In this document: in pieces, positions 1 to 64,000 of the stretch
Layout of the letters: every line of letters begins with the position of its first letter
How positions within the stretch are numbered: the first letter of the stretch is position 1
Assembly: GCA_014871385.1 (NCBI GenBank)
Contig: CM026426.1
Span: 72,923,573-72,987,572, forward strand
From: Ceratodon purpureus
Taxonomy: Eukaryota; Streptophyta; Bryopsida; Pseudoditrichales; Ditrichaceae
DNA length: 64,000 nucleotides
Direction: 5' to 3'
Program-made: the position numbers and the translations under genes
The notes under the pieces: generated by a model
Databases searched by the model: none
What the model was told of the DNA's origin: nothing
What the model saw: only the letters and a program-made list of their open reading frames with translations

Positions 1-445
1 CGCGGGGAGGGGGAGAGTACATTCTGTACAGAATGTTGAAGTTCGGGAGGGGGGGGAGGTGGGGGCAGGCCGCGAGTGTACGAAGGTGGGTGATGCGACA
101 GCCATGGCCGCGGGCTCTCCGGGGCGGGGAGACCCACAATCTGTACAGAATGTGGGTATTAAGGAGGTGGGGAAGGTGGGAGGAGGCCGCGGGGATGCGA
201 AGGTGGGGGATGCGAAAGCCATGGCCGCGAAGTCTCGGGGGCGGGGAGACCCACATTCTGTACAGAATGTGGGTATTGGGGAGGTGGAGAAGGTGGGGGG
301 AGGCCGTGGGGATGCGAAGGTGGGGGGAGGCCGTGGGGATGCGAAGGTTGAGGATGCGAGAGCCATGGCCGCGGGGATATGGGGCCGGGAGACCCACATT
401 CTGTACAGAATGTGGGGATTGGAGATGGGGGGCAGAGAAGTTTAA
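1..445. repeat. 117-bp minisatellite with embedded perfect palindrome
   Basis: About four tandem units of a G-rich repeat. Each unit carries the palindrome ACATTCTGTACAGAATGT (19-36), which in the units at 250-273 and 393-416 is extended by CCC/GGG to a perfect 24-bp palindrome; the copy at 133-156 has one mismatched pair. Palindrome centres are 117, 117 and 143 bp apart. The last interval is longer because a 27-bp piece near 291-344 is duplicated. Both periods are multiples of three, so open frames run through by periodicity and I do not read them as genes. Confidence 0.85.
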
Positions 446-522
446 CACCTCATGACGATATTATTTGGTTGGATTGCAACTCTTTTTTGGAATCTTATAA
501 TTTGTTTGCGGTCTGTGTTGTA

Positions 523-3500
523 GGAGTTCACAGATCAACTTACTGCGACTGAAGCTGATGGTCCAACTCCTGCAGAAAGTGAGGTAATTTAATCTTATTT
601 GCTTTTTGTATTGAATATTGCAATGTAGATTTAACTTCTTTAAGTTGTTTTGTAAACTAAATTGGTTGATTGACAATGTCTTTTTTCCTATGCATGTAGG
701 TATTCTCAGATGAACCCTTGTCCATCAGTTCCCCGATCACAGTGATCAATGTTTCCGACCTCTCGGATTCATTTGATCAGCCTTATTTATGTAGATGTGA
801 TTATGGAAACCCTATACGTTTAGGTAGTGGACCTCTCGAGCTCCACTCTCCTCCGTACATGCCTACGTCTCCTGTCTATGAGCCAACATCTCCGGGCTAC
901 ATGCCTACTTCTCCACGACTTGGTACCCCACCGATGTCTCCACCTTCTCCTTCCTCGCCTATTAGAGTGAGGAGGCCAGCCCATGTTGTCTTCGCCCTCC
1001 CGGCGATACTACCATGCCTTGTCCAACAGACCAGGCGTTTTTGGAGAAGGCGCCGTCATTGGAACTGTAGACAGGCTAGGGAGTATTATAGCCGTGCTCC
1101 ACGTACATAGTGGCCTATGTACTACTTTCTATGGTTGCTGATGATTGGTTTTCCAGAAGAGATGTATCAGTACAGAAAGCTATTGTTTTATTCTTCTTCA
1201 TAATTGTTTTACTTCTTATGATCCTTGTCTTGGAAAATGTATGACTTCTGGCAGGTAACTCAGACACAGGATATGTTGCCAGCGCCATCTTGTCCTCCTG
1301 ATTTGACGAATGGAGTGGACAGTGAATTGGGACATTGTGTACAGCACATAGTGGACTCCATAGGCGTCATCAACAATCTCTGAATACTTCCAAAGACAAA
1401 GTCGCGTATCCTAGTTCCCCTTTGCAGAATGCTCTTAATGGCAAGAGTGAGACCTCTGGGAGAAATGGGAGTTCAACATTTGGAGCGCAAGTTTGTCAAA
1501 GGTTATAGAGATGGAGACCAAGTCATGTACATTTCCATGTACAACCACGAAGAGAAGACAGCCGATGTCACTGAGGAGACCAAGGCTGAGTGGAGCCCTT
1601 GTTGGCAAAAAGCGAATGATGCTTTCGAAGATGAGCTCTTGGCCGACTCGGATTGGAAGGAGTTTTCTGGGAAGATGTTTTGTGTCTGGGAAGGTAACCA
1701 TCGCCTTGCCGCATGGTACAGACATATCAACAACCATCATAGTGAAGATCTAGCGTGTCACATCTCTGTGCATTGCATTGTTCTTGACCCACGCGGTCAT
1801 GTGGGAAACCTTCTTCATGCCTTGCACGACATCAACTAGTAAGAATTAACTCCCTCTATTTTGTCCACACCTCTTGCACAATGCTTCAACTCGTACTTTA
1901 TGCATTTTATTGACTACCGTCTATTCGTACAGGTCTACAGAAAATGATCATGTAAAGAGTAATCTTCCGGCAAATCTTTTCCGAATTCGCTCCTTCGGTG
2001 TGATGAAATTGGAGGAATTCAAGGATCTCCTCAGACCAGATGAGTATCATTTATCTTTGAACCACAAACCCTCTAATCCATCCTGGTTTACCTTGCCAAC
2101 CAAAGTCTTCATCGCGTTTCTTTATCGTGTAAGCACTTCTTCCTCCCTCTCTCACACTTCCATTCGACAAATGATTTATGTTTGATTGTAAACTTACAAT
2201 TTGATAACTCTGTTTTCCAGAGAGAAATCGCGGCTGCTTCTGACGAAGCTGCATGAGTCTACAAGATGAAAACAGCCACTGAAGACCAAACCGCAACTGA
2301 TGTTTGGGATGCCATGACTGCAGCTTCAAACAACATGGTGGAATCCATTAAGAGAAAGGACTTCACCAAGTACTTGGCAATTGCAAATCCCAAGAACGGT
2401 GACGACTTCTCAATGAAGTGAGACCCTTACCGTGGTTGAGTTCAGTATTTCGTTTGACTACAACATATTTGTATTCATGTTTATAAAGCTTTCTCTACTT
2501 GTTGCAGATTAATCGGCATTTCAGTGACAACAATAAACCTGAGATGTCACTCGATAAGCTTTAGAAAATTGTTCTTGCGGCCGTTGAGTCCAAAAACAAG
2601 GCTCGTTGGTTGAGGTGGTGGAACGCATCTCTGAGTTCCCGAACGTCTTACAGATTTCTACCACCTGAATTCAAGATCACCGATTTCGACCCTTGGTTGA
2701 ACAAGGCCTCATTCTAGGCTGGGGTATAGTTTCTTAAAAAACCTTTTCAATGACATGATCCTTTCTTATCTTCCTGAATTCATCCTCATTGCTAATGATT
2801 TGAATTCTGAATTACAGTTGGAGGAAGCCGTCATCAACGAAGTCGAGGACATATGCAAGGCGGAGAACCTCGTTATCAATTGGAAGGCATTTACTGATGT
2901 CCAACAGCCGGGCGATTATGTGGAGAGTTCATGTATTCTGTTATGGGACAAGGCCTTCCCTACGTTCATTGGAAAGAAGGCTGAGAAGGTCTTCGACGAG
3001 AAGTCCAATTTCGCTAAATTCCCTGGAACCGCTCAAGTTGTCAAGCGGGTTACTTACAGGTACGTTACTTACCTTTATCGGATTCTAATTCCATAATGAG
3101 CTCTCTATATCTTTCTGATACTAACCTTCTACAAATTGGTTTCCTTAGGTACTTCAAGCAAGAGCTTGTTTTGAAGGCGGCCATCAAGGTTCAGCAGCTC
3201 CCTAAGTACTTTAGCGCTTGGACGTCGAGAAGCTCGGACCAGTGTATCTATTCTCCCCAACAGTTGAAAAGGTACAAAGCTCCTCACTTGGAAGCTGGAT
3301 GCTGGTATCTTGATTGCTCTCATGGTTTCACGATTGACTCAGAGGCAGACGTCAAGACTTTAGATGATGGGGGTGAGGTTGTGGTTGAGGACTCTGTGGA
3401 TGATGCAGAAGGTTATGAAGGAGAGCAGGATCAATCTTTTGCTCCTCTACCGAAGTGAGGGAGAGGAAGGCGACTGAAATCTCTGCGTTCTCAGTCAGAG

Positions 3501-5266
3501 GCATCACAGCAAACTGGTGCGGAGTCTTCCGCGCCAGTTGAGAAGGCACGAGAGCCCTCTCCAAGTAATGTCGTTACGAAGCCTTCTCCAACTTCTTCGC
3601 CGGCTCCTTCCTCAATCAGTGCTTCCGAGGTCACTAGAGGTCTCCTTGAGCAAAGGAAGGCCAAGCAGTTTCCGTAGACTACTTCTTCCGCTGGAACTCC
3701 GCTATCCACACAGGTTTATGTCATCAACTCCTCTGTGGATTCGGTTATGCTTCAACACAAGGAGCTCTCAGACATGGGTGGCGATCACGACTGGAACAAG
3801 GCTCTAGACATCATTCGAAAGGTATGATCCGTTGCTTAGTGCTTTCTTTTCAATACGTACATTACTGTAAATCTTATAGTGTCTAACTCTGTTTTCATGG
3901 TTCCTCTAGTTTGGAGCAGGCCGCCAAAATCGAGTTTCTCAACGTTGCAAAGACCAGAATCACTTGGGATTTGACTTGATCATTGCCGACATCCCTGAGA
4001 ATCTTCCCGTCCCTTTGGTGTCCGATCCCCCCGACGTCATTCCACCTTGGAACTCTTGTGATAACGATTATGTGTGAAATATCTTCGAATATGCAAGACA
4101 TTACTTACAGTACAATGGTGCTCTTTGCAAAATCCACAACAACAACCAAGACCTGGCTGCGCATATTTCAGTACAGGCTAAGGACAATGCCTTTGTGCAG
4201 CACCGAGACTGGTGGGGCTTCAATGCACTGGGCTTGGCGCACCCTACGATCCCCGGCTCATTGGTATGTACATCATAATCATTACTTGTCTTTGCATTCT
4301 GCTAAACTTTCATAATATTTACACTCACATATTTTGGTGTCTCGCAGTCTCTTCGCTTCTGGGTGCGCGTCTTCATCCGTGGTGGCCATCCCCCATCGAA
4401 GATCACTTTTCAAACAAAGAAATCCGATGTCGTATACGTGGACCTCCACATTACCGAGAGTGATGCCATTCTCAACGTCATTGATTTGGAATCGCAGCAC
4501 ATGAATGGGGACGTACCATGGAGAGGGCCAAGGGAGAAAGCCCATGAGATGATGCAAAGCATAATTGAAGAGATGTCCAAGCCCGGAGACATAGTCTTTG
4601 AGTGGAAGGCTGCAGCTGGTAATCTTATATAAACCGTTTCTGCATTTCCGTTCCTATGATTTTCTCCAGAGAGTCTCAATTTTTTTTCTTGTGCTACATG
4701 TTTCAGGTGCCTCCATCAAGGCTTGCTAGAGTATTGGTCGTCATATTATAGCTTGTGAGGAGGACGAAGCCATATTCAACGCCCTTCTCAAACCGTATAT
4801 AGCTACGCCATCCGCCATGGGCCCTCCTAAACATCCTAGACCGGCAGCAGTTGAAGAAGCACCTCCAAAGAGAGCAAGACAAGATAAGTACTGTAAGTTC
4901 TACTTTACATTTTCTAAGTTCAGGGCTAGTTCTCTTTGTTTCTTTACCGATTCCATCTTCACCCACTTATTCTTACCACTATCGATTTTCTCTTGCAGAG
5001 TAGTTGCGGCAACACCGCCTCTTAGACCAACACCCGTGTGCATTCCATCGTGGCGTCTTTATTCCAGCCCGATTAAGCCTTATGTACTTCCGGACTACAC
5101 AAAGGGCTTAGCACAAGCGTTTCAATCTGGAGCCCTTACATATGTTCCTAGTTGGCCAACTACTTTTGAACCTAGGGCCCTTGTATTCGTCGATGCAGAG
5201 GCTGTAGAAGGAGATTCAGAGTCATCTAGTTCTGAGAGTGGAAGTAGCGATTGTAGCATGTTGTGA
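523..5266 (+). pseudogene. Multi-exon pseudogene: ParB/Srx-like domain plus degenerate beta-class DNA methyltransferase-like domain
   Basis: About eleven exons can be chained with GT-AG junctions and mostly kept frame: 523-582, about 702-1110, 1256-1837, 1936-2130, 2221-2400, 2512-2722, 2819-3058, 3150-3820, 3911-4264, 4348-4619, 4707-4893 and 4999-5266. The third exon holds a ParB/sulfiredoxin-like segment with the motif WEGNHRLAAW (about 1690-1719). Later exons hold a motif IV-like FDLIIADIP (3970-3996) followed by KPGDIVFEW and GASIKAC-SIGRHIIACEEDEAIF (from 4579, continuing after 4706), which matches the IV-then-I order of beta-class N4/N6 methyltransferases. The catalytic DPPY and FxGxG motifs are both lost, so I infer no methylation activity even before decay. 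In-frame stops: TGA at 1381, 2254, 3456, 4075; TAG at 2562, 2715, 3675, 4727. The 5' end is not identified and the end of the second exon is unclear. The C-terminus is a Ser/Glu-rich acidic tail. Fold assignment is by motif recall only. Confidence 0.6.
856..918 (+). other. Three RNA polymerase II CTD-like heptads
   Basis: Twenty-one codons read YMPTSPV-YEPTSPG-YMPTSPR, three consecutive heptads with the Y-x-P-T-S-P-x pattern of the Rpb1 C-terminal domain. They sit in a Pro/Ser-rich exon of the ParB/methyltransferase-like pseudogene, followed by an Arg-rich stretch. The similarity is visible directly. Mimicry of the CTD is only an inference. Confidence 0.6.
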
Positions 5267-5545
5267 GTTTGAAGGAGGCTTCGGTCTTTCATTGTTTTCA
5301 TCTGATTTGATTTGATTTATTGGAGTTAAATGCATAATCCTTCGTCTACTCTACTGCAAACACCCTAAAGTAGTTATGATTCTCATTTCCAATTCGTATC
5401 CGTGTATGTAAAGAATGAAATGTCACAACTGGAATGCTCAAAATGTAACATGAACAATGAAATGTTACAACTGAAATGCTCAAAAAATATATTGTGCTGT
5501 AATTACTTTCTTAATCATTCAAAATCTCACATTTCCATAGCCATG

Positions 5546-6109
5546 TTACCTAATCTTGGGAGAGATCCAGATACCATCTCTCGGAGAAATTTTCTCTCCT
5601 TCCGGCACATCCAAGACCTGATTCCCATTGGCGAATAGCAATGACCTCAACTGATCTAACTCAACGCAACTAAGTTCTCCAAAGGACGTTGTCTCCAACC
5701 TCTCCTTGTTAATTGGATTTGCAAGTGTCCAAGAACTCCTAAACACACTCCAGTTGATGTTGAACCGATTGACTTCGTATTCGTCCTTCGGACTTCAATG
5801 GCGACCCTCGTACAAAAAGAAATCTTACTTTGCTAGCCGAAGGCATGCGTATTCAGGACTGCTGTCAATCTCACGCTTCCAACTCTTCGACACAGCACGA
5901 GCGTTTTCAACGTCTTCAAACGTGATAACAGTCGGAGGAGTCCAACCCTGCGTTGCACTACTACCTATATGATCCCAGGGGTTAGGCCCATCCGCCATCC
6001 GCTTAAGCAAATCCTGTAAAACCGTTTCAAAGGCAACGACCTCAAATGAATCGCCCATATTTTCAAACAACTCCCTAGCAAGTACAAGCTTAAGTTTTAC
6101 ATAAATCAT
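5546..6109 (-). pseudogene. Uncharacterised pseudogene, weakly F-box-like
   Basis: A single minus-strand frame runs from ATG at 6109 to a TAA near 5549, broken only by TAA and TGA codons around 5790-5825 (after ...YACLRLAK and ...YEGRH). The part AVSKSWKREIDSSPEY resembles the VCKxWR signature after an F-box, but no complete F-box is visible, so the assignment is weak. The frame is otherwise preserved, so decay is recent and by point mutation. It is convergent with the ParB/methyltransferase-like pseudogene, about 280 bp away. The gap holds AT-rich sequence only. Confidence 0.4.
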
Positions 6110-6594
6110 TGAGCTAATACAACTTCAAGGACGTCTGCTAAGGTTTATATAGATTGTTGCTTGACACTTAAGCTAGGAATAGTCTTGACGAAGACAAGCA
6201 GTCTGACTTGGTATACATCTTGGTTTCCGGAGCTCGATTATTGTAGACGAAATTTTAAGACCATTTCTTTTTGCTTGTTTTGAGTTTTCTTATTCCTAGA
6301 ATTATCAATATTATCTAAAAACATCATGCTCGAATACTCGTATCTAGATCCAATAAGGGACCAAATCTCAATTAATGTATGCATGACGTCATCATGACAT
6401 CAGCCCTAATTTGTACCTCTGTAAACAAACGTAAGAAATTCTTAACAGCAAAAACCCTGAATTCCACGGTAATATACTCTTTTCCTAAAAAAAATAACAA
6501 AATCATGCCTTATTTTAGTAAATTTCCACGGTTATAGGGTCTACTTTGCTTTTGAAAATTTGGCTAATTGTCATTTCTGTGCTCTCCATTTTGT

Positions 6595-6633
6595 GCTCTC
6601 CGCTCTCCGCTCTCCGCTCTACGCTCTCCGCTT
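6595..6633. repeat. GCTCTCC short tandem repeat
   Basis: Five to six near-perfect heptamers of GCTCTCC (one unit reads GCTCTAC) precede the pogo relic. The surrounding 6110-6640 stretch is AT-rich with no recognisable gene. Confidence 0.75.
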
Positions 6634-6654
6634 ACATACGAACTTTCCACAATA

Positions 6655-7375
6655 TAGGTCGCCCAAAAAGAATGAAGGAATTGAAGGATCATATTACTCT
6701 AGAGCTGTGTGCTAACATTTCTGGAAGGAGTGGTTCAAGATGGTATTTTTTTACAAACTTGCTCGATAAAGGTGTTTCCTTTAAACTTTTGATCCTAATG
6801 TCTTTCTGCACTGCTACAGCAATAGCACAGCATAGATGACCAAAGACATTTTTACAAACTAGGTAATGTATGAAAATATGAGGATGCATGCACAAAGGAG
6901 GAAAATCTTGCTTTTGTTGGACAACGCTTCTAGCCATCATGCTGAAGGCATCCAAAAAACATTGATTGGTGAGTTTGAGGCATATGTTTTGTCCAATATC
7001 ACCCTTTTATTTTTTTGTAGCAAAATGTTACTTCCGTAGTCCTACCATTGGATCAAGGGGTTATAACTTCTTTGAAATTGCGTTATAAAAGGAAGCTGGT
7101 GGCTTGGACAATAGAGCTACCGATGTGACACAGGATTTGGGATCTAATCATACGGTCGTGTTGCATTCCATGGTATGAATTGTTGGAACATAAAGTGAGC
7201 TTGATGGTGAAATATTTTGTAATGCTTGGAGAATCTTCAATATATTGCCTTGAGATTGGAATGCAGATATCATCAACTTACTAGAAAAGGTGAAGAAAAG
7301 GATAGATGCTGAAATTGGTGAACTTGATAAGCTTATTAGAAGTCTTGATCTTGGCAAATCAAAGGAAGGCAATCC
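6655..7375 (+). pseudogene. Pogo/Tigger (DDE_1) transposase relic, N-terminal and central part
   Basis: Translated pieces in shifting frames match the DDE_1 order seen in pogo/Tigger transposases: KDHITLELCANISG (about 6685), RKILLLLDNASSHHAEGI (about 6898) with the second catalytic Asp region, LSNITLLF, then after a frameshift NVTSVVLPLDQGVITSLKL and RYKRKLVAW (about 7025-7110), then a degraded FCNAWRIFNILP block and LLEKVKKRIDAEIGELDKLI (about 7275-7335). Several frameshifts and stops show it is dead. The expected acidic C-terminal part is missing here and seems to lie at 19270-19494, beyond a large insertion. Confidence 0.75.
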
Positions 7376-8546
7376 CATTCCGTGCAAAATGGGATCACAA
7401 AGAGGCCCCTAAGGTAGCCCGGGTTAGGTGAACTGGCTCCCCAAAGGCCCCTTTGCTGCTAGCACCAGATGCCAGAATTGTTGCCCGCTATAGCACGACG
7501 TGGTATCCGTATTCCTCCGGAAGGCACTTAATTCACACTAAATACCCCCCAAAGTAAACCACTCCGTGTTCGTTCCCACGAAGACCTATAGTTTTCCTCC
7601 TTTTAGATCATAACGGAAATCACCACCCGGATCCAACCGTATTCCGTCTTTCGACCGGTTGGCCTAATCCGGTAGTTTTTGCCTCGTTCCTATTTTCCGG
7701 CTTTTTAGACTAGTGGCCGGTTCCCACTGATCCGTCTATCCTTTCAAGTGGCTGGATTTTCCACCGTCCCGTGACTTAAAGTGGCTGGACACCCCACTGT
7801 TCCTATCTACCACCCGAGAAGTGGAGTAATAATCCTTCCATATGGCGAGGTACCGGTCCGGATAGCTACTCAGTGCCGGTTATGGATACGGAAATCATAC
7901 TACAATGACATCACCTTACGGCTGTACGGCATTCTAACTATATCATCTCCCTTCCGGATTAGTTCGCAGTAGGACATCCGGCTTTTATCCCATCTACAGG
8001 AAGCGACCGGTCCGTTTCCGGATCCCGGTGTACACACGGCCGTCCGGTGTCCTTAAGACTACCAGCCCTGCTGCAGTACGTCTCTCCTTCCCTTCGGACT
8101 CCTTCCGGTACTGGAAACCGTCAACACTCGACGCTTGACACCTCCCCAGTCTTTCCGGGCGCTCTCCAAATTATCCCACTGTTCAACACTCCTCCGGAAC
8201 CCTACTGAAGACAATAGTACCAACAAACCATACGGCAACGGACCCGTCAGCAGCCGGTTGACACAACAAATCCAAAAGTATATTCTCAATTGCAACAACA
8301 AAGCGGCGTACAAAACAAGGCCCCGACCTTGGAAAAACGTCCAGCTTAAATACCAAAACCTATCGATCCTAAAGCGACCAAGTGGCCCACCGAGATCCAG
8401 AATTTCCGGATCTTGGATCCGGGAATCCCGGACCGGTGGCCGCCTTCTATTCCTAGTTACTGCCGCTATCTATCCGGATTGGCAGCCGGGTGCACTGGAG
8501 CCCCATCGTTAGTCGCTGCCATTTTATCTGGTCCTTATCCTAACTT

Positions 8547-10421
8547 CTACTCCTTGTTCTTATCGAACCTTGGGCTGTGCCGAGTTCCATCCATCCGTTC
8601 CTTCTTCTGTAATCCCTTCTTCAGCCTCTTCAGCGAGGGGCCTTCTTCCGGAGTATCACCTGCCGACTGGTCAATGGCCTTCCGGGATCGTCCTGCTTGA
8701 ACCGCCGGAGATGGAGATCGTGTCGCCACCGGAGCTGCGCTGAGATCCACGTGGAGATGTTCCGGAGATCCCTGTACCGGCACAAAGTCTTCCGGTGGTG
8801 GGCCTTGGTCTGGTTCCAAAGGGATGCTTCCGGGGTTAACAGTCTCGATTCCAGCTAGTGTGGGCAAAGTGTGTAAACTGCTCAAGGTGTCCGGGATAGG
8901 ATCCTCCAGCGGCTGTCCTAACTCCGGTTGGACTGACCGGATGGTCGACCGTACCGGAGAGGCTGGAAGTGGCACCTGTGCCGTTTCCCTGGTTGGGGCC
9001 GGTGGTCTGGGCTCCTCTCGATCTGCCGGTGGCTCTGGTGGTCTTGACGGACCGGCCTTGGCGGCACTGATGATATCCACAAGGTTCTTCATCTGCACCC
9101 AAGTGTCCCTCATCACCTGCGTCCGGTCGTGCATGAATTTCACGATCTTCGAGGTTACCGGATCCGGTTGACGGGTCAAGAAGGCTTGGTAAACGGCGCA
9201 CTGATTGGCCACATCCACCGGAAGGGCTAAAGTGGCCTTGACCTCGACGACCGACTGGATGGCATAGGCTGCCCGGTCACGCGCGTCATTGAAATCCTTA
9301 TGGGCATCACGAACCTCCTGCTCGAGCTTGTGAATCCTCTCCCGGTACTGCTCTATCCTGTCGATGTGCTTGGTCTGGAGACCGGCTAAGTCCCGGTGCT
9401 TGCGAAGGATACCCAGGCACTCCTCCAACCGGTCCGAGCCCGTAAGGGCAATTACCTCCTTAGCCAACCGGCCCTCCGTCTGCCTAGTTGACTGTAGGAA
9501 CTGAGCATACGCCGACACCTGCTCCGAAAGGTTGACTAAGTCCTGGCACGGGTCCCCGGTATGCTCCGGTGGTCCGGTGGGTTTGTGGACTTCCGTATTT
9601 AGGGTTCGCTTGGTCGGGCTGGGAGTCCGAGGTGATCCGGACGGCTGTCCCTTCTCCGGGCTAGGACGGGGTCTCTTAGCCGGCGTGGGAGAGACCTCGA
9701 TACAATCTTCATCATCGTCCCGATTGGACACCTCTTCCGGTTCGGCGTACTACTGCAGGATCTTGATTTCATTGTACTCCAGGATCTCCTTAGGGTTCAA
9801 CAGCCCCCGGTGACGGTAGAGGTGAATGAGGAAAGACGGAAGGCAGGTGGCCTGTTTCTTGGTCTTCCGGAGATTGGCTACCTCGCGATCGACTATCCTC
9901 TTTATCATGAGGCCCCAGTCTACAGAGAACTCACCGATCATGGCCCCAATGAAAATGGACTCCCACTTGATGGTTATCCATTTGGGCTTTTCTGGATGGA
10001 AAATAGGGTTCATAAACCCTACTACCGTTGGGGCCTCGAGATCCTTGATGGCATCCAGGTCCCACCCTTCTCTCCGGTCTCCGGACCCCTTGATATACGT
10101 CCACACAAACTCCTGGGCCTCCGGTGCTGAGATCTCTCCAACGTTCTTGAAGCCATACGTATCCCTCCAGTCTTGTGCCGTCCACTGCTCCGGTTCTCCC
10201 CGGATGGTTCCTCGATTTTCGGGGTTCTTGACGAGGATCTCCTGGGCCGGAAGGGAATGTTTCCAACCCCACGCCTTGTCCAATAGGAGCGCACAGCCCA
10301 TGACATCTAAGGCGGCCCGGAGGAGCTCCTTCTCTTCGTCGTCTACCGGCATCAACGGCGTGACCCGTTGTACCCTTACCAACTGTCCTTCCTCCGCCGG
10401 TTCCTTCCCCTTTCTACCCAT
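8547..10421 (-). pseudogene. Gag-like coiled-coil reading frame with one TAG stop
   Basis: One frame of about 620 codons runs from ATG at 10421 (MGRKGKEPAEEG) to a stop at 8547, interrupted only by TAG at 9750-9752 directly after a CAG codon. The first ~220 residues look globular (Trp-rich, with DWRDTYGF and KWITIKWES). The middle (about 9150-9500) is a predicted coiled coil rich in Glu/Arg. The rest is Pro/Ser-rich and ends in a basic tail RLKKGLQKKER. I see no protease, reverse transcriptase or integrase nearby. It resembles a gag-like structural protein of a non-autonomous retroelement, but could be another element protein. DNA from about 7420 to 10980, coding and non-coding, is unusually rich in CCGG-containing words, which marks it as a distinct unit whose ends I could not fix. 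Confidence 0.5.
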
Positions 10422-10624
10422 TCTGCTAAGTCCTCCTCACCGTCACTCCGGTAACACCTGCACGCACGATCCTCACCACAATCCCTCACCTAACGGAAAC
10501 ACTTCCGTCTTACCGTCTCTCTCTCCTACCGTCCAACCCTAACTGCGCCCTTCGCCGTGGAACACAAGGATCCAGCGCGCCACAAAATGACAAAAGAAAG
10601 GAGGAGCACGGATGCTCTTCCTCC

Positions 10625-10631
10625 TTTTATA
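10625..10631 (-). promoter_or_regulatory. TATA box upstream of the gag-like frame
   Basis: On the minus strand this reads TATAAAA within GGTATAAAAGG, about 200 bp upstream of the ATG at 10421, a normal position for a pol II core promoter with a short leader. Confidence 0.5.
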
Positions 10632-10962
10632 CCTGTCCTCACTCCCGCCCGTTCGTAGCTCATCATGACGGACGGTCGTAGCCTTTCATCATTGGACGGT
10701 CGCGACCGGCGGCGCTTTAATGGTCGCAGCCATTCTTCCCGCGTGCATCGTATCCTTCGGTGGTTACCCTTAAGTCTGCGGTGTCAGGGTTCCGTCACAT
10801 GGACGGTGCTTCGTCTCCTGCACCCCAGACGACCGGATCTCACCCGGCTGACCTTCTGGTTCTCTTATTTATTCGGCCAACCGTCTTAACCGGTTGTTTC
10901 GCTTATCTAAGTAGTACTTCCGTATTCCTAACACAAAATTTTTAAATTTTTATCATTTTCCT

Positions 10963-10982
10963 ACCGGAATTAGTATTCCGGT
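10963..10982. repeat. Stem-loop at the right edge of the CCGG-rich unit
   Basis: ACCGGAAT and ATTCCGGT pair as a perfect 8-bp stem around a TAGT loop. It lies where the CCGG-rich sequence ends. Confidence 0.5.
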
Positions 10983-11726
10983 GTGCCAACCGTGGAAATC
11001 ACTTTCCACACCCGCAGAGTTAAGAGGGCGTCTTTATGGTGTCGGGATGAGGTTGCGAGGCATCGAGGTGTGCCTAGTGGCGCCAAGGCGGCTCCGTTGT
11101 CTGGTGAACCGCGACTCCATGCATTTCTCCACCTTGAAGCTTGAGTCAAAGGAGAGCAATCACATGATTCATGGAATGAGGGGTGGATGGTGCCAACTGT
11201 TTTGGCGTTTAGAAGTTTGCTGCCACAACGGTAAGAAGCGTGAAGCTTGGCCGCGAGTAGGTTGGTCTCCCCACCTACGAAAACCTCAAGCGAATTTGGG
11301 TGTGTAGAATTTGAGTGTTGCAGAACTGAAGACCCCATTCTAAGGTAGAATCTAAGGAATTCGAGGTTGAGAGTAACAACTAAAATTGTAAGCGGTTTCT
11401 TTGCAAATGTCCGGTGGCAGCAATTTTGAATTCGAGCAAGAAGCATTAGAAGGGTGTTCTTGTAATTCTTGCTGCGGTGGACTCAAATTATATTGTGAGT
11501 GATGTTTTCTCTATGATGAATTCTGGTCGTGATCCACAGTACTAGGGTACATGATGCTCTTCATTTCATTTTGTAATTTCCATGAAGGCCTATGGTATAG
11601 GGTTTGGTTGTTGACAACTCTAGAGTTTTGGGTACTTCGCAATCATAAGAACAGTTTTCTTCATATTTGCAGTCCGTACAGAGCCATTGAGAGCTTCAAG
11701 CACTTTTTTGGATTTCTTGACTCACG

Positions 11727-14700
11727 ATGGCAGCAAGAGTGGTGGAGCGTTTAAGCTACCATCCCGCAATTTTGCTTGATGCATGCTATGCACCGCTTAT
11801 TAGGCGAGGTTCGTTGCAATGTGAGCAACCCTGTCCATCAACTTTTCCAGCACAAAGGGCAGCCGGAGATACAAACATTGACTTGTGGACCGATGACAGC
11901 ATTTACCCGGTTGATCTAGGAACAGGGAGGCCACCTCCATTCAGAACTTTTAGAGATTGCCTAGAATTCATATGCCATGGAGAGCGAGGTCTGTACGGAT
12001 ATGCACGGAGACTGGAGGTCGGTGATGAAGGGGGACCTATATGGCGTGAGTTGGAAATGCAATGTTGACATTTTGAAGAAGAATTGTGGAAGGTGAGAGA
12101 CGACATGGTTGGCAACAGAGTGAGGCTTGCCCATTACAGAGACATTTAGGATACATGCATGCAGTTGTGGAATGAATTGGAGACTACTAGTGGCGAGATG
12201 ACCAGTAATGAGAGAAATTACGGCATGATGGTGCATGGCTTGGAGACTGAGGTGCGTCACTGGCAGTAAGAAAGTGAGCGTCTACAGGAAGAGAGTGAGC
12301 GGCTACAGCAGAGGGGCAACTTCTGGAAAGACACGCCTATGGGGATGCGACGTAGGGCTTGCTCGCATAGGAGGATTCATGAGTTGAATCCACGTACGGC
12401 GGGTGCAAAACGCAGAGTGAGGCTCATTAGAAGAGTGTTGCAACTACATCTTGTGGATGTTGTCAACGAGAACAACCAGGTCAAGCATTGAACCTAGCGA
12501 CTTCATGGGGATAAAGCCTCCCAAATAAGAACTGCCGTAGCGTTGGCGAAGATACTATCTAGGCATGAAGGTCTAACCCTTGCAACTCAACCATCTATGG
12601 AGTATGTTAAGACAAAGATTGCCAGCAACGTTCTCAAATCAGTTGGAAACATTGTAGGGCCGGGAAAAATTCTTACTCCCTACGACCAAGCAGGGCTGTC
12701 CCATTGAGGCTATGGTGCTATTTACCAAGCTGTGAATGATCCAGTTTGGGCTTTGACCAAGGATATGAAATCCAACATACTACCAAGCCCCTATCACGTT
12801 AGCAGGCTTTGGCAGGAGCTGAATGTGAACTTGCCACAGTTTACAGGCCAGTACTACCACGCTGAGGGAAGGATGGAGCTGCCAACAGTGTCAAAGAAAA
12901 CCAAGAAATCCAAGGACCAGCGAAAGGAGGTAGTCTTGGATGAAAAGAATTCACTATTCATAGACCTTGAGGTGGTCCAGCAAAGCATGGTCATCTTTTA
13001 TGGCATCACGGAATGAGGTATGCATCCTCCTTTGATCTTGTTAGTGCCTAGGTGAATGTCTGTTTGGTATCAGCAGCCGCATTGAGCGTAGACAACAAAG
13101 GAAGCTAATTTGATTGCATAAAACAGTCATTCTCAAGTTCAAAATTTTTGCAAAGTTGGAAGGGGCTCCGTTGATCTTTGTCCTCAAACTGGACAAGGTG
13201 GAGATTGTGAAAGGAAAAAAATTTGAATGTCTTAACATCACGTTGATGAACAGGGCATTGGACGCTGACATTTAGGTAGAGCACGAGAGGTACTTTTCAG
13301 TACAATCGAAGTAGGAAATTTGGCCAATTGCCACATTCCGAGTGGAGAAGGACTCCTATGATGTTATATCGTGGATATTTAAAAAATCAAACTTACTAGT
13401 TGTGATTGCAGCACTATCAAATGGCCAGAGACTACAAGTCCCCCGAGTTGGTGAATTCTATGTGGAGTGGCAGCTTGCAGCAGACATGAAGACAATTAAG
13501 TGCATGTACGGGCTTCAGTTTGAGCCTGCATGTGTAATGAACTGTATATACTCCAACCAAAAGAGGATTAAGCCCAGAGTGGGGACAGCAAGTCAGGCAA
13601 ATGTTGCCATCAAAAGTCGTGGTAAAGCAAACTAGGTGGGAGGACTATTTTTGAGTAGCCTACCAAAAGAACCTTGTGACATGATAGCATCTACTAGGTG
13701 GAGGCCTATCCTGCCAATTTCTTTGTCCAGAGTGCACATTTGTACACTGCATGCCCATGTTCGATTGACAGAGAAGATAGTGCACATGCATATCTTGTAT
13801 GTTTGGAACATACAGAATCAGAGACTTATGGCATGATGAAGAAGTTGTTGTCAGCGGTTGGGCTCATGGTCGAAACGTGGAGATTAGGACGAACCCAGAG
13901 CTTAGTCGCAACACTGAAAACGTGCCATAGAAACCATCTCGTAGTGGTGTTGTTGCCACCACACTTTTTAAGCCAAGCATTTGGTCTGGCAATGATAAGG
14001 CCTGGAAAGATATTTGTCAAGCCGAGAATAATAATGCCGGCAGTGGAGCTGACTGCATTGCAAGGGCTCAGATGTGGCAAGCCTTTGAAGAGGTGCTTCT
14101 ATATTTGACCGGATTAGTGTTGACAGTAGAGCAAAGGATGCAGTTCAAACAAAAGATACACAAGTTTGGAAAGGCATACTTAAAGGCCTTTGAAGAGGAG
14201 CATGTATCGACTACATGGTATGCTCTTCGCTCTGTTTATTGATGCTTTCGGTCTTTCTTCAGTGGCTGCCTACTTGACCTCAGCAAGCGCCTTTTAACTT
14301 CCTTTTTCTTAGTGACAGCATGTACTTGTGGGGCACTCTTCTTGGTTTGTGGATCACTATAGGAGCCTAGGAGTCTGGAGTTGCCAAGGTATGGAGAAAT
14401 CACACCATCAAGCGAAGGCAGCACATCAAGCACATACAGCCCATGGTGGTGGGAAAGCTTGTACTAGTGCAAATCTGCAACAACTGTAACATTGGTACCA
14501 AAACATACAACATCAATATAACAAGAAATTGGAGATCGAATAAGCTATACCTGACCCAGTTGATGGACCAAGGGCCGTAGGGGCATCCAGAAGATGCAAG
14601 TGGTGGCATCAATCAAGTGTTGCCAACGCCTGCGAGGAGTGGAGATCAAGGAGGAGGCGTGTCGGGAGAGCATATGTTATTGAAGAAGTCGTGGAAGGTG

Positions 14701-14888
14701 GAGGAGATGGCTTTGTGGAAGAAGAGCCAGAATGGAATGCTAATGGGGACATGGTTGAAGGTGGGCGCAACAAGGGTAAACAAAGGGAGGCTGCTGTTAA
14801 CGACATGGACATCGAGGATGCTCGCAACAGTGCTGCTGGGAAGGATGTTGCCATCGATGTCGACATTGAACATGCTAACACCGACTAG
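11727..14888 (+). pseudogene. Large uncharacterised pseudogene, possible transposase of the 11.9-kb element
   Basis: The frame starts at ATG 11727 (MAARVVERLSYHP) and continues through many stops (TGA 12066 and others near 12150, 12270, 12490) as coiled-coil sequence, a Lys-rich block (KKTKKSKDQRKEVVLDEKN, about 12895-12955), FDPACVMNCIYSN-like sequence near 13520, a Cys/His piece TACPCSIDRED (about 13755), and QKIHKFGKAYLKAFEEEHV (about 14150-14210). It ends in an Arg-rich then acidic tail (14640-14888). I do not recognise the family. The length, single main frame and position inside the TIR-bounded insertion suggest an element-encoded protein. Kept coherence between stops argues for a true former gene. 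Confidence 0.4.
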
Positions 14889-16700
14889 GGGGTTCAGAGC
14901 CTGAGGCATAGTTGATATGGTTTTATTTGATATACAATGTTTTGTAGAAGGATAATGTTATAGCGAAGTAATACCTTTCATTTGAACTGTATCTTGTAGA
15001 GAGTAAACTGAAGCAAACAGTTTCATGAATGCTGAGCTTGTCTTCAAATGTACATTTTCTTAAGAAAATAAAAAAAATAAAAAAATAAAAAAACATGCAG
15101 GCAATTCATTTTCAAAATTTAAGAGATGTGCGAATACATAGTCAAGGAAACATTGTCCATACTCAGGCAAATAAAACTGGAATTATTTTCAAGAGATCTT
15201 ACATTTGGAATATCATGTTTAAATTTTAAAAAATATGGATGTTAATTATAGAAATATTTATTTCAGAAAGCCAAATTTTAAACTTTAAATCATGTTATCT
15301 TGTAAAGTTATCTTGCTTTCAGATTCACTTCTCTTAATTTTGGATCATGTATACGTTGTAATAATTTTTTTCATTTCATATTTCTTAGTGTTTTCTACAA
15401 GATCTTAGTGGCACATTTCATCATTTTTGAATTGAATTTTCTTATTCTTAATTTATGTATTTTTTTTAAATTTTTGAATTTTATGTCTCACAATGTATTC
15501 TTTAAGACCTTTAGAGGGAAGTACCATAGGCTAAATTTTTTTAATTTGATTTGGTTTGTTTTAATTTATATTAATAAATATAGTCTATAGGACCGGGACG
15601 AGGAGAGAAGCTCAGTACTTATTACTTCTTCTTAAATTTAATTTAGAGGTCTTTCATGAATTTTTTATATTTTTATTTTCATTTGGTTTTTATTATGTCT
15701 TCATTCAAAATTTTTTTCTTCCAATTTTAGACAATTCTTTTTCTTTCATTATTTTTTTGTTTTGGTTTTCATCTTGGTTTTATTTTCATTTTATTTATCC
15801 ATTTTTTTCCCCGAGATTTTGTTATTTTTTTCTCATTTTTTCTTTTTTTTCTTTTTTTTACAAGTCTTCTTAATGTGATGGGACATTGTAGAGGGGGTTG
15901 TATTATAATGGGCGCAGGTCATCCCCCTATGACCGCGGCGCCCATTCCCTTGCGTGGTAGAGAGACGGAGGGGCGCTCCCCTTCTCCCCCTCTTGCCGGC
16001 GTTGATGGCAGCAACGTCTCCGCGACCCTCCGACGACTCGCGAGCTCGCAGTTGAGCTGCTGCCGGAGTTTGTGGGAGGCGAATGCATGCAACGAGGCAG
16101 AGGCGCATTGAAAGATTGAGGGAGGGACGGAGCGGGGGAAATTGAGGGCGGGACGGAGGGTGGGAGATTAGGGGTCGTGCGGGGTCGTGGGAGGCAGCTC
16201 GGTCGGCAGCTGAGGGCGCGGACGAAGGGAGCTCCTGGGCGTGGAGGAAGGGAGCTGTGAGCGCGGGGGAAGGGAGGTTTAATGCAAACTTCACTTGCAG
16301 TGGAAGACCGCAGACCGCACTGTCGGTACATGGGTGCGGTGAAGCAAGGGAGGTGCGAGAGGGACAGCCGCAGAGCACGTAGGATCGCAAAAGGAGACGC
16401 CGCAGCATTCAGGTAAAGCCTGAACATTTTACTTTGTTTTGGTTTTGTGTCTTTACTTGTATCTCAACTGCCATGCGAAGTTGTGAGCTCAGTCAGCTGT
16501 GAGTGACATAGTGTAGCACGTGTGAGTAGTAATCTTAGGCTACCTATCCAAAGAATTCCGAGAACTGTATGCAAGAAGCTAAGGCCATTGTTTTAGCTAC
16601 AAATCTTGCTATCAACAAACATGGGGTAAGCATTTCCGGAGTCTATTTCCTACTTAATATAATTAAGACTTAGTGAGCTTACTGTCGTGAGTACATTGTG
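14889..16700. other. Non-coding spacer
   Basis: From 14900 to 15870 the sequence is very AT-rich with many T and A runs and no plausible gene. From 15870 to 16430 it is more GC-rich and includes a hairpin near 15910-15945 (GGTCAT and ATGACC arms inside GGGCGC and GCGCCC arms). Open minus-strand frames there end in a poly-Lys run encoded by poly-T and look spurious. Confidence 0.5.
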
Positions 16701-16728
16701 TCACTAACAACTGTATGTTGTGCCACAG

Positions 16729-18447
16729 CCATGGTTGCTAGGAGCAAGGACGAGCCGGTTGATACGCCATAGCCCTTGCATTCGACCTGAAGCCGCTACC
16801 GGCGGATGTGACGTCCAAGCTCGTGGTGGTTGCACCCTTTCTTCTTGGAAGGAAGAAGGCATACTACAATAGCCAGTTCTTTCATTGTACACTTGGCCTC
16901 TGCAACACTAGAATTCCCTTCTTCGAGCTCAGCAGTGACAAGCTATGCAAGAAATCCTTGTTCATATAGCGGTGGCCGGAGCCGTCATCTGGGCGCCACT
17001 ACATTGCTGATTGCAGTGACGAGCAGGCTATCGACGCTTATACAAAGCAGCATGCGAAGGTGTATGGAAGTGACCCTGACAACAACACATTTGGTACCTC
17101 GTTTCTTCGAGCTTGTCATCTGAGCTTTGAGTTGGGCAAAGAGGTCAACTCGGCACAGTAGGCGGAGTCCCTACAGAAGACACTTGAGAAGCAGGCTGCC
17201 CACAACCCTCTCAAGCTCTCACCCCTAGCCTGAAGAGAGCAGATTGAGGCCATCTTTGACGTGCTTGCTGGCCTCATTGATGACAAGCCCTCTGCTGGCA
17301 ACACATCCTTGGCCATTGAGGGAGTCGATAAAAAACCTAGCCACGGCGTCCTTGTTACCGGAAGTAGCAACAAGGGAGAGCCTCGAGTAGAGAGAGCTCG
17401 GGGTCGCACTCAAAGCGTGCTCAAGGCGAAGGCGGCCTTGGTAAGTGAGGAGGAAAGGCTGCCCAAGTCTTCCTTTGCTGGCAGCAAAAATGAAGATCGA
17501 CCCAACTTGGATCCGAAGGCGAAGTTGGATCAGGCCATGACCAAGAAAGCGAGAGTTCAGGCCGATCTTACGAAGAAGGAGGCTCCGAGGGAGGTGATTG
17601 TTGGAGATTTGCAAAACCAAAGGAATTTCTTGAAGTAAAAGGAGGATGAGGAGAATTGGTTCTATGACGATGTGGCCGCCCACCGTACTGCCAGTAAGAT
17701 AGCCGGGGCCGCTGGCAGCGCAGAAGAGAAGAAGCGGTTCGATGCTTTGGCCCATCTTGGTGGTGATTAGATGGCTAATGCGAGCAAGGCTGCCCAAGAA
17801 GCCTAGCTTTGCATTGACAACAAGGAGAAGCAGCTGGCAGCATTGGTGGAGATATAGAGAAGTCAAAGGCTGAGGTTAGGGTTTTTAGTGTGGAGATCAT
17901 GTCCCTCGAGCTGGCAGCAGCATTCATACGGCCAAAGAGTGTGCTCCCACACCTGCCATCTAAGTTTCAAGCCCTCCCCATCTAGCTTTGAGACCCTTGC
18001 CTCTTCTGTGACCGGTATTTTGTTGACACCGCTTGTGTACCCTTGACATGCGGCTGCTTAGCACACCTACATTGCATGTTTGAGGTTGTCTTCTCCCTTG
18101 ACACCAAGTGTAGTAGTTGCTGCCGCTCCTTGAGTGGAAGGTGGCTTGGACAATGGGGGTTTCCACTATATGAGTCAGCTCAAGCGGAGCTCCACCACCT
18201 TCAGGAGGTTTTCAAGTCTGAGGTGGGTGTAACGGACTTCCAAAGCTCCTTTGCTGGCAGCAAGAAGGCGGCTGAGCATACTTCTCTTCCTTCGGAGGAG
18301 GAAGACCATGTCAGGAAGAAGGCCCGTGTTGATGGCCCTGAGGGGGAACACATCTTCGAGATGTCGGGGGGGAACACATCTTCAGGCCCGGCTGGAGCTG
18401 CCCTTGACAAGCTTGTTGATGCCATCGAGACCTCAGCATTGCCATAG
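16729..18447 (+). pseudogene. Uncharacterised pseudogene with Lys/Glu-rich C-terminal half
   Basis: After an acceptor at 16728 a frame beginning LKPLPADVTSKLVVVAPF (16787) can be followed to about 17866 through TAG and TGA stops (for example between SLFI and RWPEP, NSAQ and AESLQ, PLA and REQIEA). It reads as a globular start, then a Lys/Glu-rich disordered stretch with FAGSK and KKARV. The FAGSK...KKARV pattern recurs near 18250-18330, so the region may hold two copies of one module or one gene with an intron. The family is not recognised. Stops again look like CAG to TAG and CGA to TGA changes. Confidence 0.4.
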
Positions 18448-19269
18448 ATATTTGTTTTTCTTTGTAGATAGTGCCATAGCGGATTAGTATTAGTAGCATT
18501 TACGTTGTCCCACGTTTTATTTTCATGTGCTGCCTTGATTTCCCACTTTACGTTCTCAACTGCGGTGGCACCGAGTAGTTGCTGGCAGCAATGTGTAAGT
18601 AGTTGCGATAGTCAGGGTTCACACTTTCTGGAAACCGAACCTCCTTTTTTTGGACACTTATGATGAATGTCATCTTATTGTATTTGCAATTTGTACATGT
18701 GGCTGCCACCTTCTGTACTATTTTGTAAACGTCACAATTGTCCTCAACCCTAAACTTTGCTGGCAGCAAGAGGTTCTAGAAGTAGACTTGCTTTCATCAA
18801 GGGAGAAGGTTACATACCGGTCTGGGGAGGATAAAACATATACTAAACCAAACATGATGTTGCAAGCATAATGTATAGTCCACTAACTAGTGCTGGCTGC
18901 ACCCAATTTCCCTAACCGCTGGCTACAGCATTTGCGGAGACCGAGGATCACACATCGTCGGTGGAGGAGGTAGGTGGACTGGCTCATAATATCCTTATTC
19001 AATGCATTGGCAGAAGGTTTGCTGACACCAGCTAGTCGGCTCGGGATTTGGTCCCAAGTGGGCCAGGTTGTTGTCAGCGGGCCACTGTAGCAACGCCCGA
19101 CACACATTCTTCACAAAGGTCATTGGTTCGACCCTCCGCTTCGGCGTTGCTGGCACCACGTTGGCACCTTTGGTGCCTCGTCAAAAGTGCACGGGCGCCT
19201 CGTTTTTTTCTCTCACGTGCTATAAGAAAAGGCCCCTTTGTGACCTGAATTTTCACCTAATGTATCCAA

Positions 19270-19494
19270 AAGCTTTCAGCCTCTGATTGCATGGCTATGG
19301 TTGATGAAGACAATAGTGAAGGTGAATACACTACTTCAGAAATTATAGAGTTAGTAGAGAATAGTGAAATATCATCACCAATGTTGGAGAACCACCAAGA
19401 AGAAGATCATGAAGATGAAGCCCTTGATAAAAACAACATGCACTACAAGGAATTCATGCCCTTAATCAACTATTACTCAAGATTTTTGACTTGA
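19270..19494 (+). pseudogene. Pogo/Tigger transposase C-terminal fragment
   Basis: The frame SASDCMAMVDEDNSEG-EYTTSEIIELV followed by an acidic stretch and a stop at 19492 resembles the DEDN...LTDEEIV acidic tail of Tigger-type transposases. It fits as the direct continuation of the relic that breaks off at 7375 (...KEGNPI), suggesting one gene split by the 11.9-kb block. The following 19495-20377 holds no gene I can support. Confidence 0.5.
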
Positions 19495-20377
19495 TACGTG
19501 GTCTTGGTTTGGACATCTTGTCCCAAACGTTGTAGAGAGCATTCACATGACCTGTGATTCTTGAATTTTTGCCCTCCTCAGTTGGAAGTCCACGTTGGAA
19601 ACATCAGCCACGTCGGATGACAGGTCGCCAGCCCCTTGAACTCTATGTACCATGGGTAAAAGTGACATTTCCCTGAGGAAATTTTCTTCGCCACCATCTT
19701 CGGAGGTTAATGAGTAATTCTATTGTCACCATGGTGCGGTAATTATGCCCGCTTAATAAGGTCAAGCAAAGCACTTGCGACAGACGTTCATACGCAGGTC
19801 CGACTTGTAGAGGTCTGTTAGCTCTAGTCGCCACTTTTCCCGAATGTTCACTGCACTGCATAGATGAAATAAATGTCTTGTATCATCCTCTTTCTGTCCA
19901 TTTTTCAATGTCCTTGAATTCCGAGGGACAATAATCTCCGGCCCCATTTCATATTGACTGTCGGTTTTGTGTAACCGTTTGGTCCAAATTTTAATAAATA
20001 ATTTAATCTAATTATATGAAGCAATTTTCAATATCAAACATTAAAAGGCCGCATAGTTTATAAGCGTCATCCACGATACGCAACGTGCCTCAGCAATATT
20101 ATTGTTTACGGATTCTCTCTATGCACACCAAATGTGGGTAGGCTACCACCATCGTCTGCTTGACAAGTTATCATATTTCATTTCTCCATGTACTCTGAGT
20201 ATTTGCACTTACTCCACGGAATAACAGTGAAGTAACTCATTTCTGAATGATGAGTACAATTATTTTCAGTATCTACACTACCCTAGCACTCCTCTACCGC
20301 TACGGAGATCAAGACTTGGTCCAGTTTAGGAGCAATGACATTTCATTGCATGTTTGAATCACATACCGACCTCTGAA

Positions 20378-20539
20378 CACTACTAGCAAACCTGTCGTTC
20401 CCCACTTACTATATCAAGCAACTTCGAAGTTGGTGAGTTGGTGGAGTCACAAAAGACAAGAAAAAGTGCCCTTTCCCACCTCTTTCGTCAGTGAAAGTTG
20501 ACACTTTTTGAGTGAGGAACGACAGGTCTGCGTCTAGTG
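20378..20539. mobile_element. 162-bp CACTA-type MITE
   Basis: It begins CACTACTAGCAAACCTGTCG and ends with the inverted counterpart (reverse complement begins CACTAGACGCAGACCTGTCG). The first 31 bases match the reverse complement of the last 31 at 25 positions with no gap. It is flanked by the same 3-bp target duplication GAA (20375-20377 and 20540-20542). Size, CACTA terminus and 3-bp duplication define a non-autonomous CACTA element. Confidence 0.85.
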
Positions 20540-20899
20540 GAAGCTTGACCTTCTCTCCATCAGAACCACGTGCTACTATCTCCCTATAGCGTCTCCGTAG
20601 TGAATTGTTATGTTGCTTTCCTCGGATGCACCCTCACTACAAGTCCCGTCTATGTATTATGGATGTGCATGCAAGGACATTCCGTCCGGTTAGGACAGAG
20701 AAATGAATACAATATCCAACGTATATTCACTATAGTGAGATGAGTTTCACCTATATGGACATTACTCAACGCCATCCGTTTGGTTAAGTAATAATATGAG
20801 TATGTCATGGAAGACGCTCACACAATGTTCTCTTCATGGATATCTTGACCCGGGTACAGAATCACAAGAAGGTTCAGAATGTTAATCTGGAAACTTGCA

Positions 20900-23450
20900 T
20901 TACATTATGCATATGGCCTCGGCATTATCTCCGCCATAGCCTGCCTAGTGGAGCTTACCTTTGCGTAATTTTTTTTGTAAATTCTCTCGCTTTTACTTCT
21001 CCCAGCTGCAGTAGTTTGTTTAAGGGGCACTCCCTCCACAACCGTATTCTTTGCCTCTACCGCACTGGCCTGCTCAACCTCATCCTGAAGAAACAATATC
21101 ACACTGACATCACAACACATCTACTATATGATCTTGGTGATAACGCCATTCAACGTAGTAGATTACATGCAGGTTCTTCGTCAATGTTGCCATCCAGCGT
21201 CTTTGTCTTTGAGCGTAGAGTTTCCACATACTCCATCAGCGAAGTGAGGACATTGCTCAGGACCCCTCTATCACTAGTATCGCATTTCTTCAGCTCTTCT
21301 ATGTGTTGAATCAATATGCGGATGACTTGTTGTTCCTTGGATGCATTCATTTCTCCATTCCCTTGGTCGTCCTCAGCTTGATGTCTCACACTGGAATTTC
21401 CCTCCAAACCAACCGAGGCTCAGACATGTGTGTTGTGGCGCGAGGGGGAACCATTGTCTGGCTACTATGACGATGACTTGATGACATTGTCTCCGTCCCT
21501 GTACTTGCTTCTTTCTATCCTTCCACTTCCGCCAGATTCACTCTTCACCCTTCCAGAGTATCACTTATCTCTTACCATTTCTTCCTGCACCTCCTTTGGC
21601 TCTCGATCCGTGCCAAGTTTCTGTCTCAGTCGCTCTGTGATTCCTACTTTGCCAAGAGGACCGGTGTGTCCTTCATCCTCCTGTCGGAGTGTGTATGTCT
21701 CATTTGCTCGGACTTCCTTCTAAACTTATCCGACGCCTTAAGCTCCTGAAGTTTCGCCCACACGCTCTCTTTAACCCGAGGTGGCCTTTCATCTTTCGCC
21801 TAAATCATCTTGATTAGTTCGTGTCTATATGAAGACAGAGTGTTCCCACACGAGTGCGGAACCATGAGGTGTTCACGTCCGCGCTATAATCAAAGTCTTC
21901 GTTCATTCTATTCATTGAAACTTCCATTAAGTGGTGTCAAATGTCAATAAACGATGGATCCAAACCTCTTACCACTTTATCAAGAGCATCATTATATGCA
22001 GTGATTTCCAACCCGTGAGATTTACCGTCATGGTTGACATGTATATAATTCCGCTTACCACCAACATAAAATCTTCTTTCGTTGTCTATAATGTAGACCT
22101 CCTGTAATTGATCTAGAAGGGGGTGATGTAGACCTCCATAATGGTGACATACGCTGCATATCAGAAGGGGGCGATGTTGCATGACATGGTGGACTTCTGG
22201 ATGATGTAGACCTCCCTCCAGTGGTTCCGTTCCATGAAGCCATACTCTAGTCGAGTATCAGTTGATCTTCTAGGAGTGTCACGGCCATGAAACTCTTTTT
22301 GATAGTACCGCTCCGGATCTCTGTTTTGCCTCCACTCAGATGATGCACTCCTGCGGCTGTAGCGACCTTGTTCTCTGCGGTAATCAGAATCATCTGAAGG
22401 ACTATATGATCGTCTTCCTCTGCGGTTTCGGTATTCACACTTTCCCCCATATACATGTGACCACTGTGCAATTAAGTGCCACGTCAATGCATAACATACA
22501 AAATTATGTACATGTTTTAAAACCTCTTCCAACAACTACACTCAAATTCAATCACCACTAAGCACAAAAACTAATCCAAGGTGAAGTCTTCAAGACCGTC
22601 TTACATATTTGCAAAATGTTCATTGGATTACCTCTCCGTAAGTCATGTCTCGATCCCACCTGATCCTCGCACCTTGACTACGTTGGTTTTGTCAGAAGTA
22701 TGCTACGGTACCCGGCGTAAAGTCTTCTTTGTCCGTTGACAGGTTGTAGTAAATCTCTTTTGATGGAGGACATGTCACTGACTTACCAATAGGGGTGTCC
22801 CTTACCGTTGGCATGTCGGTCCCCTCTGGTTCTTCGGCACTGTGCTCTGTGGAACCTTCCTCCCTCTGTTCAAGCGATTCGCGTTCGAAATGCACACCAA
22901 CTGCAACATCAGAGTTGTTTGCGACGCTCTTTTTGCTCCTTACAAACATGTCATTCATGTTATTGTCAGCACAGTATATATCCCACGCAATTAATTAAAT
23001 AATGATATGAACGTTTAGAAATCGGTGTTACATACTACACACCCCATGCCAAAACCCTTCAATGTACCTCTAGTGCCGCATTTATACTTTCACTCTTCCG
23101 TAGAATTTGTGGTGACTTTCAGCGTAACATCTTTCAGTGGGGTATCATGTCTTGAGGTTCCCAATTTCGACTAACTGATTTGGAAAAACTCTTCTTCTAG
23201 GGCTGTAACGGTGTCTGGGCTGGGGGGTTGTTCCGCTTCTTCTTCTTCACTGAAATAGATTTTTTCTTCCGATGACAAGCGCCTTCACTTGTTGGGGCTC
23301 CAGATGTCAATGCCTCGCTGACATAAACCACCTCTACATCCTCGTTTGCTGGACCTTTCTCCTTCTGCTTCCGTTTAGAGACGTTCTACAGTTGAGGCTG
23401 CCTCTTCTCCTTTGAGACAGGGGCCATACCTACACAGTTACTCATCCTCT
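20900..23450 (-). pseudogene. Minus-strand pseudogene with Arg/Ser/Tyr-rich segment
   Basis: Coding-like pieces on the minus strand run in order from ATG near 23445 (MSNCVGMAPVSKEKRQ): a Lys-rich region, then KYKCGTRGTLKGFGMGC (about 23030-23080) with a possible zinc ligand set, MNDMFVRSKKSV (22958), an RS-like block RNRRGRRSYSPSDDSDYR (about 22380-22440), YYVGG-type FYVGGKRNYIHVNHDGKSHG (about 22010-22080), and EEQQ/Lys helices near 21150-21400. Stops and frameshifts interrupt it and introns are likely. I do not recognise the family. The Arg/Tyr/Asp-rich part is reminiscent in composition of the Arg-rich protein of the giant hAT, but no alignment supports homology. Confidence 0.35.
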
Positions 23451-23636
23451 TTCACATGGTTTTGATGTAAGGCTTTCCTCGGACATCATTCAAGCACCCA
23501 AGGTTCATTCATTCCCAGTGGGCAACATTCACCAACAATAATTGGGCGACATTTCATACGGATAGAACATATTTTTAATGGACCCCACATAAACGGCCCA
23601 AGATACTTATCCATGACGTATAAGATCCTCCGGCGG

Positions 23637-23706
23637 AAAACAAAACAAAACAAAACAAAACAAAACAAAACAAAACAAAACAAAAAAAAAAAAAAAAAAA
23701 AAAAAA
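23637..23706. repeat. (AAAAC)n microsatellite and poly-A
   Basis: About ten AAAAC units pass into a run of A. The reverse strand gives meaningless Phe/Cys/Leu-rich frames. Confidence 0.95.
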
Positions 23707-23759
23707 CAACTCTCAAAAACTGAGATACAAGTCTGTCGTCAGTGGCTGACTCACCTGTA

Positions 23760-23985
23760 AGAGTCTGATGCCCCCTTCCCACCCAGAGGTAGGAAGGAGG
23801 TAAGTGCTTAGTTTAGAGGGAGGTATGGACTTGTGCGTTCACACGGCCTTGGGTAGTTAGCACCCGAACCTGGAGATCAGCATCGGAATTTCCTGCAGTG
23901 GTGGGAATTATCTACGGTGCTAGAGGAGTGTTTTGAGGGTGGCACAGGAGTGGCAGGAATCGTGAAAATATTCCTTTTATAGTAA
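23760..23985. repeat. Dispersed repeat, copy A
   Basis: Shares an ordered series of blocks with 26980-27510: CCTTCCCACC, AGAGGTAGGAAG, GGTAGTTA, CCCGAACCTGG, ATCTAC and GGCAGGAATCGT. Identity is roughly 70 percent by eye and the copies are in the same orientation. The family is unknown. Confidence 0.55.
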
Positions 23986-24570
23986 AAAAATCTTGCAAAC
24001 CATGAAGGTATGGACATGGCCATTGACACAGCACTTAACTATCAACGCTGAATTCAGATTAATCCGCGGCACATCAACATTTCGTGGCCCTTCTCTCGGT
24101 GCCCACAGCCTTGTCGTACTCTCCACAACCTTGTCGTACTCTCCACACCATTTGCATAGAGCTTGTACACGACTCCGGAATTGTCATCAGATCAGCCATG
24201 GACCTGTTATTGTTGCCAGATCTTAAAGATCCGCGATTGCCAAGAGGTCTGCTGATTCCATGAGCCATCACAAAAGACAACAGCTTCGTTCAACTCGTGG
24301 ACAAATGCACCGAGAGGCAGAAGAGCGCACATGATTACCGGCCATCGGTCGAAGTGAAGGAGTCAGCAAACCCAAATGGGCGAATAGGGATACTAGATTT
24401 GGAGTCGTCAAAGCGTTGGGTCATGGTGGTGTCACCCTCATACTCAAACTCCTGCCACTGCTTCAAGGCTTCAAGGCTTGAGGAAGAGAAAGCTCTACGT
24501 CTTCACTGGAGCTGCAACCAAATGCATGTTCTCAAAGCTCTACGGACTCTTCACTGGAACCAGGTCACCA

Positions 24571-24634
24571 AATGCATGTCCAAAGCTGAAAACGTCTGCC
24601 TTCGTTGTAACACGGCCAGTGACTGCATCATCAG
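24571..24634 (-). pseudogene. Receptor-like-kinase subdomain VIII/IX remnant
   Basis: The minus strand reads AVTGRVTTKADVFSFG, matching the conserved AxTGRVTTKxDVYSFG segment of TMK-type plant receptor-like kinases, followed by unrelated sequence and a stop. No glycine loop or HRD motif was found nearby. It is a fragment only. Confidence 0.55.
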
Positions 24635-24989
24635 AAAGTAACAAAGATGTTAGAATTCTACGTACTAATCATCGGCCACTTGCAGAATGTGATAATATTT
24701 TGTTTGGTATTTAATACTAGCATGAGAGTACAGAACAGTGCTCACAAAAACACGAAGACCAATTCCCGTCTTCTGAATGGCAGTCGACGACGATTGCTGT
24801 ATCAATGCTTATATCCCCCTCGACAGACCCCCCACGAGCCAAAACGACACGTAACTCAAACACCCAGCGATCGGATCATTTAAACATTCGCTTTTCAAAA
24901 TGTCGGGTGTGCACAAGCGTAAGCGTTTCCGCAGAGATACACTGGGCAGCTTGCAATTATGCTATGCCTTTAGGTTCTGGAGGTACGTA

Positions 24990-25702
24990 GATCTTTCCAA
25001 GTGGAGCCCAGTAGGCAGAAAACTTGAAATATTTCTGAAGAACTAGAACTGAAAAGATCCTCTCTTCCAGATCATGACGAAGAATGCAGCGAACTGTTGC
25101 CTTATGGCATTTCATGTCCTCAACACCTTTCGCGTCCTTGCATACCCACCTTAGGAGACAAATCACTGCTAAAGACAGGGTGCAGCAACGAGAGAAGCAA
25201 TCGGTGCTGGGAAACCCATAATAGTTTCATTTCCTGCTCTCTACCTTTCAGGTGCATCCACAATGGCGCACACAAACCAGCGTCTAAACTGGAGAGTGAA
25301 GGAGGAAGCGAGAGAGATGGACTCCCCCGCTGAAGCTGCCCGAGCCCACCAAAAGCTGCCCGTCCTGCCTGATTGCACTACCTGGGCAGAAACTCAAGTG
25401 CGACGGGATATCTTCCGAGTCTGTCTCGTCGATCCCCAGTCCTGAGTGGCAACGGAGTGGCCCATGCCACTCCTGATGTGAACATGTAGTTCCATACCTC
25501 CCATCACCAGCCAACTTCCACTCCAGCAAAACCACCAACCCTCCCTGTTAATGTGAATACGTTCGAGATTTTTCGCAAGCAACAGTGGCAGGCCCTTTAC
25601 CACCGTAGATTGCAAACTACTGGTGGGAAGGGGGCATGAGTCCGCCTTTTCCCCTTCTACTCTCTGTCCGGTCCACGCAAATTTAGCAGCGGAAACCTTC
25701 AC
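24990..25702 (-). pseudogene. Exon-like minus-strand fragments
   Basis: Two minus-strand open stretches, 25166-24963 (CHKATVRCILRHDLEERIF...) and 25702-25540 (VKVSAAKFAWTGQ...), look like parts of exons. They lie between the kinase remnant and the 28-29 kb fragments on the same strand, so all may derive from one decayed host gene. No family recognised. Confidence 0.25.
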
Positions 25703-26150
25703 ATTACTGTTCTCAAAGACGACTTCTTTTCAAAACCTCAACGAAAATAGCAAAATTATGACGGATGAACAAGATTGCAACTAACATACATCACTACACC
25801 AAATCCATTGTTATTTTCGATAAAACAAGTTCGAGGACATATTATGACCGATTCTCACATGGGGACGTCGAAGAAATGCTTCCATACAGAGAAGACATTC
25901 CCGGAAACACAGTCCTCTAGGCTCAGACCTCGATTTTCTGGGCTCATGGAGAACAATATGTTTGTTCACACATTGTCTCCTACCGCAGTATCTTCGGTCA
26001 AGTTGATTGAGTCATAATATTAAATGAATTATCAGGATATATAAAATAAAAAAATCACATGTTTACCCCCTTTAGAACTCCCGTTGGTCTGTCATTGTCT
26101 TTGCAAAAGAAGATTACCCACTAGATAGATAGATAGAAACACTAGCCTTT

Positions 26151-26516
26151 TAAGGGCCGGCGTGAATAAAGTGTCCGTTCGTAATGTCAAATGACCCGGT
26201 GCCCACAGGACTAGGGGACATTGAGACAAAACTACTCTCCCCTTTCGAGAATGGACACTATAGTAGCCTATAGAACAGTAACTAATAGTTGTGTAGGGAG
26301 AGGTGTTGGTAGTTTGTGTATAAATGTATGTTTATTGAGTTTATTATCACCAAGTCATGATGGCTGTGGTTGGTTGGGGAGAGGTGTTGTATCTTATAAA
26401 ATTAGTCCGGGTTTGAACCTTGTTGGGCTCGTTTGAGCGGTGGTGTGATACACATGACTTGGTGCTGCTAGTGAGTGATCATGGCAAGAAAGTTTGTCTC
26501 AACCAACCGGCCCTTA
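26151..26516. mobile_element. Possible small TIR element
   Basis: A 10-bp inverted repeat TAAGGGCCGG (26151-26160 and 26507-26516) bounds 366 bp with no gene. No clear target duplication, so tentative. Confidence 0.25.
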
Positions 26517-26979
26517 TCCCTTTGAGACAAGTTGAGCTAGTAAAGATTTATAAAAAAGAAAGTGGCTAGCAGTGGTTGTTACCACTACTCTCACTTTTGT
26601 GGGGTCTGGGTTAGTTGTGTTGGGTAATTTTTATTCTGTTGGGATTGTCTGGTTATTTTCTATGCGGCGTTTGTGCAAAAGAATTGAGCCTGCATGTTGT
26701 ATGGCAATGGTTTTGATTGTTTTGAATGTTCGTTTTATAGAGGTTTCGCAAATGTTGAATGTTTTTTCAAGTTGTTGCATTGGAGGGATGTGTGTGGTGC
26801 CTCTGGCTCTAGCACTGATAATTAGGATGGGGTCCACTTTCCAATCAAGGTTAGTGATGTCGTGAATTAGGGGTAGGTATTTTATAATTTTGCGGCCAAT
26901 TGCTTCTGGTGAAAATCTGTCATTTGTGTAAGTGAATTCAATAAATTGTATGGTTAGAGATTACCCACTAAATGTATGC

Positions 26980-27510
26980 TAATGCCGCCTTCCCACCAAG
27001 AGGTAGGAAGTTGGTAAGGGGTCATTTTAAGCGGTGTTATAGACCTGCTCTTTCACACCCCGAAGGGTAGTTAAACCCCGAACCTGGTGAGGAGCTCCGG
27101 TATAGGGATGTGTATTATGTTTTATCTACAGTGTTTATAGAGTGGGAGAGCGGTAGCCCAGCCTCGCCACTAAGGGCTGGGCAGTTTTGGGGAAACGCAG
27201 GCTGCCCCGGCCTCCTTCTCTGCCCGGCCTCCGTGGTGTCACATTAACTCCCTGCGGCGTAGCCGCACTAGTTCCCTACGCCGAAACGGCGTCTTAGGGT
27301 TGATGACTCCTTTGTCGAATATTCTCCATCCTCTTTGGGTTGATGACATGTTTTGGTTAGTATTTTGCTTAGTATTTTGATTAGTGCGGCGCCAGGGAGG
27401 CCGGGCAGAGAGGGAGGCCGGGGCAGCCTGCGTTTCCCCAAAACTGCCCAGCCCTCAGTGACGAGGGTAGCCCGGTGGCAGGGATCGTCAAAATTTTCCT
27501 TAGTCTGGAG
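26980..27510. repeat. Dispersed repeat, copy B, interrupted by a foldback element
   Basis: The same ordered blocks as copy A at 23760-23985, in the same orientation. The block after GGTAG is interrupted by the 305-bp element at 27162-27466 and resumes with CGGTGGCAGGGATCGT. Confidence 0.55.
27162..27466. mobile_element. 305-bp foldback element with about 85-bp TIRs
   Basis: The two ends are near-perfect inverted repeats of about 85 bp, starting CCTCGCCACTAAGGG and (reverse complement) CCTCGTCACTGAGGG and sharing the core GGGCTGGGCAGTTTTGGGG. It is flanked by a 9-bp duplication with one mismatch, GTAGCCCAG (27153-27161) and GTAGCCCGG (27467-27475). Long TIRs and a 9-bp duplication are typical of Mutator-like MITEs. 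The centre holds no gene. Confidence 0.75.
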
Positions 27511-28274
27511 AAGCGAAATGTGACAGCACTGCAGCAGTTAAGTTTTCAGGCTACTGCGAGTTAATTGCGCGGATTTACAAGAAATCTCGGCATTTCTTAA
27601 GGTGCCTAAAGGGCTGCCTAGTAACGCTGCCCGCTACACAGAGGCACGTTGCAAGGTGTTAGAATGATGAACTCGTTTGGAGAGAATGTTTTTTGCCTTC
27701 GTGATCCTGCAATTCACTACACTGATGTGTTCCAGTGCACACGTACTAATCTTGGTTCGGAAGGTTTTAAGCACTTCTTTGAAACACACAAGTGCAACGA
27801 TGTTTGTGAGAAATTAGATTTGGCTGTAGGAAAAGCAGGCCGTACCCTGTCTGGCACGCAGGTCGGTAGTTATCGGTGACAATATGGGATCGGAAAACTT
27901 TAGCTCTTTTGTTTCAATAGCACCTTGTCTTCAATTTTGAACGTCATTCTTCAACTTTCAGCACTTCATGTAGCTGCTCAGGCTTCTTCGCAATCTAAAT
28001 GTTAGTAGATGTATCCCACACGATAACTTGGGAGATAACGGACTCAAGGGAAGACTTCCCCCGCTCTATTGGCCTTTAAGGCTGACTTATACACTATCTG
28101 CACATGTATATAATGAGATCTTGATCTCTTTATTTCAAGAGAAATGCCACTTTCAAGGAATCAGCACACAATTCTTGAGCTTCGGAAACTTCTTCAATGT
28201 GAAAAGTTAAGCAATCACCCTTGTATGATGTTGCGTAATAGTCTTTATAAGTGGTATTGTATACTTACAATCAT

Positions 28275-29035
28275 GCATCTGACCATAGCTTAGCGCATAA
28301 GTTCCCAGCCTCCTCCACGGTGGGTAACAATGCAAGATTGCTGTTGTCATGCACAGCCACGCAATCAACCTGCATACCTGACAAATTACATAACAGAAAT
28401 GCATTCCCAATTATTCAAATTTTCTCTTTCCAGCTTGATTTGGACCAAACGAACTACAGAACAGGTTAAAGGCAGACAACAGAATTGAAGCCTGCTGATT
28501 TACTGTGACGGTTAGCTACTGATCCTAACCCAATTATGAAGTGCCGATTTGCACGTAGTACAGAGACAAGAACATGGTTTACCTTACACAATGCTTCCAA
28601 CTGTGGCAAACCCATTAAATCCATGCAGAGAACGTCCGGTGGAGTTTCGTCCACCTCACAAATGCGCTGCTCCACCAAATCCACACCCTGACGCAAGATT
28701 AACTCCCACATGCGATCGGATCTTTAAACTGAGAACTCCTCCGGGACTACCTAGTCAACTTAGGGGCTCTAGATCGTGCATCTGTGGTCAACTTAGAGGC
28801 TCTTGTTCTTGCATCGGGTACGTTGACGTCCACGGACCCTGCATGCAATTCATCGGAAGCGGTTAGATCAGATTAACTTGAAACAAGCGACGCATTCGAA
28901 TGAACAGACTCGAAGCTCACGCATACACGTACCTCACCCGCGATTACTCGGCCACAATTCCAACCTCCGGCGCTGTCAAAACAATCTGCGCCCCAAGCGG
29001 CCACCTCCGCAGCGTGATTAACCGAGTCTCCACAC
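28275..29035 (-). pseudogene. Decayed minus-strand gene fragments of unknown family
   Basis: Three exon-like pieces in order on the minus strand: VETRLITLRRWPLGAQIVLT...VAE (about 29030-28950), LILRQGVDLVEQRICEVDE...LEALCK (28708-28583, with an AAG|GTAAAC donor), and VDCVAVHDNSNLALL...CAKLWSDA (about 28365-28275). A further piece EVSEAQELCADSLKVAFLLK lies near 28200-28130. They read as a conserved protein but I cannot name it. A TAA and a TGA interrupt them. The Tc1-like element has inserted at its upstream side (TA at 29036). Confidence 0.35.
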
Positions 29036-29247
29036 TACAGTACCCGGAAGAAAAGATACGTGAATTTTACTTATCTCCAAGTTAACTAGAGTATGGACAG
29101 TGAACTTCAAGTGACCACTACACTTTCACTTTGTGAGCAATTGCCTTGGGGTTTTCACCTATTTTTAGAACTAGGAGAAGGTTGTGAAAAGTAAATGATT
29201 TGTGTCTAATTATAGAAAAAATCTATGTAAAATAATAGTTCTCCATT

Positions 29248-29335
29248 GCCCTATCCAGGGTTGTTCAAATAGACGTCCGACCCGGCTCCGGACGTCAAGA
29301 CGTCCAACCCGGACGTCCCCCGTCCCGGACGTGGC
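29248..29335. repeat. Left end of the giant hAT: TSD, TIR and subterminal GACGTCC cluster
   Basis: Target duplication GCCCTATC (29248-29255), then CAGGGTTGT, then GACGTCC or its complement at 29272, 29290, 29299 and 29311 and a variant at 29327. Clustered subterminal motifs are the usual transposase binding sites of hAT elements; binding here is inferred. Confidence 0.8.
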
Positions 29336-29359
29336 GTCCCCGACGCTCGAGAATTACGT

Positions 29360-30148
29360 CGCGGTAATAATTTTGCGACCCCGGAGGGGTAAAAACATTC
29401 CCCAGCCGTCCGATCGGCCGATCCCGCCACCACGCCTCATCTCGGCCGTCCGTTCGCTGGGACGGCCGCGGGGTCGTTGCGGACGGCCGCACGTCGATCC
29501 GACGGCCAAGATGCGGCCGTGCTGGCACATCGCGGGCCGTCGGATGTGGGCGCCCCTCCTGGGCCGTCGGATCCCACGGCCGTCGCCGCGGCCGACCGCG
29601 GGGACGGCCTCGGGGACGGCCGCGGGATCCGACGGCCCGGATCGACCCCGGCGCAGGCCATCCGGGACCGCTCGATCGGCGCGGCCGACCGCGGGCCGTC
29701 CGATCCCGCGGCCGTCCCCGTGGCCGTCCCCGCGGTCGGCAACGGCGACGGCCGCGTGATCGGACGGCCCGCGGCAGCCATGGTCGGCCTGGGTGGGCCG
29801 TCCGATCGGGCGGCCGTCTCCGCGGTCGGCCGCGGGGACGGCCACTGGATCGGACGGCCCTCCGCGGCCGACCATGGCGGCCGCGGAGGGCCGTCCGATC
29901 CCGCGGCCGTCCGCGTGGGCGACCGCGGGGAGACACGGCCGTCCGCGTGGCCGACCGCGTGCAGACGGGGCCGACCGCGGAGACGGCCGCGTCGGTCGGA
30001 CGGCCACGCGGCGCCATCGCCCGACGCGGCCGTCCGATCGGACGGCCGGCGCCTTCGGGCGGAGTCGCGCCCGATCGGACGGCCGCTGGGGCGTAGATCG
30101 GACGGCCGCGGGGACGGCCGTGGGGACGGCCGCGAGGTCGGCTTCCCC
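29360..30148. repeat. GGCCGTCC-rich array upstream of the kinase-like gene
   Basis: About 790 bp of very GC-rich sequence made of dense CGGACGGCC and GGCCGTCC words in both orientations. Long open frames on both strands are by-products of the composition. It ends just before a TATA box, so it may act as a promoter-proximal CpG-rich control region. Confidence 0.75.
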
Positions 30149-30156
30149 TATATAAG
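30149..30156 (+). promoter_or_regulatory. TATA box of the kinase-like gene
   Basis: CTATATAAGG directly at the end of the GC-rich array, about 290 bp upstream of the ATG at 30446. Confidence 0.6.
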
Positions 30157-30280
30157 GGGAAGCCGCCTCTTCATTTTTTACCTTTTTTCTCCCTTTTCGA
30201 GTGAGGCTGATTGCTACTGGTGGGGGACTTGATCCTTCTCCGTTGGTCGTTCTCACCGGGAGGAAAGGGGTCCTTCATTT

Positions 30281-30282
<2 letters not shown>

Positions 30283-30314
<32 letters not shown>
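30283..30314 (+). repeat. G32 homopolymer in the leader of the kinase-like gene
   Basis: Thirty-two uninterrupted G between the TATA box and the ATG. It could form a G-quadruplex in DNA or mRNA. The exact length may be affected by sequencing or assembly error. Confidence 0.85.
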
Positions 30315-30317
<3 letters not shown>

Positions 30318-30445
30318 TTTCGAATTTTTAAACGGTTTTTTTCAAAACCCTTTGGATTTGTATTGCTCTTATTAATCATTGTGGGAACTGAAGGTTTCTT
30401 TGGAGTTGCGGTTTCGATTTCTTGAAGCCTTGAAGGCTTTCCACG

Positions 30446-31921
30446 ATGTCGAAGAACAAGAAGCAGAAGAATGTGGGGGAATGGGCGAACAAATTCGATG
30501 ACATGCCGAGCTTACGTTGCAAGGATTATATTGTGGCATTCATCGTGGAATTTTACCAGGAGAATACCCTTGTTTCATTGAATAGTCGTTATGTTCGGTA
30601 TGAGGAAGATGGGCCCAGGAAATTCAAGTCAGAGATGGAGACAAAGATTAGGGATCGTTTGATGGATCCGTGCTGGCATTCGGATACACAGAAGCCCGGT
30701 TACGATCATTTCGTGTCACAACGTGCACACGATGCGTTATGGAATGCTCGTGAGGTTATTACTAAGTATGCAAAGGCGCAAAGGGGGGGAGTCCAGGCCT
30801 TCAAGGATACTATTGCAAAGGCAGATTGCTTCACGAGACTAATGGCGCCCCATAGCTCAAGAAAGCATCGACGGGCGTCTATTACTTGGTGGAATTCTCC
30901 GATTGGGATGGAGACGGCGGCTGACTTACGTAAACGGCATTTGACTATCTTGGCAGACTTTGCAATTTTCTATTACTTGGACAAGGAAGTCCAGAGAGGT
31001 GGTTATGCTACCATACGTAGGGTTCGTATCGAAGGAAACCCGGAAATCCCACCGTACTGGGAGTTTGCTGAGAAACGGCCGCTCAATTGGTCTATGAGGC
31101 CGGATTTGGCACGTGTGGACCACAACAATGAATCTCTTGCGATAAGGATTCCCCATCCTGGTGTCATCCGCTTCCAGGCCATTCATCAGTTGGAACATGT
31201 GGGATTCATGTTCTGGTGGAACGGTGGGACCCTTCAAGCCATGCTACAGAGAGACAACGAGGCCCCGGGTGACCTCCCCATCGACTACATCTTCAGAGAG
31301 AATGCAGACGACAGTCCGATTCTAGGGAAGCGTCTCCAACTTTTCCGAAGTAAGCGTACAGAGCTTGCTTGGGCATTGTGTAACATCATAGATGCAGTGC
31401 ACAAATACGGTTACCTCCACAATGACTTGTCACCGGACAACATCCTACTTCACTTTCCGGAAGATGAGTCCAAGATCTACATCGGGGTCTGTGATTGGGG
31501 CTTGATGACGAAGACACTAGAGAACAGAAGGTCGCCTTGGGTTTTTGAGAGTGTCCATCAGAAGGAGGAGACTATGAGGAGGCGATACTGGGTGGATCCT
31601 CGCGTGGTATACGTACACAAGGAAAACCAAGATATTCAAATCATTCCAGATTTGACGGTTGCATCGGAGGATTTCGCAGCTGCGAAGATAGCGGCGAAGA
31701 TCAACAGGGGCAACATGTGCACGGCATACCACGAAGCCGAGCTAGTAGAAACACGCCATTTCCAGAATATCGGAGAACTCGCAATGGTTTTCGAAGGTTA
31801 CATTGAGAGAGTTTGCCAAAACAACAGAGGAACGATTGGTGGACTCGGACATCTTATTAACCGTTTCAGAGATACACACAACTGGCCCACTCCCATCGAG
31901 CACTATCGCGAGGGTTACTGA
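30446..31921 (+). CDS. Protein-kinase-like cargo protein of the giant hAT
   Basis: 491 aa, ATG at 30446, no introns or breaks. The C-terminal half has a kinase catalytic loop YLHNDLSPDNILL (HND in place of HRD; catalytic Asp about residue 327 and Asn about 332 kept) and a DFG-like CDWGL with Asp about 350, so the C-lobe metal and catalytic residues look intact. I cannot identify a glycine-rich loop or the VAIK lysine with certainty, so activity is not assured. The N-terminal ~200 residues are basic and unassigned. Just upstream are a GC-rich array, a TATA box and a G32 run. It is convergent with the Arg-rich gene. Role unknown; phosphorylation of transposase or host factors is speculation. 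Confidence 0.75.
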   Translation: MSKNKKQKNVGEWANKFDDMPSLRCKDYIVAFIVEFYQENTLVSLNSRYVRYEEDGPRKFKSEMETKIRDRLMDPCWHSDTQKPGYDHFVSQRAHDALWNAREVITKYAKAQRGGVQAFKDTIAKADCFTRLMAPHSSRKHRRASITWWNSPIGMETAADLRKRHLTILADFAIFYYLDKEVQRGGYATIRRVRIEGNPEIPPYWEFAEKRPLNWSMRPDLARVDHNNESLAIRIPHPGVIRFQAIHQLEHVGFMFWWNGGTLQAMLQRDNEAPGDLPIDYIFRENADDSPILGKRLQLFRSKRTELAWALCNIIDAVHKYGYLHNDLSPDNILLHFPEDESKIYIGVCDWGLMTKTLENRRSPWVFESVHQKEETMRRRYWVDPRVVYVHKENQDIQIIPDLTVASEDFAAAKIAAKINRGNMCTAYHEAELVETRHFQNIGELAMVFEGYIERVCQNNRGTIGGLGHLINRFRDTHNWPTPIEHYREGY

Positions 31922-32861
31922 TATGGAGTTACATATCTACCTTTCCGTATTCCTATAAAAGCATAATGTTTTTTTTGTTACCGGACGGCGGGCATAGCTC
32001 TCAGTAGTGAATAGTCATATTTACACTCTATATTATTATGAGATGTTGGAATCTCAATTTTTGTACACCGGTCAATATTTTGTTTATAAAGTTTACTTGC
32101 ATTTGGTTCAAATATGGTCTCTGTACTGAGATTGGTCTATTTCTACCCCTTGTATTATGAGGAAAACGGATTGGCTCCACACATCTAGCTAAAAGTCGAT
32201 ACTCTCAATTCTAATTATGAAAATGATGCGATATGTGAATTGTAACCGTTATGCTTTGTAATTTTTATTCTTACAAATATTGGCAAGCGTATACTGAAGT
32301 TCTTTTCGTGAAGACGAAAGCGTAAGGGCCGCAAAACGTGATTGCTCATAATCCCCGGTACAAACAAATACCTTAGATATAAATATGCATCCCTCAAAAA
32401 TATCATTCACGATATTCTTATTAATTTAGCAAAAAAATAATTGAAAATTATTTTGCATACTTGTCTTGAGATTCATTATATTCTAGTGCTCGTAAGTCGT
32501 AACCCATGTCAATAGGAAGTTGTCATTTTAAAAATAGTGATATTGATAGTAATGTGCACTTCGAATACGGCTACAAGAATATTAAAAAGGTAAATTCCTT
32601 TCAAATGTGAAGACAACTACAATATAAAAGACAACACCACTACACTCTAAAACACTAATTCTATCTATTCTACTTGCAAAATGTGGCACGTGCCAGTATT
32701 CTTGAGTCCGTACATTTTAAACCTCCATCTACAAAACTGCAAACTACGTACATACTATGCTTGCATCTTTTACTTTCCGTTGTAAATTTGTAATATGCGA
32801 GGTCCACGTTAAAGTCTCGGTACGCTCCGATGCTGTTGAAAGTACTACCATGCACCCCATT
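31922..32861. other. Spacer between convergent cargo genes
   Basis: AT-rich sequence between the ends of the kinase-like and Arg-rich genes. It probably contains both 3' UTRs. No gene seen. Confidence 0.6.
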
Positions 32862-34364
32862 CTAATAGTCTCCCCTCCACCCTAATCCATTGTAGTCATA
32901 TGGATGATAATAGTTCCCATCATTGGGGAGTTCGCTTGGACCTCCCCGATCGTACGTTTCTTGTGGCCCGTGCCTTGCAGAATTTGTGGAGGCTCTCAGA
33001 AGTCTCTCTCTCTCCTCCATCAATCTTCGATTATCCCGTCTAAGGTGAAACGCATGATTCTCCATCTGTAGTACGTAATTTTGCCTTGTCCGCTCCAACT
33101 CTAATTCTTCCTCAAAATAGCTATCTCTTACAACTCGACCGGGAGGGTATCCAAAAGGAGGAGGTGGTACTCTGTCATCGGGATGAAGTACGTTGGGGTT
33201 GTCCCCGCTATTGTGATCAGTACCGTCGGTGTGATAACCTAGAGGTGGAGGAAATATTCCAGGCGGAGTCTGCGAAGATGATCTGTAATCATCTTCTGCA
33301 AATAGGGCAGATGGGGTACCATGACCACCATATCCGCGGTATGGAGGGGGAGTTGCATAATCATCACGTCCCAGTCTCTGCGTATCTTCTTCGCGATCTG
33401 GGGAATAACCGTGAGGTACCTCTCTCGGAGGTGTTCGATGGCGCGGACTAGCACTCCTTGGAGGACTCGGTATTTCCGACCAGCCGTCGTCATAGTTACT
33501 AAAGTATCTTGATCCCGTTGCATAATCTGGCCACGGTCGTCCCCCATAGGGTCCATACGCACCATCCGCAAAGTCAAAGGGTAAATCAGCTCCTTCCGGT
33601 TCCCCGTGGCCATAGCCTTGTTCCTGGGGTCCCATGTCCTGACGATCTAGTGAACGGTGTCCCCCGTGGGCAGAGCTTTGTCCATACTCCTCATGGTTGG
33701 TACGCGATGACTCTCTGGCACGATGCCCTCTGCGATTCCTGGGATTTTCCTTTGAGCGACGCCCTCGATAGTTGTCTTCATCATCATAGCTTAAACGACG
33801 TCTCTCCTGTTCCTCATCATTATATTTGATGGCTAGAGTTTGTATTCCTGCATCTTGTGCCGGTGGACTCCGACGGTTTGAAATATGTAATGGGGGACAA
33901 TCGCTATGTCCACTCCAGTCTGTTACAAGATCCATGCTGTCTCTGTTCATTCTATCTGTCCTCAGGCCCGAGACTGTGGTCCAGTCAACCCTCTTGTGTA
34001 AGACTATCTCCGCCCACACCATTGCCATATTCGAATACAACATGATATGAGGTCGGGAGTTCTGGATTCGTGCTGCTCGAAAAACCTCGTTGTATCGAAT
34101 TTTGAAATGATTACTTTCACAATTGTCGATCCTGATCTCTCCCCGTGTTGCTTGTTTCTCCGCAGCCTCGGTACGTAGATGTACTGGGATCAACTTCATG
34201 AGGTGCTTCATCTTGACATATTCCTTGCAAGTTACCATCCGCCATGGTGATGGTTCCCCCTCCCATCCAATCTCTGCCACACAATCAGGGTCATTCGTAG
34301 CGTATGGATCCAAGGGGTGTTTCCTTTTAGGAGTGGAGGGTCCTCCCCGGTCGTTACGAGGCAT
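32862..34364 (-). CDS. Arg/Asp/Tyr-rich cargo protein sharing an N-terminal domain with the RING-H2 cargo
   Basis: About 500 aa from ATG at 34364 (MPRNDRGGPSTPKRKHPL), no breaks. The frame is open for 27 codons further upstream without ATG. The N-terminal ~150 residues align by eye with the start of the RING-H2 protein: AE-x-GWE, then CKEYVKM-x-H-x3-KL, then HF/RY-x-EV and a hydrophobic SMxYAEIxLxxxxxW block. The rest is low complexity: Arg/Glu/Tyr-rich, with repeated DRxx, RRGHR, GYGHG and PPPFGYPP, suggesting a disordered RNA- or condensate-type protein, and a short coiled coil near the C-terminus (ELERTRQNYVLQMENHAF). Function unknown. It is transcribed divergently from the RING gene, across the AT-rich core. 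Confidence 0.7.
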   Translation of the reverse strand: MPRNDRGGPSTPKRKHPLDPYATNDPDCVAEIGWEGEPSPWRMVTCKEYVKMKHLMKLIPVHLRTEAAEKQATRGEIRIDNCESNHFKIRYNEVFRAARIQNSRPHIMLYSNMAMVWAEIVLHKRVDWTTVSGLRTDRMNRDSMDLVTDWSGHSDCPPLHISNRRSPPAQDAGIQTLAIKYNDEEQERRRLSYDDEDNYRGRRSKENPRNRRGHRARESSRTNHEEYGQSSAHGGHRSLDRQDMGPQEQGYGHGEPEGADLPFDFADGAYGPYGGRPWPDYATGSRYFSNYDDGWSEIPSPPRSASPRHRTPPREVPHGYSPDREEDTQRLGRDDYATPPPYRGYGGHGTPSALFAEDDYRSSSQTPPGIFPPPLGYHTDGTDHNSGDNPNVLHPDDRVPPPPFGYPPGRVVRDSYFEEELELERTRQNYVLQMENHAFHLRRDNRRLMEERERLLRASTNSARHGPQETYDRGGPSELPNDGNYYHPYDYNGLGWRGDY

Positions 34365-34700
34365 GGCGAAAGTCCGGAAAGCGAGTAGCTGTGAATACCG
34401 TGTATCGAACCAACCTCTAAAACAATGCCTGTAACTTCTCCCCACCGTATAAAAGTTGATTTAATCTCGTATATATCTAGTGCATAAGGACTAAAACAAA
34501 ACCCACAACTCCTGCCAAAAAACCGTACGTATGAAGCACTATATTGTTGGTTTCATAATAACCAACAAACGGTGCTGACAACCCTAAACACAATCCCACG
34601 ATAACCCGTGGAAAGTAGTAAAAGCTTGGAGGAACGCAACTGAGCTGAAGTAAATCCAGCACATGTAGCACGAGCACCCAAGTGAAGAAAAAGGAAGCAG

Positions 34701-34721
34701 GGCCAGCCATTTATGCTGGCC
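34701..34721 (-). promoter_or_regulatory. TATA-like site inside a hairpin, Arg-rich gene promoter
   Basis: On the minus strand CATAAAT lies in the loop of a perfect inverted repeat GGCCAGC...GCTGGCC, between the GC-rich array and the ATG at 34364. Confidence 0.4.
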
Positions 34722-34739
34722 CGAACCCCTAGACAGCCA

Positions 34740-35450
34740 GTTAGGTCAAACGACGGCCCCCCTACGGCCGTTGGATCTCGGGGAATGGAGAATCCAACGG
34801 CCGTAACTGGTCCGTCGCGGGAGCGGTCGCGGCCGTCCACGATCGCGGCCGCGACCGCTCCCCAAAGGGTGCGTCGGTGGACCGCCGCCCCGCGGTCGGG
34901 ACGGCCGACCACGTGGACGGCCGTCCCCGGGGTCGGCCGCAGCCCACCGCGGGGACGGCCGTGCTCCACCCCGCGGTCGGAGGCTGCAGCGGCATCGTCG
35001 GCCACGGCCGACCACGCGGATGGCCCTTCCGACCCCGGGGTGGGCCGTGGCCGTCCCCGCGGACGGCCGTGCTCCACTCCGCGGGGACGGCCTTGTCCGA
35101 CCCCGCGGGGACGGCCGTGCTCCACCCCGCGGTCGGCCACGGCCGTCCACGCGGACGGCCCTTCCGACCGCGGGGTCGGTCACGGCCGTCCACGCGGACG
35201 GACCTTCCGACCGCGGGGTCGGCCGTGGCCGTCCCCGGGGACGGCCTTGTCCGACCCCGCGGGGACGACCGCGGCCGACCCCGGGGTCGGGGGGCTGCGA
35301 CCGCGGTGTCGGCCACGGCCGTCCCCGCGTGGACGGCCGTCGTCCGGAGCCGTAGGTTCTTCTCGTCGGAGAAGATCCGACGGCCGTGGGCGACGGCCGT
35401 CCACGCGGGGTCGGCCGTGGCCGTCCCCGGGGACGGCCGGGGGGGGGGGA
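34740..35450. repeat. GGCCGTCC-rich array upstream of the Arg-rich gene
   Basis: About 700 bp of GGACGGCC/GGCCGTCC words, with recurrent units such as GACCGCGGGGTCGG. It lies immediately 5' of the minus-strand gene. Open frames of up to 300 codons on both strands here are compositional. Confidence 0.75.
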
Positions 35451-35649
35451 AGGTCGAAGGAACTCCCCTCCCCTTGTGTTTTCTCTCCTCTCCTCCCCCC
35501 TCTCCTCCCCTACTCTCCCCCCTCCTTGTCTCAAACAATCCCACTTGGGATTGTTTGGACAGCATATCTCCTAGAAATGGAAAATTCAGACATATCCCGG
35601 ATATTGTGGGGAATGTCCTGAAGATCCTGTGATCGGGGAGGTGGGGTCG

Positions 35650-38160
35650 ACGTTTGAAATTGGGATCCAATGAACTATGTGATATTTTGGTTCTTTGGGG
35701 GTGGATAATCCCCTAGGATCTACAAATAATGTGAACACGTTTATGAAGAAGAATATATATCCTATTGAATGGAAAGAACCGTAAACATTGTGGGTACACT
35801 AAAACAGTTTTTACCAATTGTCATTTAAAGAAACGAAGTTACTCATGTTTTAGCATACGGTAATGAATTAACATTTTATACTAACGAATCAAAAGAGTAA
35901 ATGTCAACAACGATATGATAAGAGGAACATCGCGGAGAGAATGCACTAGAAGTAATTTAACGCATAAATTGATGTTCACACTTGGTTTTTCATGCGGTGC
36001 ACCTTACGTTTAAATGGTTAAGAGATTAGCATTTATATTTCACCGGTTTACGGTTTCATAAATCTCTTAGAAATATAGATCCAATTTCTTCTCGAATAGT
36101 GGTATACAATGAAAATATTTATATAGATTCTTTGACTCTAATTTTTAATGGAATGATTTACCCCAGTTTTATTTCTTTAATTTTACAGACTCTCGTTCTT
36201 TAGTATTATGGTAGAATCAAAAATAAAAACATAAATAGTAGTTTAGATTATGAGAGAAACTGGAGATAATAATAAATTGAAAAAAACCAAAACAAACATT
36301 CAATTGAATCAATTCTCTTGGGATTATGCAATTCATGGGAGGAATAAAACTCAAATCATTGTTTTCATAACAAATGGTCCAATTCTAATTTCTCATGGCT
36401 GGTTTAGAGTTATATGAAATATAAAAACTCTCCTTGCTCTTTAATGTCTTTTATTTTACAAACTTCCATACCGTAGTACTGTGTTATCATTAAAAAAAAA
36501 AAAAAATCACTAGCTCACATTATGAGATGAAGAAGGGATAATAGTAAAAAACAAAATTAAAACAGAAAACATTCAACCGTCACTGAATAATGCCATTTGT
36601 GAACGACTAAAATTGAAATCATTGTTTTTATAAACAATTCTAGTTTCCAACGCCCAGAATTGAGTTGTACCTTGCAACTTATATGAAATAAAATAAATAA
36701 ATTAGGTAACACATTTACATTATATACTATACGAATGTATGTTTATTCATATACACTTTAACGTAAATATAAATATGGAATTGGATTCTAACTTGTACAA
36801 TGTATAGTACATACGTACAAAAGTAATCACTTACTAATGACACAATGAGAGAATTTAACAAGCACGATAATTCATAGAGACACATAGACTATACTGTACC
36901 AAGGAAAATTTAAAAAGTCACGACGTGAAATACTTGGAGCTACAAGTACGGAAATAAAATTATTACACGAAAACGTATATTGACGGGACATAATTTTAGA
37001 AATATATATATATTATTGGAATACTAAAAATACTGATGAACGATGTTTGGTAGGGTGGTATTGTTTCGGAATAGTAATTAATTAAATTAATGAACAACAC
37101 AAAGAACAAGAGGTTTGAGGACGGATATGAATATTAGAACTATAACGACGACGGGTGTAATATTAAGAAATAACGTATCGATACACTTGGGGAAAGCTGT
37201 GAAGTAGAAGTATATTCATAAGTAAACAAATGAGTGAACCATCAAAATAATAGACGAAAGAAGAATAGTTTGAGAGGGAAAGTATCGAAATTATAATTAT
37301 TACAAGAAATAGAAGTCGGCCATGATGTAGTGATACATGGAGAGTTGAAAACGTATATATGAAAGAGGTGTATAGTACTCAATAAAAACTAAAGCAGTAG
37401 GGTACATCTAGTAGAATATAATTCAAAACTAAAGCAGTAGGGTAGAATTAGTAAAATGGTGGAATAGTGGTCAAATTAGTAAAATATACTTTAACATGGG
37501 TCATGGAGGAAATAAATCGAAATACGAACGTTCAAAACGATATGAAAGGAACAAATTCACGAAATGACATTTATGGAGCTTCGAGGGTTGGAGTTGTAAA
37601 TTAGACAAATTAGACGTTAAAAAAAGGGCATAAACTAGGGGGGAATAAACATAGAGGAAAATAAAGAAGAAGTAAGTGAAAACAATATTCGAAAGTGGAA
37701 ATTGTATAGAGGGAGGAACGTTAAAAGTACATAAAGAGATGGTAACTCGAATTAAATTGAGAATATGAAGCCGTTTAATGAAAGTATAATAGAAGTACTT
37801 ATGTATTTAAAAAAACAAAAATTCAAAGCGGAGAATAAGAAGACGGAGAACTATTAAGATTACAATTTCTGAAACAAGTTTAGATGAGTTCGATTTCTGC
37901 GAGGAACTTCTGGAGTGCGATGATAGACAACCTGAAATGCGTACGATAGAAACAACAGTAATAATGATTCGAATAAATGACACATACATTAACTTCGGTG
38001 GAGCGTACGGAATAATGACTCGTTGAAGAGTTTAGATGCTTTGCATACCATGAAGTATTTTAATTCATGTTTACATTAACTGATGTTCTCATTTTAATTG
38101 GTGAAAGAAATTAACAGGTTTAGTGTAATATGTGGTCTGAAGATGTAGCATTATATGTTT
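35650..38160. other. AT-rich gene-free core of the giant hAT
   Basis: About 2.5 kb with low GC, many short A/T runs and no plausible gene on either strand, in sharp contrast to the two GC-rich arrays that border it. It separates two divergently transcribed cargo genes. A local duplication AAAACTAAAGCAGTAGGGTA occurs near 37385 and 37425. Confidence 0.7.
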
Positions 38161-38199
38161 TTTTCTTTTGTATTTAAAAAAAGGGGGGGAGGGAAATTT

Positions 38200-38760
38200 C
38201 CCGCGGCCGCGACGGCCTCGTCCCCACGTTCGGGGGCCGTCTCCACGGCCGTGGGCCGTCTCCGCGAGGGGCCGTCCGCGGGGACGGCCCTTCGACCGCG
38301 GCCGTGATCGAACGGCCGTCGCCTTGGAGACGGCCCCGATCGGACGGCCGCGAGCTGTCGCCGACGGTGCGGTCCCCGCGGCCATCTCCAAGGCCGTCTA
38401 CGCGGCCGTCCCCGCGCGGTCGGCCGCCATCGGACGGCGACGGCCGCGGGGACGGCCGCGATCGGAGGGCCGCAAGCCGCCCCCTCGGGGGCCGTCTCCA
38501 AGGCCGTCCCCTCGGCGACGGCCTTCATCGGACGGCCGTCGCCGAGGAGAGGGCCCGATCGGACGGCCGCGGAGGCACGGGCCTCCGCGGCCGTCACCGT
38601 GGCCCCCGAGCCGACGGCCCCCAATGGCCGTCGTCAGGTTCGGGACGACGGCCATTGGCCGCGGCCGTAGGATCGGGGGGCGACGGCCCTAGGCTCGGGG
38701 GGACGGCCGTAGGGTTGGGGGCCGTCGCCATATATGGCGACGGCCGTCCCCCACTTCCTC
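38200..38760. repeat. GGCCGTCC-rich array upstream of the RING-H2 gene
   Basis: About 560 bp of GACGGCC/GGCCGTC words directly 5' of the plus-strand RING gene, ending in the palindromic TATA region at 38721-38744. Confidence 0.75.
38721..38744 (+). promoter_or_regulatory. Palindromic TATA region of the RING-H2 gene
   Basis: A perfect 24-bp palindrome whose half is GCCGTCGCCATA, with TATATA at the centre. It lies about 240 bp upstream of the ATG. Confidence 0.5.
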
Positions 38761-38978
38761 ACTTCACTCTCCTCAATAGTCCCTCTCCTATTGCTACAGT
38801 TTCCCAATTCACTTGGGAGCTTGTTGGTACGTGGGGGTGAGGAGATGGGGGTCCCTTTTTATTGTGGGGGGTGGAGTTTTTGAATTTTCTGTATTCGTTA
38901 TTTTGTAAACCGTCATTTATCAACTCCTTGTTTTCTTTAAAACAAAACCATTACTTTTTTGTTTAAAACGAGGTTACT

Positions 38979-41900
38979 ATGGCGGATCCGGAGCATGATG
39001 AGATTGGAGGAACCGGGAAGAGGAACAGGCCGAAGGGAACGTGCCACAACTTTTCTTGGGAGATCCTAGACAACAAAAACATTGTAGCAGAAGAAGGCTG
39101 GGAATCTATAGGGGAGATTTTCTGGACTTTCAAGGAGTGCAAGAAGTATGTGAAGATGTATCACATTGACAAGTTGTGGCCCCGAGAACAACATGATTTG
39201 AACACACGGACTTTTAGTTGCAAGCCGTGGTCATGCATGGATGACCATTTCTTGCATCGGGCATATGAAGTCTGGACTACTATGTTTGGGCAACGGAAGC
39301 CCAGCAAAGGCCATTTCAATTATACCATTTGCAGTATGGTATATGCGGAGCTAATATTGAAGCGGAAGATTAGTTGGTGTACGTACCCCACTACGAAAGA
39401 CAGGCCCTTGCAAATTGGATGGATGGTAAGAGACATTCCGGATTTATATCTGATCGATCCTTTGCAAGCACAGAAGGTTGTAGCGGAGTTCCGAAAGCGG
39501 CAGTGGCCACATCTAAAGAGCTTTCCGAAGAATGAAGTAAAAAAAGTACAGAATGAAACTCCGCATCGTCCAGAGGAAAAGAAGCCCGTTGCCATTGCCA
39601 ATGTGATCGCTACGATGTTCCCCGTTGCCACAGAAACTAATGTCCCTACTATTCTTAGAGCAGACCTGGGAATCACGGTGAAATCTTCCAACGATACAAA
39701 GGGCAAGGCAGCCGTAGATGAGGTGGAAGTGGAGGTGGACAATGACTGCTCAACACATCTTACGGCTGCGGAAGCCGGATGCTCCAACCCTCGTTCAGTG
39801 GATGATGGTCCAAGTTCCTTGGCAATAGTACAAGTGCCTACCGAAGAGGATAGCACAAAGGATGCAGTTCATTCCATTTCGGAGATTATGGAGCTGGTGA
39901 AGTCGATGCCAAACAACGAATCATTGAAGGAGTTACTAGATTTTAGCATCAAATTGACGGAGGTGTCCTCTGATGAACAGCGTGGGGGCTTAGAGAATAC
40001 CACGGAGGGAGACGATGCAGGAAAAACCACGGAGGAAGTGCAACAAATTCATAATGTGTTGAAGATTGCACACACCCTGAAAGAAGGGGCTTCCGTATTA
40101 GGCGCTATGGCACCAGATCTCATAAATATGGCTCATGCATTTGGAAGTATCACTCCGGGCATGATACAGGGTGCCCTCGGCTTTGAGACTTTGGCATCTT
40201 CCATTAAGCCTCTTCTGGAAGACCGTGTGAAATTAGGCGAAGAGAACGTGGCCCTGAGTAAGGATTTAATGGAGGCAACGCAACAAATCAAGAGTTTGAC
40301 AAAAAGGTTGGACAATGTGAAGATGAATTTTTATGAACAATTGGAAGAGTGCAAAATCTACCACCCGGTAGATAAGGAGAAAAACAAAACAAAAGAAGTG
40401 AAGCCTATGGTGAAGAAGGAAGTGGTGAAGGTGGAAGGAAAGGATCGTATCATTGAAGTATTGAGCGATGGTGAGGATTCCGATGACCTTGGCCTTTCTA
40501 AATTTTCAAATAAAAGTGGAGATGGGGCCACACAAGGGATGGCGTCTCAGAAGTCTAAAATGACATCTAGTCCAGTTCCATTGGACATTGGCTCTAGCCA
40601 AGCAACACCAAGACATGAGGATAGAGGACAAGGGCCAATGGATGATTCAATAAAATTAGACATTCTTTTACAGGATTTGGAGGTGGCTAGAAGGGAAAGA
40701 GACGAGGCCCGTACGGAACTGGAAAGGCTGAAGACCACCATAAAGATGGTAGATGATACACCATCTTCCATAAGGGCATTATCATGGCTTGGTTGGGTCC
40801 ACAAACTACGAGATAAGGAGACAATAGTCTCTAGAGCACAACAGGATATGAAGAAATGTGCAATTACTTCTATGGATGTCGAAGAAGCTATCCAATCATC
40901 TTTACAGAAGTATAACGAGGCAGCAGCCAAGGGCGGCGAGGATGCTACAAAAATCACGATATGGCGCGATGTAGGAGAAATGATGGAGCGCACATTACAT
41001 AGTTCCAAAAATAAAGAAGGGGTCATTGACTGGGCGCTAGAGGTCGAGGAGGGGTGGATGCCGTACGATGTACTATCATCTCATTTGGATGAATCGAAAC
41101 GTGTGGTTATCCATACCCGCAAACCGTCGGAGGAATATTCGAAGGAAACGTGTCCCATCTGTCAACAATATTTTGGGCCGGAAGGGGCCTTTGAGATGGG
41201 AAATTGTAATCACAAGTTCCACATAACCTGCATCGCGAAGGCTGCTTTAAACAACAAACAATGTGTTATGTGTCGCTCCCCAATTAGTTCACGTTTTTAC
41301 GAGATGCTGGGACTACAACACGTGATGCCGCCTGGGCATGAGTTTGATCGGTGGAATTTACCACTAGACCAACTACCTAAGAAAGAGCTGAATTATTATG
41401 AATGGGGCAAATCACTGGCTTGGAACCCGGAGACAATGACTCACCAACTATCTACGGCTAACGATGCCGGAATGGACGATCTTTCATGGATGACACACGA
41501 CTATGAGGTGGAGATGAAGGCACGTGAAATTCCGGATGCCAAGGACCGAGAATTTTTTTGTAGGAACTTCGGTGGACATTGGAGTATACATGGCAATCGC
41601 TTCTTCCGGTTTCCAAAACCGGAAGTTGTGGTAGATGCCGACGGTAAGAGAAGAGAAGTAGAACGGGACTATGGCCAACTTGATGAGTACAAGATGTATG
41701 ACAGAACCCCGGTTGGGAGGGCACTTGTATTGGCCAAACTAGAAGAAGCCATTCAGCATCGTCGCACTTTTACAGAGGAATCCTTCAAATATTCGGACCT
41801 AGACTACTGGGTGATCATTGAGAAGTCTAACGATGCTCTTCAGAAAATAGTTAACGACTGGAGGAGGGCACTTCGTGCGGAGGATAATTCCTCTCGTTGG

Positions 41901-42149
41901 TCACGCAATAGGATTGAGAAGATTGTGCAAGAAACAGTAGCCAAGATTGAGAAGGCAAAGGAGTTGTGGAACGGGAAGAATTCCAAGAAGCGCAATCGAG
42001 ACAACCCTTATGAAGATGATCCCGAATGGGGGGAAGATAATCGTCGTTCTTTGGATCGCGTGGAAGAAGAATATCGATTGGGGGGTACGATTACACATCC
42101 AAGCCAGCGACGCCAAACTCGGAGGTCAAATGCAAACAATGGACGTTGA
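38979..42149 (+). CDS. RING-H2 coiled-coil cargo protein, putative E3 ubiquitin ligase
   Basis: 1056 aa, ATG at 38979 (MADPEHDEIGG), intact and intronless. Residues ~20-150 share the CKxYVKM...KL and SMxYAELxLxxxxxW domain with the Arg-rich cargo protein. Residues ~390-470 and ~555-590 are predicted coiled coils. A RING-H2 finger spans about 725-765: CPIC, then NCNHKFHITC, then CVMC, a complete C3H2C3 ligand set. The ~290 residues after it are charged and unassigned, ending in a basic tail. RING-H2 proteins usually recruit E2 enzymes and transfer ubiquitin. An E3 role here is inferred from the finger alone. Possible targets are host silencing factors or the transposase, both speculative. It is convergent with the transposase gene. 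Confidence 0.8.
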   Translation: MADPEHDEIGGTGKRNRPKGTCHNFSWEILDNKNIVAEEGWESIGEIFWTFKECKKYVKMYHIDKLWPREQHDLNTRTFSCKPWSCMDDHFLHRAYEVWTTMFGQRKPSKGHFNYTICSMVYAELILKRKISWCTYPTTKDRPLQIGWMVRDIPDLYLIDPLQAQKVVAEFRKRQWPHLKSFPKNEVKKVQNETPHRPEEKKPVAIANVIATMFPVATETNVPTILRADLGITVKSSNDTKGKAAVDEVEVEVDNDCSTHLTAAEAGCSNPRSVDDGPSSLAIVQVPTEEDSTKDAVHSISEIMELVKSMPNNESLKELLDFSIKLTEVSSDEQRGGLENTTEGDDAGKTTEEVQQIHNVLKIAHTLKEGASVLGAMAPDLINMAHAFGSITPGMIQGALGFETLASSIKPLLEDRVKLGEENVALSKDLMEATQQIKSLTKRLDNVKMNFYEQLEECKIYHPVDKEKNKTKEVKPMVKKEVVKVEGKDRIIEVLSDGEDSDDLGLSKFSNKSGDGATQGMASQKSKMTSSPVPLDIGSSQATPRHEDRGQGPMDDSIKLDILLQDLEVARRERDEARTELERLKTTIKMVDDTPSSIRALSWLGWVHKLRDKETIVSRAQQDMKKCAITSMDVEEAIQSSLQKYNEAAAKGGEDATKITIWRDVGEMMERTLHSSKNKEGVIDWALEVEEGWMPYDVLSSHLDESKRVVIHTRKPSEEYSKETCPICQQYFGPEGAFEMGNCNHKFHITCIAKAALNNKQCVMCRSPISSRFYEMLGLQHVMPPGHEFDRWNLPLDQLPKKELNYYEWGKSLAWNPETMTHQLSTANDAGMDDLSWMTHDYEVEMKAREIPDAKDREFFCRNFGGHWSIHGNRFFRFPKPEVVVDADGKRREVERDYGQLDEYKMYDRTPVGRALVLAKLEEAIQHRRTFTEESFKYSDLDYWVIIEKSNDALQKIVNDWRRALRAEDNSSRWSRNRIEKIVQETVAKIEKAKELWNGKNSKKRNRDNPYEDDPEWGEDNRRSLDRVEEEYRLGGTITHPSQRRQTRRSNANNGR

Positions 42150-42611
42150 GTAGAGTATTTACGTTGGACATGGTACCCGCATTACTACGGTTAATGTGAC
42201 AATACACTGGGTGATAGTCGTATTTAGAGCAGTATATATATATATATTGGTTGCGGAGCCGGGTGTATGGACTTTACACTACTTCTATATGTACTTGCAA
42301 AAATTACCTCTGGTTTTAATACAATTTCATTTATGATTTATCGGAGTTGCATTTGTGTTGAAAGAATTGTTAGTACTTAGATGCATCGAACTTCATATGT
42401 AGATTGTGTACATTCATTACGAGAAAGAAATTGCGAGAAGTACAATCAAAGTAAAAATAAGTACACAACGTGGAGGACAATATTGAAGAGGCAAGCACCA
42501 CCGCTTAAATGAGATATAATATGATAATGGTTTCTAGAAATGGACATTCATAAAAGAGTGGCATTCTAGGGTGGTGCACTGGAAATGCCGCCTTCTAACT
42601 ATCGTGCCCAA
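42150..42611. other. Spacer between RING-H2 and transposase genes
   Basis: AT-rich, with a short TA run near 42234-42247. Probably both 3' UTRs. No gene seen. Confidence 0.6.
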
Positions 42612-45600
42612 TCAAGCCACATAATCGCTGTCGTCCTTCACTTCGGCCCCACTAGGACCGGAAGAATCGTATTCGTCATCGCCATCGCTCTCGCGTACCT
42701 TCTTCACCCTTGCCTTAGTCTTCTTCTTTGACTCGAATGGGTCCAGGAATTTCTTTGGGCCATTCGGGTCATCCAAAGGAGTTTTTGGCCTCCCAGGATT
42801 GAAAGCCAACACCTTCTGAGTCTTGTCTACAGCCTTTCGCTTGGACGTGGCTCTAGCAGGGGGTTTCTCAGGAAATATGTCCGGTTTTCCCAAAGCCAAC
42901 TTCGGCCCAAAGAGATTCCCAATTGGAAGTCCGTCATCAGTAGAGAGGAGGCCCGGGTCCGCTTGTCGGGTTGGGACCAATCTCTTCCTACATTTCTCCG
43001 CTACTTCAGCAGCCTTAGCATCTGCCTTTATTTTTTTAGACAACTCAACCAACCTCGTGGACGATTCGAACCCACCAACTTGGACCCTAGTCTTTGCAGT
43101 TCCAAACAATGTGCGAGATGCACCCGATACGGGTACGGACACATCCTCCTTTGTAGTGGGTGGAACCATATCGTCCTTCAGGCGGTTGAAGTTTGGAGAA
43201 ACAACCTTAGAAGTATCAATGGTGGGGTCTCCCTCTTTCTTTGGTATGACCAAATCCACGGTAGTATGAGAGGATCCTCCCCGGAGAATCTTATCACTGT
43301 TTAATAAACCGTCTCCATTCAAAAAAGAGGAAAGATGAATCGTATCCTCCTCGTTGGTACCTTCTTCTTCGACATCATCATACTCGAAAGCACGCTCCAT
43401 TGGCGCAGGAGAACAACGGGATTTTCCTTTCGGAGACACCTCGAGGTCGTCGACTGGGGCCTCGATGGGGGGGTCAATTGATAGATCATCGAAGGGTAGA
43501 TCAACATCAGACTCACTAGAGTAGTCAACATCCTCGGTTTCCACGGCCTTCGGATCCTCCTTCCCCTCCAACTCCCCGTAGAACCTGCCTAAGGCACTCA
43601 ACTTGGACTGGGAAATTATCTTGGAATTTGTATACACAAACACGAGGTCATTAGCCCTCTCCGGAAGTAAACGGTTTCGCTTCCTGTCGTGGACAAAGGA
43701 GTAGCTACTCCAATTCCGCTCGCATGAAGAAGAAGACAGGGGCTGAGCTAAAATCCTTTTTGCAATTGGGGAAATGAATTTACCAACGGATCCGTATATA
43801 TCCCACCAACTAGAAGGCGGCAATTGTGACTTAGAGGAGTCACGTACGTCACGAAACGGAGGATAAGCTTCACGAAATGCTAAGAACTCTTCTATGACCA
43901 CTTCCTTCAGTGTCGGAGGAGCCATCGACAACAAGACCTCCTTCGCCGATGCCATTGCATCAGTATCATTGCGAAGGTCCTCATCGTCAATAAGATAAGG
44001 GTTTAGAAGCGCAGCAACACACTGAAAGGGTGATTTAATCATGGCTTTACGCTCGTAAAATGAGTCCTCGCAGAAATCAGCATTGTCTGAGTCTAGTTTG
44101 AAGGGCTCATGGCGTAAAGAGAGAACATGCTTCTCAAGGTTGCGGAGAACGACGTAGGCTTTACCCAATGCCGATTCCTTCGCATCAAACTCTCGTAGGG
44201 CATATACAACGGGACTCGTCATCCACTTGAAGTTTGCACATTGCTCCCAGAAAACGTCATCCAAGACGACCCTCTTAACATCGCGTGAGATCTTCGCTTT
44301 GTCACGGGCAGATAAGGTCTTCTTCGTTTCGTAGTTTCTCCAGTCACGATCCACAACGCTCTGCTCCAATGCTCCTCGAACCTTCAATAGACGCGAAATC
44401 ATAATGTAGTGCGATGCAAACCTAGTTCGACCAGGCATCAGCAAGCTAAGTTTTGCCTCGTGCTTTCGAAATACAGAGAGTGGCATTTGCCTTATCTTTA
44501 TGAACTTAACCAAGTTCTTAGCCCGATCTAGGAGCTCCTTCACCCACTTCATCTTACTCCAATCCTCCAACAAAAGGTCCATCGCATGGGCAGCACATCC
44601 TTGGACAAATATGGAGGGATAGAGTGCTTGGACCAACTTTCCGGCATTAAGCATCACCGGAGCATTATCGTAGCATACTTGAATGATGTTCTGTTCTCCA
44701 ACTTGTTGGATAAACTTCTCAATGACGGTCGCTACGAAAACGGCATCCTTCTCTTTCCCACTCGTGTCAACGGCGCCCAAAAATAACTCACCAGCAGGAG
44801 ATACCAGCATTGCGTTTATTAGAGGGCGACTGCTTACAGAAGTCCATCCATCGAGGGCCAACGTTCCCCCGTACTTCCTAACACTTGAAAAAATCCTATC
44901 ATTCAAGGAAGTCTCCAAATCAGTCCTTGCTTGGGCTAGTAAATTTGTTCGGAGATGGTGGAAAGATGGAGGTGTGTATGATCTCTTCATGTTGGACGTC
45001 TTCAACACCGCGTCCTTCAAAGAGGCACTCCGAGCCACGTTAAACGAGATACTGTTCTCATAAAAACATGTGGCCCATGCTTTGTCGCATTCCCGCCTCT
45101 GAGTCTCTTCGAAGCCCTCTTGAAGGGTAGATTGCCTCTTTGCCTTCAAAGGAGGAAACTGTCCACTACCTTCCCTCGGAAGAGTGGAAATGAAAGGTAC
45201 ACCCTCACCAAATAAAACGGGTTCATTCTTCGGAGTTGAAACCCGGGATCCAGCGCATGAGTCCACATCCATGGGAGTGTTCACTCTCGGGGATATATTG
45301 CCACGAGTCACGGGGGAAGTACTCTGCTCCGACATGAATATTCTGGAGTCGTTGGGGAATTTGCCACCGCAATTCTTGAACAAGGACAGTATAGCGGGTG
45401 ACAAATTAGTGCAACGACCTACTCCACTAGTCCATAGCCCTAGAACTTTGTCATAGCCCAAATGACTGAGCATCCGCTCAATCCTCTTTGCGAAAGTGTT
45501 CTTGCATAGCATACATTGAACCATCTCACTCTTCTTCTTCTCCGCATCGATCATATGGACTTCGGTATACCATCGGGAGTAACTTTTAGACGCCATTGGT

Positions 45601-45647
45601 GCACTTGATAGATCGCCCGGAAAAACTTCAAAAAATCGGGGTACCAT
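42612..45647 (-). CDS. hAT transposase, BED finger and DUF659 type
   Basis: About 1011 aa from the first in-frame ATG at 45647; a second ATG at 45596 (MASKSYSRWY) is an alternative. Order: BED-like zinc finger (Cys about 45 and 48, His about 62), DUF659 RNase H-like core with LALDGWTSV (first catalytic Asp about 266), VCYDNAPVML (second Asp about 327), QGCAAHAMDLLLEDW, RTRFASHYIMI, and the C-terminal dimerisation block PLSSSSCERNWSSYSFVH with catalytic Glu about 643. All expected hAT motifs are present without stop or frameshift, so it should be autonomous. After about residue 690 a long acidic then basic low-complexity tail of ~320 residues extends beyond usual hAT length, perhaps a regulatory or nuclear-targeting region. 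Confidence 0.92.
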   Translation of the reverse strand: MVPRFFEVFPGDLSSAPMASKSYSRWYTEVHMIDAEKKKSEMVQCMLCKNTFAKRIERMLSHLGYDKVLGLWTSGVGRCTNLSPAILSLFKNCGGKFPNDSRIFMSEQSTSPVTRGNISPRVNTPMDVDSCAGSRVSTPKNEPVLFGEGVPFISTLPREGSGQFPPLKAKRQSTLQEGFEETQRRECDKAWATCFYENSISFNVARSASLKDAVLKTSNMKRSYTPPSFHHLRTNLLAQARTDLETSLNDRIFSSVRKYGGTLALDGWTSVSSRPLINAMLVSPAGELFLGAVDTSGKEKDAVFVATVIEKFIQQVGEQNIIQVCYDNAPVMLNAGKLVQALYPSIFVQGCAAHAMDLLLEDWSKMKWVKELLDRAKNLVKFIKIRQMPLSVFRKHEAKLSLLMPGRTRFASHYIMISRLLKVRGALEQSVVDRDWRNYETKKTLSARDKAKISRDVKRVVLDDVFWEQCANFKWMTSPVVYALREFDAKESALGKAYVVLRNLEKHVLSLRHEPFKLDSDNADFCEDSFYERKAMIKSPFQCVAALLNPYLIDDEDLRNDTDAMASAKEVLLSMAPPTLKEVVIEEFLAFREAYPPFRDVRDSSKSQLPPSSWWDIYGSVGKFISPIAKRILAQPLSSSSCERNWSSYSFVHDRKRNRLLPERANDLVFVYTNSKIISQSKLSALGRFYGELEGKEDPKAVETEDVDYSSESDVDLPFDDLSIDPPIEAPVDDLEVSPKGKSRCSPAPMERAFEYDDVEEEGTNEEDTIHLSSFLNGDGLLNSDKILRGGSSHTTVDLVIPKKEGDPTIDTSKVVSPNFNRLKDDMVPPTTKEDVSVPVSGASRTLFGTAKTRVQVGGFESSTRLVELSKKIKADAKAAEVAEKCRKRLVPTRQADPGLLSTDDGLPIGNLFGPKLALGKPDIFPEKPPARATSKRKAVDKTQKVLAFNPGRPKTPLDDPNGPKKFLDPFESKKKTKARVKKVRESDGDDEYDSSGPSGAEVKDDSDYVA

Positions 45648-45800
45648 GTCCTCAAGAGAACTAGAGCCTCCGAAGAAGCTCCAATTCAACACACTTCTGA
45701 ACGCCGCCGTTCACCATGCAACAGATACACACGTATATTAGTGCAACTAGTAGCACATGGAGTACAATTCAGAAGTGTAATGGCAACTTTCAGGAGGGGT

Positions 45801-45808
45801 CTTTTATA
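45801..45808 (-). promoter_or_regulatory. TATA box of the hAT transposase gene
   Basis: Minus strand reads TATAAAAG, about 155 bp upstream of the ATG at 45647 and just downstream of the GC-rich array. An out-of-frame ATG with a short upstream frame lies between them. Confidence 0.6.
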
Positions 45809-45849
45809 CTCATCCCATGAAATGCCAAGGGGTAAGCCCTAAAAATCAA

Positions 45850-46240
45850 CGGAGGACGGCCGTCGAGGCCGTAAGTCATTAAGGGGCCGTCCGATCATGG
45901 ACTGTCACGGCCGTCGAAGGGGCCGTCGCCGGGGACGGCCCCCCCCACCGTGGCGACGGCAAGGGGCCGTCGCCGGGGACGGCCCCCCCCACCGCGGCGA
46001 CGGCAAGGGGCCGTTGCCGGGGACGGCCCCCCCCCTCCGCGGCGACGGCAAGGGGCTGTCGCCGGGGACGGCCCCCCCCACCGCGGCGACGGCAAGGGGC
46101 CGTCGCCGGGGACGGCCCCCCCCCTCCGCGGCGACGGCAAGGGGCCGTCGCCGGGGACGGCCCCTTCCCGACGCGTCCGACGGCCCCCCCCGCTCCGCGG
46201 CGACGGCCGCACCCTCCCCCGCAACCCCTCCGCCGCGTAG
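45850..46240. repeat. GC-rich array upstream of the transposase, with six tandem ~44-bp units
   Basis: From about 45917 to 46165 there are six near-identical units of about 44-46 bp, each GGGGCCGTCGCCGGGGACGG followed by a C-run and CGCGGCGACGGCAA. Unit lengths differ mainly in the C-run. This is the fourth array of the element and the only one with a clear tandem period. Confidence 0.85.
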
Positions 46241-46247
46241 AAGATGT

Positions 46248-46269
46248 GGTTTCACCCCGGGGTGAAACC
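46248..46269. repeat. 22-bp perfect palindrome near the right end of the hAT
   Basis: The half-site is GGTTTCACCCC followed by its exact complement. It sits between the GC array and the GACGTCC cluster of the right end. Confidence 0.75.
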
Positions 46270-46301
46270 TATGCGGGTGATTTTTTTTTTTCTAAGTCAC
46301 A

Positions 46302-46385
46302 GGACGTCCCCTGGCGCTGGCGGACGTCCGCGGACGTCCCCACGTCCCGAGCGTCCCGGACGACCGTGACAACCCTGGCCCTATC
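46302..46385. repeat. Right end of the giant hAT: GACGTCC cluster, TIR and TSD
   Basis: GGACGTCC at 46302, 46322 and 46332, variants ACGTCCC and GCGTCCC further right, then the terminus ACAACCCTG ending at 46377 and the target duplication GCCCTATC at 46378-46385. Confidence 0.85.
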
Positions 46386-46631
46386 TAAAGTGTGTCCACG
46401 CCTTTTTCATGCATTAACTATTATTAGGCCTCATTATGGTATAATAATGTTTTGGGCCGCAGTTTAAAAAATATATATGTATGTGATATTGAATTGTGAT
46501 TGCATTGTAAGTTGTAGGGTTAGCTTTTGAGATGATTTTGGGTGTTAGCGTGACTTTGTTTAGTGTGTGGTATATTATTCTTATTGAAATAAGTTTGTGG
46601 GTAGGTTGAGTGGCATAATCTTTTGAGAAAG

Positions 46632-47656
46632 ATGAAGACTAGAGCGTTGACAGATGCTGAGAAAGGACAAGTGGTTGGAATGCACAAAGCTGGAAGCAAA
46701 GGTGTGGAGATAGCAAGGGAATTAGGTATGCCTTCTTCCACCGTTTATGGTGTAATAAACAGTTTCAAAAAACGAGGAACTGTAAAGTCACCAAAGCCAA
46801 CAGGTAGGCCTCGAAAGTTTACAGAGCGGGATAAGAGACAGTTAGAACGTCTCCTTAATGAAGATCGTTGTAAACCACTCACAGAAATTACAAATGAGAT
46901 GGCACGTATTGCAAAGGTTAGTACTCGTACTGTAAGGAATGCTTTGCATACCCTTGGTTATAGAAGCTGTGTTGCAGTAAAAGAACCTTTTCTTAGTAAA
47001 AAGCACATGACAGATAGGTTAGCATTTGCTAAAGAGCATAAAAATTGGACAAAGAAAGATTGGAAGAAGGTTATTTGGACTGATGAATCATCTTTCGAAA
47101 TAGGAAGGAGTTCTAGACAAATTAGAGTGTGGCGAAAGGCTTACGAAAGATATTCAGATAAATGTCTAGTACCAACTTTCAAGTTCGGGCGTACGTCGGT
47201 GATGGTTTGGGGTGCTTTTAGTGGCTTTGAGAAGGCTCCTTTGGTAATCATACCTCCAGATAAGCGAAGTGCAGGTGATTTTGTGGAACTTATTTACGAT
47301 GGCGCTTTAACTCCATTTTATTTTATCCATAAACCTCACAAAGACATGTTACTTATGGAGGACGGCGCTCTAGTCCATTGCAACAATTTGCCAAACAAGG
47401 GAGACAAAAAATCGGTATAACGAAGTTGAAGTGGCCTGCCAACTCTCCAGATCTAAATCCAATTGAGAACCTATGGAAAATTATTAAAGATGAAGTTTAA
47501 AGTAAATCCCGGCCACGCAATGCACAAGAATTGGTGGAACCACTTCAAAGAGTATGGGAAGAGATACCTTTTGACCTCTTAGAAAACCTTATTGATACCA
47601 TGCCTACACGTATGAAGGAAGTAATTAGTGCAAAAGGTGGTAGTACTAGATTTTGA
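46632..47656 (+). pseudogene. Tc1-family (DD34E) transposase, one frameshift and one stop
   Basis: ATG at 46632 (MKTRALTDAEKGQVVGM). An N-terminal helix-turn-helix pair with GRPRKFTERDKRQL between (about residues 1-110) is followed by the DDE core: VIWTDESSF (first Asp), LLMEDGALVH (second Asp) and, after a frameshift near 47395-47410, WPANSPDLNPIENLW with the Glu. A TAA near 47498 (KDEV then stop) also interrupts it. The end is TGA at 47654-47656. About 340 aa in all, the normal family length. It belongs to the Tc1-like element whose TIRs lie at 29038 and 47871. The two lesions make it inactive unless bypassed. Confidence 0.9.
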
Positions 47657-47873
47657 GTACTATATAGGAGAAAGCAAATTTTGTGTTGATTTTGTTTATT
47701 TTTTTATATAAACAAATATTATTATTGAAATAGAGTCTAAAGGCTTTCAAATGCAATTTCTTGCATTGAATTCCATGAATTTTCAACCTCGCATGAGCTC
47801 ACCAAATTCTATGTTCAGTCTATTTTTCTAGCACATAACACAGAATCACGTATCTTTTCTTCCGGGTACTGTA

Positions 47874-48822
47874 CAGCAGTTTAGGGATTTTTCACGGCTC
47901 GGGGTGTGTCATTTTCCAGGATTTTCTAGGCTTGGTATCGAAAACCGGCTTGGGACCGGCGTCCCTTGAAGTTCGACGAATTGTGCCTCTTCCCGCTAGA
48001 GCGCCATAGTCGTCTGTGTCATGTAGCGAACCCGATTGTAAATTTTTATTTTCTACACTACTTTCCGATGTTTTCCGCTATTCTTCACCTTACTTATTGT
48101 CTGAAATAACCCCATTCTGTAGTAATGTTGGATTCCCTGTAGTTTCATTCAGGTAAGCAACGGGTCTTTTCCCCTTTACTTTCGGGATATTCGGAAAGCG
48201 GGCAGCGTAGTATCACAGTCCCTGCCCTTGAGTCATTCGGTCATAAGTGATTGCTATTTATGGTGCAATCTTCGTGTTTTACTTGGTTCCATTACTGTAC
48301 TGTGGACAGCAATCTAACGAAACAACATGTTCATATACAAAATGGAGGTAAATCCCCGCTTACACTTACGTTTCTCCGTAAACACTAATGCTATTTCAAG
48401 TAACCCACTGAAGTCCGTGAGCTTCTCAGTCTGCAGGATGATATTTTCCTCGAATTTCGACTATTGCCGATGTATTTACAAAAGCCGACATGTTTCAGCA
48501 CACTGTCTATTGAGAAAATAGGCCATGTCGACGCAGTTACATGACACTTGAGTATGAAGCTATTTCACTACCTAAGTTCGAATCACATTGTAATGTTTTT
48601 TTTCTAAGCAAACGTCCCATTGCAGTAAAACTACTTCAACCGCGCCAAAAAAGAACGACTCCATCTCCTCCCCACCCTGGCACACCGTCCCCCCACCACC
48701 CCATATTACTCGCCGTCGCCATACCTAGAAGGGCCTAATTAAAAAGTCTCTTCCAAGGTAGTCCTTTTCAGTTGGGCACAAATGAACATTCCGGCACCGT
48801 CTGCTTCACCGACAGTTGCAAC
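47874..48822. other. Spacer right of the Tc1-like element
   Basis: No gene recognised. Short open frames are composition noise. A possible CACTA-type start CACTACCTAAG occurs at 48565 but nothing else supports it as an element end. Confidence 0.4.
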
Positions 48823-50859
48823 TCATGCGGTAGATGTCCGTTTGAAGCCCACCAGCAACGGATAGTCACAGTTGGTGTTGGCGCAGTCGCACTCTAGGGT
48901 TTCAACCGTAACTGCCGCCCGGGTCGACCCCTCCTCTCCCCTGTTTGCGCGAATGAGGGCATCCACATGCTTGTCCATATTCCGGTGCCAGAAGTTGACA
49001 TGTTTCTCGAGCTGGACAAGTGCGTCCTTCATCGCCTTCACCGCTTGGCGGTGTTCGTCTAACATCACCCACGCATGACCGCTCTCTCTCTCCGCTGCAA
49101 GCTTCCGCCCAAGCGCTTCGATCTCACGAGTAACATGTCTCTCATCATCCTTCGACCCCCCTTTCCCTTCGACGAAGTGTCTAGTTACAGCGAGCTCCAT
49201 GTCGTACTCCCTCTTCACCGTCTTCATTCGAAGGTCTCAGAACAGGTAGTTAGCCTGTGCCTCCTTAAGGTCGCTCAACATCTCCTTCAGGGCTCCGCCT
49301 TCGTTGTCATCAAGACTTTGCCCTCGGTGATGTAACGCATTATAGCTTCCCTGCACTGTTCTTCCAGTCGGCCGCCGATGCGCTCCTCCACTGCCTTCCC
49401 CTGTTTATCTTCTTCGTCACCTGCAATTCAAATGTACTCTGTTATCACATATCTTATACCTAAAACATTGGACCAGAATGACCGCACCGAGCGGCACTCT
49501 AACTTGTTTTTTCTTTTCTCTTTCCCCAGCTAATTCTATGCCTCACATCCGAGTTCCCCCTTCACTACACGGACTTCTTTGCGACTAATCAGATCTAGCG
49601 TCCGACAACGTATGCATTCTGTTCAGGCCCCCCCCCCCCCCCCCCCCCCCAATAGCAAAACCCCTGGGCATCACACTTCGATACGACATAGCTTGATCGG
49701 TGAACTACGTTCAATTATACCATGATATCTTCTAGTCAAATGACCATGGGCATGAGAGTAGTATCTTACCTTCTCGAAAGTGCTCGGTTTCCTCCTCTGC
49801 GGGCCAAGTGACCTGCTCTTCCTTCACCGTGCACGAGTGTGCAGCTGACTTCGCTGTTTCGTCCTGGGAGCTCTTATTTTCGGAGAACATAATGATGCGT
49901 CCTCTGCGTTCAGAGCAATCTCGGGGAGTGCGGTCACTGTCACCTTCAGTGACCTCTGCGGCTACAGGCTCGTTCTGCGGTACCATTGTCTCTGAGCGAT
50001 CATCTGAAGAAAAAACATTCGTGCAAGGGGCCACGTCATTATTTCATAAGTGGAACCATATCAGCATATTCTCAAAGAAGATCTTCAAAACGAGTACTCC
50101 CAAAACAATGCACGGATGGCTTTTGAATATGGATGGTCACTTACTGGGCAAGTTTGGCGTGGTCGTGGCGACCTCTCCCTGTATGGTTGCGTCTGCAGCA
50201 GCCCTTCCTCTACGACGTCGAGTGCTCTTCGTGGGGATCACTTCCTCCGCAACGATGACGTTGATCTGCCAGTCATCGTCTTGCCCAACATCCTCGCTCT
50301 CACTCTCTGGCCCGACTTCGTTTTTCGGCCACTTGTTCGGGTCGATTCTCTCCCTAAGTTCCTCCATTGTCTCGAAAACGAACGCCTTACCATTTCTGGA
50401 CAAGGGCAAAGCAGCATCGGACACTCCGCCAAGGTGAGCAACGTCGCCTGTTCCACGGTGGGTCATCTTCCGGGCATAAGCAGCCCAATCTATCGGTATC
50501 CCTTTCTTCTCTGCGAGCAAACCTCTGCCGAAGTGATATGGGATGGCATCAGACCTGCCAATTGGTCGCTGAAATACTCGCTGGAATAGAAACCGGATAC
50601 GGCGCACCATCCTCTTAGACACCTTCCGCTTGTAACGTGCGCCGTTGTTATAGTTCTTCGGCCCCCAGAAAGTGTTATACTCCTCCCTGCTCACATGCTC
50701 TTTGAGCAAATTCGTCCCTGGTATAAATCCTCTGGCGTTCAATCCCTGCTCATCCCGAAACCAGGGAATAGAACCTTTGCTCCGGTCCTCGGAGCTCCCT
50801 CCAATTGAGGCGGTGGAGGAGCCACGCTCCCTCTTCAGCTTCCCCCTCGTCTCCACCAT
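48823..50859 (-). pseudogene. Three-exon gene of unknown family, lightly broken; possible extra gene of the CACTA element
   Basis: Exon 1 50859-50145 (MVETRGKLKRERGSSTAS, basic, with FWGPKNYNNGARYKRKVSKR and IDWAAYARKM), exon 2 50003-49770 (acidic), exon 3 from about 49421 to 48823 (coiled coil, ending in a Cys-containing tail ECDCANTNCDYPLL). Donors and acceptors fit GT-AG with kept phase (1 and 1). In exon 3 a one-base frameshift follows GKV and a TGA precedes DLRMKTVKRE, so this copy is probably inactive. The family is not recognised. It lies on the same strand as TNP2 and the Cys-rich gene, consistent with an accessory gene of the CACTA element, but the element limits are unknown. Confidence 0.5.
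49628..49650. repeat. C23 homopolymer
   Basis: Twenty-three C in a row within the intron between exons 2 and 3 of the gene at 48823-50859. Confidence 0.9.
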
Positions 50860-53472
50860 GTTCCTTTCAATCAGCGCAGCACGGAACCTGACTCAGAAGT
50901 ACCCACAACACGGAATCAACACACATTCAATCTGAAATACGTGTTGTAACATCCGGAATATAATTTGTGAATGCAACACGACGAACCCACAATCAGACAA
51001 GAGGAAGACATGATCCCGTCAAATGGATAAGAAACGCAGAGGATGTTTCTAAAACTAAGTAATGCACATACCCGCCAATTAGCAAAGCGGCGTCACACAA
51101 AACACAGCGAGTTCGGTCCAAACTCAGAAAACTCCTGGTACAAGTCTCTATAGCACAAGCGCCCGCCGCCGTTGCTTCCAGCAAAAAATGCCAGAGAAGT
51201 AATGTGCGAGAGACACGGTTTCTGAATATAAGGCCGGGTTCGCCTCCTTCCTTTCCTCTTACTCTCCATTTGGAGATCCCTACAAAGGCTACTCTTTTGC
51301 AACTAGGTAGGTTCACTTGATTTTTCCAAGCCATAACATGTCATTCACGAATGATTTCAAGTGTCCATGAGCCCCAGTAAGCACTGCTGTCCCAGCAAAA
51401 CTCACTTCAATCAAGTTCCGTCGCTTCTGAACTTGGCACGACTGCTATGTAACCCGACATGGCCACAGCACAACTCAACCCGACAGGATAGCCACTTGTA
51501 ACATCAGCCCATCGTATTTGCATTGTACTAGCCCAGGTATACTCCATTTCCAATACGCCTATACCAGTACTCATCATGTTTTACATTATCAATTGAGTCA
51601 CTTGATTTTAATTTCAAAGAATACCATAAGAACGGTGCAGTCATTTGTAGTAAGATAATTCATAGAGCCGAAACTAATGAATGGCAATTCACAGCATATG
51701 CAAAAAAATATATAAAAATAAAAAAGAAACTAATGCAACGCCATGAGGTAGGTGTATATGATAATGATGAATATTAAATACCAGTGTTACTGTGGAGAGG
51801 ATAAAACTGAAAAGTTTCAGAACCTACAATACCTGAAAGAGGATAGCTTACTTTCTGCTTGATGAAGATTACATGAGCATGAACGTCCATATCGCCCTTC
51901 CTCTATTTCTATTGGTTTTTGTATCTTCAGTTCACCTGTGTGATATTACACCAGAATTAAAAAAAAAAAAAAAACAAAACAAAACTTACAAAATAATCCA
52001 TAGAATAATAAGTAAACCGGAAAAATAAAAATGTAAATGTGATTAAAACCATGACCAGCGTCCTAAATATCCCATTGTACTAGACAATTTAATCTCACTA
52101 TATCTGTATACAATGTACTAGGTTTTTACCATGATGAAACTGAGGTAATCTAATCGAGTTGAATTGGCAAGGCCATCCAAAATTGGGTGAGTGGGAATAA
52201 CATATCTAGGACTGCTATAACACGAATTTTTCTACATGTATGAAAATGCGGAGAGAAAATATAAGGGGGATGTATAAAATGACCAACCCTATACATATAC
52301 TGTACCGTACTGTGTTGAAGTACACACCATAGGATGTCGGCCGAGAATATTATGAGGGTTCAAATTTTTTAAAAATGCCATGTACAGAATCCACGTGTTA
52401 CCCATGAAATATTATCAATGCTAGTACTCTCTCACTGCCATCAATTGTGGGATTGCACTACATTCTCCCATCCCCTCCAAACTGGTTAATGAGGGATATG
52501 TCGGTAATTATAGTCTGTAACAGTGTAACGGTAAAAGGTACGACTTGTGATTGAATGCTGAAAACATGAGCAGCATCTAGAGGTACAACCCCTCCTCATG
52601 CTATGGACAAGTAGATGATGATTTCAGGAGGCAATAAAGGGCACTCTGTACGACAATTTCTAGTATGTCACAAGCTACTTCCTCACAAAGTCAGCATTAC
52701 TTTTCTTCTATTTCCTAACCTTTTGATTTATAATTTCGTAATTTTTGCTTTGTCGAACTAATGTTTCTAAATATTTTATCTCATTGTAACACTATTTATA
52801 CTTATTCTAATATTGTTTACCCACAAATGTGATGTACCCTGCTGATTCTCAATTTGGGTGTTCCTCTTAATGGAATAGGGACTATTACATAGGCGAAACC
52901 ATTTGTTCAGTTCAATACACTACCGTTAAGAAAGAAGATGACCATACCACCCCTAGGAACTCGACTTGAATCTGGACTTATACATAATCGACCTCTTAGA
53001 TTAAACCTCATTCTCTCTCTACCCAAAAAAAATCACAAAGGCAGTAATGGATGGAAAGTAGAAGTACCTCTGAACTGGGTAGTCGGTTCACCTGGTCTTG
53101 CTTCCTTAGCAGTACCTAGGTCTTCGGATTTGATCGAAGCTCAATACACTGCAATTGTCATTTACACAAAACGAAAAATAACTTGGTGCATACGCCTGTC
53201 AAACAACTCAAACCCCGCGAGGGAGACAACATAAACCGAAAACATTATGTCTATTAGGCATAGTATCATACAACATTGTTAATGCACCTTACTTGTCCAA
53301 TACTATAAATAGAAATATGTTCGCTGCCACACAGACACCATTGCATCCATTGACTGCGTTCCACTACCGTCCAGGATAAACGAACAGAATCTTGGAGACG
53401 TCTGTGTCTCAGTAGTCAACCCTAGCCAGTTCCGGGATGCAGGTGGACTGAAAGTAACGGAGCGTCTTCGCA
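50860..53472. other. AT-rich spacer
   Basis: No gene or element recognised. It contains A-runs near 51959-51980 and several short unsupported open frames. Confidence 0.5.
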
Positions 53473-54080
53473 CTACGTATCTATGAATATGTCGTCATCG
53501 GATATGGGTCCTGTGGGATTCCCTTCTCCGAGGTCACACTCCTGAACTGGTAGAGTTCTGCTGAGATTAGGTAACGTAACCGCGCACTTGCATTCTGTAG
53601 TACATTCGGATCGATGACGCGGTTTATGTCTGCATACTCTTCTCTTCTCCCTCATCCTATGTTCTAGAGTATAGCCGTATCTTAATGTAGGCAATTGACA
53701 TGAACAGTGTGGCCGAACCATCCAGCGTAAGGATGTGCACGTTAAACACCGGCAACTGGTGCAGCAATGCCTATGGTTTTTTCCATTCCATATGTAGTCC
53801 TGCCTATGCATCCTCTCGAACCGAGACGGCGCCATGAAGGTGATTGGGTCGTCTCCGTCCTCGGCCTTTCCCGCCAACATAATTAAGTCAGAACAGATGC
53901 AAAGGAGCTCTACATAACCGTATCAGTCATTTAGCATCACCATATCTTTCTATCTCTGGACTAGACTAAACATATTTGAGTTTATTTTGAAATCACCTGG
54001 TCATTGTGACGATTAGGATTGCCCCCTTGTCCGTAGGGTAGCGGAATCCCTTCGTCGTCATATACAATGAGGCAGGCCAT
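53473..54080 (-). CDS. Small Cys-rich protein, two exons, unknown function
   Basis: Exon 1 54080-53997 (MACLIVYDDEGIPLPYGQ) and exon 2 53907-53473 join in phase 0 through a GT-AG intron to give about 172 aa. Exon 2 has some sixteen Cys, in tight sets such as HCCTSCRCLTC, HCSC and ECTTECKC, which suggests metal binding or a disulfide-rich fold. No signal peptide is seen, so zinc binding is more likely. The gene lies about 1.1 kb downstream of TNP2 on the same strand. The start is the first ATG in a plausible exon. The family is not recognised, and it could be an accessory gene of the CACTA element. Confidence 0.45.
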
Positions 54081-55192
54081 TATTTCTGTGTGCCTGCACA
54101 AGGATAATTAATCAACATTCTACAACTGTAATGCAGCGGTATGTTAATTGCGTTAATTTGCACTATCGGTTATAGATTCTACAACACAACCTACACCGTC
54201 TGAAAGGGTGAATGTATAGGCATGGAGCAAACGACTTTAGAACAAAGCTACAATCTGAAACATTGTGCATAAACTAACCATGTATGAAGAGTATACCTTT
54301 CTGGACTTGTGAATCGCATAGCAGATAAGGCTTGACCAACCGCACAAGGACATACCAAGACATAATAGATATCTTTGCTCACTATTTAAGACTGCTTAAC
54401 AGACGGAATCTTCTCTAGGTACTTCAGAAGCAAAAGAGTGGTTAGGAAATAACCTGGGCCATAGCACCGTATATCCAGGCCGAACTAATCTCTGCAACAT
54501 CCGTTTGAACCGCAAAAAAGGCCTGACTTAGCTGAAATTGCGTGTCATCTGCGATTTGTGTCGAATCCGAGTCGCAAGGTCCTGGCCATGTCCACGTGCC
54601 ACCCATCACTATAAGATTCGATGTAACCAGAAATTAAAATACAGCTGTGCTTTTGATAAGGCTTATACAATGAGAAATCAGAAAGCTACAAACCGTCATA
54701 CCAAAAAAGTCGGAACAGATTTTAATTATATCACAAGCAGCATAAGCAAATACGGGTTTACTCGGAAGGTATTTAGGCACTCTCATGACTCATACAGATT
54801 AAGAGACTGGGAAATCTATCATTATGATAACGATATTATGGCTATTGGAAGTCCTCGTTTCTGTGGCAACTTACTTAACTAACACATCATTTCTCACTTC
54901 CGAGTGCAAGTAGCAAGCCCTCTGTGTAGGTGTGGAATTACCCAACATGGAGTCCATTTCCAAAAACAGTATAAAATCCCAGTAATTGTGTAGCATTTCA
55001 CGCCACCTTTTCATTATAAATTTTGATAGCACAGGGACTCGAATGCAGCCGTGTCCAAGTGAGAGGACTCCCCCTTAAGTAACAGCAAAGGAGGCAGATC
55101 ATATTTACCGTGACATCTATCGATAAATGACATGCTCCAATGTTTACTGGTTGTCCTTTGATTTGTCAAACCCGTCGGACATCTTTTTCCTT

Positions 55193-58100
55193 CTAATAGT
55201 GGTCGTCTGGGTCCATTGGTACAAGATCGGCACCTTCGTCGACTTGTAATTCGAATTCGTCCTCCTCAAACTCGTCGACGTGGTCCATAACGCAATAAGG
55301 GTCTGCGATGTCTGGCTCCTCCATCTCCGCATCCACCATAGCTACGTGTTGTAATGGGATATCAACTCCTCCTGACCGCGTAGGATTTGGTCTGGCATCT
55401 TCGTCATCAACCGGGTTATGTTCCGCGGTTACGGGTACCGCAAATCCAGAAGCGCCGATGACTCCCTCATCCTCCTCTTCCTCCGTGTGACGTGACCTGG
55501 GCTCCTTTTGCAGAACAATGCTCCATGCCGGATTTTTGAAATCGGATGCGAAGAAGACCTGAGATGTTACCTCATCAGAGATGCTTTATCCTGACATTAA
55601 GGTACACCATTGTCGTGGAGCTTCTGTCGATCTATTATGGAATTTGAAAGCAAAAACAATGATGTCGATTGTATCAGCGTAAGTAGAATACCTGAGAAGC
55701 TTGAGCCGGGAATATGTAAGGGTCAACGTGAGCACGAAGAAAAGCGTCATTTTTAATCAGCCAGAACCCGTGTTCATCCTGTTTCATCGTAGAGTTGGCT
55801 GCGACATCGGGCTTTATCCACGAGCAGCTGAGTACGTTGACCTTGAGAACATCATAATCCACTTGTATAATGTTACGCACAATCCCAACATATTTAAGAT
55901 GTGCCTCTACGGGCCTCCTATCTGAAGCAGAGTTTTGGCAAACAGTCACTCCGATACAAGCCACTCCGGAGTCGAATGTTCTATACGGATTTCCTTGGGC
56001 CGGGTCTTCCACTCTGAAGTGATTTCCATAGGCCGACATGCTCCGGTACTCAAACACCGTGGAATGAGGCGGGTGAGATAAGTGTCGAAGATCTGAACTA
56101 ACAGACTCATTTTCACAGAGCATCCGATCAACGCGTTCGTCCAACCAAGATGAGAAAGCTGGAAACGCCCTCGCACGTCTTCTGGCTAAGTGAGCAGTGC
56201 GTTCGGTCTCATACTCCTTGCGAGTTTCAACAGTTCACGTTAGGAAACACGCATGTACCTAGTGATACAATATGGTACGGAAACCACCTACAGTTTACAG
56301 TAATGCATGAATGAGATGGTATGACAATTAAATACCGCTCATCATTTACCACGCAATGGTAGGAAACAGGATAACATTTGTGAGTTGTGTCGTGATAGCA
56401 CTTACAAGCGGAAAGGCTCCGTCACGTTTGAGTTACTCACGACGAACTCATGAATGGCCTGCCATTCCCTATCTGGCATGACGCGTGGTGTCGGTGCACC
56501 CTCTAGGACCTCCCCAGTATTTCTCTCATTGTCCTCCGGATCCCAAATCCTCTTGTGACCTGGGTATAGTGAGAGGTGCTCAGTCATGAATCCCAACGCC
56601 TCGGCGTACATGTATCCAGTCGCTATAGAGGCCTCTGGTTTGGCTCGGTTCCTAACGTATTTTTTCAACACGTACAGATAGCGTTCTGCGCCATAGCACC
56701 ACCGTGCATGCACCGGACCAAGCCAGTCCAGTTCTTCTACTAGATGGAGAAGAAGGTGGGGCATGATGTCGAAGAAAGATGGCGGAAACCAAATCTCAAG
56801 AAGACACATCGTCTCTGCAACGTACAACTGCAGAGGTTTCATCTGAGATGGGTCTAAAGTCTTTTGGCAAATCATCTTGAAACAGTGCCCAAGTCGGATC
56901 ACAGCGTCTCTGGCTCCTAGATGGAGTAGACCTCGAATAGAGGCCGGCAAAATATCCTGTAGGATAATGTGATGGTCGTGGCTCTTTAAACCGTGAAGTT
57001 TTCTATCGCTCAAGTGCTTGAGCATGCTTGAGCTATAACCCGTAGGTACTTTTATACCCCCAACGCGTCGAAGGAAACTGGCTGTCTCTTCAGGCCTAAG
57101 TGCATACGGCGCGTGAGGTTTGATAAAGTTCCCTCCACCCGACCGGCGTTGCAGGTGCAGAGATGGCCGGATACCAACATCTTCCATATCCTTCCGCACA
57201 GCTACGTTGTCTTTGTCTCCCAAGATGTACCCTAGGATGGAAGCTGAAATGTTTTTTTCAACATGCATTACATCAATGCTGTGCCTGATATGTAGTGTCT
57301 GCACAAACATGTAAAGTAAATTAAAGCACTGTAATGTAGGTACAGACTTAGCCGTGAATGAACACAGTGAAATCCACGTCGAACGGATGAAAATGCTAGC
57401 ATACAAAGTATACTAATTTAAATGTTGAATTGCGAAATCACAATGGCACAGACATGCGTTAACACCATTAAATCTAAAGTGCGTCACATTCCAGATACAC
57501 ATCAGATCATTCGAAGTGTAAACACAGATTTACAGTTTAAAATATAATGTAAAACTAACCCTTATTGAAATCGTCATGCAAACGGACAACCAGATATATA
57601 TTTCAATCTAAAAAATGTCGCAATCACGTGTAATCGTATATAATCAAAAGTTGTATTTTTAGAACAATGCAAACGCAGTTTAGGAGAATTAATACAGAAC
57701 ATGGAATTGATAATCAAATGAATTCAGACCAGACTCTCTGTGGCAACTGTAATATCAGCTTCGGAAAAAAACTAGTAAGCCTGACCCTCTGAATGAATCG
57801 AAATGAAAATTAATACAAAAGTTGCCTGTTGCAATGGGAATACAGACCGCTCTCCAACTAGACGCACAGACATTAAACTAAGGAAACCTTGAATGTGAAT
57901 CATAGAGTAAGGGAATCTGCACCCCTACTGTACGAGACTCAATCTTTCGAAGACATTAAAGGTAAACTCAAATGATGCGTAAAACTTATACTGCATGTTG
58001 AACTTTATGAACACCGATGTAATACATAGACGTGTACATTAAATTTCCAAAATAAACCTCTTCCAAAATAAAAGACTGGAACTATTATGAATATTAAAAT

Positions 58101-60407
58101 CTATCCACTGTCCTCTGAGATGTAGTCAATAGCTAAACCAGATTCCGCCAAATGAACCCATACCTATACACATAACGACGTTTAAATATGAGCAACTGGC
58201 ATATGTGATGACGTCAAAGGAAGACATGGGTGCAAACAGTGACTGAAAAGGTAGTAACTGACGATTAAGAACAACACGTTTGTTTTCTTCTATATAAATG
58301 ATGAACACTCACAGAACACAACATGCATATATCAAGTGGAATTTAAAAATTAAAAATTAAAAAAAAAAAAAAAAAAAAACCCACCTCCCAGTATGGTAAG
58401 CGGAACAGAATGGAAAGACGCTTGATCCCCGTTTGACGCACTGGGTCTGCCAGTGAACCAAGCACGCCACCATCGTCGAGAAAACGTTGCCGTGATTCTG
58501 CAAAGGCTACCACCTCGCTGCCCGTCACTCTAGGGGGTGCAGTACGGGTTTCAACTCGGCCCCTGAAATCCTCTATATTTGCTCGCATCGGATGGTCCCC
58601 CGACAAGTGCATCCTGGCTTGGTCCTCATAAACATTTTTCCTCAAGAACCTTGATCTCCTAGACGTTGTGTTAGGACCACAAACGGGACAGGCGTGGTAG
58701 CCTTTCGTAACGCACCCAGCGACCATGCCATAGGCTGGGAAGTCATGGATACAGAACACAAGCATGGCCTTCATTACAAAAAACTCCTCACCCCGGAATC
58801 GAGAGGCATCCTGTAAAACCACACCATCATACCAGAGCTGCTCTAGTTCCTCAACCAAAGGTTCGACCAAGGTGTCGAAGTCATCGCCAGTCAGGCTCCG
58901 TGGACCAGATATCAGGAGTGAGAGCATTATAAAATATCGCTTTGTGGTCATCCATGGCGGGATGTTGTACGTCATAAGAGTGACGGGCCACGTGGAGTAA
59001 ACACTACGTTTCTCTGAGAATGGGTTCATGCCGTCCGTGGCCAGGGCTAGGAAGAGCCTTCTCGGGTCTGCACAAAACTCCGGATGCTTTTCTCGTATGT
59101 CCATCATGGACTTCGACTGTGAAAAATGGCGTACTAGTCCATCTTCAATGCGCTCCCTCGCTATCCATGTCATAGACGACACTTGAAGAGGGCTTCGGAA
59201 CATACGCTTCAGACGAGGGATCAGCGGGAAATGCCTCAAAACTTTTTGGGCAACCCATGACCGACCGTGCCTCCTGCGCCTCATCGACCCACAACTAGGG
59301 CACAATAGGTGGTTCTCGAAGACGCCACGGAATAACACACAGTTGTTGGGGCATACCTCAATGTTCTGGAATTCAAGTCCAAGCTTACGAAGCATCTGCG
59401 AGGCCGCATACTCTGAGTCCGGTAAGGTGTTGGGATGAGGCAGCAAAACCCTGTGTGCCAGAGTTAAGGCCTGGTCCGTTTGCACGTTTGTCGCATTATT
59501 TGCCCGGTGGTGGTTTAGTAGCAAAATCACAGCTTGTAGCGTAGTAAGAGGTGACCCCTCATACAGAGGCACTCTAGATACCTCTCCAATGCGATCCAAC
59601 TCGTAAGCGGTCCTCTGGTCCATGGCATCACCGTCTCCCCATGTCATATCCTCCGTTTCGTAATCGTCTTCCCGGTTCACCTCGTCATCCCAGTCTGTAG
59701 GAGACGGTGGCCCATTATGCCGCAACCCATCCTCGTCGAGGTCTTCATCGTTTCGGGGTGGGGATCCAAAATCCTCACGGACAGTCGCTTCCTCAGCTGC
59801 CTCGACACGTATACGATCTGCAACGCCAAAGGTCTTCCGAACAAGTTCTGTAACGTCGACCGTTGCCGCTTCCGTGTCTGGAGCGATTTCCCTTCTACGA
59901 CCCGCAACCTCTCCATACTCTTGTCGAATATGGTTGTCCCACTCCTGATCCGACTCATCCCCGGAAACCCCCTGCCAGTTGCATAGTCACACCCATTAAA
60001 CCCTAATCGCCTTACCATAGATATAAAACTTAACGAAAAAAGATACCAACCCAGAAATATGTCAAACTCAATGCCGCGCATCAACTCTGTAGCACAACAC
60101 AGAGGCGTACTAATAGACAAGGGAGAGTGCGTTAAGCATCATTCAAAACGAAAGAGTTGTTAGAGTTTACCTCAGTAAAGCCTCGCTGCCATGGATGATA
60201 CCCAAACCAGCGCACATGCCTCCGGACAGTGGGGACACTATAGAGTGTTCTTAAGCCACGATTGCAAATTCTGCAAGGACAGTGGATACGTCGGCGATTC
60301 TCAGCAGCCGCTCGCGTGATTTCCCTGCCGAGAAGCCTCGCGTCTCTTGCCGTCTGCCGGAAGTTGTGGGTGACAGGCAACCTCACAACACGCGCGATGC
60401 CAGGCAT
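55193..60407 (-). CDS. TNP2-type CACTA (En/Spm) transposase, five exons
   Basis: Exons 60407-60171, 59971-58385, 57298-56441, 56216-55692 and 55558-55193 all join in phase 0 to about 1190 aa with no stop. Exon 1 carries the transposase-associated zinc motif (IHCPCRICN...VRRHVRWFGYHPW). Exon 2 holds the Transposase_21 core (RRRRHGRSWVAQKVLRHFPLIPRLKRMF, LALATDGMNPFS, LTGDDFDTLVEPL). Exon 3 continues with IDVMHVEKNISASILG and DUF4218-like MCLLEIWFPPSFFDIMPHLL...GPVHARWCYGAERYL. Exons 4-5 resemble DUF4216 (GVTVCQNSAS...YDVLKVNVLSCSWI...AQASQVFF) with an acidic tail. It is apparently intact, so the transposase could be active. It catalyses excision and integration at CACTA termini. Exon 3 donor GTC|GTGAGT was preferred because it keeps the frame. 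Confidence 0.88.
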
Positions 60408-61273
60408 TTTGACGGATTACTGAAATCACTGGCACAATCATTATTCGCTGTATGACGTGGCATGTAAACAGCATTAGAAACTCAGCTCTCGACGACTCCG
60501 TTGACACTCTCCATACTGTGCAGATTTCCATACAACTTCCTATTCCAAAGATTTGACAACACAAAATAAAAATGGCAGGAACAGGGCACTATTGGCATAT
60601 TCGAATTTTAAGACTTGTATAATACTTGGCATACACCAGCCGGGAACACCAAACGACAGTCATTATTTGGAAAACGAAACCAAACCAACTCTAAAGCACC
60701 GCCGTGTGGGAATTATACACAAGTAATAAGAGAAATACAGATTCTGTTTCGGTATCGGCATCCATAGATAAAGCGCGTGTTCAAGACCGTTGATGTGACA
60801 TACACCACGACCTCTGAAACTGTAATAGACAGAGGAGAAAATCGTACCTTGACTGTCTCTGCAAATTGAAGTGGAAAACGACGCAGACAAGCGAGGCGAA
60901 ACAGAACCCAGTATACACGATTGTGCGAGACCATACACAATTGTCGTGTCATGACACAGAAGTCTAGCATTTTTATACGGTATTTTCAAGAGACGTTAAA
61001 AAGATACTACGACGGAGGGAACATGGATGGGGACAATGATAACCTTTCTTCCCCTTAATGGATATGCCGATTCCTCGGAGGAGATTAGAGTGAAAAGAGC
61101 ATTGGGGATTAAGAGGGGTATGGTTAGGGTAAACACGCTATGACATGAAGAAGCCTCTCGAGTCTGTGCTCGGTTGAGGAAACGGGTTTTCCATACCAGA
61201 GTGTGAACGAGGTCAATTAGAACCTTCTAGTGGAAGTGGGGGTTGGGACTCGGGAGATTCTAACACTTGGAGA
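60408..61273. other. Divergent intergenic region upstream of TNP2
   Basis: No gene recognised. Together with the interval up to 61934 it should contain the promoters of TNP2 (minus) and the TNP1-like gene (plus). Confidence 0.4.
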
Positions 61274-61781
61274 TTATCCCCAGGCTTGGCCATGCGTATG
61301 GATCATGCTGGCAGAAAGTTCTGAACTAATCCTAATAATGAACGGATACCACCTAAATACCCTGATGTCCCGGGTATGAGTAAGTATATAGGTTTTCCGG
61401 ATATCAATGCACACCTCTCTGCTCGAGAGGTGTAGTATTCGAGATACATGGAATCGGAATTTGGTCGGAGAACCTAACTGGACTATGTGATGAGGATCTA
61501 GGGACATCGGTAGTCCATAACACTTCTCTGCCTGTGGATAAGCGGTTGCGATTACCCTACGCTGCATCCAAATAGCACTATAGTACACGCCGCCATGCAA
61601 ACGGTGTACTATCTCGCTCACTCCCGTCATAGCAACATACACACATTTCGCTTCCACATCTGCTTCTAACCTGTGGCGCTCAATTCCACTAGCATCTGTG
61701 AGTGCTCCATCGAGGAGTGCTCGAGCAACAGTGTCTTCGAGAACTATTTCTGAACACGTTGTCGGACTATCATCAGGTACC
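61274..61781 (-). CDS. Exon-like minus-strand open frame of unknown family
   Basis: After an acceptor TATCACAG the minus strand is open for about 168 codons, starting VPDDSPTTCSEIVLEDTVARALL and ending before a stop at 61274. Composition is protein-like and not repetitive, but there is no ATG near the start and no partner exon was found. It lies in the head-to-head interval of the two CACTA genes, so it may be an upstream TNP2 exon, an accessory gene exon or chance. Confidence 0.3.
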
Positions 61782-61934
61782 CTGTGATACAATATACCAT
61801 TGTTAAGCACTGACTGCGTAAGTATAGATTATACACATCAAATTTCATGAAAGTGACACGATGTTTTATGAAGTGTTAGGGGGTGGTTACAGAACTGCGC
61901 ACTTACTGTGAGGAAGAGTGCATGTGTACAGGTC

Positions 61935-63785
61935 ATGGAGCGCGACGACATTGAGGAAGTCCCCAACACAACGTTACAGCATACTCTTAGCGTCGACACG
62001 ATGGGCGGCGGCGCGTCCCAGCGGAAGTCCCCTCCTCCTAGTCGAAGTGGTCACGTCTCTGGAGCGGACTTTATGGCTGCCGATATAATGGCGCATCCCA
62101 CGATGCAGCGGATGTTCCAGTTTTACATGCATGCTCGCAGCACAGCAGGAGATCCCGCCCGAGCTGTGTCTGGATCCGACAGCGATGGCAGAGGTCAGAC
62201 AGAAATAATCAACGCGGACATTGAGGCACCGGCGCAGCGTGGAGTCCATCAACGGCGAGACGGTCCACATAACACCGGAGGAGGAGAACTCACGGAAGAA
62301 CCTCGAGCGGCTCGGATAGCGCATAATGTTGCGGCCGCTGAGGAAATCACAGCTAGTACTCCCGAAGTGGCGACGCGAGGAGCATCTCGACGTCTTCCAG
62401 TGACACCGTCTGCCTCAGTTAGCGCCGTCGGTGCCTCTATCATTCCCAATCGCAGTCCTGTTGGCTTCTCATCCGAGAACGACAGGCGAAATTATCTAAG
62501 GAGACAACGTACCGAATACATACGGAACCAGAGGAACTTCAACGGGGAGGGGAACCGGACGCACATTCCCACTGATGCTCTTGGAAATGTCATAGCATTA
62601 AAAACTGTCCTTAATAGGTCCATACGGGACATAGCCGGGAAGGTCCTGGACGTCAGTGTCAAAGAGTTTGCCCATCACCCTGCGATGTCGTTCGAAGTCA
62701 TCGAACACGACCTTCATAGGCAGTACACCTTCAATCCTCCGCTACGAAAGGGTTACGTTAGAGAGTACCTGCAAGAGGCTCTTAGTTGGACGAGATACCA
62801 GTGGCGGTGCTACTGGCGCAAGCACGGGGGCCGCCACCCGCAATGCCCCGCCAAGCGCTTCCCGGCACTGGTAGCCCTGTGGACATCAGAGGCGTCTGAA
62901 AGCGAGAGCCATATGATGCGGGCGAAGCGAATGAAGAGAAACCCCTGCAGGCCACCTAGCGTTGGCGGACAGGACGATGGTACCACATACGATGCGACTG
63001 CCGACGACGGCACTTACAGAGAAGAGGTATGTGTATTTCCCTTGTCTGCAATTATAGTGGCGAACTTAGAAAGTGTCTGCAGTTTACTCGAGTTATAGGA
63101 AATAAGAAGAGCGCCCGGGTAGATCTTCAAGTCCGCATTTGGTACAGGACATCCGGTTGACGTTGGCATATACTATTAGTCCATTGTTTCAACCGCAGTA
63201 GTGTAGCTGTTACTCACTGATTAATCTCGCGTAAACTTCATCTTACCTTCGCTTCGAATTCAGATCTCGGGTAATCTCTTCCAAATATCACCGTCTGATT
63301 CGGAAGTCGAGCCTGAAGAGGCCATACCGTCGTCCCCACTGGCACATGCTCCGTGTACTCCACCGCTGCGTACGAATAGTTCGCATTGCCCCCAGCCCTC
63401 GCAGCGTCGATGCTCGTTTCCGACAAACAGGGAGCCAGTGGATGGACCCGCAGAGGTCGAGAACGTAGGGTCAATTGCCACGCTGTTGGCTACTATGAGA
63501 AGGGAGCTGAGAGATGTTGTGGTGGACCTCAATCGGACGAAGACGAAGGTGGCTACTCTAGAACGTGAGACAGAAATTACGAAGGGAGTGGTTTCGCAGA
63601 AAATAGAACTTGGCGACGCAGTCCGTAGGGAGATCCATGACTTAACGGAGACGGTAAAGTCTCTTACAATCAACACCCTCCTAGCCAGGCATCCACCCGC
63701 CTCGGCAAGAGTTTCCATTACGAGTTCAGAGCTGGTTGGAGATATACACGAAGCGGGAGACATGGGCAGCGCGAGAAGCCATTGA
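61935..63785 (+). CDS. TNP1/TnpA-like CACTA protein (Transposase_24-like), two exons
   Basis: Exon 1 61935-63026 and exon 2 63264-63785 join in phase 0 to about 537 aa. ATG at 61935 gives MERDDIEEVPNTTLQ. The N-terminal half is low complexity. About residues 220-340 carry the Ptta/En/Spm (Transposase_24) signature: VREYLQEALSWTRYQWRCYW, HPQCPAKRFPALVALWTSEA and SESHMMRAKRMKR. The C-terminal exon ends in a coiled coil (LRDVVVDLNRTKTKVATLE). Such proteins usually bind subterminal repeats and assist TNP2. It is transcribed divergently from TNP2, unlike the tandem order of classical En/Spm. No stop or frameshift is seen. Confidence 0.75.
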
Positions 63786-63800
63786 GGAATGCAATCTTGT

Positions 63801-63827
63801 GAGCAGCGAGCAGCGAGCAGCGAGCAG
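63801..63827. repeat. GAGCAGC short tandem repeat
   Basis: Just under four copies of GAGCAGC directly follow the stop of the TNP1-like gene. It could be part of a subterminal repeat region, but only one cluster is visible. Confidence 0.6.
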
Positions 63828-64000
63828 AGTACTGTTCATCGGGCAGTTTCTGAATTTTTTTGAAAATTTTCGTTTTTTTCTGAAAAAAATAATAAGAGCG
63901 CCTAGTACCGCGGAATCTTTAAAGAATCTGAAGGAAATCTTTGGGATTCAATGGCCGTTTCGGCTGGTCCCGGGATCGTTAATATCGGATTTTTTTAATT

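Follow-up and report, generated by a model that had tools for sequence, protein, structure and literature searches.

A four-gene hAT element in the moss genome

The analysed window (a whole stretch of 64,000 nucleotides) comes from the moss Ceratodon purpureus and lies on a contig taken as the V chromosome. It was found that a whole hAT element of 17,122 bp, delimited by its ends, its copies and the flanking duplications, occupies 29256..46377 on the forward strand. The 8-bp target-site duplication GCCCTATC flanks it at 29248..29255 and 46378..46385. The terminal inverted repeats CAGGGTTGT, on the forward strand at 29256..29264 and on the reverse strand at 46369..46377, agree over 9 bp and are the same in 8/8 complete copies. 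The sequence GCCCTATC occurs exactly twice in the 64-kb window, both times at the element edges. Since two occurrences arose by chance in 45 of 100 shuffles, the count alone is uninformative, and the position at the element ends is the telling point. When the 24 CAGGG and 42 CCCTG sites of the window were paired, only the pair 29256..46377 had identical flanking 8-mers, and no pair had flanks matching at 7/8. One-mismatch variants of the terminus are at chance level in the window (13 versus 15.19 expected). The motif GACGTCC occurs 18 times in the window (shuffled mean 6.05) and is clustered at both ends, at 29272..29318 and 46302..46339; all eight complete copies have four to five in the first 120 bases and four to six in the last 120. 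The exact duplication, the matching termini and the subterminal clusters reported by the first-pass annotation were all borne out.

Four intronless open frames were confirmed in the window copy, that is, the transposase gene and the three further intact genes annotated beside it. The transposase gene (42612..45647, reverse strand) encodes 1011 aa from an ATG at 45647 and has Dimer_Tnp_hAT and DUF659 regions (PF05699, 2.2e-10; PF04937, 1.7e-35). Its previous description as an intact hAT transposase holds for the open frame and the hAT identity; the start at 45647 does not stand. The position of this ATG is GTG in eight of the nine other copies and TTG in one, and codon 18 (45596) is ATG in 10/10. 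Thus, the start is probably at 45596, giving 994 aa. In 20 aligned sequences (the query and 19 of the 44 relatives found), D249, D310 and E626 are invariant, which match the D-D-E triad of the hAT motif. C28, C31 and H45 of a candidate BED zinc finger (PF02892, E 0.031, under the cut-off) are also invariant in these sequences. The best match among solved structures is Hermes, a weak one (E 0.12).

The marks of the hAT family are an 8-bp duplication, short inverted termini beginning with CAGGG, the D-D-E triad, CxxH and W. The present element has the duplication, the short terminal inverted repeats and a transposase with the hAT dimerisation region, and it shares the CAGGG termini, DUF659/Dimer_Tnp_hAT, D-D-E, CxxH and W with the superfamily of Ac, Hermes and Tol2. 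Typical autonomous members carry one gene within a few kb, whereas this element has four genes and 17 kb.

The first accessory gene (30446..31921, forward strand) encodes a kinase-like protein of 491 aa, in which K210, E229, D327, N332 and D350 are invariant in 31 aligned sequences. Its Pfam score is under the cut-off, but the protein has the fold (predicted model, pLDDT 84) and the catalytic residues of a protein kinase. The second gene (32862..34364, reverse strand) encodes an Arg/Pro-rich protein of 500 aa, and the third (38979..42149, forward strand) a RING-H2 protein of 1056 aa whose eight zinc ligands are all invariant in six sequences. The N-terminal domains of these two proteins are alike (BLASTP 1e-9), and a profile of six RING N-termini scored 67.8 bits against the Arg/Pro-rich protein. 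The structure model of the RING protein is poor (pLDDT 39) and unusable.

Copies and relatives of the element

Is the element repeated in the same genome? Ten copies were compared, namely the window copy and nine others (handles c01 to c10 for the set) fetched as the best transposase matches. The first-pass annotation proposed a search for other full copies with distinct 8-bp duplications, and such copies were found; matching duplications flank 7/7 copies with both flanks readable, and all seven differ from each other. Neither a lack of further four-gene copies nor a pair of unrelated ends was seen. All four genes, intact or not, are present in the same order in 10/10 fetched copies, and both termini were resolved in 8/10. 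The copies are about 16.7-17.1 kb in size, with pairwise identity of up to 99.8%. Copies c02, c03 and c08 contain unread gaps. An AT-rich stretch of about 583 bp (36867..37449) is present in c01-c04 and missing in c05-c10, and this presence or absence defines two subfamilies. Lists from searches with each of the four genes gave at least 119 distinct loci, among which 85 have two or more genes and 19 have all four. In a local search of the ten copies, the window and as many as four additional loci, no empty site turned up; a single match, of 43 bp, did not span the junction. Almost certainly, this is a recently active, high-copy hAT transposon of the autonomous type, some 16.7-17.1 kb long, with four genes moved as one unit.

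Among the matches listed, the contig taken as V holds 52 of 87 for the kinase, 21 of 44 for RING and 18 of 45 for the transposase. Matches free of stops (frameshifts uncounted) number 28 of the 45 listed for the transposase, 34 of 44 for RING and 57 of 87 for the kinase. In the ten copies, the gene is full length in five for the kinase, seven for the Arg/Pro-rich protein, six for RING and eight for the transposase; all four are full length in three. Selection among these copies is evident for the transposase (omega-like value 0.35, P 1.4e-7) and the Arg/Pro-rich gene (0.56, P 0.022), while constraint on the kinase (0.74, P 0.13) and RING (0.81, P 0.13) is not significant. For the Arg/Pro-rich gene (P 0.34) and the kinase gene (P 0.054), any deficit of stops relative to the prediction from synonymous changes falls short of significance. 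No stop or indel is common to two of the ten copies in any of the four genes, against about 9.6 shared stops expected from the substitution-test rates of the same copies.

Relatives fall into similar tiers of identity for the transposase, RING and the kinase (85/82/79% and 75/66/62%, respectively); these tiers cover the three proteins, and the search for relatives of the Arg/Pro-rich protein covered its own genome. RING relatives are 5 of 8000 scored candidates and kinase relatives 60 of 4489. Only two kinase or RING relatives have a named plant source, both Ceratodon. The longest contig is 7,321 bp for both transposase P0068 and RING P0002, and 27,639 bp for both transposase P0086 and kinase P0041, so that linkage is indicated by equal size only. 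A distant kinase match lies at C3:9421637. No relatives were found in viral_contigs by tblastn, and one bacterial match (L011) is weak and partial, at 30%.

GGCCGTC arrays and comparison with known systems

A GC-rich array rich in GGCCGTC lies upstream of each gene. The array of the kinase gene (29340..30150, forward strand, bounds drawn by eye) has 30 motifs against a shuffled mean of 1.3, that of the Arg/Pro-rich gene (34720..35450, reverse strand) 23 against 1.0, that of the RING gene (38195..38760, forward strand) 27 against 0.7, and that of the transposase gene (45850..46250, reverse strand), which has 44/89-bp tandem units, 16 against 0.5. Relative to dinucleotide shuffles, each of the four arrays is enriched in the motif by about 20-40 fold. 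All 96 motifs of the window copy are inside the arrays, and so are the 90-107 motifs of each of the eight complete copies, while array size differs among copies (401-668 bp for the transposase array, for example). The CpG observed/expected ratio is 1.03-1.35 and GC is 0.77-0.80. For the kinase, Arg/Pro-rich and transposase genes, TATA-like sequences are located at the array or downstream of it; no such pattern was found at the RING array. These CpG-rich arrays could also be plain promoters for host factors. With a shared repeat before every gene, the accessory genes seem to work for the transposon and not for the plant.

Arrays of this kind resemble those of the Arabidopsis VANDAL elements. 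These MULEs also have several genes per DNA transposon and noncoding tandem arrays of short motifs that vary among copies, and VANC proteins target short motifs within such repeats, according to two papers (PMC10398659, PMC5735166). The likeness of the arrays is in kind, since the motif differs. VANDALs have a MULE transposase instead of a hAT one, and the present accessory set is a kinase, a RING protein and an Arg/Pro-rich protein, with an anti-silencing role that I infer only. No VANC-type family was found among the matches of the four proteins in Pfam and NCBIfam, libraries that may lack such models. The 14-kb ToxhAT of wheat-pathogen fungi is likewise a large hAT-type element with a further gene; however, it is fungal and moves a fungal effector gene, and the part consulted of its description mentions no comparable promoter arrays (PMC9594970). 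Starships, the giant transposons of fungi, are also big and rich in genes, but, as far as the sources consulted go, they belong to the tyrosine recombinase class, reach hundreds of kb and carry variable cargo. The Pfam matches found for the four proteins include neither a tyrosine-recombinase captain nor viral structural or replication genes of the Teratorn type, and a viral origin was rejected for lack of any viral gene there.

A search of paper titles and abstract openings, with Repbase and preprints outside its scope, found no such element and no paper joining Ceratodon, hAT and transposase. No word in the main text of a 2026 review on how plant transposons capture genes (PMC13317346) begins with hAT. 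New here are the GGCCGTC arrays, the N-terminal domain common to the RING and Arg/Pro-rich proteins, the kept catalytic residues of the kinase and the similar divergence tiers.

Possible roles of the accessory genes

Since arrays stand at all the genes, the RING and Arg/Pro-rich proteins share a domain, the kinase residues are kept and the divergence tiers are similar, the extra genes look like long-standing parts of the element. The element had been described as a cargo-bearing giant transposon; the giant multi-gene unit is upheld, and "cargo" is probably a misnomer given the common promoter arrays, the domain in two accessory proteins and the similar tiers. An action of the kinase on host signalling and of the RING protein on protein turnover, as the first-pass annotation proposed, is conjectural. 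By analogy with VANC and VANDAL, the likeliest mechanism would be self-recognition with anti-silencing. The shared domain, a putative DNA binder, may guide the two proteins to the element's own chromatin via the GGCCGTC arrays. Host silencing factors at these sites would then be eliminated or inactivated through the E3 ligase activity of the RING protein and through the kinase. With silencing off, the four promoters would stay active and the transposase could act on the termini. Such a scheme would be VANC-like anti-silencing built from different parts. That all three accessory genes serve the element in this way is proposed tentatively, at somewhat short of an even chance, and the whole statement, comprising the moving unit, the accessory genes working for it and the anti-silencing mechanism, stands only slightly closer to even. 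The more specific version, in which an enzyme-based system arose independently of VANC, the RING and Arg/Pro-rich paralogues read GGCCGTC, and phosphorylation by the partner kinase together with ubiquitination disables silencing, is rather doubtful.

A second protein helps or regulates transposition in some other plant DNA transposons; En/Spm and MuDR encode one beside the transposase, although they belong to different superfamilies and lack a kinase or RING. The accessory proteins might likewise be direct helpers or regulators of transposition, acting in complex assembly, nuclear entry, timing or repression, with the arrays as promoters or sites for element proteins and without any anti-silencing. 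The cohesion of the four genes in 10/10 copies and the one array per gene in all eight complete copies agree with this, and the separate GACGTCC clusters suggest that the transposase recognises a motif other than GGCCGTC. There is no direct counter-evidence. However, kinases and E3 ligases target proteins, hAT transposases generally move with a single protein, and the arrays are at promoters rather than at the extreme termini; I regard this reading as unlikely, though a serious candidate. Alternatively, the arrays may be insulators or CpG-island promoters through which host factors express the four genes, the accessory proteins acting apart from silencing, for example on the cell cycle or on rival elements. 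The CpG ratio, the GC content and the TATA-like sequences at three arrays agree with this, but a single 7-mer enriched about 20-40 fold in four arrays goes beyond base composition, which leaves this improbable.

The kinase and RING genes could also be captured moss genes, passengers of no benefit to the element and perhaps of benefit to the host. Both domains are common in eukaryotes, recent constraint on both is weak, and the kinase is broken in five and RING in four of the ten copies. Yet the same type of array precedes all four genes and is absent from the rest of the element, a domain is common to two accessory proteins, the scored candidates include 5 RING and 60 kinase relatives (the two with a named plant source being Ceratodon), the kinase and RING relatives diverge in transposase-like tiers, and no stop or indel is common to any two copies. 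Capture without benefit is, if anything, slightly more improbable than insulators or CpG islands. A chance nest of unrelated genes or of two adjacent hAT fragments, or an assembly artefact, has nothing in its favour beyond the unread gaps in c02, c03 and c08, and is ruled out, for practical purposes, by ten copies of equal content at ten places and seven different matching duplications.

This moss has U/V sex chromosomes, and the element may be relevant to the build-up of repeats on chromosomes of that type, with a signal that is uneven across the genes searched. A stable four-gene hAT with one array per gene at no fewer than 119 loci offers a natural system for transposon survival under silencing without viral genes. 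If the proposed mechanism is true, VANC would be joined by another example of a transposon marking its own genes by motif arrays, here with recognisable enzyme domains.

Boundaries and copies of the hAT element

As an earlier first-pass annotation had claimed, the 17,122-bp segment at 29256-46377 lies directly between an exact 8-bp pair, GCCCTATC (29248-29255 and 46378-46385), and its ends are alike over nine bases, CAGGGTTGT. When 24 CAGGG and 42 CCCTG sites were scanned, no other pair had flanking 8-mers identical at eight, or even at seven, positions. Four intronless frames lie inside: kinase-like (30446-31921, + strand, 491 aa), Arg/Pro-rich (32862-34364, - strand, 500 aa), RING-H2 (38979-42149, + strand, 1056 aa), and transposase (42612-45647, - strand, 1011 aa). 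For the last, Pfam finds the hAT dimerisation region (2.2e-10) as well as DUF659 (1.7e-35), in agreement with the annotated hAT transposase. The RING frame has a RING finger (1.9e-7), the kinase-like frame has a kinase match below the cut-off (2.6e-5), and the Arg/Pro-rich frame has no Pfam match. By its defining features, the element is a hAT.

In the Ceratodon genome, at least 45 transposase and 44 RING matches (both 95-100% identity), 87 kinase matches (89-100%), and 86 Arg/Pro-rich matches (87-100%) were scored, all lower bounds because only the best candidates were scored. Placed by offset within the element, the 262 matches represent at least 119 distinct loci; among the listed matches, 85 loci have at least two genes, 39 at least three, and 19 all four. 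A gene missing from the lists may still be present in the DNA; copy c02 is listed for the transposase alone, yet its fetched DNA has all four genes, some broken.

Ten full copies (c01-c10), the ten best of the 45 transposase matches with the window's own included, were fetched. All ten have the four genes in the same order. Both ends are present in eight, the left ends of c02 and c03 falling within an unread gap, and the eight complete copies share pairwise identities of 0.977-0.998. Each of the seven copies with both flanks readable has matching 8-bp duplications, which differ from copy to copy; c08 has both ends but an unread left flank. Thus, the checks set by the first-pass annotation, for further full copies with distinct duplications and for co-occurring genes, came out in favor of its multi-gene giant DNA transposon, and the transposon is shown to move as one unit with its four genes. 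Six copies (c05-c10) are without a stretch of about 583 bp around element position 7612-8195; therefore, the element comprises two subfamilies.

The window (C6:72923573-72987572) lies on a contig which I take to be the V sex chromosome, from the "VG" in the locus tag of KC19_VG055000, whose contig is as long as C6 (110,524,308 bases). A Tc1/mariner-type transposase frame (46632-47420, + strand; PF01498, 1.6e-16) starts 254 bp past the element's end, and the hAT element may have inserted in or beside it. Parts of a CACTA-type element, with Transposase_21 (tnp2, 3.5e-62) and DUF4218 (3.1e-30) frames, were found at 56402-59647 (- strand).

GC-rich arrays and terminal motifs

Upstream of each gene is a GC-rich block (GC 0.77-0.80; bounds set by eye). 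With both strands counted, the four blocks contain 30, 23, 27, and 16 GGCCGTC motifs, where shuffled sequences average 1.3, 1.0, 0.7, and 0.5. The motif occurs nowhere in the rest of the element and once in the rest of the window. In all eight complete copies, the 90-107 occurrences fall entirely within the arrays, whose lengths differ between copies. GGCCGTC is absent from the flanks of seven of the eight; the flank of c06 has 20, and there, about 0.4-1.1 kb past the right end of c06, lies the left end of a related element. This left end has diverged (84% identical), and the element, which has a GGCCGTC array of its own, is of an older family or a sister one. Between the kinase array and the kinase start codon lies a stretch of 32 G residues (30283-30314).

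The termini bear another motif, GACGTCC, as had been annotated. The element thus carries two sequence codes, one at the promoters and one at the ends, the latter presumably read by the transposase.

Protein features and frame integrity

Counting from codon 18, the transposase residues D249, D310, E626, CxxH 334-337, and W351 do not vary among 20 sequences, which comprise the query and 19 of 44 relatives. The best, though weak, match among solved structures is Hermes. Codon 18 is ATG in all ten copies, while the codon at 45647 is ATG only in the window copy (eight of the others read GTG there, and one reads TTG), so 45596 is the likelier start. In the kinase-like protein, K210, E229, D327, N332, and D350 are kept in all 31 aligned sequences (the query and 30 of 60 relatives found), and the predicted structure (pLDDT 84) matches protein kinases. 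In this protein, HND and DWG take the place of the HRD and DFG of most kinases. An annotated V-linked Ceratodon purpureus protein, KC19_VG055000 (P0006), is 96% identical to it; QND replaces HND in its catalytic loop, and the annotated gene may therefore be a decayed copy. The RING protein has all eight RING-H2 ligands, invariant in six of six sequences; its structure model was not good enough for folds to be compared.

Full-length frames among the ten copies number five (kinase), seven (Arg/Pro-rich), six (RING), and eight (transposase), and three copies have all four. Changes among the ten copies were compared with a neutral spectrum, for which the eight complete copies supplied the noncoding columns. 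The omega-like ratio was 0.35 in the transposase (P 1.4e-7) and 0.56 in the Arg/Pro-rich gene (P 0.022); the kinase and RING gave 0.74 and 0.81 (P 0.13 each). In the order transposase, Arg/Pro-rich, kinase, and RING, simple counts against c01 gave 0.30-0.37, 0.23-0.61, 0.32-0.58, and 0.61-0.97, and stops against synonymous changes gave P values of 0.011, 0.34, 0.054, and 0.021. The kinase and RING sequences are under weak recent constraint, or they change fast. No stop or indel in any of the four genes is common to two of the ten copies, whereas 9.6 shared stops (7.2 in the three accessory genes) were expected from the selection-test rates. Every break is private, and thus the lines still spreading keep their frames open.

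Not counting frameshifts, 28 of 45 transposase, 34 of 44 RING, and 57 of 87 kinase listed matches are stop-free. Contig C6 (110.5 Mb, 30% of the assembly) holds 52 of the 87 listed kinase matches (binomial P 2.8e-8), with weak or no excess for RING (21/44, P 0.02) and transposase (18/45, P 0.19). The lists place the matches that most resemble a C6 copy first, and this may bias them. On C6, 28 of the 52 listed kinase matches are stop-free, as are 29 of the 35 on other contigs (Fisher P 0.006); the differences for RING (P 0.16) and transposase (P 0.22) are not significant.

Relatives and possible role of the accessory genes

The tiers of identity are parallel among relatives of the transposase (97, 85, and 75%, a single partial match at 73%, and the remainder mostly at or below 51%), RING (82, 66, 40, 38, and 33%), and kinase (96, 79, and 62%, with most others no higher than 50%). 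The longest contig is 7,321 bp for both transposase P0068 and RING P0002, and 27,639 bp for both transposase P0086 and kinase P0041; these equal lengths hint at linkage in other genomes. A more distant kinase in the Ceratodon genome (C3:9421637-9423121; one stop) is 56% identical to the relative P0021. Another kinase relative, P0027, is filed under a Bacilli MAG, probably, as a guess, through plant contamination of the bin.

About 120 N-terminal residues are common to the Arg/Pro-rich and RING proteins (BLASTP 1e-9; profile 67.8 bits), a domain absent from the first-pass annotation. The accessory genes, I infer, work for the element. Its most fitting parallel is VANC of Arabidopsis VANDAL transposons, which is described as binding short motifs in noncoding tandem repeats and removing silencing marks (PMC10398659, PMC5735166). 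By such logic, the common domain would be a targeting domain, and the kinase and E3 ligase (RING protein) would be effectors against silencing; I favor this reading tentatively, at somewhat under an even chance. That the accessory proteins instead help transposition directly is somewhat less likely. It is improbable that the arrays are promoters read by the host, with the accessory genes having other functions, and about equally improbable that these genes are passengers.

The fungal 14-kb ToxhAT (PMC9594970) is likewise a large hAT-type element with a further gene. No four-gene plant hAT was found described in the published papers searched. This hAT appears to be new in its gene set together with its promoter arrays.
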